Source: Crossaster papposus (Eukaryota > Echinodermata > Asteroidea > Velatida > Solasteridae). Taken from it: a stretch of DNA of 64,000 nucleotides. Shown piece by piece: positions 1 through 64,000 of this stretch. Positions within the stretch are counted from its first letter, which is position 1, and each line of letters starts with the position of its first letter. Location: the NCBI GenBank assembly GCA_037893245.1, contig JBAIAA010000238.1:1674001-1738000 (forward strand). The letters are read 5' to 3'. A program made the translations under genes and the position numbers. Under the pieces are notes generated by a model. The model did not search any database and had not been told where the DNA came from. It worked only from the letters and a program-made list of their open reading frames with translations.

Positions 1-50
1 AGATCGACATTGAGATCATATTAAAGCAGTATTCGTTAAAGCAGTATTTG

Positions 51-291
51 TTAACCAATCGCGCCGTGATTATTTTAACATCACCGAGCCAAGGGGCGGG
101 ATTATTTTTATTGAAACTCGATCCGAAGCGGGTTCAGGCCGATAGTGCCTGAAAGCACACCCATGCATTTCCGGCCTTGCTCGCTGCTGACAGACATTTC
201 CGGCCTTGCTCGTGACATGTTTATGCGTCATTCATTTTGAATCTGGGGAAAATTTTGCGTTTATATATGTCATCCGGCGCAAACTGGTTAA
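51..291. mobile_element. TTAA-ended MITE (CCAGTTCGCGCCGG family), diverged copy
   Basis: Begins TTAACCAATCGCGCCG and ends GGCGCAAACTGGTTAA. Internal sequence matches the other copies (ATTATTTTAACATC, GAAACTCGATCCGAAGCG, GTTCAGGCC). Confidence 0.85.
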
Positions 292-566
292 AACCAGAGT
301 GCGTTTTCATACACATATATGTAGTCATAACCAAGAACTGGTTCAAGTGGTTTTTGGTCGGTGAATTTCTTTTGAGAATTTTGGATTCAACCAGGATGAA
401 AGTGTTTAAAATTGGCTTTTGATTGGAACAAACTTTTATCAAAGCCTGGCAAGTTTTTACTCTGTTGTCTTCAACACAGGCATGCAACTTTTCCTCGGAT
501 CTGCTGATCGGAAATTTCTTGATGTGTATTAACGCCAAAGTTTACCCGCTAAGGCAGCGGAGGACT
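292..566. other. Unassigned sequence
   Basis: AT-rich, no supported gene or recognisable repeat seen. Confidence 0.4.
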
Positions 567-894
567 GGGGCCGTATTCACAAAACTTAAACTTAGGAGAA
601 TACTTAAGTCAGACCTAAATCTAAGCACCCTGCTAACTTAAGTGGCACGCTTAATTGGGTATTCACAAAAGATTTAGGCAACCCACTTAAAAAGCCGCCA
701 TGACACCTAAGCGCCCCGCTTAAACAAGTTAAGACTAGACAGACCACACTTAGATTCAAGACTCAAAAATAAGTGGGGTACTTAGCAAAAATGTTTTGCG
801 AATACTGCTAAGTCATTCAGATTTGTCTTAAGTCGGGTATTTAAGTGGGGTGCTTATTTTTTTGGGACTTAAGTCGTTTTGTGAATACGGCCCC
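567..894. mobile_element. MITE, GGGGCCGTATTCACAAAAC termini
   Basis: The start GGGGCCGTATTCACAAAAC and the end GTTTTGTGAATACGGCCCC are exact inverted complements; the interior repeats ACTTAAGT-type motifs. About 328 bp. Confidence 0.88.
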
Positions 895-1429
895 TGGTGT
901 ACATGCCTATCATGTATGGCATACACATCAATTTTGTTCGTACATTGCGTTATGGGGACAATCAATAGGGTTTGTGTGCTAAGGGAAATCTCTCTAAACT
1001 CGAACTCGGAACATTCTAAAATTCTAAAATGTTTAACATCACCCTCTTTTTTCCTCTGGTTCTAAATTTTCTTTCAAAATACCCTAACCCAATTCTACCT
1101 CTAGACCCCTTTACTAAAAACCAAACGTGCTGTGGGGACACAAAAATGTTCCCACTGCTTGGTCTGTTTTTACCCAAACAAAAGAACCTGTCCCTACAAC
1201 TACCGGTAGGTGGAGGCTAACAGCGGTGGACTTGAATATACATTGACGTTGCTAAGCATGCTCCATTGAAGCGGTGGACATGGATACACTATTCTGTGGT
1301 ATCGCGCTTCAGTGAATACATGTAGGCCTATTCAACACCCTAAGGATAGTTTCGTTGAATTCAAACAGCCGAGGATTATCAGCTGCTTCCAGTAATCTCT
1401 TGACATTCAAATTTCCCCACTATTGTTTC
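895..1429. other. Unassigned sequence
   Basis: No gene or repeat supported. Confidence 0.35.
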
Positions 1430-1945
1430 TTAAGCCCTGTTCGCACTGGACTTTTTTTTATAAAACTTACCGAGACGATGGGTACTTTTCCCAATTTAAG
1501 TTCAGTGCGGACAGCCTAGGACGTTTTCCTCTCAGTTACTTTTCCCGAGTCCAGTGGTTACTTTTACCGGCCAACTGCTGCCCGGGAAAACTTCCCAGGT
1601 CACTTTTCCCGAGACGATAAGTCCAGTGCGAACAGCACCAGTCGGTAAAAGCGGCTCAGGAAAAACGTACACACGCCCCCACTAGTGCGATTTCATGCTA
1701 CACAAGACACCGCGCATGCGCTCTTTGCATTGTTTTTGTGCATGCGCTGATGCATGCACATCGCATTGTGATCACATTCGCCTTCATGAGTCATTTTAAT
1801 GACAGCTCGGCTACTTCTCCCGCGGTCTTGGTAACATTTTCCCGTGTCGAAATACCAAGTGCGAACAGTGGTAACATTTGACCATTTTTTTTTTGCCATC
1901 GTCTCAGTAAAACCTTCCCCCCAAAAAGTCTCCTTTGAAATTCTT
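1430..1945. mobile_element. Palindromic MITE, TTCGCACTGGACTT family
   Basis: Shares with 10,402-10,975 the order TTCGCACTGGAC, GACGATGGGT, CAACTGCTGCCCGGGAAAA, AAGTCCAGTGCGAACAGC, AAGTGCGAACAGTGGTAACA and the A-rich right tip. Internal inverted copies of the same 20-bp motif make several foldbacks. Confidence 0.7.
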
Positions 1946-3665
1946 GACAGGGAGCTTTTCACCTGAGCTTGCAAATAATCATGTGTACACATGTACATAG
2001 GTTTTTCCGTGTACAATTGTCCCCGGCCCTGTGTGTAGTTCCACGGCTGACGTATACACACGTCGGATTTTATTGCGGGTATCGGTTGATGTAATATCAC
2101 ACCCTGACTGAAGGGAAGAAAAAAAATGCCCTAGGCGACAGAATGTGGGCAAAAATATGTAAATAACGGTGCTAATAAAGTGTTGGCGTCTTTGAATCTG
2201 CTGGTTTTGTTAGTACACATGTACATGCACTTGTATACACCTATTCGCATTTTTTTATCACTGTGGAGACATTGCTCGTGTACAAAATGATTAGAAAGTC
2301 AAGCACGTTTTTCAAAATGCTCCCATTTTAACCACAATTATTTTCTGGGTTGAAATTTCAACCCAATACCTATATTATACCCTAAACCAAACACTAACCC
2401 TAACCCTAGTTTTTGAGTAATTTAGGTAAAATCCAAAAATCTAATTCCTGAAATTTCCAGTGGAGACCTATTCATCTATAGAAATTACCCTTTGGAGACC
2501 TTTTCACTCCCATTGTCCCCATTGTGTTCACATTTCCAGAGGGTACCGTATTTCGCACCATGTACTGGTACATGCACTTGTACACCATGTACAGTGTACA
2601 CACCATGTACAGTGTACACACCATACATCCTGTTACAGTCCAAGGCCTCTATATCCCCATGCAATTTTTGTTCATGGAAAAACAAGGATGTGCACACAAA
2701 AACGGAAACTAAACCTGACTGGGCTTAGAGTGTTCACCACATATACATTGTACACACAGTTTAAAGGTATATTATAAAATACATTTTCAAAAATAAAACA
2801 AAAATTTATAACAAAAACTGTAAAATCAATGCACCTGGCGTGCTGTCGTTTTGCAGAAAATTCGAATTTTTGTATCTATTTCCATCGATTACCGGCCGGC
2901 AAACATTGGAAAAACTTGACTATTTTCTCCAACAATTTTTTCCATTTTAGTACACATTTTATTTTCAATATGGTTACACATCCGTGAATGGGTACAAGCC
3001 AACTAGTCTAGTTTGGCTGATAATTCCCTGACATCTAAAAATTGCTTCGTTTCGTTTCAACTTAGAAAGTAAAAGAACCAGAATACAAGAACAGCATTTT
3101 TTGTCTTGGTTTTTTCAGCATCTATATGTGAACACAAAACTTTAAACCTGTTAGCATCACAGCAAAAGTAAATGAATACTGAATGTATACCTTTTAAAGG
3201 TATAATAATAATATTAATTAACCATTTTGATATAGCGCATTTAACACATAGTGATTAAAGATGTCCCTTATGCACTGTAGAGAAAAAAAAGACAACAAAA
3301 TACAAATACAAGATGTACTAGGTTTCAAACAAAAATGCATGAATTAAATTTTAAATAAGTGCGTCTTTAAAGCAATCTTGAACTTATCAATGGAATAAAT
3401 AATTTTCAAATGTTCCGGGAGATTGTTCCATAGGGTTGAGGCAGTGTGAGCGAAGCTGTGTTCACCATTTTACCTGGTCAAAACTGGTGGAATAACAAAC
3501 AATTTATTTCTTATTAGAACGGAGATTTCTTGATGGTGTGTACAATGTTAAGAGCTCTATCAAAAAAGGTGGCGCAAAATTATAAAAAAATTATAAAATT
3601 TGTATAGTACATGTTGTTCATTGATTCGTTTTATACACATGATGTACCGGTACATTGTACTTTTA
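1946..3665. other. AT-rich non-coding stretch with TGTACA-rich patches
   Basis: Contains repeated GTACAGTGTACACACCAT units at about 2,580-2,625 and many TACATGTAC palindromes. Around 3,205-3,250 there is AATAATAATATTAATT followed by ATATAGCGCA, resembling the 3' tail of a LINE or SINE. No exon supported. Confidence 0.4.
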
Positions 3666-4115
3666 ATATGTGACCCGCTCCATCGAAATCAGGAATAAGT
3701 CTCGAAATACCTTTTTGAGATATGCACATGATGAGAAAGGGAATTTCATAGGCTTTCTAATGATACCCATCACAAGTGTGTATCTTCTTAGGTTAACGAG
3801 TTATTGTCTGATGAAGATAACAGGTTTATATTTATTTGCCGAATCCACATTCCGAGAAAAACAGCTTTGAAATAAACAAAATTGACCAAAATCATACGGA
3901 CAGCGCACACAAATCCTCTTCATTTTTATCTTTATTGATCGTTTTTACACACTAAACATTAATGACAATAATCTGTGATAACTACACTTCCTAAAAATAC
4001 AATGTTCAGAAAAAGGACTTGGTCAAGATTTTCACCCATGCGTTCACTTCAACGACCGATTGCGTGAAACAGCCCCAGCGACTTATTCCTGATTACGATG
4101 GAGCGGGTCACATAT
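3666..4115. mobile_element. MITE, ATATGTGACCCGCTCCATCG termini
   Basis: The left tip ATATGTGACCCGCTCCATCG and the right tip CGATGGAGCGGGTCACATAT are inverted. The next 15 bases, GAATAAGT against ACTTATTC, continue the pairing. Confidence 0.9.
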
Positions 4116-4499
4116 TGTTTTTTTTTGTTCTCATGTGTAGTCTGTAAATACCTGCACTTACTGAAAGGTTTCACTATCGCATTTAGTGTTTGCCATTCTG
4201 GATATGTACGGTAATCATCATTTAACTACCTCACGTCAACAAGTGGGTTCTGCAATGTTGGTTTCGAGCACTTTAAAGGGAGGATACACCATTTGCAGAT
4301 ATCGAAAAAATGTACTACTCAAGGAAATAACATTTAATTTCCCACAATGATGTCATTAACAAGATCTTCTTCAAGATCTTCTTCTGAAGAAGATCTTGTT
4401 AAGATCGAAATATTAGGCCCTCTTAACTTATTTGATTTGTATATTTCAGGTCATTCCAGCCAGTAAGCAGTTTGCAGCAGTTTTAATCTTATTCAACAT

Positions 4500-4560
4500 A
4501 GGGCAAGATAGCTCAGTTGGTTCTGCCCTGCCAATTTCTTTGTTCACTTTGAAATAATAA
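4500..4560 (+). repeat. tRNA-derived SINE fragment
   Basis: GGCAAGATAGCTCAGTTGGTT matches the A-box side of the tRNA-like sequence at 45,301-45,372 (minus strand); TTTGTTCACTTTGAAA is shared, inverted, with 44,680 and 51,220. Confidence 0.5.
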
Positions 4561-4573
4561 TAATAGGCAGTTC

Positions 4574-5385
4574 ATATGTGACCTGTCATCACAAAATGAG
4601 CGTAAAGTCGCACGGAGTGATTTCTCAGTACGGCCAGTCAAAGTCAAAATTTGAAGGGGTGGTCGATTTTGAGATTATAGATTTTTTTTAAAGACTAAAT
4701 CCCCAACAATCAATTCCCAATTTTTGAGGACGATCAGATAACAAAAAAAAGTTTTTGAGACAATTTTGACTATGCCTTTCTTTGTGCGTTCACACAATTT
4801 CTCGCAAGAAATGCCCGTTTTCTCATGATCTCTGTATTAAAGGTAGTATACACCATTGGTAATTGCTTGAATTATCATGAATGGGTAGATTTGGGGGGTT
4901 GTATTTCATAGTAAATATCGTTTAACTGACTTTTCCCGAAGTTTTACAATCATGGATGCCGAGAAAAGCACGAAAAACAGCGTTTGTTTTCAACCGGGGT
5001 CGAGCAGTTATTCTTATGTTATCTTTTTTTTTTCACTCTCGCCGTCCGGCGAGAGCGAATTTTTCTTTATAAAATTCATTTTTTGTGAATAGTTACAGGA
5101 TATCTACTGCAATCCTTTTGCTGAATGCCTAGAATCATTATTTACTTTCAATTGAGTAAGGTATTTCTTAATAATTCAGTAGTAAATATTTTCGATTTCT
5201 GCAAATGGTGTATACTACCTTTAAGACTCCAGACTAAAAAAAAAATTAAAAAAAATAATTAAGTATCAAACATTTAAGTGATATACCATTGGAAAGCTCT
5301 GTTTCCACAAAATTTTGAAATACCCATATCTCAATTTTTGATTTTGCCGACTTTACGCTCATTTTGTGATGACAGGTCACATATA
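4574..5385. mobile_element. MITE, ATATGTGACCTGTCATCACA termini, interrupted
   Basis: Outer tips ATATGTGACCTGTCATCACA and TGTGATGACAGGTCACATAT are exact inverted complements, followed by AAATGAGCGTAAAGTCG and its complement. The interior is split by a second MITE at 4,837-5,224. Confidence 0.9.
4837..5224. mobile_element. Nested MITE, TTAAAGGTAGGATACACC family
   Basis: Starts TTAAAGGTAGTATACACCAT and ends ATGGTGTATACTACCTTTAA. Internal anchors shared with other copies are GATGCCGAGAAAAGCA, TTTTCAACCGGxGTCG, CGCCGTCCGGCGA and ATTTTGCTGxATGCCTA. Confidence 0.9.
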
Positions 5386-6332
5386 GTGCACGTATCTACA
5401 ATGTACATGTACCCATGGAGGAATAAATGTACCAAGACTGGTACTCAAGGCGCTGTGTCGAGTAATCCAACTTTTACATCAAAACCTATGGGTTTTTAAT
5501 CTCTTACATATTCGTACAAAAACATATGTGTGTACAATCCACCGTGCAATTGTGTCTACCATGTAAAGTGAACTCGTTTACTTCCTGCCTTCTAATTGCA
5601 ATGCTTGTACTGGTACATGTACTTCCTTATCCCAACACAAGTAACCCGGTTTCTGTCATTCAGGGTCATACAGGTACAGTACATCCCGGTTTCTGTCATT
5701 CAGGGTCATTTATATACCGATCGGCTCTGTAGAGGTGTGTTGGTGGACAAATCATTTTCTTTTCGTGCTATTTTGTGCTATTTATTCACTTGTCTCATAA
5801 GAATAGGCTCCGGAGTTCTTTATGTTGGTAATTGAATGTACCGTACGCAGACACATTGATTTTTGTGGGTGTACACAATGCATACATGGAACATCCAATA
5901 TTAACTTTAACAATAAAAAATTCTGTTTGATGTGTATGGCAGTCTTTTTCCTATTTGTAGTTTGATCACATATCGTACATTACAGTGAGCTATTCAATTT
6001 ACACTTTATGGGAAAGCATACATTTGGTTTATTGTGATTGTAGAAATGTCATTCATTATCATATGGGTGTCAGACGTACATGTCTGAACTGAAATTACAT
6101 TAGCAAGTACATGTAAAACATCTTCTCTCCCCATGTTTTTAATATTTTTTTTTTTTTTTTTTTTTAATATTTTTTTTTTTTGGTGGTGGGGTTTGAAAAT
6201 CAAATTTCACCGGACATATACTCAAATTGTCTCTGAGTAGTTAAGGGTTGATACAGTTATAAGTATAGCTGTGTTCCCATTGGAGTTTTTTGGTTAACAT
6301 ACGTACTAGCGCCGGGCGAGTAACTCGACTAT
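5386..6332. other. Non-coding, simple repeats
   Basis: Holds a direct duplication of GGTTTCTGTCATTCAGGGTCAT (near 5,647 and 5,688), a T-rich run at 6,148-6,180, and TACCAAGACTGGTACTCAAGG near 5,430, a phrase also found in the SINE at 56.6 kb. No exon supported. Confidence 0.4.
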
Positions 6333-6553
6333 AGCCGCGTTCGCATTGGACTTAATATTGTCAAATGTTACGGTACGTGATTGTCAAAGTTCACGGTGTT
6401 AAATCCTCCGCTAGAAGCTTGGGCCTGTAGATCTTACGGTTGCGGAGGGTAAAATGGACAATTTGACAATGTTACCCTCTGTCCGCATTGGATTTAATTT
6501 GGTTAAGTTCTCTGTAGGTTTTACCAAAAAAAGTCCAATGCGAACGCGGCTTT
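6333..6553. mobile_element. MITE, AGCCGCGTTCGCATTGGACT termini
   Basis: AGCCGCGTTCGCATTGGACT at the left and AGTCCAATGCGAACGCGGCT at the right are exact inverted complements; about 220 bp. Confidence 0.9.
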
Positions 6554-7579
6554 AGTCACTACTCGTGATCAGTTTTTACTACTCGTTAAACTACTCGCAG
6601 TTTTTCAACTATTCGAGTACTCATGCCAGCCCAAGTAGCAATAAATACTCGCTAGTAGTGATTGTTAGCGAGCGATGATTGTTGACACAGACCGATTAAG
6701 TTGTGGTCGTAAGATGCAACAACACAAAATGAATTGACTTGCCGCTCCTCATAATTGCACGCCTACAATGGTACAATCGTTTTCCAAAATAAATAAGGTT
6801 CAATGAACTAAATCCTTGTTTGGACAGATTATTCCAAATATTGACACCACTCACAGCTAAACTTGTGGTTTAGCATGACGTGATTGTGTGCACATCCTGT
6901 CTGCCTTTTCCTAGATAACCTTTAACAAACAAATAACCCCATTACCCCCCCCAAAAAAAAAATCAAAAAAATTCAAACACAATAAAACACAAAAAACAAC
7001 ATAAAACACATTTAGCTTTACCTTACATACAAGTACGTAGGCCTACTGTGGACATTTCTTTGTCTTCGTGTAGTTAAAAAACGTTGACAAAATACTCATT
7101 TTTCTCGCTTCCTCAAAACAAATTTACCCTCAAATTTTGATTCTGGGCCTCTCAGCTGTTCCTTCTATCTTTTCTATATAACCCTAACCCGTTTTTCCTC
7201 TAGCGCTATTTTTGCGTGCGTATGCAAGACTAACTCAACCCATGAAGAAAAAAAAAACACATCAACTGTAAAAACGAGTACTTGATTAAAGTGACTAATT
7301 GCTAAAACGTTGTACACCTACACTGTACGTTGTATTTTCTGGGAATTTGAATGACATCATTGTGGGAAATTAAATGGTATTTCCTTGTGTACAGGAAATG
7401 CACTTTGCCAAGTATTTTCTTCCTGGTTGAATAAGAGGCATTTTTGTTGTTTTTGTTTTGCTTTTGAGTACATGAATTTCAAAAAGGGTGTACAGTGGCA
7501 TGCATCAGATCATTCGCCTACTTTTTGTGCCATACATACATCAGATAATTTTTTAAAACAAAATCGCTCTCATAATTAT
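6554..7579. repeat. Mostly unassigned; contains a 200-bp dispersed repeat
   Basis: The part 7,010-7,215 (TTTACCTTACATAC, CTTCGTGTAGTTAAAAAACG, CCCTCAAATTTTGATTCTGGG) recurs inverted at 17,635-17,835. ACTACTCG motifs cluster at 6,558-6,655. No exon supported. Confidence 0.55.
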
Positions 7580-7940
7580 TTAAAGGGATCGTATACGTTT
7601 GGTAATTGGAACCCACTGTTTGTTTCAATCCTATATAGTTATAGATATATACCATAAGACTAACCTGTAAACAATTTCATTTAAAAAGGTGGGAGCGGTT
7701 TTGTTTCATCGCAGGAAGAATAATCTGCATTGGAATACACAATCTGAGAAACGTCACTGCAGTAACGCTTCTCAGATTCAAATTTTTGGGGATAAAAAGT
7801 GATATCTTTTTCCATAACCGCAGTACTTCGAAGTGAAAAGTTTCTAAAAATGCATTATACTATCCAAAGCTGCTCTACTTTTTACCAAGTAGGTTTTTAT
7901 TGCCATTAATTTTTAGAGTAATAACCAAACGTGTATTAAA
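7580..7940. mobile_element. MITE, TTAAAGGGATCGTATACG family
   Basis: Near-identical interior (GGAAGAATAATCTGCATTGG, CAGTAACGCTTCTCAGATTC) to 54,291-54,665. Left tip TTAAAGGGATCGTATACG; the right tip here has decayed. Confidence 0.8.
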
Positions 7941-8040
7941 ATTAAACTCATTAAAAACCTATTAAACTAAATTTAAAATTTACGTGGAACGCCCACACAA
8001 GTCATGGATGACATACATACATGAAGAGATTTATTGGTTA

Positions 8041-8282
8041 TTAACCAGTTCGCGCCGGGATTATTTTAACATCGCCGAGCCGACGGGCGGAATTATTTTT
8101 AACGAAACTCGATTCGAAGCGTGTTCAGGCTGATAGTGCCGGGAAGCACACCCACGCAATTCCGGCCTTGCGCGCTGCTGACATACATTCCCGAACTTGA
8201 ACTTGGCGTGTTTATGCGTCATCCGTTTTGAATTTGGGGGAATTTTTGCGTTTATATACGTCATCCGGCGCGAACTGGTTAA
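8041..8282. mobile_element. TTAA-ended MITE (CCAGTTCGCGCCGG family)
   Basis: TTAACCAGTTCGCGCCGG at left and CCGGCGCGAACTGGTTAA at right, 242 bp, with TTAA at both ends. Confidence 0.92.
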
Positions 8283-9051
8283 CAGGCCTTGCGCTAACTT
8301 TTTTTCCTGGATAGCCCACCGGGCTAGCAAACTGCAGATTTTACTAGCCCGTTTACATTTTCGCTAGCCCGTATGTACAATGCACAAAACTATTCGTTCG
8401 GCGCGGGCACGTGCACGTACCGGCGCGGTACGTACAATAATGTACATGTACATCCGTAGTAATGTACACAGAGGGCGCTGTTCTGAACAGACTCTTTATC
8501 AGGCGCTACTACTAGTGACACGGCAGCACGCTCATGTACTATACAGCTACGCAGTGGGCCGTTATGGTAAGAAAGGCTGAACGATGTGAAAGAGAATAGT
8601 GCACATATGTGCGGTACCCTGCGCCGTAGTTTATACTATACTAATCTCACTGAAGCCCACCAGTCTACTCTATTCGTGAGATCGCAATGCACTGCATGCA
8701 CGCGTGGATCGAGCGCTCCCAGGCTATCGATAATCATGCTGAAAAACACAAACAAAAGACAGTTTATACTCGGTTTATTTTGATCCGATATTTATTTAAT
8801 ACACAAAAAAACAATACAATTTTAACATGTATTTTGATCTAAACATTTACAGGTAGGTTACTGAATTTTTCACTAGCCCACCGGGCAACCAAGGAAGTGG
8901 GTCTGGGTAGCCCGGAGCAGTTTTCGCTAGACTTTGTACGCCGGGCTAGTACTATTTCGAGGCCTGGTTAATAATAATAAGTTGATAATAAAGCTGCATA
9001 TATATCCTTTGCAGCTATGAAAAACCTAACCAATCAAAACTGTTGCATTTA
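8283..9051. other. Unassigned, with inverted CTAGCCCG motifs
   Basis: GGATAGCCCACCGGGCTAGC near 8,308 and the mirrored CTAGCCCACCGGGCAACC near 8,873 suggest the ends of a roughly 670-bp inverted-repeat element (about 8,285-8,967, ending GCCTGGTTAA). GC-rich, CpG-rich interior. No gene supported. Confidence 0.4.
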
Positions 9052-9415
9052 ACGGTGGGATACGGTACACTATTTGCAGATATCAAAAAGGTTTACTACC
9101 GAATTATTACTAAATACCTTATTTGAAAGTAATTATTGATTCCAGGCATCCAGCAAAATGATTGCGCTAGATATCCTGTAATTGTTCTGAAAAATTGAAT
9201 TAATTGTTTTTCAATCGCGATCACCATCCGATGATCATGAAAAAAAATTAAAAATACATAAGAACAACTGCCGACGCCGGTTAAAAAACAAAACGCTGTT
9301 TTTCTTGCTTTTTTCTCGGCATTCATGATTGTAAAACTTTGGAGAGGTCAGTTTAACGATATTTACTATTAAATGCGACACCCCCCCCCCCCCCCCCCCC
9401 CAAATCCGTCCATTC
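9052..9415. mobile_element. Degraded MITE, GGTAGGATACACC family
   Basis: Inverted orientation of the family (TTTGCAGATATC, CATCCAGCAAAATGATTGCGC, ACTGCCGACGCCGG, TCATGATTGTAAAACTT). A C run of about 22-24 lies at 9,378-9,401. Confidence 0.75.
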
Positions 9416-9424
9416 CTGTTAAAC

Positions 9425-9900
9425 ACGTCACGGGCAAGGCCGGAAATGTCTGTCAGCAGCGAGCAAGGCTGGAAATGCGTGGGTAATCAATCCAATCCAA
9501 TCCAATCTGCATTTGTAAAGCGCCATCAATCTAGTTGCCTATTCCGAGGCGCTGCCGGGAACACCGGGCAAACCCCTTCACTTTAATAGCGAAGAGTGTT
9601 ACTGGCCAGGTTCTTTTACGTGCATTACACAAGGCACGGGGCCTACAGCTTTACGTCCCATCCGAAGGACGAAGCAATAGTGGTTTAATTGCCTTGCTTA
9701 AGGACACACGTGTCGACACCAGGACTCGAACTCACGCTCTGCGGAACAGAAAACCGAGTTCTTAACCGCTCGGCCACGACACTCCACCGGTATGCTTCCC
9801 GGTACCATCGGCCTGAACACGCCTCGGATAGAGTTTCGTTAAAAATAATCCTGTGCATCGGCTCGTTGATGTTAAAATAATCCTGGCGCGAACTAGTTTA
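9425..9900. mobile_element. TTAA-family MITE split by a SINE-like insert
   Basis: MITE sequence (GTCACGGGCAAGGCCGG to ATGCGTGGGTA) stops at about 9,485 and resumes at about 9,787 (GGTATGCTTCCCGGTACC to GGCGCGAACTAGTTTA). The left MITE end is truncated. Confidence 0.8.
9486..9782 (+). mobile_element. SINE or LINE 3' tail (CCGGGCAAACCCC family)
   Basis: Begins with CAATCCAATCCAATCC repeats, then AAAGCGC, GGAACACCGGGCAAACCCC, TTTTACGTGCATTACAC, TTTACGTCCCATCCGA, GCCTTGCTTAAGGACACACG and a tRNA-like 3' part (ACCAGGACTCGAAC). Its TTAA site is unoccupied, unlike the sister copy near 56.6-57.1 kb. Confidence 0.75.
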
Positions 9901-10401
9901 CTTGCTAATCCAGCCCTGCATCATAAGACATTTTTAAGGCTGCCAGTTTGCGGTTATTAAATTAACCGTGTAATCGTTGTTTTGCGGTTACGGCTATTAC
10001 GGTTAACCGCAACTAAAAAAAATTGTTTAAAAAAAAAAAAAAAATAAAAAATTAAATAAACAAATGCATGGGCCTGCATTGCATATCTAATTAGCGCTGC
10101 TTCATCAAGGAATTTAGTGTGTGCGTGTTGTACGTGTTGATAATCGCAGTTCTGCGATTGCTAATTGTCTGCATCAGACTGGCTATAATTATGTTAGATA
10201 AGCTATCAGAAATGTCCATACAAAACTTATTCAATTGTACTATTTGTGACCTGCTCCAACGAAACCCACCCAAAGTTGACAATTGGTAGGGTTTCTTTTA
10301 TTTTCGAAAACAAATTTACTGGTTAACTGAACAGGAAAAATGTAACCGTGTAACCGTTTGAACGGTTGGTTAACTGTGAAACCGTGTAACCGTTGCAGGC
10401 T
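9901..10401. other. Non-coding, with repeated GTAACCG motifs
   Basis: AACCGTGTAACCGTTTGAACGGTTGG near 10,340 and GCGGTTACGGCTATTACGGTTAACCGC near 9,985 form imperfect foldbacks. A fragment of a GACCTGCTCCAACGAAAC family lies at 10,247-10,290. Confidence 0.4.
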
Positions 10402-10975
10402 TAAGCCATGTTCGCACTGCACTGGACTTAAAATGATAAAACATACCTAGACGATGGGTCCTTTTCCCATTTTAAGTCCAGTGCGGACAGCCTAGGACGT
10501 TTTCCTCTTAGGTACTTCTCCCGAGTCCAGTGGGTACTTCTACCGGCCAACTGCTGCCCGGGAAAACGTCCCTGGTCACTTTTCCCTAGACGATAAGTCC
10601 AGTGCGAACAGCGCGACTCGGTAAAAGCGTCCCAGGAAAACGTCCACCCGGCCCTCCATTGCAAGGTCACGCTATACAAGGCACTGCGCATGCGCTCTTT
10701 GCATTGTTTACATGCGGGCACGCTGATACATGCAAATTGCATCGTAACAAAAAAGCGCGCGTGCGCGATCGCGAATGGGTACACCGGGGTCAATGCAAAA
10801 AGGTCACGCAAAGCGCCCTCACGAGTCATTATAATGACAGCTTGGCTACTTCTCCCACGGTCTCGGTAAAATTTTCCCGTGTCGAAAGTCCAAGTGCGAA
10901 CAGTGGTAACATTTGACCATTTTTTATTTTACCATCGTCTCAGTAAAACCTTCCCAAAAAAAAGTCCACGGCTTT
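10402..10975. mobile_element. Palindromic MITE, TTCGCACTGGACTT family
   Basis: Second, longer copy of the family at 1,430-1,945, ending AAAGTCCACGGCTTT. It finishes about 40 bases before the first ADAP exon's acceptor. Confidence 0.75.
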
Positions 10976-11017
10976 AGACATTTTACATATTGATTTTTCC
11001 TTGATTTGTTTGCCCAG

Positions 11018-11210
11018 GGTGGTTCGCGAGCAGTGGATCCGTGGGAAGTATGAACGACAGGAGTTCATCAATGTCAATCTGCAGAAGTATCGTACCAAAG
11101 AGATGGAGGGGGTAATGTGGAAAAAACTGAGGGACAAGCAGAACTTCATGGAGCGACGATTTGTCCTCTCGGAGACCGACTACACCATCAGATACTACAA
11201 CAAAGTAGAT
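11018..11210 (+). CDS. ADAP1-like: ADAP exon: end of ArfGAP region and start of PH1
   Basis: The exon enters with one base completing a codon, then reads [16 protein letters not shown] and continues to [17 protein letters not shown] before a strong GTAAGT donor in phase 0. The REQWIR..KYERQEF block is the conserved link between the ArfGAP domain and the first PH domain in ADAP proteins. The acceptor is TTTGCCCAG. Confidence 0.9.
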
Positions 11211-14200
11211 GTAAGTTATTTCTTTCTTTCTTTCTGTAAAAACACAAAACCAGAACTTGGCCGTCCGAACCGAACCGAACCAAAACGCTGGTCTGAAAGT
11301 TTGACAAGCTGTACATGATAATGTATAGCGCTACAAGTGAGCGGAAGAAAATAATCACAAGGATGATTGAAATGTTTGTGTTTTGATCAGTCGCTTCTTG
11401 CATCTTCATTGTAACAGGTTCAGTGGACTAGCTACTGGTACTAGTACATGTAATTAGTACACCTCATAAATATTAATGAGCAAATTGGAGCGTGTCATTG
11501 GCCAATTCTGTCGCGCGTCCAGGAAGTAAAAATGATACGCTGCCATGTGACGTCATCCCGGTGATTATTCAGCTTGCTGCCATGCGGTATTCTTTCTGGT
11601 AGCACCAACAAATCTCTCGGGAACCCGCCTCGTAGACATGTAGTCTGTGGCTTGTAATCTTTACGGAACCAGTCTCAGTAACATTACTTAGAGATTTCCA
11701 TCATTGACTGACGAAGAACTTGAATACAGATGCAAAATCTACGAAGGCCGCTTTAAAACGACAAGGCAATGAATATTTATGAGGTGTATATGTAGCAAAA
11801 CAAATACAGCATGGTTTATTTCAGGAAAATAGTGAGAATTATTTGTTCCTCGGTGTAGGTCAGCTGAACTACCTCCCTCCGCTTTGCGTCGGGAGGTAGT
11901 CGAGCTGACCTACGCCATGGGACCAGTAATTCCCACTACTACCCCTCAAACCATGCTGCATTTGTATACTACAGCACGGTGCACTGATCACCGTGGATTA
12001 CCAAGTAGTGTACTGTGGTGATTCATGGCAGTACCTGGCCGGCCACAGACAGCTGGCCCTAGTGCAGATTGAATGTGCAGTTGTTTTTCTAGTCTTGGTT
12101 GCAAGACGTCCAAATCACGGTATGCAGTGCGCTTAGGCCGCCTGAAGCGGCGCATGTCACACGCGCATGCAAATGCGACACAATTCTGCTCGAAATTTTC
12201 AGAGCAATTATGTCAGTCAGCCAAGACGTCCTATTCGACGTCCCCTCTTTCTTTTTGCATTGCAGGCCAAGGAGCCCAAGGCTGTCATCGATCTAGGGAG
12301 TCTCAATGTGGCCTTCTGCTCTGACAAGGTGGGCAATCCCAACGGTATGCAGCTGTACTTTGAGCAAAAAGGCGGGGAGATTCGCAACATCTTCGTCTAC
12401 ACTGACACCGGCAAAGTAAGTGGTACATGAAGGATTTAACTATAGGGCTAATGCTGCGTTCCAATCGCGTCGTGTTTATCGTGTTCACCGTGAATTTCTC
12501 CACGTTACTTTTCCAAACGCTACTCACCAAGACGCACGCGCACAGTCGAGTTAGTCGTGCGGTAAGGACATTCTTTATCGCGCAAGAACTCGTACGTGAA
12601 CCAACACGCATGCGCGAGTATTTCAATCGTTATGAAGTCGTGAACATGGAGAAAACAATTTCACCTCGTGTTCACCACTGGTGAACACGAGTTACCAGGC
12701 GATTAGAACGCCGTTATACGACTTGTGAACTCGTGAACACGATAAACACGACGCGATTGGAACGCAGCAATAGTGTATACAATCCTGCAAACAAATAAAA
12801 GATGGTGAAAATGGACCATAGAGCTACATGTACATATTAAATTACTAGAGCGCTGGCTCTATGTACAAAGTTGATGCGAGCTGGGCGCATCCATGTTTGT
12901 ACACAAACCTATGGAAAACTTGAAACTTTGTACGGCTTTTGTACGGCTATTTGCATATCTGCGTTTGAATTCTATACAGTGCGTTACCGAAGCCGCTACG
13001 CCCAAAACTGAAATTTACGATTAGCAAATGAGCGTTTCATTTTTTTATCTGCGCAAACTTTTTTTTTTAACTTGCATGATGTGTGAAAGTTGTTTGCGTC
13101 TGTTCTACTTGCACGCGCGTTGCATTTAGAGTACACTGTCAAAATTCAATCCATCTATTTTTACTATGTTCTACAACACGCACATGAATTCAAAATGTCT
13201 GCGTACAGGATGGTTTCAAAGTATCTCCACGTAAGTATCTCCAAGTAATACTGAGATATTTAAAAAAAAAGTTAAAGACTATTGCATTTTTACCCCAGTT
13301 TACCCTATGTACAGGTATAAAATACAACAGACAAAAATAACAAAACTCATAATTTCCCTACACTGTACCTACATGGATACAATTGAGGTGTTACTGTATT
13401 TTCTTGGCCTAATGAAATATTTTGCCATTTGCTTCTTCAGGAGATCATAGACTGGTACAATGCAATCCGTCACATGAAGTACAACCGTCTCATGGTGGCT
13501 TTCCCAGGCGGCCTAAGCCAGGAGGAGGTTGGTATAACAAAAAGTGGTGGTGGGAGAAATCTGATTTCAAAATACGGTTATCTTAATTTTTTTCTTCTTT
13601 AAACCAAATCACAAATATTCTATTTTGTCTTTACAAACTAAACAAAACTCCAGGGCCGATGTTTTCTTCAAAGCCTGCTAACTTAGCAGACAACTCGGCC
13701 ACCTGCTAATTCCGTAGTTTTCTGCTTTCTGGTTACCAACTATTTTTTTATGCATAAAATCTTGCTAAGAATGTTGCCAGCTAAAGGTAGTTGGCAGCTA
13801 GATTTGTTAAGCAGGCAGCTAGGACATTGGACAGTTCGTAAAACCCAAAAAATGAAAAATGTCAATAGAGTATGTTTTGAATGGGTCATGACTTTTAGGA
13901 ACAGCAGTAAATCTGATACATTAGGCATATACATGTATGTGTGCATTGAAATCTGAAACCAGAAAACGTGGGATTGCCTCCGTTTGGGGGGTTTCAGAGC
14001 ACTCAAAATCCCCAGTTTGGCAATCCATAATCAACGGAACATGATCTACATGTACATGTATACCTTTCGATGCTACATTAGGCTTCTTCCAACACCTAAA
14101 TTGTTTCGTTTGAGCGACACAAAATCCAAAGAAATGACGAAGAAGCGTGTAAACTTTCCTCGCGTACGACGTGTACATAACTATATGCTCATCGCATATC

Positions 14201-17200
14201 GCATAGTCTCCATATGTGCGGATGTGTGCTCGTATACACGCAGCCCTATGGGGAAGGTAACACAATAATAATAATAATAATAATAATTTGTATTGCGCAA
14301 ATTCCATAAAAAAAATTATGTTCAAATGCGCATAACTATGTAGTGTACTTGCATTACAACTAAAGAATTGGTTAAAATAAAAAGATACTAATTAATAATT
14401 AACCAGTTCGCGCCGGGATTATTTTAACATCGCCGAGCCGACGGGCGGGATTATTTTTAACGAAACTCGATCCGAAGCGTGTTCAGGCCTATAGTGCTGG
14501 GTAGCACACCCACGCATTTCCGGCCTTGCGCGCTGCTGACATACATTTCCGAACTTGAACTTGGCGTATATATTCGTCATCCGTTTTGAATTTGGGGAAA
14601 TTTTTGCGTTTATATTCGTCATCCGGCGCGAACTGGTTAACACATAAAAAGTACGATAACATAGATCGATCGATTACCCTATAAATCAATCATTGATACA
14701 TATACACTAAGGAACAAGTGTGTTTTTAACTTCCGCTTTAAATCTACAAGAGTCGGAGCTGAGCGGGCATTTTGGGGCAGCGATCGGTTCCATAAAGTGG
14801 GTGCAGCTACAAGAAATGCTCTGTCACCGAGTGTTTTTGACAACTTTCCACTGGGTAGACTTAGCAGATTAGAAGTTTGAGATCGTAAGGAATAACTGGA
14901 ATTCGTCCTTTTTGTTAATACATATTTGGGAGCCTGGTTATGAAATGCTTTAAATGTCAGTAACAATACTTTAAATTGAATACGAGCTGGAATGGGAAGC
15001 CAGTGTAGTGTCTGTAACATGGGGGTAACGTGAGCGTATCTAGAAGCACCATATACAAGTCTTGCCGCTGTATTTTGAACACGTTGTAGTTTATCCAAGT
15101 ATGATTTTGGTAAGCCAAAATAAAGACTGTTGCAGTAATCAAGTCGGGAAGTTATTAAAGCATGGACCAAAATGTTAAGGGTGTCTCTAGATACAAATCT
15201 AGGACAATAGGATAAATTTACCCCAGAGCGACAATCCTTAGAAATCTACTTATCCCAGAGTGGAAACGCCATAGCGTTAAATATTACAATAGGACAAAGG
15301 AAAACAAAAGACAGTAACAAAACAAGTCTCCATATGCGCGGTTTGATGTACACACGTGTGTTGATGTACGTACGTGTGTTGATGTACGTACGTGTGTGCG
15401 TGCTCTGGTACCACATAACGACCGAGGGGCGAGACACAAAGGAGAACAAAGGAAACAAAAGCCCCTCGGTCGGCGGTATGAATGGAAAAATTCGGTCCTC
15501 GATCGACGGTGCAAGCGCAAAACAATGGGGATTGGGTATAACATAGGAATAAAGGAAAACACAATATCGAACCTCGATCGTTATGTGGTTCACGACGATG
15601 TGTACGTACGTGTGTAATTGTACGTACGTCTGTGTGCATTGTACATGGGCTCAATTGCTAATCACATTCACTATAAAAGCATGCAACATGAATATTCATA
15701 TTCCCTTCATTCGTAACCAATCAAACTGCGCCGTAAATATATATTCATATTTTCTTGATTCTTAGCCAATCAGAGTACTCCGTACAAATTTCGGTAGCAG
15801 GCGACATGCCTCGTGCACAACGAAAATTACAGATGGTTCAAGTCGGTATATTGGGGATCGACGCACACGCATCTTTGGGCCGAAGTTGCACAGAACGTGA
15901 AACATATTTAACCGCTCGCTACATTTACAACCCCTGGAAGTGCGGCGGCGTAGGTGGACTAACAACTTAATTACTGTCTTTAATTTCAAGTCTGAAATGT
16001 AAGGAAAAAATGAATGCGAACTCTCTGTTATATAAAATTACATTTAGGCAGGCTACATGTGAATAAACCACTAGTAAGTATTAAGGCGTTTACAATCAGA
16101 AACCACGGGGAAAATTGGAGGATGTTCCAGTTGTTTTCATTTAATTGCCGTGTCACTAAGAAAATATTTGAAAAATAGGTTGGTTTCAAATATTTGGTTT
16201 CCAAAATCAAAATCCGAATAGTGGAATTCAAACCGAATATTTAAATCCAACCACTAATATGTGACCCGCTCTGTGAAAATGAGTCAAATGTCGCACAGTG
16301 CGCTTACGAGATTTGGGTGGTTGAACGCGGAGAGGGGGGTTTTCGTACGGAAATTTGATATTCCTATTTCATGATTTTCACCGTGATTAGGATCTATATT
16401 TTCAATTTCTACATTAAAACATGCTGAATTAAATCAGATTTAGTGAGAAAAACCGGTTTTGTATTCTATTGCATACATCTCTCAAAGGGAAATAAATTTG
16501 TTAATGCATGATTATCCATGAATGGAGTTTTCAGATTTCGCAAAATCACCAAAATTAAGATCGGTGTATCACAAGAACGCAACATGCTACAGACCTCTAA
16601 CATATATCAGATTAAAGAGGACATTGTACTTTTTCTAATGGTATACATAACTCTGTTTGTCAAATTTTCGACATCCGACTCATTTTCACAGAGCAGGTTA
16701 CATATAAGGACGGCATCCAGGTTGAAAACATTTAAGCAAAAGTTCTACAAATACCTTGGCATGCACATATATGAGACCATAGAGCAAGGAACAGACTAAC
16801 ACTCTTGCAGGCTTTGAAGTATACCTACATTTCTTCACCTAACTCTTTACCTTTAGTATATTCTTCTTAAAATTCCTACTATTTCTTTCTTTCTTCTATT
16901 AACCCTAACTACCCCAAGCCCATCAAACTCCAACTGCAGGTTTGGTACCAAACATTAGCAACTTGTTGTTGGACTTTGTTTGACTCGGTACAGAAGGGCC
17001 CAGGGAGACCCTGTTGAATTATGTAAGGTTCAGGACAGAAAGGCATGAGACTTGTAATAATGTTGGAGCTTGGGGGAATGCACAGGTGATTTTTCGTGAG
17101 TGAGCTCACCCATGGTCACAGCACAGTTCGTGGTCAACTGTAAATGTGTACACCCTGTGTGTACTCAACCAAACACACTCCAGCACAAACAACCAATGGC

Positions 17201-20200
17201 CAGTCATCACAGCCCTGATGCTGAACACTGAACAATGCATAGACCCATCTGTACCAAGTCAATCAAACTTCAATTGGAGCAAAAAAATTGCAAAAAATTT
17301 AGCACAAAAGTCTTGCTCATTAAAAACAGGTTACCAGCCAAAATTATACGTGTTTTTCATGCTAAGGCTGATTATCAATCCAGAACAATAAAGATCAGGT
17401 GAAAATTTGATCTGTAACCTTATTTTTGCCAAGGACAAATTGTCATGCTAAGCAAATTGTTGTGCTTAGCAGCTCTATAAAATTGGCCCCTGTTGGGTTC
17501 AGTACCAATAATTACCTAACATGTGTGCAGTTTTTGAAGTTTGCTAGGTTTAGTGAGTTAGTCTTGCATACGCACTGTGGACCTCCGAACAATATAGGAC
17601 TTGCCCAGGTCCACAATCCATTTTTCAGTTTCCGAAAAAGAGTGCTAGAGGAAAAACGGGTTAGGGTTCTATATAGAAAAGATAGAAGGAACAGCTGAGA
17701 GGCCCAGAATCAAAATTTGAGGGTAAATTTGTTTTGGGGAAGTGAGAAAAATGAGTATTTAGTCAACGTTTTTTAACTACACGAAGACAAAGGAATGTCC
17801 ACAGTACGTATGTAAGGTAAAGCTAAGTGTGTTTTCTAGTGCGAGAGCCTAGGGTGGTTGGATTAATTCTTTGTTCCATAGGTACATGTAATATTTAAAT
17901 GCTGCTTTACGCACTTGTTTGGTCCCCGGGACGGGCGGTGAGCATAAACAAATTCAAACAAATTCTTCACAATGTGCCCATAATGCTGCAGCCAGTGTTC
18001 GGACACAAAAGTGCTCAAACGAAATGTCGTCCTTCGGTTTTTGCTGTGCGCACAAAGATTTATCAAATTTCTTTTGGGTTAAGTTACAAACTTTGAAAAG
18101 TAAAGGTAAAATTATATGCACCATTAGATAACCAGGCTGCTGAACAGAGGAGATGTATTGAAAGAAGGTTGGCTGCATAAAACCGGCTCTAAGGGTAGCG
18201 AAGCGTTCCGGAAGCGTTGGGTGGTCCTTACCTACAAGCGGATTACCTACTACGAGACACAGTTGGTGAGTAGAAACATTTGTATGTCCTGCCCGCGAAG
18301 CCCAACGGGGCACATCCGATTTAGTTAACCTTGCATAGGCCATGTCCGAAACAAGTGTCTAGAGCTACAGTCTATGTCTACAGCTACAGCTATGTCTACG
18401 TAGGCGCTAAGGCAAATGGGATTCGGACGTGGCTACGGTAGAGCCTACAGCTAGTTATTGCGCCCCCAAGCGATGCTTGAACTAGTGTTTGCAAAAATAT
18501 GATGTAAGAATTTACAACAATTATCGTCTGCTAGATGTTACGCAATGTTTGTTTACAGCCGGTCGAAATACCTGATGATATTGACGTATTTGTCGGTCTG
18601 TTGGTTTCAATTCAATGCACTTTTATTGAAAAATAAACGAAAATTTGCTCTAAAATTAACGTTAAGTGCTGCCGCCATTTTGTTTTGCCTACGCTAGACA
18701 ACTTATTTTCAGCTAGATTTTTAGCTCTAGATGGCATTTCGGACAGCGCTTACAAAATGGCCGACGCAGACAATAGCCATAGCTGTAGCTCTAGACACCC
18801 GTTTCGGACACGGCAATACTCTCTGTGGACCTGTGAGCAAAGAAAGATGTCCACAGGACGCAGGAAGAGTGAACGGTCTGTGGGTTTGCACACGTCCACA
18901 GCGTATTTACCCCTTCCTTGTAAAACAACTTTGTAGGCAAATGGGATCTGTCGCAAAAAATGAAGGGGTCAGATGAGTGTTCACTGTGTATTAAAGAAAA
19001 ATTAAGGTCGTGTCCGAAACAGATGTCTAGATCTATAGCTACGGCTATTGTCTGCGTTGGCCATTTTGTAGCGCTGTCCGAAAATGCTGTCTAGAGCTAC
19101 AGCTATGGCTACAACGTCACAAAAATCTAGCCGTAAAAGAGGTTGTCTAGCTCAGGCCAAACAAAATGGCGGCAGCACTAACGTTAATTTTGGAGCAAAT
19201 CTTCGTTTATTTTTCAATAAGAGTGCATTGAATTGAAACCAACAGACCGACAAATACGTCAATATCATCAGGCGATAGCAGACGATAATTGTTGTAAATT
19301 CTTACATCGTAATTTTGAAAACACTAATTCAAGCATCGCTTGGGGGTGCAATAACTAGCCGTAGGCTCTACCGTAGCCGCGTCCGAATTCCATTTGCCTT
19401 AGCGCCTACGTAGACGTAGCTGTAGCTGTAGACGTAGACCGTAGCTCTAGACACTCATTTCTGACACGGTCTTAGCTTCATGAGAACCAAGTATTACCAT
19501 TCACAGTAGGTATGAGGAGGTGAGACTGGCGACTGAATTTGTGATTCTAAATTCGGTACCCACTTTGGGCTTGTATACTTTGGTTATGAATTCTTGTTTA
19601 CTTGCTTTCTGGGTATGGGCCCAGAGAGCGCTGTGGTATATGTAAAATCTAGCGAATTAAGCCTATGGCCTATAAGTATAAGGATGAATGCAAAAGTAGG
19701 TATTAGCAGGAAAGTATCGTCACCTCGCGGACTACCTCAAATCACCTCGGATTTGGTGGAATTGATATGCGATGCCACCTGGCAGTAAATTATACGCACA
19801 GAGCTACAGAAGACGAAATAATTGTTTTTCTAATATGACAATATTTATAAGGATCTTTTAAAATTTGTATCTACCAATCATTTGCAGGATGACGTTTGCA
19901 AGAAATCAGTGGTGCTAGGAACAAACACTAAGGAGTACAGATGTTTAGAAGGCGTTCCCCAAGGCAAGCTAGATCAGGGATTTGCCTTCACCTTGCGGGT
20001 GCCGGGCCGAGATTTCTTCTTCTCCGCAGAGACGGGAACAGAGCGCAAACAGTGGATGGAAGCCATTAATAAAGAGATAGGCACAATGAGTAACAAAGTT
20101 AACTAGGATCCCAAACAAAAAGTGGGTTTGTGTTACTTGTGTGTGGTTTCTGTCGAACTCTGTCTTCAATTTTATAGATAATTAAGAAGCGCTTTAAAAA

Positions 20201-23200
20201 CTGGGGGTTGGTAGGTTATATTTTGTATTTTTGTATTTTTTGGAGGGAGTTATTAACTGTGATTTGATTTTTGTTTGAAGACTAATTGAAGAGTTCAGGC
20301 ACAAAAGCGAAACAAAATTTGATTATCATATACTAATACTAGGCACTTGGAGCTTTCAGTTGATATTGTTAAAAATTACTACACTTCTAGTGGCATATTT
20401 CGGGGCCATTGACAATGGGTGATATTTACCCTCCCTCTAAATATTTTCTTGCCCCCCCCCCCAAAAAAAAGTCTGGTGCTGCAACTGTGTACAAGTGAGG
20501 TTCTTTTCATGTGATGTGGCTAAGCGAAATGAGTCGGAAGTCAGGAATCCTGATTTTGAGATATGGGCCGGAATATGTACTGGCTGGAATTTTTTTTTTA
20601 AGTAAAAGGTAAACTATTAATTTTTTTACACAGCGAAGAAAAAAATAAAATTAAATCTTAAAGGAAACGGATCAAAAACAGTGATTTTGTTCAACCCAGA
20701 GTTTGATTATCGCCTACAGTTGCGAAGTTATGAAAACATGAACGAATTTTAGAAAATGAATGAGATCCAGAAATATCCACATTTGACATGGTGTTTTCCA
20801 TTTGTACATGTACTGTTCTAATTAACATGCCTAGTTTCATTGCATACCTTGCAACAATGTTACTGTTACTGAGTTTGTTGTTGTTTTTCAACGACTCACT
20901 TAATTCTGATTTGCTCTCTTTTCTTCTTTTTAATGCCGTGTGTCGCTACTTAACGTGTCTTTACTTTGAAACCGAAAGTCGTATCAACTTTGGGTTTTGA
21001 ATTGAAGTTTGAACCAGTTCGCGCCGGGATTATTTTAACATCACCGAGCCTAGAAAGTTTTTTATTACATGACAAGATTTATGTTTTTAACCAATATTTT
21101 TCTACTGACTTGTACTTGATATTCTAAATGTTTTCGTAATAATGTGTAATTGTGAACAAATGTTATAATTTTCTATTCAAATTTTCTATAGTGGGATTAA
21201 TTAATGTTAATCATTAACATGTATGTAAACAAAATTGTGAAAACTCAACCAAAAATAGGCAACTAAGATTTTATGCAGTGTGACATATTTTTAGCACAAC
21301 AGAAAATACTAGCAGTTGCTTCGGTATTTTGCTGATCAAAGGTCGTTTCCTTTTAAGAAGACACTACAGTCTGAAATGTGCCCATTTGCGCTACAAAATG
21401 TATTTGTGAACAATTTCCAACAAGCATTTATATTAACTTGCTGTGTATATTTGTATAAATGGCACTGGAAATGTAATTTTAGATGAAAATTGATTTGTTT
21501 GTTGTGGTTCACTTGATATCAACTGTCTGGTTTGAATCAACTTCTTAATTGTGTTGTAACAATTGTAGAATTACTTACTGATTATGCATGACAACAGTGT
21601 AACATGAATTAAACATTCTCAAACAAAAAGTTTTATTGTTGGTGTGTTTGTCATTAATATAAAAATAGTTTGTTGTTTATGTATTTATTTCGTTTTTATT
21701 TATCCATCCAAATATTTTCCTTTTATTTCTCCCTGCTTTTCCCCACCCCACTCCTTTTCTCCACCTTTTCTTTAGTATTGGGGAATCCCTTTTTGCTTTT
21801 TCTCTTAAAATAAAAAAAGCTTCGTTTTTGTTATGTTTTTTTGTTTTGCTTTCTTTTCTTTACTTTGTACACGTTTCATTCACAGGGTCACATTAAACAG
21901 ACTTGGATCTTAATGAAACTTGACACATACTTTGAATTCGCATTGAACTTGTGTATATTACTTGTGTATAATCAGACGCCCATGATGGCGTCATCACGTG
22001 ACGTGTTAAGTCATCTTAAAGGTGTAATAGATTTAATCTTTGAAATTGAATATTAAATAAAACGTGAAAGACCGGAGCTTGAAGTTTGTGGCAATCGATA
22101 CAATAATGAAGGATCTTCATTTTATCTCATGTGCATAAAATCACGTGACCCTTTCTTTCGGTCCTAACCGGAAGTGCCTTATAATTTAAAAGTGAAAAAT
22201 GTGAATTAACTTTCAACGATGTTAGTCTTTGGCTATTGTGCTTTTCAAAAAAGGTTACTGGTGACATCATAAAATGTTATAGCACCCTCTAGCGACAGGT
22301 TGAAAAATATTTAAAATGAATATTCAGTTGATGTGTGTGGCGAAGATTGCTGAAATTACTTTATAATTGATGTATATAATCAGGTTTATGCTAAGAACAA
22401 GTTGAGTGGGTGAAAAATGTATGATATCACCAGGCCGGAAGTTACAAAAAAACAAACTTGAAACTTGAAGAAAAAAAAATATATATATAAAAATATACGA
22501 CGGCAGATTTTATTCAGATTTTTGCTTCAAATAGTAAAGTTAAGACAGCTCTCTAGTTTTCTGTTAATGACGTCACGAAGTATCAGATTAAAAGCAACCA
22601 AGGATTTCTAGATTTAATCTTTGAAAATCAATATCAAATCAACTGTAAAAGATCTGATCTTGATTTTTTACGGGATTTTATAGAATATTCTTGAATATAA
22701 GTTTACGTTATATTACCTTCAAAATAACAGGACTGTTCCTTGCCGTCCAAACCGAAAATGCCTTGTAATTGAAAAGTATAAAAATGATGTAAACTGACTT
22801 TCAACGATGTCAGTCTCTGGCACTTTATACTTCACAAAAATATACCGGTGACATCATATAATGGTAGAGCGCCCTCTAGCGGCAGGTTTTTAAATGTTTA
22901 AAATTAGTTGATTCGTGTGGCAAAGTTTGCTGAAATCACTTTATAATTGATATATATAATTAGCTTCATGCTAAGAACAAGTTGAAGGGGAGAAATATTG
23001 ATGATGTCACCAGACTGGAAGTTGCAATGAAAAGACCTTTAAATATAAAAACAAGTAGTCGCTGGCTTGTACTGTACTGTACAAAAAAGTTACTGGTGAC
23101 GTCAAAACGGAGTTTTCAGTTGATTATTGTGGCAAAGTTTGCGGTAATTGCTTCAAGAGAAATATTGATGACGTCGCCAGATTGAAAGTTACAATGAAAA

Positions 23201-24830
23201 GACTTTCAAACTTTAAAAAATTGCTGAAAAATCAACCGTGAGAGATTATCAGATATATACATGTAATCCAGATTTTTGCTTCCAATTTTTCATTTCCCAT
23301 TTTTAATTTCCCATTTTTAATTTTATGAAATATGAAAAATCAAATGAAAAATCAAATGAAAAATCAAATGAAAAAGCCATGTTTTGTTATTTGAACTATT
23401 TATGTAGTTCTCATTTCCGACTGACCTTATTTCGGGTTTCCGACCCAAGAAAACAAAAAACTTTGTTTTCATCCCTGTGAAAAAAGTCTGGTTACATATT
23501 CATGAAACAACTTTTCAGGCTTTTTTGCATGCATTGGTATGTATGTGGCTCACAATGTCATGAAGCTCAGTATTTGAGCAACGTAATATAGGCTAGGATC
23601 ACAAATACCTAATGCTTATAATCATATGGTAGAACGCTCTTTCTGAGAGTACTGGAACAGCAACTCAGTCTCGGGTTCAAGTCCATGCGTAGTCACATTT
23701 CTTTTATGCTTGATCCACCTTAGGTAACCAGGCTGCTGAACAGAGGAGATATATTGAAAGAAGGTTGGCTGCATAAAACTGGCTCTAAGGGTAGCGAAGC
23801 GTTCCGGAAACGTTGGGTGGTCCTCACCTACAAGCGGATTACCTACTACGAGACACCCTGGGTGAGTAGTGTGCATTTCTTTTGGGTGTATATTGAGGAC
23901 ACATAGGTCTGTGAAGCAACGTCGTCGAATTGAAGACAGGAGTAGCATCGAGGACGTCCTCAATTGTGACCCAGCACGAGTAAATGAGACACTTTGAGGC
24001 AAAAACAAAATTTGTGATTTTGATTTCATCATTTAAAGCTATAAACAAGCTTTAAATGATGAAATCAAAATCTCAAATTTCATTTTTGCCTCAAAGTGTC
24101 TCATTTACTCGTGCTGGGTCACAATTAGAAAATGTGTACAAAACAAATGGGAGCTATTGCGAAAAAAAAGTACAAAAAAACCAATCCTTGATTTACACCA
24201 TCAACAGAATACACTGTAATAGGACAATGGGAGATTAGTAATAACAATGACTCTGAGGACCTGAGCCGAGTCCTCGGAAGGATTTCGTGTACAAATCTTA
24301 TGGGAGCTGTTGAGATAAAGTTAAAGTACAAACAAAGGGAACAAAAATTCGCTTAGTGCAAAAACAGCTTTACTCAATTATAACAGGTTACCTGCCAAAA
24401 CTCCATGTGTTTTTTATGCTAAGCAAATGCCAGCTGAATACCAGTCACAAACAATAAACTTCACCTGAAAATTAGAAAATTGTAATCCTGTTTTCCTCTG
24501 TTTTCCTCTAAGAATTTTTGTGCTTACATTTTTTATGAAATTGGCCCCAGAGCTACAGAAGACAAGAGAATTGATTTTTCAAAATGACAATATTGTTAAG
24601 AATCTGTTTCCACCAAACATTTGCAGGATGATGTTTGCAAGAAATCTGTGGTGCTAGGAACAAACACCAAGTGTTTAATGGGCGTCCCCCAAGGCAAGCT
24701 AGATCAGGGCTTTTCCTTCACCTTGCGGGTGCCGGGCCGAGATTTCTTCTTCTCCGCAGAGACGGGAACAGAGCGCAAAATGTGGATGGAAGCCGTTAAT
24801 AAACAGTTAGGCACAATGAGTAACAATTAG
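11018..24830 (+). CDS. ADAP1-like: ADAP-like ArfGAP with dual PH domains, 3' part with two alternative terminal cassettes
   Basis: Seven exons are readable: 11018-11210, 12266-12415, 13441-13527, then either 18128-18265 plus 19888-20106 (cassette a) or 23724-23861 plus 24627-24830 (cassette b). All junctions keep phase and have GT/AG borders. The product matches the ADAP (centaurin-alpha) family, cytosolic and membrane-recruited Arf6 GTPase-activating proteins that bind PI(3,4,5)P3 through two PH domains. Landmarks are the REQWIR and KYERQEF block that follows the ArfGAP domain, PH1 (AKEPKAV to the IIDWYNAIR helix, with the AFPGG linker) and PH2 ([10 protein letters not shown] to the [10 protein letters not shown] helix). 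The ArfGAP zinc-finger exons are not seen in the first 11 kb and are inferred to lie upstream. Cassettes a and b are alternative 3' ends or the result of a partial gene duplication; sequence alone cannot decide which is used. Confidence 0.9.
11457..11790. mobile_element. MITE, TACACCTCATAAATATTAAT termini
   Basis: TACACCTCATAAATATTAAT at left is mirrored by ATGAATATTTATGAGGTGTA at right, in the first readable ADAP intron. Confidence 0.8.
11855..11914. repeat. Hairpin palindrome
   Basis: GTAGGTCAGCT..ACTACCTCCC pairs with GGGAGGTAGT..AGCTGACCTAC around a short GCTTTGCGTC loop. Confidence 0.8.
12091..12250. repeat. Dispersed repeat next to ADAP PH1 exon
   Basis: AGTCTTGGTTGCAAGACG and GCGACACAATTCTGCTCG are shared with 57,305-57,475 and, for the TTGCAAGACG tips, with 60,111-60,244. 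It ends only 15 bases before the exon acceptor. Confidence 0.65.
12266..12415 (+). CDS. ADAP1-like: ADAP exon: PH1 core
   Basis: Fifty codons, phase 0 at both ends, starting [14 protein letters not shown] and ending IFVYTDTGK before GTAAGT. This matches the AKEPKAV and NIFIYHEDGK strands of vertebrate ADAP PH1. The acceptor (TTTTTGCATTGCAG) lies directly after a repeat-derived stretch at 12,091-12,250 that is shared with 57.3 kb. Confidence 0.92.
12450..12770. mobile_element. Palindromic MITE, GCTGCGTTCCAATCGCGTCG termini
   Basis: The left tip GCTGCGTTCCAATCGCGTCG and right tip CGACGCGATTGGAACGCAGC are exact inverted complements, continued by GTGTTTATCGTGTTCAC. Inserted in an ADAP intron. 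Confidence 0.92.
12771..13440. other. ADAP intron, unassigned
   Basis: No repeat or exon recognised except for the pyrimidine tract and TTCTTCAG acceptor at the end. Confidence 0.4.
13441..13527 (+). CDS. ADAP1-like: ADAP exon: C-terminal helix of PH1 and linker
   Basis: Twenty-nine codons, phase 0, reading [18 protein letters not shown] followed by AFPGG and LSQEE. The tryptophan helix typical of PH domains is present. The donor is GTTGGT, which is weak. A better-looking GT four bases downstream (GTATAA) would leave phase 1, which fits neither following cassette, so the weak donor is preferred. Confidence 0.85.
13528..14261. other. ADAP intron, unassigned
   Basis: No supported feature; short GCTAAC/GTTAGC and TACATGTA motifs only. 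Confidence 0.35.
14262..15240 (-). pseudogene. 5'-truncated CR1/L2-type LINE, reverse transcriptase C terminus
   Basis: The minus-strand frame 15,170-14,679 (open further upstream to about 15,240) reads the end of a non-LTR retrotransposon polymerase: [68 protein letters not shown] and LKTHLF. This is the thumb and tail region of L2/CR1 elements; the catalytic domains are absent. Downstream is a 3' UTR ending TTTGCGCAATACAAAT followed by a (TAT)n tail at about 14,264-14,288, as these clades have. A TTAA-ended MITE (14,399-14,640) is inserted in the 3' UTR. Confidence 0.88.
14399..14640. mobile_element. TTAA-ended MITE inserted in a LINE tail
   Basis: TTAACCAGTTCGCGCCGG to CCGGCGCGAACTGGTTAA, 242 bp, located in the 3' UTR of the minus-strand LINE relic. 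Confidence 0.92.
15241..16256. other. ADAP intron with ACGTACGT-rich simple repeats
   Basis: Three near-copies of GTGTTGATGTACGTAC at 15,340-15,395 and a GACCGAGGGGC..GCCCCTCGGTC inverted pair at 15,420-15,472. Paired AACCAATCA motifs near 15,716 and 15,765. No exon supported. Confidence 0.45.
16257..16706. mobile_element. MITE, ATATGTGACCCGCTCTGTGA termini
   Basis: Inverted tips ATATGTGACCCGCTCTGTGA and CACAGAGCAGGTTACATAT; same superfamily look as 3,666-4,115. Confidence 0.82.
17286..17489. mobile_element. Truncated MITE, GGGGCCAATTTCATAGAG family
   Basis: Only the right tip (CAGCTCTATAAAATTGGCCCC) and interior (TTAAAAACAGGTTACCAGCC) are present. Confidence 0.65.
18128..18265 (+). CDS. 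ADAP1-like: ADAP alternative exon 4a: start of PH2
   Basis: Forty-six codons, phase 0 at both ends, from ITRLLNRGD through [20 protein letters not shown] to YYETQL, with a GTGAGT donor. It corresponds to the first strands of PH2, including the FRKRW core that contacts phosphoinositide in this family. It is a paralogue of the exon at 23724-23861; the proteins differ mainly at the first residue, one isoleucine/valine site and the last residues (TQL against TPW). Confidence 0.9.
18339..18814. mobile_element. GTCCGAAAC-family element, forward copy
   Basis: Tips GTCCGAAACAAGTGTCTAGA and TCTAGACACCCGTTTCGGAC; interior GCGCCCCCAAGCGATGCTTG and GCTGCCGCCATTTTGTTTTG. Lies between ADAP exons 4a and 5a. 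Confidence 0.85.
19006..19472. mobile_element. GTCCGAAAC-family element, inverted copy
   Basis: Reverse-complement of 18,339-18,814 (CAAGCATCGCTTGGGGGTGC, AAACAAAATGGCGGCAGCAC), only about 190 bases away in the same intron. Confidence 0.85.
19888..20106 (+). CDS. ADAP1-like: ADAP alternative terminal exon 5a: end of PH2, stop
   Basis: Seventy-three codons including a TAG stop. It opens [15 protein letters not shown], contains the [16 protein letters not shown] strand pair and the [12 protein letters not shown] helix, and ends MSNKVN. Compared with exon 5b it keeps three extra residues (EYR) in the variable loop and two at the C terminus. The acceptor is CATTTGCAG. Confidence 0.92.
   Translation, partial: DDVCKKSVVLGTNTKEYRCLEGVPQGKLDQGFAFTLRVPGRDFFFSAETGTERKQWMEAINKEIGTMSNKVN
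20107..21640 (+). other. 3' UTR of cassette a
   Basis: No long frame. The stretch is alignable by eye with 24,831-27,640 downstream of cassette b: shared anchors include AACGACTCACTTAA, GCAACTAAGATTTTATGCAG and ACATGAATTAAACATTC. It holds a remnant (21,010-21,050) of the TTAA-ended MITE family, and an ATTAAA signal at 21,608. Confidence 0.7.
21608..21613 (+). terminator. ATTAAA polyadenylation signal, cassette a
   Basis: ATTAAA followed within 30 bases by a T/GT-rich stretch (GTTTTATTGTTGGTGTGTTTG). The equivalent position exists downstream of cassette b at 27,600. Confidence 0.55.
22015..23230. repeat. Diverged tandem repeats, about 580-bp period
   Basis: AGATTTAATCTTTGAAA occurs near 22,028 and 22,609; TAGCGCCCTCTAGCGxCAGGTT near 22,280 and 22,866; ATGCTAAGAACAAGTTGA near 22,388 and 22,967; a third partial unit follows to 23,230. 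Located between cassettes a and b. Confidence 0.75.
23625..23700 (+). repeat. tRNA-derived SINE fragment
   Basis: TGGTAGAACGCTCT and CTCGGGTTCAAGTCC look like A- and B-box pol III promoter halves; the sequence does not fold as a clean tRNA. Just upstream of ADAP exon 4b. Confidence 0.5.
23724..23861 (+). CDS. ADAP1-like: ADAP alternative exon 4b: start of PH2
   Basis: Forty-six codons, phase 0, from VTRLLNRGD to YYETPW, with a GTGAGT donor and CACCTTAG acceptor. It is nearly identical to exon 4a and equally intact, so it is a usable alternative rather than an obvious pseudo-exon. A tRNA-derived SINE piece lies about 30 bases upstream. Confidence 0.9.
23961..24126. mobile_element. Near-perfect 166-bp palindrome
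   Basis: CAATTGTGACCCAGCACGAG pairs with CTCGTGCTGGGTCACAATT, and the arms stay complementary almost to the centre (CTTTAAATGATG). Lies between exons 4b and 5b. Confidence 0.92.
24348..24549. mobile_element. Degraded MITE, GGGGCCAATTTCATAGAG family
   Basis: Keeps AACAGGTTACCTGCCAAAA and the tip TTATGAAATTGGCCCC; left tip lost. Confidence 0.6.
24627..24830 (+). CDS. ADAP1-like: ADAP alternative terminal exon 5b: end of PH2, stop
   Basis: Sixty-eight codons including a TAG stop. It is paralogous to exon 5a with an in-frame loss of EYR, a glutamate-to-methionine change (CLMGVPQ), GFSFT for [17 protein letters not shown] for [12 protein letters not shown], and a shortened tail MSNN. The frame is fully open and the acceptor ATTTGCAG is intact, which argues for retained function. 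Confidence 0.9.
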   Translation, partial: DDVCKKSVVLGTNTKCLMGVPQGKLDQGFSFTLRVPGRDFFFSAETGTERKMWMEAVNKQLGTMSNN

Positions 24831-25114
24831 GGGGAAAAATAAAAGGTTTGTGTTACTTTTATGCAGTTTCTGTTGTACTCCGTGTTGCATTTATAGATAA
24901 TTAAAAAGTGCTTAAATATTTTTTTATAATTTTTTTTTTGGGGGGGGGGGGGGGGTGTGTTATATACTCTGATTTGATTTCTGTGTACAGACTTATTGAA
25001 GAGCTTTCACTTAATATCGTTAAAATAATTTGTCATGAAATATGGGATTTTTCAACCCAGAGTTCGATCATCGCCCAAAATTGCGAAGTTATTGAAAAAT
25101 GAAGTCCAGAAATT

Positions 25115-25576
25115 GAGAGTTGTAACGACTGTTTTTCTATGTGTGACTTGAGTCGAGTTAAGTTATTAAGTCAAAAAGGTCGAGTCGAGAAAATATTTAG
25201 CTCAAGTCACAAACATTTGAAACACGATACAATAAGTAAACACATGCTACAGAACCACAAAGTGCGAGTTCACGACACGGTGTACATTTGTTGTATATTG
25301 GAGAAAGGAAAACAGATAATATGTACATGTATGTATACCATGTACATGTATGTACGTATGTTATTCGCGAACATAAACTGGCACCGCGTACGTCATTGCA
25401 AATATTTTTTGCAAAGTTTTGCTCTTAGTCTTTTAGCCTTTACTCAAGTCGAGTCTAGTCATTCTGATGAGTGACTCAAGTAGAGTCGAGTCACTTACCT
25501 GCAGTTACTGGGAGTCGTGTCGAGTTGCCAACAATTGTGACCTGGGTCGGAGTTGACTCGAGTCATTACAACTCTG
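25115..25576. mobile_element. MITE rich in GAGTC motifs, in cassette b 3' UTR
   Basis: GAGTTGTAACGAC at left and GTCATTACAACTC at right are inverted; interior alternates GACTCGAGTC-like motifs. Absent from the homologous position in cassette a. Confidence 0.8.
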
Positions 25577-25716
25577 GAAATATTCGTATTTGACACGTTT
25601 TCAATATGAATGTTCTAATTAACTTTGCCTAGTTTCATTGCATACCTTGCAACAATGTTACCGTTGCCAAGGACTTTGTTGTGCCATGTATCAACAGTGT
25701 TTTTTTAACGACTCAC

Positions 25717-25926
25717 TTAACCAGTTCTCGCCGAAGGACGTATATACACCCAAAGTTTTCCCCAGATTCAGAACGAATGGTGCATAAACACGTCACAAGC
25801 AAGGCCGGAAATGTCTGCCAGCAGCGGGCAAGGCCGGAAATGCGTGGGTGTGCTTCCTGGTACCATTGGCCTGAACCCGCCTCGGATCGAGTTTCAATAA
25901 AAATTTTCCCGGCGCGAACTGGTTTA
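25717..25926. mobile_element. TTAA-ended MITE in cassette b 3' UTR
   Basis: TTAACCAGTTCTCGCCG to CGGCGCGAACTGGTTTA. Cassette a has the uninterrupted site GACTCACTTAATTCTGATTTG at about 20,894. Confidence 0.92.
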
Positions 25927-26584
25927 TTCCAATTTGCTCTCTTTTCTTCTTTTCAATGTGTCGATACTCGCATGTCTTTCCTTTTGAACCAAAAGTTGAC
26001 CAACATGGGGTTTTCACCACATTGAAGCTTAAAGTGCCTTTCAAATAAAAATACAATAAACTCAAAGTCGACTTCAAACTTGTTTCGCTTGATCAAATCA
26101 CGTATACATTTTCTTTCTAATTGTCGACTTGACATTGGTACATTTTGTACAAACTGTATGTACATGTTCCATAGTTTCATATGAAAGTGCCTACAAATTT
26201 ATTAATCGATATATCCTTATAAATGACTTTCCAATTATGAAAAAAGCTTTCCTTATAGTTTAATCGCTCCCTGTCAAATTTACATATTTACATTATATTT
26301 TTCCAGAAAGGATTTTTTATTATATGACTAAATTTATGCTTTTAACCAATTAGTTTATACCGACTGGTCATGCAAACATGAAGTTCTTCCTACTTTATAG
26401 GTTTTTTTGTATTAAATATAAATGTGTAATTGTAAACAAATGTTATAATTATCTATGCAAATTTTTTATAGTGGGATTAATGTAATTTATGTGTCAAATA
26501 TATTTTGTAAAAACTCAACACAAAAAAGGCAACTAAGATTTTATGCAGTGTGAACAGTTTTTAGCACATTAGAAAATACTAGCA

Positions 26585-26827
26585 GGGGCCAATTTCATAG
26601 AGCTGCTAAGCACAAAAATTTGCTTAGCACAAAAAAGTCTTGCCCATTAAAAAGAGGTTACCAGCCAAAATTCTACTGATTTTTCATGCTAAGCCAAAAA
26701 CCAGCTGATTATCAATCAAAAACAATAAAGATCACGTGAAAATTTTGTCTTTAACCTTGTTTTTGCCAAGGACAAATTTTCATGCTAAGCACATTTTTGT
26801 GCTTAGCAGCTCTATGAAATTGGCCCC
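26585..26827. mobile_element. MITE, GGGGCCAATTTCATAGAG family, in cassette b 3' UTR
   Basis: GGGGCCAATTTCATAGAGC to GCTCTATGAAATTGGCCCC. Cassette a shows the empty site ACTAGCAGTTGC at about 21,308. Confidence 0.92.
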
Positions 26828-27599
26828 AGTTGCAGCCTGGAATGTGCCAGTTAAGCTACAAAAAGCATTTAAAAGTAGGATATAAACATCCACACAACCA
26901 ACTTGGCGTTTTTGCGTTATATGCGAGAATGAATTTCAGAGTCCACTTTACTCGTGGGCGTTATAAATAACATTTTTCCTTTTCTTTGATAAATCTTCTT
27001 ATGGGTTATTTTAACCATAGAACCAGTTAAAAAAAATACAACAAGAACTGCTACACTGGCCAGTATTTAGCGACTTCCAATTTAACGATACAACCTAGAA
27101 TACAGCCTGCTTGTTTATTAATATGTTCATCAATTGATTCTCTTTTTAGGAATAAAAACAAAACAAAATTGTGCATTTGAATAGCAGAATATAAAATGTT
27201 AGCATAGTTTGAGAAAAAAACAAAAAAACAAGGTCTTTCGTGCTGGAAAAGTTGATTTTGTTTTATCAAAGGCCCTGTACACAAAAATAACTTGCCAGCT
27301 TTTCTGCGTCTCTAATTTTGAAAGGCTTCCAGAGTAATTCTGTTGCATAATCAAATACATTTTGCTACCCAAGTTTTTTTTTAAATGTGCAACCAATTCC
27401 CAACGAGCATTCCTATGAATTAACTTGCTGTGTATATTTGTATAAATGGCACTAAAAATGTAATTTAGATACAAATGAATCTGTTGTTTTTTGTGGTACA
27501 TTTGATATCAAGTGTCTTGTTTAAATTAACCTCTTAAATGTAGAATTGTAGAAATTGTAGAATTACTTACTGAATATGCATGACAACAATGTAACATAA

Positions 27600-27605
27600 A
27601 TTAAA
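27600..27605 (+). terminator. ATTAAA polyadenylation signal, cassette b
   Basis: ATTAAACATTC context matching the signal of cassette a, followed by a T/G-rich stretch (GGTTGGTATGTTTGT). Confidence 0.5.
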
Positions 27606-27752
27606 CATTCAAAACAAAATATGGTTGGTATGTTTGTAATCAATAAGTCAAAATCAACAATATATTTGATTAGATTCATCTGATTGTGAATGGGAAAACA
27701 TTATTTTAACACAATATTAAAAAAATGTTATATAGCACACTTATTTACCAAG

Positions 27753-28446
27753 ACTACAGTTATGCTCGAAATTATGATCGCTATACGCATATGCGTTTAC
27801 GCGTAGCACGCTACGCGTATGATACGTCAATAAAATGTTTCTGCTAAGCTTGTAAATTCTGCTAAGGCATGCTTCTGTGCAAGCCTACGCGTGAGTCTAC
27901 GCGTATTTGCCGTGTTTCGGGAATTTACGTGAGGACGCGTTAATGTGCGAGAGAAGTAGCATTCGCGAAGATACGCGTATCAATAACGTACACCCGTCTA
28001 CGCGTCTTGCACCAAAGAATTGTTTGACAATATTTTGTTACTCCCCACACCCAACAAGAACGAAACGGAGTTAGGTTTTAGCCTTACCTGTATTACGGTA
28101 CGCTGTCCTTATTTGTTTGCAACGATCGTCCTGTAAGTTATAACCCGAATTGGTGATCATAGCGCCCCTTGTTTTCTTGATCAAATCAAATAATAATTAA
28201 AATGTCACCGGCAGAAGTCAATTGTGGATCCCGCTTACAGGGATTGTCTCGTCCTTGTTCCTTTCTGTTCTGCTATTTTTAGGCGACCTGTTTTTTTGTT
28301 CATCTTTCAGTCCTTCATCGGCCACCTCCTATTTACGCAAGGGGATTTGCTCGTCAGTTTGAAAACTAAATGTCGCTTTGTTCAATCAATATTCCCCACT
28401 TTATTTACAATCTGTTATACCAAACAAAACAGGCACAATTAACTGT
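27753..28446 (+). repeat. Left terminal inverted repeat, 694 bp
   Basis: Reverse complement of 38,941-39,634 with only scattered mismatches and the same length. The outer 200 bases are crowded with TACGCGTA-type palindromes, including an exact reverse-strand copy (27,811-27,821) of the 11-bp unit found in the internal array. The inner end repeats, in antisense, the 3' UTR and polyadenylation signal of the BEN-like gene. Confidence 0.92.
28400..28405 (-). terminator. Antisense AATAAA in left inverted repeat
   Basis: TTTATT on the + strand, the mirror copy of the AATAAA at 38,982 in the right repeat. It could terminate transcripts leaving the element to the left, but no intact gene points that way here. 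Confidence 0.4.
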
Positions 28447-28544
28447 CCACAGTATCATAGTTTCTTCAAGTCACAACCAACAAATTTCACAACGTCAACG
28501 GTCACTTCGCCTGGCCGAGTCCAGATAGCCAGCTTGTATAATCT

Positions 28545-28787
28545 GGGCCCAATTTCATAGAGCTGCTAAGCAAAAAAATTTGCTTAGCACAAAAAGTCTT
28601 GCTCATTAAAAACAGGTTATCAAGCAAAATTATACGTGTTTTTTCATGCTAAGCAAAAAAACAGCTGATTATCAATTTAGAACAATGAAGATCAGGGAAA
28701 ATTTTGGTCTGTAACCTTGTTTTTGCCAAGGACAAATTGTCATGCTAAGCAAATGTTTGTGCTAAGCAACTCTATGAAATTGGCCCC
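28545..28787. mobile_element. MITE, GGGGCCAATTTCATAGAG family, inside the transposon
   Basis: Termini read GGGCCCAATTTCATAGAGC and CTCTATGAAATTGGCCCC, an inverted pair. The same family occurs at 26,585, 29,788 and 45,473, with truncated copies at 17,286 and 24,348. Confidence 0.75.
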
Positions 28788-28964
28788 TGCTGATAAGGCA
28801 TGTCTCCGCGTAAGCCAACGCGTAAAGGCGCCTTTCCATATACGCGTGTATTTGTCCGTTGCGCTAACGTTGCATTTGCGATGCGTTTGGCGCGCGTCAT
28901 TTACCTTTCCATAGATACGTAAAGTATGCGCAGGGAATTACGTTAGCAACATCGGGAAAGAAAA

Positions 28965-29271
28965 ATGGCTACCCGGCAAAACCAAATGCGTATATTGATT
29001 GTAGCCGCAGCTTACAGAAAAAGAGTTTATTTTAACCAAAAAAGAAAACACCGGGTGTGGGTTCATGAAATCCTTCAAAGCAGGAAAGAAAATGGGGCCT
29101 ACCATCATCTTGTGAACGAGCTTCAATTTCACGAAGAAAACTTTCGACAATATTTCGGAGTATCAAGAGTGCAGTTTCGGCAACTTCTTTTTTGGGTCGA
29201 GCCTGAAATTACTAAACATGCATCTCGAGAGAACCCATATCTGCCCGTGAACGACTGGCGTTGTGTCTTCG
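28965..29271 (+). CDS. HARBI1-like (PIF/Harbinger) transposase N-terminal exon
   Basis: ATG at 28,965 starts a frame of about 102 codons running into a GTAAGT donor at 29,272. It reads a basic N terminus, then RVWVHEILQSRKENGAYHHL, a helix with NFRQYFGVSRVQFRQLL, and PEITKHASREN. That order (WVH.I...R...G..H.L..EL, F..YF.(M/V)S...F..LL, PEI) is the N-terminal region of HARBI1/PIF nucleases before the DDE domain. I found no downstream exon with the catalytic residues before the minisatellite at 30,151; the nearest acceptor-like site near 29,365 leads to a frame that soon stops. The call is a truncated transposase; family assignment is by pattern recognition only. Confidence 0.72.
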
Positions 29272-29787
29272 GTAAGTACCCTATACTTCCTTAATAATTC
29301 ACTCCCAGCGCATTTTTCAAGTTTTACATCAAGCTAGATTTGTTTCAGTTGTTTTTGTTTCTAGGGCAATATAGAAGTCTTTTACTTTTGACAAAAACCA
29401 ACATACTAGTTACATATGTATTACAACTACTTCAACTACTTTAATTATAGTAAACCAAGTAATTGCCTCCGTTATATACCAAATATACACTGGACATGTG
29501 GTTTGTTGCTATTTTAATGTTCCAAAACTAGTCCTGTCATGGAGTTCTTGGCAAGAAGGCTCAAATCCAACTATTCAATTTATTTGATATATATATTAAA
29601 CTCTCTTTTTTATTACGATGTAGTTTTTAAACATGCTTTAGCTAGGTAATTAAATAGTTAAATAATTTAATAAAAGCTATGTTACGACAATGAAAAATTT
29701 CGTTCAATTTGTTAAGTTTTACACAACTATAAAGTGGATTTGGTGTCCTAAACAATCGCTCAGGACACTAGATTATTGGCTCCAGAG

Positions 29788-30040
29788 CAGGGCCAATTTT
29801 ATAAAACATATGTAGGCCTAAGTACACAAAAATTGCTGAGCACAAACAATTAAGTCTTATTCAGTAAAAACAAGTAACCAGCCAAAACTTCATGTGCTTT
29901 TCTTGCTTAGAAAAACCAGTGAACACCACTCATAAACAACACAGATCACCAGAAAATTTGTTTGTAACCATGTTTTTGCCAAGTAAGAATTTTCAAGCTG
30001 AGCAAATTTGTGTGCTTACATGTTTTTTTAAAACTGGCCT
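29788..30040. mobile_element. MITE, GGGGCCAATTTCATAGAG family, diverged
   Basis: Starts CAGGGCCAATTTTATAAAAC and ends AAAACTGGCCTAG, with the family's internal block (AAACAAGTAACCAGCCAAAA) at reduced identity. It lies inside the Harbinger-like element, between the transposase exon and the minisatellite. Confidence 0.65.
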
Positions 30041-30150
30041 AGGCACGCACACGAGTATAGTCTTTTTAATTCTACATACATGATGTATACGGCTTAAGCT
30101 TACGCGAACGCTTTTGTTTTGCGTAGTATGTGGACTAGGCAGGGTTTACG

Positions 30151-30546
30151 CATACGCGTAGCATACGCGTAGCATACGCGTAGCATACGCGTAGCATACG
30201 CGTAGCATACGCGTAGCATACGCGTAGCATACGCGTAGCATACGCGTAGCATACGCGTAGCATACGCGTAGCATACGCGTAGCATACGCGTAGCATACGC
30301 GTAGCATACGCGTAGCATACGCGTAGCATACGCGTAGCATACGCGTAGCATACGCGTAGCATACGCGTAGCATACGCGTAGCATACGCGTAGCATACGCG
30401 TAGCATACGCGTAGCATACGCGTAGCATACGCGTAGCATACGCGTAGCATACGCGTAGCATACGCGTAGCATACGCGTAGCATACGCGTAGCATACGCGT
30501 AGCATACGCGTAGCATACGCGTAGCATACGCGTAGCATACGCGTAG
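30151..30546. repeat. 11-bp minisatellite, 36 perfect copies
   Basis: The unit CATACGCGTAG is repeated without a visible mismatch over 396 bp. Each unit contains the palindrome TACGCGTA. Because 33 bp is three units, all frames stay open and give long artificial peptides on the minus strand. Related TACGCG-rich sequence flanks the array on both sides and fills the transposon termini. Confidence 0.97.
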
Positions 30547-31103
30547 TATTTTATTTGTATATTGCGTAGGCCGGCTTTACGCGTATGCTTACGCGAACGT
30601 TTTATTTGCATAGGAATTCTTTACCGCAAAATCGACCGCAAAACATTCCGCGCAAAAATAAGTGCACAAGTTGTGCATAGTGCATACATGTAAATTACAT
30701 AGTGCATCAATCTTAAATTTCAATTTGAAATTTATCAATACCAGCATTTTAATGTTTCCTGCAGGGACTTTGAGGGCTTCTTTGAAAGGTAAAAATGTAA
30801 AGGTAAAACAAAAAACTGATTAAATTAGCAAAGATTAAATTATATAGCATGGTGAGTTAGGCCTTAATTTGACAGTAGACTAACAACAAGTTTAGGCATA
30901 GCCTAGGCCTAACCACACTAGCGTAATTATATAAACCAAGACGTTAGCTTAGGCCTATCATGATGTTCTCTGATAAATGTAACTGAATTAACTTCAGCCT
31001 AACCTAGTAACCATGCTAGCATAAGGCAAAATAATAAATGTCACTGTAACTTATGTGTAAGCCTAGCATTAGCCCTAACCCCTCCCCTCTAATAATATCC
31101 TCA

Positions 31104-31191
31104 TTGCAGTTTTAGAGGATTGGGGACTTTCCAGGCCAATGGGTCGACGTCGTAGGCCGGCCATACCCAGCATTAACTTTGTTCAGACAGT
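31104..31191 (+). other. Possible exon inside the transposon, function unknown
   Basis: A pyrimidine-rich stretch and CATTGCAG acceptor precede an open frame reading EDWGLSRPMGRRRRPAIP then SINFVQT before a possible GTATGC donor. I do not recognise the peptide. It could be a leader exon of the BEN-like gene or a relic of the transposase second half. Weak evidence. Confidence 0.25.
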
Positions 31192-31435
31192 ATGCATATA
31201 ATGCAACCCATTATTTAGGCTATGCTCGATATCATCTACACTGATTGCTACTGACTAAAGTACCCAAAGCAGTGATTGGCAGTGGGTTTTGGAGGATAAG
31301 GTTGTTTCACGTTCCAGTTGCGCATGCTCAGTAGAGCGCCCTCTGTAGGCCTACTACATGTAGGAGAGGGGAACACCCATATAAACACGCTATCATTCGG
31401 GTAAGTTGCGTACCCCTTTTTGCGCTGAATCCAAG

Positions 31436-34400
31436 ATGGCCGCGGAACGTGAAACAACCTTATTGGAGAGTGGTCACCCCTTCACTGAACAAATTCAAGA
31501 AATAACGGCTGATTTTGGAGGATTAGCAATGAATTCAATTTTTACATGGTGGCAATTAGGGCCGAGTCCTAAAAGTGAATAACATTAATCTAAAACAATC
31601 ACGTTATTAACTAACCTAAGTTAACTTGTTAGGCCTAACCTTAATTCAGGCTAGTATCAAGTATCATTAACAATAACAGGCATGTGTCTCTGGTAATCTT
31701 TTGAATTAGCTTAACTTTTCAAAAAGTTCAATAGCCTAATAAATTAGGCCCAACTTCAAAGTAGGCTACTTGTATGCCTTACGAGTATCATTTATGTTTG
31801 TGTGCATGCCTAGGTCTAACGTATTGTTGGTGTTGGAATTACACCCAACTTTTTTTTCACAGTTCCTAGAGAGGCACTTTTGAGAAGCATTTTTGACATC
31901 GACTGCAAAACGGCAATTGTCAAGACCAACTCTTTGGAAACGACGGTTCCCCTAAACCAGTTGAAAGAGGGGGACAAAGTTTCTATCAACTGGCAGGGGG
32001 AGTTCCTCTCAGCAAGAGTTCTTGGCCTGTCGGGTAAGCTAACAACTTAAATTCTCGTTAAAATTCATTTTGGTCTGCACATGATAAACATTTATTATAC
32101 CGGGTGTTTGCAAATAACCTTTCAAGTATAGTACATACATGTATAAGATAATTCTGTACAAATTTGTTTATTACTGGAAGTTTTTATTTTATTGTTGCAT
32201 CAATGTTTTTGGCAACGAATTTTAGGATAAGCACACCAAGGTAACCAACCTGAGAAGTTAGTGAACGCGATCAACCGACCCTCAAATTAAAACAATATTG
32301 GGTGTAATGATTAGCCATTGGGCCCATTTGTTTCACACAGATCCAGCTGCTGGTTTGCTTCAATTATTTGAGATTTAATTGTGAACCAACGGCCTAATTA
32401 CGATCAAGATAGGGATCCAGTAAGAAAAAAACAAGCCCTATATGATTTTTTTGATTTTTTGGTAATTTGGTTTGATCTTTTTAGAAATGTTGGTCCATTA
32501 AATAACTTGGTAGGGGTCTCAATTAGCTTGACCTCCAAAAATTAAATTCTTTCTTATTAAAACTTTCAAATCTCTTTAAATTACACTTTTTTCATTATAA
32601 AAAACAGCTGTATCACAGCATGAAGCGCAGAGAAATGTATAACAAATGACCTTTGATGGTAAAAAATAAATTCCCCAATGTTACTTTTAAGGTCAAAGGT
32701 ATTTTAGGTGCATGCTCATTAGTGCAAAGTTCATTGCCTCGTATCTTAATTTACACAAAAATTCAGTTCGGGTTGATTTGATTTGATTTTGATTTATTGA
32801 ATTTTATGCTTTCAATAGCAACAAACCAAATAACCTATAACTATAGGTTTTTTTCCATAGACTAATCATTACACAAATATTGGTTCAATCTGTGTCGTGT
32901 AATCAATAGGGGTGAACTGACACAGAATGACCCCCAGGCTAGATAAATGAAATTACGTGATTAAGGATTAACAGCTTTGTTGAAATTTTCAAAATTTACT
33001 TATCATGAATGTAATTTTTAAGCAATTTGACTGGATTTATTTTAGATGTGCAATTTATAAAACGCAACTTATTTACCTAGATGACAGATGCGTTATAAAT
33101 GAACGAGACCGGCAGTTTGGCGAGGAACTTGATCTGGAGGAGTCTTCCCCACCAAAGAAAAAGACAAGAAGAGAAAAATCGGTAAAATATCATCTTAACA
33201 ATTTAAAAAAATTATGCGGGGTGAACTTTGTGTTTAAACAAATTCACTTGGCCAGGCTGACAATCACTTTCTGATAAATCATGGTAAACATTTTTAGTTG
33301 TTCAGAATGTTTAGAATCCTTCTATTGTTACCAAGAGGTCAAACAATAATAGAAAGAACCGACCATAAAAGGTTCCTTGTAATTGTTAACTTTTGTACTG
33401 TTTCTGCAGGCAAAGAAGGCAAAGGCGGCCAAAAAGGAGGCGGCGGCCAAGGAGGCGGCGGCCAAGGAGGCGGCGGCCAAGAAGGCGGCGGCCAAGGAGG
33501 CGGCGGCCAAGGAGGCGGCGGCCAAGGAGGCGGCGGCCAAGGAGGCGGCGGCCAAGGAGGCGGCGGCCAAGGAGGCGGCGGCCAAGGAGGCGGCGGCCAA
33601 GAAAAAGGCGGCCAAGAAAAAGGCGGCCAAGAAAAAGGCGGTGGACAAGAAGACGCCCATCAAAAAAAATGAGGGCCAAGATGATTGCCTTTTATGACTT
33701 TCCAGGTACGGACTCGGTCGTGGCGGATGACGCCTCGACTGATGATGCCGCGGTACATGAAGTCCTGGCTGACGAAACGGCAGCTGATGGCCCTATGGCC
33801 AATGATGCTGCGGTTGATTCGGCCATGACGGATGATACCGCGGCTAATGACATCGAGGCTGAGGAAGAAGAGAATAGGCCGTTTTTGTTTGATTATAATT
33901 TTTTTGAATTATTTCCAGAGTTAAGACAAAATTTGGAGGGAGCAGCGCAGGGGGAGGGAGCAGCGCAGGGGGAGGGAGCTGCAATGGGGGAGGGAGCTGC
34001 AATGGGGGAGGGAGCAGCAATGGGGGAGGGAGTTGCAATGGGGGAGGGAGCAGCAATGGGGGAGGGTCCAGAGGGAGCAGCGCAGGGGGAGGGAGCAGGG
34101 CAGGGGCAAGAGCAGGGTGCAGGGCAGGGACAGGGAGCAGTGCAAGGGGGGGTACACTGGGAGGACAGGTATAACTTTACTGTTAATTTATTGCAACGGA
34201 TGATAGGCATGGAGAGAAGATGTCTAACTGAAATAACCAGCCTGAAGGCACGCCTTGACAGAATAGAAGGGCTGTATCAGCCCGGAAGGCTACTTGGCCT
34301 ACAAGTTCCGAGGAGACCTGCTCAGGTGCCTGAAATTGAAGGCGAAGACGAAGACGAACTACTAAGGTTGTTCCGCCGGAGCAGCTCTTCTCGCAACTTC

Positions 34401-37400
34401 GCGGTCAACCTTGCTCGAAGAGTATTTAATAACATAAAATTAAGAAACAATCGCACATACCATGAAGGAAGGCGGCAAGGAGCAGCACACAGCCAGCTCA
34501 ATCAGGACAAGATGACTCAAATACGCACTGAGTACATTGAGTACTGAGTAGCATTGTCCAGGTCGCTGATGGGCTAAAAAACAGTTAATTGTGCCTGTTT
34601 TGTTCGGTATAACAGATTGTAAATAAAGTGGGGAATATTGATTGAACAAAGCGACATTTAGTTTTCAAACTGACGAGCGAATCCCCTTGCATAAATAGGA
34701 GGTGGCCGGTGAAGGACTGAAAGATGAATAAAAAAACACTTGAATTTTGATTTTTAATCGTGGGTGAACCATGTTTTAATTTTAAATTGCAAGATAGGGT
34801 GTGACATGTTCACTACATGACTCGAATTAAGATGTGTCAGGCGGCCATTTTGAAGAAAAAAAAAGAAAAAAAAGAAGTGCCTCCTCCTTCCTTAAAAACA
34901 TGTTTTGTTTTTTTATTTGGCCTAATCATTACACAAGTATTGGTTCAATCTGTGTCGTGTAATCAATAGGGGTGAACTGACACAGAATGACCCCCAGGCT
35001 AGATAAATGGAATTACGTGATTAAGGATTAACAGCTTTGTTGAAATTTTCAAAATGTACTTATCATGAATGTAATTTTTCAGCAATTTGACTGGATTTGT
35101 TTTAGATGTGCAATTTATAAAACACAACTTATTTACCTAGATGACAGATGCGTTATAAATGAACGAGACCGGCAGTTTGGCGAAGAACTTGATTTGGAGG
35201 AGTCTTCCCCACCAAAGAAAAAGACAAGAAGAGAACAATCGGTAAAATATCATCTTAACAATTTAAAAATATTATGCGGGGTGAACTTTGTGTGTAAACA
35301 AATTCACTTGGCCAGGCTGACAATCACTTTCTGATAAATCATGGTAAACATTTTTAGTTGTTCAGAATGTTTAGAATCCTTCTATTGTTACCAAGAGGTC
35401 AAACAATAATAACATGAGAATTTTGCAACTTACCATGTCCTAGGGATAAGTTGCATCACATGCTGATGAGATGATGACATAGTACTGATGTCACAAAGTT
35501 GAAAGAACTGACCATAAAAGGTTCCTTGTAATTGTTAACTTTTGTACTGTTTCTGCAGGCAAAGAAGGCAAAGGCGGCCAAAAAGGAGGCGGCGGCCAAG
35601 GAGGTGGCGGCCAAGGAGGCGGCGGCCAAGAAGGTGGCGGCCAAGGAGGCGGCGGCCAAGGAGGCGACGGCCAAGGAGGCGGCGGCCAAGGAGGCGGCGG
35701 CCAAGGAGGCGGCGGCCAAGGAGGCGGCGGCCAAGGAGGCGGCGGCCAAGGAGGCGGCGGCCAAGGAGGCGGCGGCCAAGGAGGCGGCGGCCAAGAAAAA
35801 GGCGGCCAAGAAAAAGGCGGCCAAGAAAAAGGCGGTGGACAAGAAGACGCCCATCAAAAAAAATGAGGGCCAAGATGATTGCCTTTTATGACTTTCCAGG
35901 TACGGACTCGGTCGTGGCGGATGACGCCTCGACTGATGATGCCGCGGTACATGAAGTCCTGGCTGACGAAACGGCAGCTGATGGCCCTATGGCCAATGAT
36001 GCTGCGGTTGATTCGGCCATGACGGATGATACCGCGGCTAATGACATCGAGGCTGAGGAAGAAGAGAATAGGCCGTTTTTGTTTGATTATAATTTTTTTG
36101 AATTATTTCCAGAGTTAAGACAAAATTTGGAGGGAGCAGCGCAGGGGGAGGGAGCAGCGCAGGGGGAGGGAGCTGCAATGGGGGAGGGAGCTGCAATGGG
36201 GGAGGGAGCAGCAATGGGGGAGGGAGTTGCAATGGGGGAGGGAGCAGCAATGGGGGAGGGTCCAGAGGGAGCAGCGCAGGGGGAGGGAGCAGGGCAGGGG
36301 CAAGAGCAGGGTGCAGGGCAGGGACAGGGAGCAGTGCAAGGGGGGGTACACTGGGAGGACAGGTATAACTTTACTGTTAATTTATTGCAACGGATGATAG
36401 GCATGGAGAGAAGATGTCTAACTGAAATAACCAGCCTGAAGGCACGCCTTGACAGAATAGAAGGGCTGTATCAGCCCGGAAGGCTACTTGGCCTACAAGT
36501 TCCGAGGAGACCTGCTCAGGTGCCTGAAATTGAAGGCGAAGACGAAGACGAACTACTAAGGTTGTTCCGCCGGAGCAGCTCTTCTCGCAACTTCGCGGTC
36601 AACCTTGCTCGAAGAGTATTTAATAACATAAAATTAAGAAACAATCGCACATACCATGAAGGAAGGCGGCAAGGAGCAGCACACAGCCAGCTCAATCAGG
36701 ACAAGATGACTCAAATACGCACTGAGTACATTGAGTACTGAGTAGCATTGTCCAGGTCGCTGATGGGCTAAAAAACAGTTAATTGTGCCTGTTTTGTTCG
36801 GTATAACAGATTGTAAATAAAGTGGGGAATATTGATTGAACAAAGCGACATTTAGTTTTCAAACTGACGAGCGAATCCCCTTGCATAAATAGGAGGTGGC
36901 CGGTGAAGGACTGAAAGATGAACAAAAAAACACTTGAATTTTGATTTTTAATCGTGGGTGAACCATGTTTTAATTTTAAATTGCAAGATAGGGTGTGACA
37001 TGTTCACTACATGACTCGAATTAAGATGTGTCAGGCGGCCATTTTGAAGAAAAAAAAAGAAAAAAAAAAAGTGCCTCCTCCTTCCTTAAAAACATGTTTT
37101 GTTTTTTTATTTGGCCTAATCATTACACAAGTATTGGTTCAATCTGTGTCGTGTAATCAATAGGGGTGAACTGACACAGAATGACCCCCAGGCTAGATAA
37201 ATGGAATTACGTGATTAAGGATTAACAGCTTTGTTGAAATTTTCAAAATGTACTTATCATGAATGTAATTTTTCAGCAATTTGACTGGATTTGTTTTAGA
37301 TGTGCAATTTATAAAACACAACTTATTTACCTAGATGACAGATGCGTTATAAATGAACGAGACCGGCAGTTTGGCGAAGAACTTGATTTGGAGGAGTCTT

Positions 37401-38907
37401 CCCCACCAAAGAAAAAGACAAGAAGAGAACAATCGGTAAAATATCATCTTAACAATTTAAAAAAATTATGCGGGGTGAACTTTGTGTGTAAACAAATTCA
37501 CTTGGCCAGGCTGACAATCACTTTCTGATAAATCATGGTAAACATTTTTAGTTGTTCAGAATGTTTAGAATCCTTCTATTGTTACCAAGAGGTCAAACAA
37601 TAATAACATGAGAATTTTGCAACTTACCATGTCCTAGGGATAAGTTGCATCACATGCTGATGAGATGATGACATAGTACTGATGTCACAAAGTTGAAAGA
37701 ACTGACCATAAAAGGTTCCTTGTAATTGTTAACTTTTGTACTGTTTCTGCAGGCAAAGAAGGCAAAGGCGGCCAAAAAGGAGGCGGCGGCCAAGGAGGTG
37801 GCGGCCAAGGAGGCGGCGGCCAGGAAGGCGGCGGCCAAGAAGGCGGCGGCCAAGGAGGCGGCGGCCAAGGAGGCGGCGGCCAAGGAGGCGGCGGCCAAGG
37901 AGGCGGCGGCCAAGGAGGCGGCGGCCAAGGAGGCGGCAGCCAGGGAGGCGGCGGCCAAGGAGGCGGCGGCCAAGGAGGCGGCGGCCAAGGAGGCGGCGGC
38001 CAAGAAGGCGGCGGCCAAGAAAAAGGCGGCGGACAAGAAGACGGCAGCCAAGAAGACGCCCATCAAAAAAATGAGGGCCAAGATGATTGCCTTCTATGAC
38101 TTTCCAGGTACGGACTCGGCCGTGGCGGATGACGCCTCGACTGATGATGCCACGGTACATGAAGTCCTGGCCGACGAAACGGCAGCTGATGGCCCTATGG
38201 CCAATGACGATGCGGTTGATTCGGCCATGACGGATAATACCGCGGCTAATGACATCGAGGCTGAGGAAGAAGAGAATAGGCCGTTTTTGTTTGATTATAA
38301 ATTGTTTGAATTATTTCCAGAGTTGAGAAAAAATTTGGAGGGAGCAGCGCAGGGGGAGGGAGCAGCGCAGGGGGAGGGAGCTGCAATGGGGGAGGGAGCT
38401 GCAATGGGGGGAGGGAGCAGCGCAGGGGGAGGGTCCGGAGGGAGCAGCGCAGGGGGAGGGAGCAGGGTGCAGGGCAGGGACAGGGAGCAGTGCAAGGGGG
38501 GGGGGGGGGGGGTACACTGGGAGGACAGGTATAACTTTACTGTTAATTTATTGCAACAGATAATAGGCATGGAGAGGAGATGTCTAACTGAAATAACCAG
38601 CCTGAAGGCACGCCTTGACAGAATAGAAGGGCTGTATCAGCCCGGAAGGCTACTTGGCCTACAAGTTCCGAGGAGACCTGCTCAGGTGCCTGAAATTGAA
38701 GGCGAAGACGAAGACGAACTACTAAGGTTGTTCCGCCGGAGCAGCTCTTCTCGCAACTTCGCGGTCAACCTTGCTCGAAGAGTATTTAATAACATAAAAT
38801 TAAGAAACAATCGCACATACCATGAAGGAAGGCGGCAAGGAGCAGCACACGGCCAGCTCAATCAGGACAAGATGACTCAAATACGCACTGAGTACACTGA
38901 GTACTGA
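31436..38907 (+). CDS. Transposon-borne BEN-like domain protein with (EAAAK)n tract
   Basis: The gene model is 31436-31574, 31863-32033, 37335-37435 and 37753-38907, all in matching phase, giving 521 aa. Residues 1-46 come from an exon with a good start context (AAGATGG); its donor (A|GTGAAT) is weak. Exon 2 (about 47-103) resembles a small Tudor-like barrel ([20 protein letters not shown]). Exon 3 is acidic then basic ([14 protein letters not shown]). Exon 4 has an alanine/lysine/glutamate helix tract, an acidic segment, Gly/Gln/Glu-rich repeats, a coiled-coil-like stretch ([19 protein letters not shown]) and a C-terminal BEN-like region ([19 protein letters not shown]...[11 protein letters not shown]). 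BEN domains bind DNA or chromatin proteins. Exons 3 and 4 exist three times; exons 1-2 could splice to any unit, but only the third joins helix tract and BEN region in one frame. Confidence 0.65.
32870..34862 (+). repeat. Tandem 3' module, unit 1
   Basis: First of three tandem units, each holding exon 3 (33,081-33,181 here), exon 4 (from 33,410) and a 3' UTR. It lacks an insert of about 100 bases before exon 4 that units 2 and 3 carry (35,411-35,510 in unit 2). The helix-tract frame runs off at a stop at 33,697 because of an A8 run; the BEN-like frame is continuous only with the arginine/proline-rich alternative frame (33,393-34,547). Confidence 0.85.
34921..37112 (+). repeat. Tandem 3' module, unit 2
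   Basis: Unit spacing to unit 3 is 2,194 bp. Exon 3 copy 35,141-35,241, exon 4 copy from 35,559. The helix-tract frame stops at 35,891 after the same A8 run as unit 1, while the BEN-like frame ends at 36,741. From exon 4 onward it is almost identical to unit 1 apart from repeat number. Confidence 0.85.
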
Positions 38908-38940
38908 GTAGCATTGTCCAGGTCGCTGATGGGCTAAAAA
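37115..38940 (+). repeat. Tandem 3' module, unit 3, intact fused frame
   Basis: Exon 3 copy 37,335-37,435 and exon 4 copy 37,753-38,907. Here the A run is seven long, so the EAAAK tract continues in frame into the acidic and BEN-like segments. The Gly-rich part differs from units 1-2 by small G-run length changes that compensate each other, including a long G run near 38,498-38,511. Confidence 0.85.
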
Positions 38941-39634
38941 ACAGTTAATTGTGCCTGTTTTGTTCGGTATAACAGATTGTAAATAAAGTGGGGAATATTG
39001 ATTGAACAAAGCGACATTTAGTTTTCAAACTGACGAGCGAATCCCCTTGCGTAAATAGGAGGTGGCCGATGAAGGACTGAAAGATGAACAAAAAAACAGG
39101 TCGCCTAAAAATAGCAGAACAGAAAGGAACAAGGACGAGACAATCCCTGTAAGCGGGATCCACAATTTACTTCTGCTGGTGACATTTTAATTATTATTTG
39201 ATTTGATCAAGAAAGCAAGGGGCGCCATGATCACCAATTCGGGTTATAACTTACAGGACGATCGTTGCAAACAAATAAGGACAGCGTACCGTAATACAGG
39301 TAAGGCTAAAACCTAACTCCGTTTCGTTCTTGTTGGGTGTGGGGAGTAACAAAATATTGTCAAACAATTCTTTGGTGCAAGAGAGACGTAGACGGGTGTA
39401 CGTTATTGATACGCGTATCTTCGCGAATGCTACTTCTCGCACATTAACGCGTCCTCACGTAAATTCCCGAAACACGGCAAATACGCGTAGACTCACGTGT
39501 AGGCTTACGCGGAAGCATGCCTTAGCAGAATTTACAAGCTTAGCAGAAACATTTTATTGACGTATCATAAGCGTAGCGTGCTACGCATAAACGCATATGC
39601 GTATAGTGATCATAATTTCGAGCATAACTGTAGT
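38941..39634 (+). repeat. Right terminal inverted repeat, 694 bp
   Basis: Inverted partner of 27,753-28,446. Its inner end is the 3' UTR of the BEN-like gene, with AATAAA at 38,982; its outer end is rich in TACGCG motifs and finishes CGAGCATAACTGTAGT. Confidence 0.92.
38982..38987 (+). terminator. AATAAA polyadenylation signal of BEN-like gene
   Basis: AATAAAGTGGGGAATATTG lies 75 bases after the stop of unit 3; the same sequence follows units 1 (about 34,623) and 2 (about 36,817). Confidence 0.6.
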
Positions 39635-39639
39635 ACTCA

Positions 39640-39772
39640 CACTGAGGAATGAAAAACGTGAAAAGTGAAGTATAGGCCCCTTTATCACGTTTTGTAATAC
39701 GTGAAAAGGGCACCTATTTGTACTTTTCACGTTTTCCGTTCCAACAAAAGATTCTTCAGGCCTCACAGTGTC
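39640..39772. repeat. Foldback element beside the transposon
   Basis: CACTGAGG..GAAAAACGTGAAAAGT is mirrored by ACTTTTCACGTTTTCC..CCTCACAGTG; it directly abuts the right end of the Harbinger-like element. Confidence 0.65.
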
Positions 39773-40079
39773 AAGGCGCTGCGTCATTATTATCTCTGCT
39801 CATTGGGCCCACAAAACATTCCAAATACCATCTCAGCTCCCTGGGGTATACAGCTCAATGCAACAATCTCTACCCTCATAGGTACCCATTTCACTCCTGG
39901 TTGGGATGTTTTTTGTTTTGTATGCAAATCGCCCATCCCGGGGTGTGGGCTACTAAAGGAATGTGTTGAAGAACCAGCCCCTGACACTGAAACAAGACAA
40001 TCTGATCACTTCACACTATGAATAGGGTTGGGATGGGATGGGTAACTAGTCCACTGCAAGGCATGAATAATGCCTCTAC

Positions 40080-40200
40080 CCATATTATGTGTGAAAGTGT
40101 CCTAGCCTAGGCCGGGCTTGAACCCCAAACCTGCAGAAACTACCTGCAGAACACAAATTCAATGCTCCTGACAACTAGGCCATGGCACTTCAACACTTCC
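40080..40200 (-). repeat. tRNA-derived SINE fragment
   Basis: Reverse-complement contains GGTTTGGGGTTCAAGCCCGG (B-box-like) and CCTAGTTGTCAGGAGCATTG, matching 52,705-52,795 in the other orientation. Confidence 0.5.
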
Positions 40201-40349
40201 ACAGTTGGACTCTGTTGGATTTTAGCAGTCAAGTCCTGGGGAACCGGTTAAGGACTACCTGCTCGAGCAACCCATTGACTGTGGGAAGACTAAGATTGAA
40301 CCAATTGTCTGTTTGGCTGGTTACTTGCACATGTGACAGGTCGCCAATG

Positions 40350-43300
40350 TCATGATTTTGGTTCGTAATGCCTGTATCTCATGTGTTTCGTCTGCAGACT
40401 TAGTAGTTCCCTGACTTGCTCGGTAACGTCAAGCTGCAAGGTCACTTCTTGGAATACTTGGCTCACAGATTCCTGCAAAGGAAAATCAATGTTCTTGTTT
40501 GTATGAATTAAAAATAGTTATTTGTGCGAGGTTCGGGCAACACGAGATGGAACTGGGCAGAGGTTCAAATCATTAACAAAGAGAATACAATGCTCATTAA
40601 AATACTTGTTGTGGTGCTTCAATCCGACATTTTGTTAATAACTTATGCCTGTTTAAAATTTGCATTTATCAACATGTTGCCAAAGTAAAATGTTAACCAG
40701 TTTGTGCCGGAGGACATCTATGCACGCAAAGTTTTCCCTAGATTCAAAACAGATGACGCATAAACACGCCACGGGCAAGGCCGGAAATCTCTGTCAGCAG
40801 CGAGCAGGGCTGGAAATGCGTGGGTGTGCTTCCCGGCACTATCGGCCTGAACCCGCTTCGGATCAAGTTTCGTTAAAAATAATCCCGGTGCGAACTGGTT
40901 AACAAAGAGGCCTTAGAGTTTTGCACGTCATAAGAAAAAAGGCCAATTTCTTTTACAAAAAAAACGCTTTTATTCCACTGTTTCCTTACTATTTCATAAC
41001 AAATATTACAAATAGAAATCAGAAAATTGACTTTTTTGAATTTTCTTTTCAAATGATGTATCATTTACATATGTAACCCCACCCTATCTCCCCTGGGGGA
41101 AGGATAGTGATACAACCCTGACAACCTAATTATGTGATAAACAGCTTTGAAGTTCAGAAAAGCGTATTATTTCTAAACACAATTGTTTCTCAAAATCGAA
41201 GAAAAAAAACACACTTCTGGGTGACGAACAAATATTACAAATAGAAATCAGAAAATTGACTTTTTTGAATTTTCTTTTCACTGTGGCCTGTGCCAAGTTT
41301 CGTCTAATTTTGCAAGAACGCCTCGCATTTAATTAAAATGCATTACATCAATACCGATGGACAATCACCTCTTCATAGCCAAGTTTCTTGAATAGAGACA
41401 AACTGGGCTGATTCTTGAGCCCAATCTTTGCAACAAAACGGCCGACCTGGAGTTTGGTCACTCCTGAAGAAAAATAGATTTTGGTATTAGGGACAATATA
41501 AAATTATCAATGTTAAAAAAAGAAAAATGTTTTGACACACCCACCCCAAATTTCAATCTTAAAATTATATGTGACCTGAGCGTAAAGTAGTAAAAATTGC
41601 TTCGCCTCCGAATTCCGGTTCACTGAGAAGCAAATAGAAATTAAAGCAAATGGAAAAAGTCGAACTTTTGGGTTCATATCAATCGATTGAATGTTTCTGA
41701 AGCAAAACAGGCATCAAAATATGGCTGGAGATCTCGCATTTGGGAATCTAAGGCCGTGTCCGAAACGAGTGTCTAGAGCTACGGTCTACGTCTACAGCTA
41801 CAGCTACGTCTACGTAGGCGCTATAGGCAAATGGAATTCGGACGTGGCTACGTTAGAGCCTACGGCTAGTTATTGCGCCCCCAAGCGATGCTTGAATTAG
41901 TGTTTGCAAAATTACGATGTAAGAATTTACAACAATTATCATCTGCTAGATTTTACGCAATGTTTGTTTACTCTGGTCGAAATACCTGATGATATTGACG
42001 CATTTGTCGATCTGTTAGTTTCAATTCAATGCACTATCATTAAAAAATAAACGAAAATTTGTTCCAAAATTAACGTTAGTGCTGCCGCCATTTTGTTTTG
42101 CCCGAGCTAGACAACTTCTTTTACGGCTAGATTTTTGTGACGTTGTAGCTGTAGCCGTAGCTGTAGCTCTAGACGGCATTTCGGACAGCGCTACAAAATG
42201 GCCGACGCAGACAATAGCCGTAGCTGTAGCTCTAGACACCCGTTTCGGACACGGCCTAAAATTGCCTTATGCCACAGGCAAAGCCAGGGATTTGAAAAAG
42301 GCCCCAATAAATACCTCGGAGAGTTCACAGCTTCTAATTGGTTGAGACTCGACCACGTGGAGGGCATTATTTTGAAGCAAATTCACCGTTTGTTTCGTTA
42401 AAAAGGTTTATATAAAAGGTAATAATAACATGGCTCCTCACACTGTTATTACCTAATTAATATATTATTTAATATATTACCGTACTGCATCATGAGGATA
42501 AGTGCTTCTTGGCCAATTCCTTTCCTCCTGCAAAATGGTTCTATAAAAGAATTGAACTTGATGAATTAAAAATTTAAGGTACCGGTAGTATATACCAAAT
42601 TACATGTATTAACCCTAACCCCCTAGGCCTTACTTTGGGCTAAAGAACTGCGTACTACAGAATACTACTTAGTATTTTGTAGCATTGGGTCTCTCCGTGA
42701 CTGATGATTGGGTGTGTACTAACAGAGTACAGATACTGCCAACTACAAAATACTAATAGTGGCAATACAGGTCAGTAATACTTACCTGGCAAAAAATGCA
42801 GTAGTCCAGCCTTGACCCAATGTGTCCCAAGTGACAATTTTTGCTGTAGAGTTTAGAACACCTTACACAGCATACATGGGCCATGCACAATCAGCAAGCA
42901 GAGGGACCCAATGCTAAAAAGTACTACGAGTGCAATAAGGGGTGAAGTACCAAATACTAAAAAATACTACAGGCATTGCACACAAGTCAGTGAGAGTACT
43001 GCATACTACTTTTTACTACTAAAAGTAGCATTAGGTAGGGTTAGGGTTAAGAAATATCTTACTTATTTGAAAGTAAATAATGATTGTAGGCATCCAGCAA
43101 AATGATTGCGCTAGATATCCTATAATTGTTTTGAAAAATTTAATTTTATAAACAAAAAAATCAGAACAACATAAGAACCACTGCCCAACGCCGGTTAAAA
43201 ACGAACGTCGCTTTTTTTCCATTTCCTCGGCATACATGATAGTAAAACTTTGAACAGGTCAGTTAAACAATATTTACTATAAAATCTAACCCTCCAACCC

Positions 43301-46300
43301 ACCCATTCGTGATAATTCAAGCAATTACCAACGGTGTGTATCCTACCTTTAAACAAAACACAGGTATTAACAAATCGCCAATTTCATTTTGCAGAAAGCT
43401 TATGATGCAACAAACTTAGCAAGGAAATCTTCTATCTGCAATTTTACCAAATACAATTTGACTTTGTCCTGCTAAATTTGCTAATTGATCCTTCAAATTG
43501 TTACGCTAAGCACCGTTAAATAATTACCTGCAATCATGATTTCTATTTCTGCATATCTGTCATCTGGGTTTACAAAGTATAAGTTGACGTCACCACACAT
43601 ACAATCTAAAAAAAAATAAAAACATATTTATGACCTCCAACGAAACCTGGACAAAGTTGACAATTTTAGATTTTGCTTTTTTCAAATTACATGTATCTAG
43701 GTTCTCAGCTTTAAAATGATTTATCATTTACATATGTACCCCCACCCTATCTTTCCTGGGGGAAAGATTTAGTGATTAAAACCATGACAACCTAATTATG
43801 TGATAAACAGCTTTGAAGTTTAGAAAAGCGTATTATTTCTATACACAATTGTTTCTCAAAATCGACAAAAAAACACATATGTTCAAATTTGGGAAGATTG
43901 TTTTGAACATGTTCAAAGATTTACATCGGCCATGGCGTCCATGGGGATGTCTGAACCTCCTACATTGTATGTACCACCTTTGAATGACCTAGGCAACCAT
44001 TCTGCCTCCTTTGAGCCTCCAACAACGACCTGGCAAATGTTATGGTCGCACAAAGGAGGCACAAAGGAGGCACAAAGGTCGCCATTCCTGTGTAAAGGGG
44101 CTTTAACCTACTTAACACCCGGCTCCATTAAACAATTCTTCATTATTACTTGAACGAAGACAGCACATTACATCAAGCTACTGCAGTGCCATAGTGGCTT
44201 TCAATTGAACGATCCCGGGTTCGAATCCAGCTATGTCCATGGTGGGTTTCCAAATTTAGTTGTTATTGATTAGGGAGGAGAATAAAGCTCCTGACTTAGA
44301 CTAATGAAGGTATACGCCATCATAATTTGCTTCACCCTTGGTAGCCACGTGCAGGACGTGCATCGTAAGATGCCGAATGGCACGTCGCGCTCCATTCGCG
44401 CAAAATAATGAAGAGAAAATACAATAGAGTGACGTCACAGGGGGGTGTTAAAGGTAGGATACACCACATACTAGGGAGCTACACTAGATACACTAGGACG
44501 CCATTCAGAAGTCATAAACATCAGAATGCCGTGTGGCCAGGGATCACACCCAATTTTATGACACAACCTGGGAAGCAACATTGTAGGGATCACTCACTAT
44601 AAAAGAATCCGACTTTTTATTTTATAATACACAATTAAACCACAAGGGAAACTGACTGGGTAAATTTGCATAAATTTCAAAGTGAACAAAGAAATTGTGA
44701 CCTGTCACCACAAAATGAGAGTAAAGTCGCACAATGTAATTCAGAGATATGGCCATCCAAAGTCAAAATATGAAGGGGTGGTCAATTTTGAGATTTTTCG
44801 TAATTTTGAAAGCCCAAGTCCTCCTCTACAAATTCCCATTTTTTGGGTGAGATCAGATGATCGAAAACCTCTTAAATTACGTGATTTTGCATAGTTAGTG
44901 TTTGGAATAAAGTCCATTAGTGGTCTAATTCACATGGTAATTAAATATGCAAATCAGGTCCTCGTAAGTATCCCACGTTTTCAATTTTTTTTGTATGTGT
45001 GGAAAATTTCAAGAAGAAATAATGATAAGAACATAGCCGTTGCTATGCTCAACCGAACTTTACTTGTCCTGTTTTGTAATCTTTCGCGTGTTTTGTTTAA
45101 GATGTTTAAATTAAGTTTTCTCACAAACACGTTTTGTGAAACCCATGACTTTCTAGAGCGCTGTAAAAAGTATTTATCGCAAAGCCCCTAAGTGTTATGT
45201 ATCATTGGAAAGCTCTGTTTCTAAAGAATTTGAAAATACCAATATCTTAATTTTCAATATTTCCGACTTTACTCTCATTTTGTGGTGACAGGTCACAAAT
45301 GGCAAGGTGGGACTCGAACCCGCGACCTCCAGAATACCGAACCGGCGCTCTACCAACTGAGCTACCTTGCCCAATGTTGGCGGTCTCCCAAATTGTCAGT
45401 ATCTTTGTTCAATGAGGATACGACATATTTGTATCTTACAATACACAAATAAACCACAAGAGAAATAGACCAGGGACCAATTTCATAGAGCTGCTAAAGC
45501 ACAACAATTTGCTTAGCACAAAAAAGTTTTGCTCATTAAAAACAGGTTACCAGCCAAAATTCTCCGTGTTTTTCATGCCAAGCAAAAAAACCAGCTGATT
45601 ATCAATCAAAAACAATATAGACCACGTGAAAATTTGATCTGTAACCTTGTTTTTGCCAAGGACACATTTTCATGCTAAGCAAATTTTAGTGCTTAGCAGC
45701 TCTATGAAATTGGCCCTAGATCAATTTTCAATGTTTGCAAGTTAAACATCAAAGGCACATACCTATCTCTTGGTAACCCACATCATTCCATTTCTCCTTC
45801 TGCAGTATGATAAAAGTACATTCTACAAGAAAAGTGACAACAAAAATCAATGTTTTCTTGATTAAAATGGTCATGAAACGAAAAATCGGAGTAACTATAG
45901 AATGCCGGACCACTTAACTACTCTCGGCTTTATTTACCCTAAGACATAGAATGGAGTGGCCTTGTATTCTGTAGTTGTTCCCCAATACCCATAGAATACA
46001 GGGCCACTCCATTATATAAAGCCGAGAGTAGAGGAGTGGCCCTGCATTCTATAGTTGTACCGAAATATCTTCACCACAAGTGCAATAAATTACAATTATC
46101 GGGAACAATATATTTAACCAGTTCGGGCTAATGTTGCGCAAAACCGAATTGAAACCAACCCGACCTGGAAACCGACTTTGAGTTGGGTCTGTTTTTCCAT
46201 CATTTCAGTCGGATCAGGTCGGTTTCGGTTGTCTTTTTGTGATTTTTAGGGGGGGCGGGGGTCGGGTCGGTTAAACTATGTTGTAAAAAAGAAAAAAACT

Positions 46301-48070
46301 AAAAAAACTGTCGGTTCAGGTTGATTTTCCCCTCATTTGTCGGGTCGGGGTTGGAGACTTCAGATCGGTTTCGGTTTTGTGGTCGGTTTGGCCTAGTCAA
46401 TCCAATCCGATGCACATCATTAGTTCATGCCGGGATTATTTTGGACATTGACCGGATATCAGGCGCATGATTGTTTTTTTACAAACCTTGATCTGAGACG
46501 GGTTCAGGGTAGCACACCCTGATATTTCTGGCCTCACTCGCTGCGAGCTGGTCGCCGACGGATATTCCCGGTCAGGCTCATTATGTGTTTATCCATCATT
46601 CGTTTTGAATTCCAAAAAAATATTGTGTATACACGTTCTCCGATGCGAACTGGTGAATTTGCAACTTTCACATCAATTATTTGTACATCATTATCCCAAG
46701 TGCAAAATCAATTCCTAGGCCGTTTTCCAAACCCCAGCTTAGTTTCCGCCTTTGGCTTCGTTCATGCAGTGGTGAAGGAGCTGAAGACAGCTAAGCTGGG
46801 GTTTGGAAAACTGCCCTAATTTTGTTACACTGACTATTTTCATCTAGGTGCCAGCTCTTCTGCATTTCATATTCTTGTTGGAGAGTCAGGGGCTCAGACG
46901 CTGTCAATTGCTGTAACTCTGCCGACTGCATCCAGTCATTGTATCTTAAAGATAGAACATACATTATAAAGGGTGGCTCACCAAAAACGGACAAACATAC
47001 TTCGAATATCTTGACGCCAAAACTATTACTTACAAAAATGTACCTACATTTGTGTTTTACCGAACGTTTGTATGTAAAATCCAGAGGTTTTTCAGGGCAT
47101 TCTAGCAACGTTTTTCTGACGTTAGAAAATGTACCCATAGCAAATGACCAAGCAGAAGTAAGGAGATTTGTGTTCACAAAAGTGGTATTCAGTCAAAAAA
47201 AATTCTTTTTTTACCATAATTTGTAAATATTCAAACGATTCCACCAATAAATTTTAGATTTTTGTGTAAACATAGTTGAACATTCGCATTTCATTCCATT
47301 CGTATTCAAATATTGACATTATTCATGAAAACTAGCTGTGACTTTGATAATGGATGGAAAAGCGGAGTAACTGTAGTGTTCAGTAGATTATTATCTAATA
47401 GGTTATTATGTATACTTTACCCACTATACCCCATAGTAAGGTGTAATAAGGTGTTTGTTTTTTTCAATTTCGCCTTTTTTTCACTCTAGCAAATTGACAA
47501 TAGAATCTACATAATTAGAGTTAAAACAGTACATTTGTTTTAGGTTGTACAAATGTTTTGCAATTATTCTTTGTAAAGTTCATAGGACATCAAGAAAACT
47601 CTACACATTTACGTTCCCACACTGTTATTTTCAAATAATCCAGAAACATTTCCGTAAATAACATGAATAAGAATGTTCATGCAACGTTTATTTTTTGGTT
47701 AGTTGGGATAAAGACCAATATACAGCCGTGTTTGTTATGTTGGACTAGGCCTATACCCTTAAGAGATCTATTTACAGCACTGTTACAGCACCTGACATGT
47801 GGCATCTTTCAACCAAATAGTGTATTCGAAATAGCAGCACTGGTGCATGGTGATATACAAGATGTAGCCTAGGCCTGCACGCGCACATACCGCCACGACC
47901 TTTTGGCTACGTACATGACGTACGTAACGACGACCAAAACACTCTGTTTCAATCTGCCAAGAATAACTAAATTGTAAAACCGATGAAGTGTACCTAATAA
48001 CGTGGTGCTCTTTGTATGGCACCAAAACAGTACGGTCTCCTTCAATCAAAGTGACTTCGTTCAGTCGCAT
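40350..48070 (-). CDS. NAT9: N-acetyltransferase 9 (NAT9), complete
   Basis: Seven minus-strand exons: 48070-47994, 46944-46835, 45822-45763, 43605-43528, 42540-42481, 41463-41369 and 40472-40350. Phases agree at every junction; the total is 603 bases, 200 residues plus TGA, close to the roughly 207 residues of vertebrate NAT9. The protein is a GNAT-fold acetyl-CoA-dependent acetyltransferase. Visible hallmarks are the start MRLNEVTLIEGDRTVLVPY, LTASEPLTLQQEYEMQKSW (exon 2), KCTFIIL (3), GDVNLYF and AEIEIMIAE (4), the acetyl-CoA loop R113-R-K-G116-I-G118 (5), AKIGLKNQPSLSLFKKLGY (6) and VFQEVTLQL (7). NAT9 is described as linked to microtubule stability in flies; its substrate is not fixed by this sequence. 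It is transcribed away from YARS2. Confidence 0.95.
40693..40902. mobile_element. TTAA-ended MITE in NAT9 intron
   Basis: TTAACCAGTTTGTGCCGG to CCGGTGCGAACTGGTTAA, about 210 bp, opposite orientation to the copy at 8,041. In the last NAT9 intron. Confidence 0.9.
41050..41290. repeat. Decayed dispersed repeat (CCCCACCCTATCTCC)
   Basis: TTTACATATGTAACCCCACC and ACAACCTAATTATGTGATAA recur near 43,725-43,805 and 53,225/53,630-53,700. A 60-bp stretch (ACAAATATTACAAATAGAAA onward) is repeated at 40,998 and 41,227. Confidence 0.6.
41751..42257. mobile_element. GTCCGAAAC-family element, third copy
   Basis: AGGCCGTGTCCGAAACGAG to CGTTTCGGACACGGCCT, exact inverted tips, in a NAT9 intron. Confidence 0.92.
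42609..43050. mobile_element. Element with TTAACCCTAACCCC termini, copy 1
   Basis: Starts TTAACCCTAACCCCCTAGG and ends TAGGTAGGGTTAGGGTTAA. Interior full of AGTACT/TACTAC motifs. Nearly identical to 59,338-59,789. It sits against a truncated GGTAGG-family MITE (43,051-43,354). Confidence 0.85.
43051..43354. mobile_element. Truncated MITE, GGTAGGATACACC family
   Basis: Lacks its left tip where the telomere-like-ended element abuts; right tip GGTGTGTATCCTACCTTTAA intact. Confidence 0.8.
44697..45297. mobile_element. MITE, TGTGACCTGTCACCACAAAA termini
   Basis: TGTGACCTGTCACCACAAAA to TTTTGTGGTGACAGGTCACA, extended by TGAGAGTAAAGTCG. In the NAT9 intron between exons 3 and 4. Confidence 0.92.
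45301..45372 (-). repeat. tRNA-like sequence, probably a SINE head
   Basis: The minus strand reads GGCAAGGTAGCTCAGTTGG, a short anticodon-arm-like stem, then TCGCGGGTTCGAGTCCC and CACCTTGCCA; acceptor and T arms pair. Position 33 of the loop would be C rather than the invariant U and the anticodon stem has a mismatch, so a functional tRNA is unlikely. Flanking phrases recur with the SINE pieces at 4.5 and 51.2 kb. Confidence 0.55.
45473..45717. mobile_element. MITE, GGGGCCAATTTCATAGAG family
   Basis: AGGGACCAATTTCATAGAGC to GCTCTATGAAATTGGCCCT in a NAT9 intron. Confidence 0.88.
45917..46031. repeat. Foldback, CTACTCTCGGCTTTAT arms
   Basis: CTACTCTCGGCTTTAT and ATAAAGCCGAGAGTAG flank internal inverted ATAGAATGGAGTGGCC / GGCCACTCCAT copies. 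Confidence 0.8.
46110..46660. repeat. Dispersed repeat mix in NAT9 intron
   Basis: Repeated GGTCGG/CCGACC motifs (46,140-46,400), then a diverged relative of the TTAA MITE (46,427-46,655: GCCGGGATTATTTTGGACATT, GATGCGAACTGG). Confidence 0.55.
46714..46819. mobile_element. Short foldback element, CGTTTTCCAAACCCCAGCTTAG
   Basis: GTTTTCCAAACCCCAGCTTAG and CTAAGCTGGGGTTTGGAAAAC are exact inverted complements. It ends 15 bases from the 3' edge of NAT9 exon 2. Confidence 0.88.
46955..47993. other. NAT9 first intron, unassigned
   Basis: AT-rich; GGTGGCTCACCAAAAACGGA near 46,972 may be a transposon end but no partner was found. No exon supported. Confidence 0.4.
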
Positions 48071-49407
48071 TGTTGCTAGTACTTGTTGTTGTTGTTTTAA
48101 ACGCTAAGACGGATGGAACACGTGCGTTGAATCGGTGTGTTGTGATGGTTGGGTGCCGATGGTTGCACCCCATTATAAACTCTTGGTGGCGTCCTTCAGA
48201 GAAAAATCAACATGGCAGCCTCCATGCGCTCCATGAGACTGAAACTGCCGAAAGGTGTGAATAATGTGAATAACTTTGTGTAAGTTATTATGATAACTTT
48301 GATTTGACGGGAAGAATTTTGTCCATTTTTAATATGATGATTGTAAGGAGTGATTGTGTACGTGTGTAGTGTAGGGGGTTCTGTAGCCGAGATCAGCCAC
48401 ACTCACAGACTCGGAGTGACTGAGATGAGACTAGTGAGAGCATGGAGGAATAAGAAGACTGTGAGAGGCTTTGCGATGACATTTTATATTCTGACAGGTG
48501 ACACTGTGACAGTAGTACTATAATGAATGTAGCCCCATATAAAATGTGGCTTAAATATACTGGACTTCCGTTTAATTTGTGAACCACACGGCGGCCATGT
48601 CATGTGTAAAATGATGGGAAGGTTCCAAAAAGATAAACATGGATGAAGAAAGGGTACAAAAACCACAATTTAGGCTTTTGTTTTCACTCAAAATTCATTC
48701 CCGACAGTGAGTTACTGACTTTGTTAATGTTCAAAAACTTGGTGTCTAATTTGCAAGACGGCACTACTGAAAAAAACCTGTTGCAATAGAATTATACTTT
48801 AGGTTGATAAAGTCATTTTGGAATGATAAAAAAAACCTTGAGTTTCACTCTAATTTGATCAAAACTTGAGCAGGGCCCGTAGATACACAATCGCCGATAT
48901 TTTCGTCTTCGCTGGTGACGTGTTAAATCTGTCGTTCGTTTTTGAATCCCAGAAAAACTTTGCGGGTATACACAGGATACACCATTTGCAGATATCGAAA
49001 GATTTTACTACCGGCAAATTAATAAAAAAGTATCTTATTTATTTGAAAGTAAAAGGATTGCGCTAAATATCCAGTAATTGTTCCGAAAAAATCGAATTAA
49101 AAAGAACAAATTCAAGATCGCCGGACGGCGATCGCGAAAAAAACAAAGACAACAAAAGAACAACTGCCCCACGACGGGTGAAAACAAACACCATTTTTTT
49201 TTGCTTTTTTCAGCATCTATGATTTAAAAACTTCAGACAGGTCAGTAAAACGATATTTACTATAAAATACAACCCCCTAAAATAAAAATCCACCCATTCA
49301 TGATAATGCAAACAATTTTTTTTTTTCAATGGTGTATCCTACCTTTAATACAGTGATGAAATGTATGAACCACGATTTGTTCTGCTTTGTTCTTTATCTG
49401 ACCTAGT
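48071..49407. promoter_or_regulatory. Shared head-to-head region between NAT9 and YARS2
   Basis: The two start codons diverge with 1,337 bases between them. The NAT9-proximal 600 bases are repeat-poor and contain GCGGCCATG and CACGTG motifs; a GGTAGGATACACC-family MITE (48,971-49,348) sits next to YARS2 exon 1. Whether one bidirectional promoter serves both genes is inference. CTTTATCTGACCTAG just before the YARS2 ATG also resembles a splice acceptor, so a 5' UTR exon may lie in this interval. Confidence 0.5.
48971..49348. mobile_element. MITE, GGTAGGATACACC family
   Basis: CAGGATACACCATTTGCAG to AATGGTGTATCCTACCTTTAA with the CGCCGGACGGCGATCGCG palindrome inside. Confidence 0.82.
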
Positions 49408-52400
49408 ATGTTTGTTCATGGGAAGCTGATGTGCAGAGGCAGTAGGCATGTTGTAGCCTCATTGACCAGCCAGTATTTACCACAGAGGAGATGCTACAGC
49501 AGTCAACGCAATATCTTGGCCCTGAGGGAGCGAGGAATCATTCAAAACATCTTCCCAGACACAAGGTGAATGAAATATTGCACTCCTAGTCCTACAAATT
49601 AGGATTTCAGTTGAGAAAATGAGAAAACCGCAATCATTAAAGTTTTATTTTAAAAGTGATTATTTCATGTGTAGTTTTATAAAATATACATTACATATGT
49701 GACCAAGCATCCACGACAAAAAGGCTGTAAAGTTGCCAGAGCTTATTTTGAGAAAAGGACCATACAAATTATTTGAAAAAAACCCAGAAAAAAACGTATT
49801 TTCATATTCAGTGTTACTTGTTGTAGCTAACCATAAATACCAACTATGTCTTGTAATACATCATTTTAAAGCTTATTTCTTGTAGATTTCATTTCTCTAA
49901 ATATCTCAAAATGTCAAGATGGCTACTTTACAGCCCTTTCGTCGTGGACGATCACATACATGTAACCAACAAAATTAACAGGATATGCAGTTTTTCTATA
50001 CGTTTATCAATACATTTTCTTTCAGTGACCTTCCCAATGTGTTGAGTTCTGGCCCACAGTGCATCTACTGCGGCTTCGACCCAACAGCAGACAGTCTTCA
50101 TATTGGTAACCTCCTAGCCATCGTTGCATTGCTACATTGCCAGAGGGCAGGACACAAACCAATTGCTTTGGTAAGCATAGGAGGGGAATGACCCTATTTT
50201 GGTGGAGAAACATAATGAAAGGTAGGATACACCATTGGCGATTGCTTAAATTATCACGACTAGGGGGATTTGGGTGGTTGTGTTTTATAGTATTTTTTTT
50301 AACTCGCCTGTCCGAAGTTTTATGGATGCCGAGAAAAGCAAGAAAAACAGCGTTTGTTTTCAACCGGCGTCGGGCAGTGGTTCTTATGTTGTTCTCTTTT
50401 TTCTTCAAATGATCTGTTGTCCCTTTAACCAGTTTGTGCCGGATGACGTATATAAACGCAAAGTTTTCCCCAAATTCAAAATGGATGACGCATAAAAACG
50501 CCAAGTTCAAGTTCGGAAATGTCTGCCAGCAGCGAGCAAGGCCGGAAATGCATGGGTGTGCTTCCCGGCACTATCGGCCTGAACCCGCTTCGGAACGAGT
50601 TTCGTTAAAAATAATCCCGCCCCTCGGCTCGGTGATGTTAAAATAATCCCGGCGCGAACTGGTTAAACTAGAAGATGGGCACTCGGTAAAGTACAGACCT
50701 CTACCCCAACCGCAAAAATGTCCAATGTTAAACAATTATTCAAAGTTTAACATTTAATCCTCCTTCACCCATAAGCTATCCACTCACCAAGTTTTGTTAA
50801 AATCTCTTCAGTAGTTTTTCTGTAATCCCGCTAACAAACAGACAAACAAATAGACGGACAGGGGTAAATACAGAACCTCTGCCATCAGAGACGGACAGAC
50901 TAAACAGAAAAGTTGCACCGTTTACCCAGTTCGCGCCGGGATTATTTTAACATCACCGAGCCGACGCGCGAGATTATTTTTAACGAAACTCGATCCGAAG
51001 CGGGTTCAGGCCGATGGTACCGGGAAGCACACCCACGCCTTTCCGGCCTTGCTCGCTGCTGACAGACATTTCCGGCCTTGCTCGTGACGTGTGTATGCAT
51101 CATCCGTTTTAAATCTCAGGAAAACTTTTCGTGTGTATATACGTCCTCCGGCGCGAACGGGTTAATAATGCACACAAAAAAGGGAAACTGACTAGGTAAA
51201 TTTGCATACATTTCAAAGTGAACAAAGAAATTAATCATGTTCAGATTGGTGGTGCAACTGCACTGATAGGAGATCCAAGTGGGAAGACAACAGAAAGAGC
51301 ACCCCTGGATTCAACAGTGGTACAGTCCAATGCTGTCTCCATCACAAGTAGCCTACAGAGAATCTTCACAAATCATGAGAGGTACTTTTGGAAAGAGGAT
51401 AGACAGCTTCCAGAAATCAGGTGAGATATTGTTGGTATCCTGTCCACTGTGGCCACCTGTCCGTTGTGGCCATCTGTCCGTTGTGGCCACCTGTCCGTTG
51501 CGGCCACCTGTCTGATGTGGCCACCTTCCTATTTTGGCCACCTTTCCATTTTGACCACCTTTCCATTTTGACCACCTTTCCATTTTGACCGCCTTTCCAT
51601 TTTGACCACCTGTCTATTGCGGCAACCTGTCCATTGTGACAACCTGTCTATTGCGGCTACCTGTCTATTGTGGCCGCCTGTCTGTTGCGGCTGCCTGTCT
51701 GTTCCGGCCACCTGTCTGTTCCGGCCACCTGTCCATTCCGGCCACCTGTCCATTCCGGCCACCTGTCCATTCCGGCCACCTGTCCATGCGGCCACACATG
51801 TTTGTTGTGTGGCCACACCCGTTTTGTTGTGTGGCCACACCCGTTTTGTTGTGTGGCCACACCCGTTTTGTTGTGTGGCCACACCCGTTTTGTTGTGTGG
51901 CCACACCCGTTTTGTTGTGTGGCCACACCCGTTTTGTTGTGTGGCCACACCCGTTTTGTTGTGTGGCCACACCCGTTTTGTTGTGTGGCCACACCCGTTT
52001 TGTTGTGTGGCCACACCCGTCTTGTTGTGTGGCCACACCCGTCTTGTTGTGTGGCCACACCCGTCTTGTTGTGTGGCCACACCCGTCTTGTTGTGTGGCC
52101 ACACCCGTCTTGTTGTGTGGCCACACCCGTCTTGTTGTGTGGCCACACCCGTCTTGTTGTGTGGCCACACCCGTCTTGTTGTGTGGCCACACCCGTCTTG
52201 TTGTGTGGCCACACCCATCTTGTTGTGTGGCCACACCCGTCTTGTTGTGTGGCCACACCCGTTTTGTTGTGTGGCCACACCTGTCTGTTGTTTGGCCACC
52301 TGTCTGTTGTGTGGCGGTTGTGTAGGATTAATTTGACATTGACCAGGCCCAGGCGCGGGATTGTTTTTCACGAACTTCGATCCGAGACTGGTTCAGGCCG

Positions 52401-55400
52401 GTATCTGTGGGTAGCACACCCTGATATTTCCGACTTTGCTCGCTGTGAGCCGGTCACTAACAGACGTGTTTATCTGTCACCCAGTTTGAATTCCGGAAAA
52501 GGTTAAGTTAAACATTTTGTTTTTACTTCCAGAATTTTGGACAACAAAAGCTGGTACAAAGACCTGAATGTTATAAGGTTTCTGGCTGGTGTGGGTCGAC
52601 AACTGAGAATGGGAAAGTTGCTTTCCAGGCAAAGGTAATATCAATTCTCTAACTTGATTACAATATCACCCCTTCTGGCGGTGTGAGCCCTACTTAGCAA
52701 ACTTGGGAGTGCCCTGTCCTAGTGGTCTGGAGCATTGAATTCATAATCTGTGGGTAAAGCTGCAGGTTGTGGGTTCGAGTCCGGCCTATGAATATGCAGT
52801 ATGTATTGTTTTTCACCTTGAACTTTGTCACTCTTATGAATAGTGTCCAGACACGTCTCGCCAGTTCTCAGGGAATGAGTTTTGCTGAGTTCTCCTATCA
52901 GCTATTCCAGGCCTATGACTTTTTGCATCTCTACCACGAGTATGGCTGTCTCATTCAAGTGAGTTTTTTTTTGGTCTCGCCTAAATGAAGCTCAGAAAGA
53001 GACAATGCAATAACTATTTCTGTACGTAGTTCGTCTGTCTGTATACATTGTGTCTAAAAGAATGCAAACAAAGTAGAATGCAATGCCACACTTATAATTA
53101 TTTTTACCAACATAAATAAAAAGTGACCTGCTTCAACGAAACACAGACAAAGTTGACAATTTTAGTTTTTTTAGATTTGGCTTTTTTCAAAGTCTCTAGG
53201 TTCACAGCTTTAAATCGATGTATCATTTACATATGTGACCTGGCACCACGAAATAGGTGGAAAGTCGCAAAATAACAAAATTGACATTATTACATTTCTA
53301 GAAAGAAGAAATCCTAAGCGTTCAAATGATGTATTGTGTGTTGCAGTAGCTTATTCCTAGCCGCTGCTATACTTATTTGAAATAGCTGAAGTCATGCTCC
53401 CTTGTTTTGAGAAAACGGAGAACCATGCCAACTATACTATCAATCAGTGCAATTCAGCCACCAAAAAACACACTTTAGAGTTTTAATTGACCTATAAAAT
53501 GTTGGGGTATGATAAAGAAGGGTTTTCTGTATGTAAAAACGTTAATAACTCGAAAAATGAACATTTCGGCCAGTAACTCGTTTTGGACGTGTGCGACTTT
53601 CCACTCATTTCGTGGTGCCATGTCACATTTGTACCACAACCCTATCTCCTCTGGAGAAAGGATTTAGTGATAAAACCCTGACAACTTAATTATGGGTTAA
53701 ACAGCGCTGAAATTCAGAAAAGTGTATTATTTCTATACACAATTGTTTCACAAAATCGACAAAAAGCATGTATTTGTTTTCTCCTAAAATTCAATTTTTC
53801 AAAACAATTACAGGATATCTAGTGCAATCATTTTGCTGAATGCCTACAATCATTATTTGCTTTCAAATAAGTAAGATATTTCTGAATAATTTGGTTAGTA
53901 TAATTTTTCGATATCTGCAATTGGTGTGTTCTACCTTTAACCAGTTCGCGCCGGATGACAAATATAAACGCAAAGTTTTTCCCAGATTCAAAATGATGAC
54001 GCATAAACACGCCACAAGCAAGGCCGGAAATGTCTGTCAGCAGCGAGCAAGGCCGGAAATGCGTGGGTGTGCTTCCCGGTACTATCGGCCTGAATCCGCT
54101 TCGGATCAAGTTTCGTTAAAAATAATCCCGCGCCTCGGCTCGGTGATGTTAAAATAATCCCGGCGCTAACTGGTTAAGCTCAATATTAGATTTTGGCCCT
54201 TCATCGACGTGTATTTACACTTTATACTCGCTGTATGCTCACCATGTCCTGATAGATTCTTTCGGGAAATTAATGACTTATGAAACATTGTTAAAGGGAT
54301 CGCATACGGTTTGGTAATTGGTACTCACTGTTTGTTTCAATCCTATATAGTTATAGATATACACCATAAAACTAACCTGTAAAAATTTCATTTCAAAAAG
54401 TGGTAGCGATTTTGAGATATTGCCGAAAATCTGGAGCGGTTATGTCCACGCAGGAAGAATAATCTGCATTGGAATACACAATCTGAGAAACGTCACTGCA
54501 GTAACGCTTCTCAGATTCAAATTTTTGGGGATAAAAAGTGATATCTTTTTCCATAACCGCAGTACTTCGAAGTGAAAAGTTTCTAAAAATGCATTATACT
54601 ATCCAAAGCTGCTGTACTTGCCATTAATTGTTTGAGTAATTACCAAACGTATACGATCCCTTTAAACTGCTTCCTCTTGCGTTTGTTACCAGCTAGGAGG
54701 GACAGATCAACTGGGTAACCTAATGACAGGCCATGATCTGGTTAGGAGGGTCACAGGCAAGGATGTGTATGGTAAGCGACACTTGGCAAGTTGTGGGACT
54801 TGAATAAATCTGCATGTTTAAATCACAGCACACAAGGTGCTGTGATTTCACAGGATGATTAAAGGTAGTATACACCATTTGCAGATATCGGAAATATTTA
54901 CTACCGAATTATTTAAAAAATCTTACTTATTTGATAGTAAATAATGATTCTAGGCATCTAGCAAAATGATTGCGCTAGATATCCTGTAATTATTCAGAAA
55001 AATAAAATTTTAAGAAAAATTTGCGATTGCCGGACGGCGATCGCAAAAAAACAAAGATAACATAAGAATAACTGCTTGACGTCGGTTGAAAACAAACGCT
55101 GTTTGTTGTGCTTTTCTTGGCATCTATGATTGTAAAACTTCGGACAGCTCAGTTTCACGATATTTACTATAAAATACAACCCCCAAATCTACCCATTTAT
55201 GATAATTCCAGCAATTACCAATGGTGTATCCTACCTTTAAGTCTGTTATTCACTTACAATCAATTAAGGTATTTCATAATAATTCAGTTTTTTATTTTTT
55301 TATAAAGAGCCAGTAGTGTTTAAAGGTAGGATACACCATTGGTAATTGCTTGAATTGTCAGGAATGGTTGGAATTGGACTTTTAGAGTAAATATCGTTAA

Positions 55401-58400
55401 CTGACCTGTTCAAAGTTTTACAATTATGGATGCCAAGGAAAGCAATAAAAAAGGCGTTTGTTTTTTTAACTGGCGTCAGGCAGTGGTTCTTATGTTCCTT
55501 TTTTTGTTCGCGATCGTCGTCCGGCGATTTTTTTTCTGATAAAATTTGATTTTTCGGAACCATTACGGGATATCTAGCGCAATCATTTTGCTAGATGCCT
55601 ACAATCATAATTTCCCTTCTTTTAGAAAAATTTCAAATGTTTAAACTTTTTTTAAATACTTGAAATTTGTTGCCAGGTATCACTATCCCATTAGTAACAA
55701 GTTCAACTGGAGACAAATTGGGCAAGACTGCCGGGAATGCTGTATGGATAAACGAGGACCAAACTTCACCCTTTGACCTCTACCAGGTGAGAGCGATGCA
55801 TAGAATCTCTATCAAGCTCATATATATGACCTGGCACCACAAAATGGGTGGAAAGTCGCAAAATAACAAAATTGACATTATTACATTTCTAGAAAGAAGA
55901 CGTCCTAAGCTTTCAAATGATGTATTGTGTGTTGCTGTAGCTTAATATTCCTAGCTGCCGCTATACTCTTGAAATAGCTGAATTCATGCTCCTTTGTTTT
56001 GAAAAAACTGAGTTCAAAGTCCGTGAACCGTGCCAAATATACTATCAGTCAGTGCAATTCAGCCACCAAAAAACACACTTTAGAGTTTTAAGTGAGCTAT
56101 AAAATGTTGGGGTTGATAAAGAAGGTTTTTTGTATGTAAAAATGTTAACAACTCGAAACCGAACTCCCACTTGAAAAATGTACGTTTCGGCCAATAACTC
56201 GTTTTGGACATTTCGTGGTGCCAGGTCACATATAGGGTGCGTTCGTCGAGTTTTTCCCATAATCCTGCTAACAAACAACAAACAAGACAAACAAACAAAT
56301 AAACGTAGTTAAAAACATAACCTCCTCGGTGGAGGTAATAAGATGATGGACAGGAGGGGTTTGGGTAACTTCCCTTAAAATGTGCTGCAGTGATGTCTTC
56401 CCAATTGCTGTGTCCTATAGATCTTTTGTTTGTTTTTGTTTGTGTTTTTTTTGGCAGTATTTTTTGCGACTGCCCGATGTTGACATGGAACCTTACCTCA
56501 AGCTGTTCACTTTCCTACCACTCAATGAGATTGCTGATGTTATAAGACTTCACAAGGTGATTAATAATACAAATAATAATAGTAAGAGGTTCTTATATAG
56601 CGCACGTACCTACCAAGACTGGTACTCAAAGGCGCTCTGTGAGTTTCAAAGACAGGTTGAAGTATGTACCATTATTTAGCACCTTTGTAAGAGTTTTTTA
56701 CAAGGTGCTGCGGCGCACTTTGCAGCCACTGCCAGGAACACCGGGGCAAACCCCTCCTCTTAGCGATAATTGTTACTGGGTTCTTTTACGTGCATTACAT
56801 GACACGCGATACCTACAACTTTACGTCCCATCCGACGGATGAAGCAATAGTGGTTAAGTGCCTTGCTTAACCAGTTCGCGCCGGATGACGTATATAAATT
56901 TCCCAAAATTCAAAACGGATGACGCATAAACACGCCAAGTTCAAGTTCGGAAATGTATGTCAGCAGCGCGGAAGGCCGGAAATGCGTGGGTGTGCTTCCC
57001 GGCACTATCAGCCTGAACACGCTTCGGATTGAGTTTCGTTAAAAATAATCCCGCCCGTCGGCTCGGCGTTGTTAAAATAATCCCGGCGCGAACTGGTTAA
57101 GGACACACCGGGATTGTCCAGCAGGCATGCTTATATGGGAGAGGAGGGGATATCTATGAAGGGAAGGGGAAGGGGGAGGGGGCCTAGGAGAGCTGTGGTC
57201 TACTCAAGTGTCTCTAGATGTTGACATTCTCCAGAAATGCTTTCAAACTAAAATTAAATTGTAAGGTGTTCTGGCAAAATGAGACGGAACTGGGTACAGC
57301 TCGGAATGAAGAAACATGCAAAATAGTCGCAAATGCGACACAATTCTGCTCAGAACTTTTCAACCGATTATGTCAGTTAAGACAAGATGTCCTATTCGAA
57401 GGTCATGGCAGGGTCTACGGCGTACGTTAGAGTGCATCGGCAGTATACCGCGATTAGGATGTCTTGCAACAAAGACCGGTGTTCAAACAGGGCTTTGTTT
57501 TTGCCTATATTCAAAAGATTCTGCTATGATAGTTGATATCTTTATTATCTGTTTATTGAGACAGTTAAATGCACGTTTGGGAAATAATATCACTAAACTT
57601 TCACTCCAACAGAAAACGCCTAAGAATCGCAAGGCCCAAGCAAAACTAGCCGAGCAAGTTTTACTTCTTGTGCACGGAGGTAAACTATTTCATTGAAGTA
57701 TTCAGCTCAATTTTGGTGACCTGTCATCTGCATATTTTAACCAGTTCGCGCCGGGATTATTTTAACATCAATAAAACGTGACACAGCTGGTTTTAAACAC
57801 CCTACCAATGTCGCATTAAAAGTTGGACTCCAATAAAGTCTGGTGCATGACCCTTTCATAAGTTGCAAAGTCACACGGCTTGCGCAATACCACAATGTTA
57901 ATAGTCCTAATTCACTCTGCAACACACATCAGACCATATCGAGCCGCAAGTTTTTTTAATTTTTAACCCAGAAAGCCAAAGTGCGACTCTATGCTCATTT
58001 TGTGCTGCCAGGTAAAATATGTTCAACACGGCAGCGAAATTCTAGTAAAGGCTACATGTAGGTCACACCGTCACAATTTTAACGACGATAGCCCACGATT
58101 CAACAAAATCTGGGCGATTTGTAGCGGCATCTCGGTGAATCCTGACGAATCGTGATGAGTTGTTATGAATCTTGGCTTGTCGGCAAACTCTCCCGACACT
58201 TCAAAACTGTCGTCTTTTCAAACCATAGGGCAGCACAGTGCGATCGTAACTCAATCGCGCACAGTCGTAGGGCCATTTTGTAGGCATTCGTGGCCTTTCC
58301 GAATATTCAATGGCTTTCCAACTGTTCTACAATGTTATAGTTATGGTAATCTTAGGGTAATCAGTTGTAATTGTAGAGTGGTCCTGAGTCGCTATCATAC

Positions 58401-61400
58401 TTGAACCGCGATGCTTCGTAATAGTAGCATGTTGTGATGAATCGGCTTCAAAATCGTACAGACGTCGTTGATATACGAACAGAGTTAGTCGATACTTGTA
58501 GTGTCGCTGTAGATGGACCGTGACTATTTGTTGGAGGGTGCGACGAGGCACTTTTCTCCTGATTCACCCCGATTAAAACAGAGTTAGTCGATACTCGTAG
58601 TGTCGCTGTAGATGGACCATGACTATTTGTTGGAGGGTGCGACGTGGCACTTTTCTCCTGATTCACCCCGATTAAAACTTCCTTAACCAATCAGAGGCTG
58701 TGGTTGCAAAAAACATGACAGTGGGACCTAATCTTCGGGCAGTTAAAAATCTTTTGCAGGATAGCTTGTCCTTTCAGACAGGGTTGTAGTCGAGTCCCTG
58801 CAAGTCCGTTCACAAGTCCTTTCGTGAAGCCAGTCACAAGTCCTTTCATAAAGGCACTCACAAGTAACTGGATGAACAATGACAAAGAAATGCTTTTGTC
58901 AAAGCTGATTTGAATAGCTTGTGATTTGAATTGGAACTGAAGGACTTGTGATGGACTTGCAGGGACTTGTGATGGACTTGCAGGGACTTGTGATGGAATA
59001 GACTACATCCCTGCTTTCAGAACCACCTTGCCCTGGAAGTTGACTTTTGGTTTTGACTTTGAATCTTTGGCAGAGAAGGGTCTTGATAAAGCATTGAGAC
59101 AGACGGAGGCCCTGTACCACACTAGCCCAGCAAGTCTAGAGCAGCTGAATGATGCAGAGATTACGGAACTCTTCCAAGGAGCGACAGTTACCAGACTCCT
59201 GCTGGAACCGGGCTTCAGCATAGCACAGATGCTGGATAGGGTAGAGTGTCTACCACCGGGAAGTAAGTCTGGCCACGATGATTATTGCCTTTTATTTCTT
59301 GATTATTTACCTAAACAGTTCTGAATCCTCCATTTTGTAACCCTAACCCCCTAGGCCTTACTTTGGGCTAAAGAACTGTGTACTACAGAATACTCTTTAG
59401 TATTTTGTAGCACTGGGTCTCTCCGTGACTGATGATTGGGTGTGTACTGACAGAGTACAGATACTGCCAACTACAAAATACTAATAGTGGCAATACAGGT
59501 CAGTAATACTTACCTGGCAAAAAATGCAGTAGTCCAGCCTTGACCCATTGCTGTGTCCAGAGTGACAATTTTTGCTGTAGAGTTTAGAACACCCTACACA
59601 GCATACATGGGCCATGCACACTCAGCAAACAGAGGGACCCAATGCTAAAAAGTACTACGAGTGCAATTAGGGGTGAAGTATCAAATACTAAAAATTACTA
59701 CAGGCATTGCACACAAGTCAGTGAGAGTACTGCATACTACTTTTTACTACTAGTAGTAAAAAGTAGCATTAGGTAGGGTTAGGGTTAATAAGGGAATAAA
59801 AATGTTGTAGGCCAGTTTTAAACAAGTACCGTAATTTCCTGCGGTAAAGACGCGGCTTATCTGACTTTCTAGACCACAAAAACATCGCCGCGCCTTATCT
59901 TTCAGTGCGCCGTATATGATGTCGCTTGAGTTCAAAGTGATGGTCTTTGTGTGAGGAATTCTTTGAACACCGCAATCTTTTTCAATAATGCGGTCAACCA
60001 ATTAGCCCAACTCTCCGGACATTGTGACCGTGTTTCCATTAACAATGCCGCGATGTGTTGATCCCCCTACGACCGTACATGTATGTGATTTAGCACTCGG
60101 CAGCGTGCGTAGTCTTGTTTGCAAGATGTTTTTCACGATGCGGGGCGCCCTCTAACGTACGCCGTAGACCACGCGTGAATTACCGCATCGGCGGCCTACG
60201 CGCGCTGCATATACCGCGATTAAGATCGTCTTGCAAACAAGACTACAGCGTGCGCTGCATGACGCGTACAACAGCGATAAAAAGCTGGCCCGTACTATGT
60301 GGCCTTTTTCTAAACGTTTTTTCGTCTACGTTCCGGCTTCATGCAATTCACCATCTGAACTACACAGCGCGGAGCATTCACAACGACTGGAAAAAAGACT
60401 AGGGGGTGTCGCAATTAGGGATACCATGCACGCGATCGCTGCATGTGATGTACATGTGCATGCAGTTTATACTGCAGTGATACATGATATGTATCGGCAA
60501 ATCTCGTGCGATATTGTGACTACTGGTTTGAAGTTTTCATACATTGTTTGCGTGCCAGATAAACTCAAGTACTCAGCAAATTCTTGCTTGGAATAGTTGG
60601 ATCCTTCTAAGGCAACAAAATGACCCCTTTGTGGCGATGTACCTACACCGGGTGGCGCCTGGTGTTCTTCTGGGTGCGTTCAAGCATACGCCTTATTCGG
60701 CAGTGCGCTTTATCTGTTGACGTTTGAAATTTTTTTGGGTGATTTTAGGGACCTGCGCCTTAACCGCCGTGCGGCTTTACCGCAGGAAATTACGGTATGT
60801 TTAACCAATTTGTGCCTACATTATTTCGACATTGACCGGGCCAAGGCGCACGATTGTTTTTCACAAACCTGAATGCAATCCGCCCCTGGTCCGGTATAAT
60901 TCAAAATAAACCCTGCATAAACTGGTTAAAACAACGGAAAGTATTAGCAAATTTCAATTCCTTGAACCCATACGCAATCACAGGATAAATGAGAATAGTA
61001 AAATTAACATGAATTATGTATTTTGTATATGAATTGAAAAACATGGACTAATTAAAGGTAGGATATACCATTGGTAATTTGTTGAATTATAAGAAATGGG
61101 TGGATTTGGGGGTTGTATTTCATAGTAAATATCGTTTAACTGACCTGTCCGAAGTTTTACATTCATGGTTGCTGAGAAAAGCAAGAAAAACGACGTTCGT
61201 ATTCAACCGGAGTCCGGCAGTTTTTCTTGTGTTATACTTGGTTTTTTCGCGATATTGGTTTATACAAATTTAATTTTTTCAGAACAATTACAGGATATCT
61301 AGGTCAATCATTTTGCTGGATGCCTACAATCAATATTTACTTTAAAATAAGTAAAAAAATTCTTAATAATTCGGTAGTATATTTTTGTATCTGCAAATGG

Positions 61401-63352
61401 TGTAGCCCACCTTTAAATTTATTTATTACTAAACATTTTTGCTTGTCAATTTCTGTTTAAACTAAAGCACAGGAATACAAAATCCTTTACCTGAAAAAAA
61501 ATAAAAGCCAGTTTGTGCCATTGTGCTGCTTTTAATTTCTCGACAGACAAAGGTGACTTGATTTTGAGTGCTGGTGGGGTTTCTATCAACAATCAACAAG
61601 TCACCGATGCATCTCAGGTTCTGATCAGAGGGGAACATATACTTGAAAATGGTCTTACTCTGATACGAGTCGGTAAGTTGGAAGTTATTTGTGACCTGTC
61701 ACCACAATATATATACATGTATATACACATATATATATATTTTTTTTATTTTTTTTTATTTTTATTTTTTTCATATTTTTATTAAATAATTTTATTATTT
61801 ATTATTCCCTTTATATCTAATCTATTTATCCTTAAATGTATTATCCAATTAGTTTGGAGAGCCCCTCGACAGAAACTTGTTTCTTTTGGGTAATCCTGCG
61901 GGAGCTATTTGGGTATTGTCTTCTGTTATGTTTTTTGTTATGTTTCTTGATCAGTGTTTGTTATTTGTAATTGTTCTCTAATTCAGTAATTTTGTATATC
62001 CCGAAAAATGAAATAAAGATAAAGATAAAGTAAAGTCGAGAAAATAAAAAATTGAGATATTGCTATTTTTAAATTCTTAAGAAAGAGAGCTTTCCAATGG
62101 TACATAACACCTCGGGGTTTTGCGATAAATACATTTTACAGCGCTCTATGAATTCATGGATTTCACAAAACGTAAGAAAACTTACTTAATAAACATCTTG
62201 CCAAAGATTGCAAAACAGTAAGGTTCGGTTGAGCATAGCAACGACTATGTTCAAATCATTATTTCTTCTTAAAACTTTTCACACATACGAACTATTGTAT
62301 AAACAACAAAATATCAAAATAGTTACGAGGACCTAATTTGCATATTTAATTAACGTGTTAATTAGACCACTAATGGGCTTTTATCCAAACACTAACTACG
62401 CAAACACTACACAAAATCGTGTCATTTAAGAGGTTTGCGATCATCTGATCACCCCCCAAATATAAAAATATGTAGAGGACTTGGGCTTTCTAAATTGACA
62501 ACCCCTTCATATTTTGACTTTGGATGGCCATATCTCCAAATCACATTGTGCGACTTTACTCTCATATTGTGGTGACAGGTCACATTTGACACCATATTGC
62601 TTTATTATGTGCGTTTGAATGCATTTTGGGGGTTGTTTTTGCCCACAAACATCGACGTTATGTAAAATTTTCAGTAGGGGCCCTCATTTAAATTTTATTG
62701 TATAATAGAAAACTATCTTAGTTTCTTAGTTCTTTTGCATGTGATAGAGTAGAAGACATATTAAGGAATTTTGGTTTCTGTTGCAATTTGTTCAGGGTTA
62801 TGGCACATAATGTCTGTACTTTGAAGTTTGCAATATGAGCTGCACATCACCACGAACCTGGTCATCTTGAAGAATGTCTTGAAACTCCATCATTTGAAGT
62901 AGAATAGTGACTTATACTTTCAGAGAAAGATGGTCTCAAAAACTGCACCTTTAATGTGACATCACATGACAACCGGTGACCTCATCGCGAAGACTTTCTT
63001 AATGGGCCATCTGTGGGTGAGGGTCCAAGTGTGTGCCAAGTCTGAAGTCGATCGGATTCACCGAAGTGTCCAAATGTATTGTCAGAATGAAAAAGTGTAC
63101 AAATCCTATGGGAAAAAATTTCTCGGAACGAAAGGGCCTCAACAAACGGTGCTTCAAAAAAACAAGATATCTTTGTATAATTTTTCTTCTAGAAAGATTT
63201 TCCATCCATTGGTATAGGCAGTTTTTGGTCTTAAGTTAGGGCTTGTTCATTTTTGTGGGCCACTCTGTATATTTATTGATAATCACATTTGATGTTTCTT
63301 TTATTTATTTGTTTCAGGGAAGAAGAATTACTACATAGTGAAGTGGGTATGA
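49408..63352 (+). CDS. YARS2: Mitochondrial tyrosyl-tRNA synthetase, complete
   Basis: Twelve exons: 49408-49565, 50026-50170, 51245-51420, 52533-52634, 52844-52958, 54693-54771, 55677-55786, 56458-56556, 57613-57679, 59074-59262, 61547-61672 and 63318-63352. All junctions keep phase with GT/AG borders; 1,401 bases give 466 residues plus TGA (human about 477). The enzyme charges mitochondrial tRNA-Tyr with tyrosine in the matrix. The N terminus is arginine-rich without acidic residues, as in a mitochondrial presequence. The class I signatures are HIGN (78-81, after [11 protein letters not shown]) and KLGKT (272-276). LGGTDQLGN in exon 6 and the C-terminal S4-like segment [13 protein letters not shown] in exon 11 are also clear; it ends [10 protein letters not shown]. 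An in-frame TGA lies three codons before the ATG, supporting this start. Confidence 0.96.
49694..49957. mobile_element. MITE, TATGTGACCAAGCATCCACG termini
   Basis: TATGTGACCAAGCATCCACG and CGTGGACGATCACATA are inverted; GGCTGTAAAGT is mirrored by ACTTTACAGCC. In YARS2 intron 1. Confidence 0.8.
50219..50424. mobile_element. Half MITE, GGTAGGATACACC family
   Basis: Left half only (AAAGGTAGGATACACCATT to the CAACCGGCGTCGGGCAG block), ending where the TTAA MITE begins. In YARS2 intron 2. Confidence 0.75.
50425..50666. mobile_element. TTAA-ended MITE, YARS2 intron 2, copy 1
   Basis: TTAACCAGTTTGTGCCGG to CCGGCGCGAACTGGTTAA. Confidence 0.92.
50921..51165. mobile_element. TTAA-family MITE, YARS2 intron 2, copy 2, opposite orientation
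   Basis: TTTACCCAGTTCGCGCCGG to CCGGCGCGAACGGGTTAA. With the previous copy it forms an inverted pair about 250 bases apart. A SINE-like phrase (51,167-51,235) separates it from exon 3. Confidence 0.9.
51435..51795. repeat. 17-bp degenerate minisatellite, YARS2 intron 3
   Basis: Units such as GGCCACCTGTCCATTCC repeat with substitutions (TTGACCACCTTTCCATT variants). It begins about 15 bases after the exon 3 donor and grades into the 22-bp array. Confidence 0.88.
51800..52290. repeat. 22-bp minisatellite, about 22 copies
   Basis: Unit CCGTTTTGTTGTGTGGCCACAC (20 of its 22 bases: CGTTTTGTTGTGTGGCCACA). The first block of about ten units carries CGTTTTG, the second about ten CGTCTTG, with one CATCTTG. 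All frames on both strands stay open, producing long Cys/His/Val/Pro or Thr/Gln peptides without coding meaning. Confidence 0.95.
52325..52505. mobile_element. Diverged relative of the TTAA MITE
   Basis: TTGACATTGACCAGGCCCAGG, GAACTTCGATCCGAGACTGG and GGTAGCACACCCTGATATTT also occur at 46,440-46,560; partly at 60,799-60,930. Subfamily distinct from the main one. Confidence 0.55.
52705..52795 (+). repeat. tRNA-derived SINE fragment
   Basis: CCTAGTGGTCTGGAGCATTG and GTTGTGGGTTCGAGTCCGG (A/B-box-like), same family as 40,080-40,200. In YARS2 intron 4, directly upstream of exon 5. Confidence 0.55.
53231..53629. mobile_element. MITE, TGTGACCTGGCACCACGAAA termini
   Basis: TGTGACCTGGCACCACGAAA to TTTCGTGGTGCCATGTCACA, with AGGTGGAAAGTCGC mirrored. 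Closely related to 55,823-56,234. Confidence 0.9.
53937..54177. mobile_element. TTAA-ended MITE, YARS2 intron 5
   Basis: TTAACCAGTTCGCGCCGG to CCGGCGCTAACTGGTTAA. It starts exactly at the TTAA right tip of a GGTAGG-family remnant (53,790-53,940). Confidence 0.92.
54291..54665. mobile_element. MITE, TTAAAGGGATCG family, intact copy
   Basis: TTAAAGGGATCGCATACGG to CGTATACGATCCCTTTAA. It ends 27 bases before YARS2 exon 6. Confidence 0.9.
54859..55240. mobile_element. MITE, GGTAGGATACACC family, intact copy
   Basis: TTAAAGGTAGTATACACCAT to ATGGTGTATCCTACCTTTAA, with the CCGGACGGCGATCG palindrome inside. YARS2 intron 6. Confidence 0.92.
55319..55622. mobile_element. MITE, GGTAGGATACACC family, right-truncated
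   Basis: TTTAAAGGTAGGATACACC start, then the family interior in the opposite orientation to 54,859-55,240; right tip missing. Confidence 0.8.
55823..56234. mobile_element. MITE, TGACCTGGCACCACAAAATG termini
   Basis: TATGACCTGGCACCACAAAA to TTTCGTGGTGCCAGGTCACATA. Interior nearly the same as 53,231-53,629. YARS2 intron 7. Confidence 0.9.
56560..57115 (+). mobile_element. SINE/LINE-tail copy split by a TTAA MITE
   Basis: AATAATACAAATAATAATAG, TATATAGCGCACGTACC, CACTGCCAGGAACACCGGGG, TTTTACGTGCATTACATG, TTTACGTCCCATCCGACGG, GTGCCTTGC then, after the MITE, GGACACACCGGG. Same family as 9,486-9,782. It begins immediately after YARS2 exon 8. Confidence 0.8.
56867..57100. mobile_element. TTAA-ended MITE inserted in a SINE
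   Basis: CTTGCTTAACCAGTTCGCG to CGCGAACTGGTTAAGGACAC, against the unfilled CTTGCTTAAGGACAC at 9,695-9,710. The element therefore added itself plus one TTAA. Confidence 0.95.
57305..57475. repeat. Dispersed repeat shared with 12.1 kb
   Basis: GCGACACAATTCTGCTC, GATTATGTCAGT, GATGTCCTATTCGA, then GTCTACGGCGTACGTTAGAG and ATACCGCGATTA, also seen at 60.15-60.23 kb. Confidence 0.65.
57738..57772. repeat. TTAA MITE left-end remnant
   Basis: TTTTAACCAGTTCGCGCCGG followed by GATTATTTTAACATCA, then unrelated sequence. Confidence 0.7.
57773..58479. other. YARS2 intron 9, unassigned
   Basis: Scattered GATTCGTGATG/CATCACGATTC-like motifs, and a decayed right tip of a GTGACCTG MITE near 57,990 (ATGCTCATTTTGTG). 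Confidence 0.35.
58480..58677. repeat. 99-bp tandem duplication
   Basis: Two copies (GAGTTAGTCGATAC at 58,482 and 58,581) differing at only a few bases. Confidence 0.92.
58775..59020. mobile_element. Element with CAAGTCC direct repeats, inverted ends
   Basis: CAGGGTTGTAGTCGAGTCCC at left, mirrored by TAGACTACATCCCTG at right. Inside, ACTTGTGATGGACTTGCAGG is repeated on the right and CACAAGTCCTTTC on the left. It ends about 55 bases before YARS2 exon 10. Confidence 0.75.
59338..59789. mobile_element. Element with GTAACCCTAACCCC termini, copy 2
   Basis: Near-identical to 42,609-43,050 with the same telomere-like tips and AGTACT-rich interior. YARS2 intron 10. Confidence 0.85.
59828..60796. 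mobile_element. About 970-bp element, ACCGTAATTTCCTGCGGTAA termini
   Basis: ACCGTAATTTCCTGCGGTAA is mirrored by TTACCGCAGGAAATTACGGT. A second palindrome is nested inside (60,111-60,244). No transposase frame seen. Confidence 0.88.
60111..60244. mobile_element. Nested palindrome, AGTCTTGTTTGCAAGA arms
   Basis: AGTCTTGTTTGCAAGA and TCTTGCAAACAAGACT with complementary CGCGGTAT/ATGCGG segments inside; CpG-rich. Confidence 0.8.
60799..60930. mobile_element. Truncated relative of the TTAA MITE
   Basis: TTTAACCAATTTGTGCC, CATTGACCGGGCCAAGGCGC and CATAAACTGGTTAAAA; interior shortened. Confidence 0.6.
61052..61416. mobile_element. MITE, GGTAGGATACACC family
   Basis: TTAAAGGTAGGATATACCAT to AAATGGTGTAGCCCACCTTTAA, in YARS2 intron 10 near exon 11. 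Confidence 0.88.
61689..62587. mobile_element. MITE, TTTGTGACCTGTCACCACAA termini, with internal insert
   Basis: TTTGTGACCTGTCACCACAA to TTGTGGTGACAGGTCACA. The right half matches 44,697-45,297 in inverted orientation. The left part is replaced by TA/T-rich sequence and a block (61,850-62,040) ending AATAAAGATAAAGATAAAG, like a LINE 3' tail. Confidence 0.8.
62640..63280. other. Possible mariner-like relic, YARS2 intron 11
   Basis: Ends with TTTTTGTGGGCCACTCTGTAT, a phrase resembling mariner-type tips; no matching left tip or transposase found. Confidence 0.3.
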
Positions 63353-64000
63353 TGACAGCAGGAGTCATCGTTCATTCTTCTCAATGTCGGAGTGAATACA
63401 TATGTTATTTGATCAAGCAAAACCAGTCTGAAGTAGGCCCTTGTAATTTTTAGGATTTTTACATATTCTTTTGTAGCGTACTTCAGGCTCCATTTCAGTG
63501 AAAACCCCATGTGAATACGACCTTTGGTTAAATAATTACAACCATTTGAACACTATCACGTTAAAAATAAAGAAACTGAGAAAATCATGTTTTTGCATCA
63601 CTTCCCTTCTGAACTTGGTTAAAAGAGTATTTTCATGTAAAAGAAAAATATTTTCCCGTTCTGTTTTTGTAAAAAAGTCAATTTTGATTTGTCCACCCCT
63701 ACGAACATATTTTGGCCCGATCTCAAAACAAGAATTGCCGAGTTCCGACTGATTTTGCTTGATCGCATCACATGTATGTTCACATTCTTCTTGCACCAGT
63801 ACATAAACTGTTGTTCTCTCAAACTGTCCTAACATTTGTATGATCAATACTTGATTTGTGTCAAGGGGGCACACCAAATAAAGTTTATTGAGAAAAAAGG
63901 TTGTCATCAACACAGACGATGTGTATATTTGACCTGTCGCCACAAAATGAGTTTAGAATTTAGATATTTATATATATCTGGATTCTGAAAAACAAGAGCT
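63353..64000 (+). other. YARS2 3' UTR and downstream
   Basis: Non-coding, with candidate polyadenylation signals at 63,566 and 63,877. A new GTGACCTGTCxCCACAAAATG-type MITE tip begins near 63,930 and runs off the window. Confidence 0.5.
63877..63882 (+). terminator. AATAAA polyadenylation signal, YARS2
   Basis: AATAAAGTTTATTG about 525 bases after the stop. An earlier AATAAA at 63,566 is an alternative. Confidence 0.45.

Follow-up and report, generated by a model that had tools for sequence, protein, structure and literature searches.

The inverted-repeat element at positions 27,753–39,634 of the window is probably a shortened, broken and internally rearranged member of a Tc1/mariner-type transposon family that has no transposase of its own. 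The window refers here to the whole 64,000-nucleotide stretch analysed (contig C238, 1674001–1738000; assembly of 1.02 Gb in 1841 contigs; other contigs are named in the same manner). The complete form of the family is likely to be about 38 kb in length and to carry two genes, one for a DD34E transposase and one, with several exons, for a protein of the BEN fold. The HARBI1-like exon found between the same inverted repeats belongs to a different transposon. The features of the window copy are as follows.

27753–28446, + strand: left terminal inverted repeat; element end at 27755 (TACAGTTATG..., TA being the target duplication)
28545–28790: palindromic MITE, starting GGGCCCAATTTCATAGAG...
28826–29775 (end approximate), + strand: fragment of an unrelated Harbinger, comprising a left end of its own, the first nuclease exon and an intron; boundary common to C803 and C545
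28965–29270, + strand: HARBI1-like N-terminal exon, an open reading frame inside the Harbinger fragment
30150–30546, + strand: 36 copies of GCATACGCGTA, repeating every 11 bp; the array precedes the BEN-like gene and is proposed as a binding array of the BEN protein
31863–32033, + strand: exon with a small N-terminal domain, 86% identical in C783 and 49% in C412; limits set by eye
33047–33183, + strand: exon with a basic, nuclear-signal-like stretch of 11 residues, repeated in each unit; limits set by eye
33390–34544, + strand: last exon of unit 1, with lysine/alanine repeats (in another frame), an acidic part, Gly/Gln-rich repeats and a truncated BEN part (34170–34544)
35539–36738, + strand: unit 2, a second copy of this last exon; BEN part truncated, lysine-rich part shifted to another frame
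37726–38904, + strand: unit 3, duplicate; lysine-rich and BEN parts in one frame, BEN part truncated
38941–39634, − strand: right terminal inverted repeat; element end at 39632

Family and ends of the outer element

As the preliminary description had stated, both arms measured 694 bp; they were identical at 641 of 694 positions without gaps, and at 97% by BLAST, in which compensating indels are allowed. The repeats represent a dispersed family and not a local inversion. The search of the host assembly proposed there listed 52 BLAST matches, and the end pattern (up to two mismatches) matched the genome 35 times, compared with twice for the reversed pattern. Family copies agreed from 27755 and 39632 inwards (TACAG.../...CTGTA), and position 27755 was therefore taken as the element end. 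Among the 11 loci printed, paired ends lay as close together as 1.5 kb (C479) and as far apart as 37.6 kb (C783). Matching 300-bp flanks identified the copies on C238 and C125 as one insertion site and, likewise, C165a, C165b and C305 as another single site. The MITE of the window copy was missing at the same point in C125, the second copy of that insertion.

In the printed ends, TA adjoined CAG(T/A), the arrangement of a Tc1/mariner target duplication. Joining the C314 flanks with a single TA gave a sequence that aligned across the junction with repeat copies (40 scored out of 1125 first-look candidates). In two copies of this related empty site that were read, the lengths fitted a 2-bp duplication, with TC rather than TA as the dinucleotide. 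The flanks of C783, likewise joined with a single TA, were crossed by six of 40 rows at 69%–71% identity, a weaker case than that of C314, as seven other rows started right at the junction. The corresponding search with C258 returned nothing beyond the two halves of that locus itself. The 40 rows scored for the C314 query did not include C213 or C479, which had been part of the same query. No 3-bp flanks were common to the printed ends, and the one measured site fits 2 bp. A DDE_Tnp_4 nuclease as a part of the outer element was likewise not found. The TA duplication, the CAGT ends and the DD34E transposase in the 38-kb copies are features of Tc1/mariner.

The nested Harbinger fragment

The preliminary description had read the whole structure as a Harbinger-type transposon with a BEN-like gene as cargo. 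An inverted-repeat DNA transposon containing a BEN-type gene and a Harbinger exon was indeed confirmed, but the union of the two in one Harbinger element was not supported. Sequence comparison shows that the stretch from 28826 to about 29775 is part of an ordinary Harbinger with two genes, inserted as an unrelated nested element. The fragment begins with its own Harbinger end (AGGCGCCTTTCCATATACGCG), and the left boundary of the intact Harbinger on C803 is the point at which homology starts in the window, C125 and C545 alike. Close copies of the HARBI1-like exon occurred on C125, C803, C545 and C616. The exon alone had no Pfam match; its assignment was nevertheless upheld by C803, where a 90% identical copy is followed by an exon matching DDE_Tnp_4 at 2.5e-19. 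The C803 element also has a MADF/Myb match in reverse orientation (E-value 1.4e-4; score 22.6 bits, cut-off 22), and both of its printed ends read AGGCGCCTTTCCATATAC and are flanked by TTA. The fragment can thus be assigned to PIF/Harbinger through the ends, nuclease, MADF/Myb gene and 3-bp TTA duplication of intact C803. The catalytic exons, MADF gene and right end of this Harbinger had no matches in the window. Harbinger nucleases were numerous in a PF13359 scan of the genome (150 of 1818 candidates scored).

A Harbinger transposon using a BEN protein instead of its Myb partner, as suggested earlier, would account for the HARBI1-like exon and the BEN gene lying in the same orientation within the same inverted repeats, both here and in C125. 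However, these two copies represent a single insertion, as their flanks match. Ten family loci were compared with the window; of these, only C125 had the Harbinger stretch, and the other nine lacked it (C165a, C165b, C305, C87, C314, C783, C456 up to 606999, C258 and C213; seven sites). The exon has its own Harbinger end, the intact C803 Harbinger retains a MADF/Myb partner, so that BEN is no substitute for Myb there, and the sole measurable target duplication of the outer family fits 2 bp and not 3 bp. We therefore consider this explanation extremely unlikely.

The BEN-like gene

The BEN-like gene, situated directly upstream of the right inverted repeat, is real and multi-exon, as had been proposed, and its BEN identity is supported by fold and profile; it is nevertheless truncated and falls below the Pfam BEN cut-off. 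Its 3′ half is present three times, in units starting at 32847, 34907 and 37101 that are 97%–99% identical. Each unit stops before the last BEN helix, which is missing from all three. Relative to unit 3, an A-run has changed in length in units 1 and 2, which places their lysine-rich and BEN-like parts in different frames. In unit 3, the lysine-rich part matched Pfam HC2 (histone H1-like) at 8.9e-13.

The Pfam BEN cut-off, which is a detection threshold, was reached by no row from the Crossaster papposus genome. None of the seven rows of alignment A1 matched, and only one of the seven rows of alignment A2 did so (database protein P0001; 0.0031, 18.1 bits against a cut-off of 23.2). Homology to BEN rests on profile and fold comparison. 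A profile search found three database proteins related to the BEN part (P0001–P0003), and fold comparison recovered the five-helix BEN fold, with BEND3 and BANP as the best matches. A protein search with the BEN piece of the window found nothing, and for the N-terminal domain neither Pfam nor PDB gave a match with a useful E-value. Twelve BEN matches were obtained in a genome scan with PF10523, none inside the TACAG elements fetched, and none of 28 pattern matches in viral contigs was confirmed. The dN/dS of the BEN domain was approximately 0.42 between C783 and the window copy and approximately 1.0 between C783 and C87. The full protein plan appears likely to comprise a small N-terminal domain, a basic stretch, a histone H1-like lysine-rich part, an acidic and Gly/Gln-rich linker and a C-terminal BEN domain.

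The 38-kb copies

The relatives with an intact nuclease that the preliminary description had sought do exist as 38-kb elements, although their enzyme is a DDE_3 DD34E transposase and not a Harbinger nuclease. The copy at C783:1081438–1119081 is bounded by inverted repeats of 4.2 kb (99.5% identical) and contains a BEN gene collinear with 29775–34535 of the window. Its transposase reading frame is intact, with 365 codons between stops and 338 residues from MARFSS, and matches DDE_3 at 9.2e-19, with a DD34E spacing counted by eye. Such a transposase, which identifies the Tc1/mariner group, was found inside TACAG ends only in C783 and C456; no trace was detected in the window or in nine other family loci searched.

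C456 carries the same element as C783, with 99.88% identity across 22,254 aligned bases and 99.83% across 17,046. On its left side, 1,363 bp of flank had no match better than E 0.04 to either flank of C783, and only C456 itself, among the rows scored, matched the final 150 bases of this flank in full. The two near-identical copies, which differ in their flanks, each have both genes enclosed by the same inverted repeats. On the basis of the left flank of C456, we take these copies to be two insertions of one 38-kb unit, which would indicate recent movement.

Linkage of the transposase and the BEN gene

Loci that hold distant BEN-like or N-domain exons coincided with relatives of the C783 transposase. 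Among 121 transposase matches listed, such an exon lay within 12 kb of 7 of the 16 at ≥ 56% identity, 1 of the 22 at 40%–56% and none of the 83 below 40%; in all eight linked cases, the exon was on the same strand. The binomial chance of this linkage was approximately 4e-20, or 1e-14 with near-duplicate contigs merged, but the input was a hand list of 11 long transposase hits and 32 exon places, and near-copies make both figures too small. We therefore rely on the contrast between identity classes. The BEN gene precedes the transposase in C783, C456, C412, C125, C117 and C599; the order is reversed in C1093 and in C45, where the N-domain exon alone was present. A tree was built from 45 rows (five from the Crossaster papposus genome and 40 picked from 120 database matches listed); in it, the transposases of C783, C412, C117, C616 and C1093 grouped with three database proteins (P0004–P0006) in a single clade (support 100/100). 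C616 and C1616 have a transposase and no BEN match on their contigs. These two cases, as well as the shorter copies without a transposase, count against strict pairing.

Several candidates for further element ends were examined around these genes. No terminal repeats were found within 26.5 kb at C412. A 1.46-kb stretch occurring in the C783 inverted repeats and around C412 turned out to be a repeat of high copy number (1290 first-look candidates) and was rejected as a sign of shared ends, and an inverted pair at 2887651/2898894 in C412 was a dispersed repeat with many copies in the window.

CGCG arrays

The motif ACGCGT occurred 49 times in the window element, including 36 in the 11-bp array, versus three times in the other 52 kb. 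Seven sites lay in the left inverted repeat at 27799–28000, and all 11 TACAG copies counted were rich in the motif, with 3–10 sites per terminal 600 bp. Outside the array, the window element had 13 sites against a Markov mean of 1.0, and C314 had 18 against 1.2. In C783, clusters occurred at either end, in front of the BEN gene, within every one of six tandem units (approximately 1.3 kb each) and immediately before the transposase; the last comprised seven ACGCGW sites in approximately 103 bp, compared with nine in the rest of the region examined (at most two per 110 bp). CGCG sites were also situated approximately 68–120 bp before the transposase start in C412, C117 and C616, with spacings of 11, 19, 11 and 11. 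C412 had five such sites, yet its locus was poor in ACGCGT (one in 18 kb), and C1093 had one ACGCG before the transposase and no cluster. From these arrays, we infer that the BEN protein may bind CGCG sites, many of which lie roughly one helical turn from the next.

Origin and possible function of the two-gene arrangement

The joint occurrence of the two genes could have arisen by other routes. The transposase may be a Tc1 element nested by chance in a non-autonomous TACAG family that captured a host BEN gene and was moved by a transposase encoded elsewhere. Host-gene capture by transposons is common, the shorter family copies searched have no transposase, and within the family only the 38-kb form contains one, which leaves some probability for a nested Tc1 whose ends have been lost. 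A 41-bp inverted pair (85% identity) also flanks the C783 reading frame at distances of 1.2 and 2.9 kb. This pair has no CAGT start, and a piece of it lies outside the C258 element; it was therefore regarded as a dispersed repeat rather than as transposase ends. A separately nested element is further opposed by seven transposase copies (L045–L051, some near-duplicates) that had no inverted repeats within 1.5 kb of the reading frame, and by the TACAG/CTGTA pairs around the C783 reading frame, none of which agreed in more than 13 of 25 bases. The linkage of BEN-gene exons to transposase relatives at other loci, the CGCG clusters shared by the ends and the regions before both genes, and the Tc1-type ends with TA also argue against chance nesting, which we regard as unlikely. 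Segmental duplication of one locus around the genome could produce the same linkage, and C412/C125 and C117 are in fact similar over the several kilobases compared. The transposases of the C783, C412 and C1093 loci, however, differ by 36%–44%, so the linkage is old, and what C783 and C456 have in common lies inside the ends and does not extend into the flank read. Duplication thus appears very unlikely.

Under the remaining reading, i.e., a Tc1/mariner-type family with both genes, the transposase would cut at the TACAG ends, and the BEN protein, with its lysine-rich tail, would bind the arrays in the ends and in the promoters of both genes. The bound protein may bring the far-apart ends together, regulate the two genes or shield the arrays from silencing, the data favouring none of the three; accessory DNA-binding proteins of other two-component elements act in this manner. 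The window copy would be a derivative without transposase, in which the BEN gene was triplicated and truncated and which received a MITE and a Harbinger fragment. At slightly below even likelihood, we tentatively propose a giant two-gene Tc1/mariner lineage in which the BEN protein is an obligate partner of the transposase. By recognising ACGCG arrays in helical phase, both within the ends and ahead of each gene, it would serve as an end-synapsis factor and as a self-regulator or anti-silencing factor, allowing a 38-kb element to move.

Comparison with known elements

Tc1 elements are approximately 1.6 kb long and typically start with CAGT. The family described here shares the DDE_3 domain, DD34E spacing, TA duplication and CAGT ends with Tc1 (DD34E; IS630/Tc1/mariner group; e.g., Minos with long inverted repeats), but reaches 38 kb, has inverted repeats of 0.15–4.2 kb and carries a second, multi-exon BEN-fold gene. 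To our knowledge, animal Tc1/mariner elements are generally regarded as small, self-sufficient and one-gene. In elements with accessory proteins of the En/Spm TnpA and Mutator MURB type, the second protein is thought to bind repeated subterminal motifs. The accessory role proposed here is similar, whereas the BEN domain and the transposase superfamily are different.

The Tec/TBE elements of ciliates belong to the Tc1/mariner group and have a DD34E transposase, inverted repeats of approximately 700 bp and extra open reading frames, including a site-specific recombinase (PMC7325037). They resemble the present family in group, DD34E, long inverted repeats and extra reading frames, and differ in the recombinase, in their ciliate hosts and in that no BEN protein is mentioned in the sections of that account drawn on here (PMC7325037). 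PIF/Harbinger elements are described as encoding a nuclease plus a second protein, which binds DNA and may do so at subterminal motifs, and as producing a 3-bp target duplication (PMC9710019). The two-protein plan is similar, but the outer element is no member of this group, as the nuclease type, ends and target duplication differ from that description (PMC9710019). No title or abstract of an open-licence paper found in the literature search coupled BEN domains to Harbinger, Tc1/mariner, transposases or domesticated transposons.

If the proposal holds, a recently mobile 38-kb form with a BEN gene would mean that Tc1/mariner elements can adopt the two-component plan of Harbinger, En/Spm and Mutator. 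Such elements could supply hosts with BEN proteins, and they would make it possible to ask, in a natural setting, whether BEN domains that bind CGCG serve transposition or the evasion of silencing. The host CGCG-binding BEN proteins BEND3 and BANP have the same fold and a CGCG-type target motif, whereas the protein described here is transposon-encoded and differs in its repeats and N-terminal domain.

Internal instability of the inserted element

Two copies of one insertion, that in the window (C238) and that on contig C125 (C125:496000-509000), differed in length (11.9 kb versus 8.3 kb), in the number of BEN units (the repeated 3′ half of the BEN-like gene) and in the length of the 11-bp array (30150-30546 in the window). 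These differences indicate that the element is internally unstable once inserted. MITE-like palindromes (GGGCCCAATTTCATAGAG...) lay inside and adjoining the element, and one of them (28545-28790) was missing from the C125 copy.

MITE-like palindromes and dispersed repeats in the window
26677-26832, MITE-like palindrome
28545-28790, MITE-like palindrome
29790-30031, MITE-like palindrome
4837-5225, dispersed repeat of about 390 bp
9049-9384, same repeat
43047-43354, same repeat
48975-49348, same repeat
54859-55240, same repeat
61052-61419, same repeat

Repeats associated with related loci

In the outer element family, a 1.46-kb high-copy repeat (C783:1081999-1083459, positions 2000-3460 of the C783 sequence read, L013) was located within both inverted-repeat arms at C783, C456, C258, C314 and C87. 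Its presence on both arms suggests that copying maintains their similarity to each other. The same repeat was also found next to the end of C45, a locus with the N-domain exon only.

The gene pair at the locus C412 was flanked on either side by the dispersed repeat of about 390 bp, which occurs many times in the window in both orientations and at C412 mimics terminal repeats; the apparent termini of this pair were therefore rejected.

Among the matches listed, one to DDE_Tnp_4 in the host genome (C1288:90670-91176) lay within a 12,957-residue open reading frame, which may consist of runs of N (masked sequence) taken as open. The window contained two adjacent tandem arrays at 51439-52299 (a 17-bp unit in 21 copies and a 22-bp unit in 23 copies) and a tRNA-Thr (GGT) gene at 45299-45372, which Rfam likewise finds.
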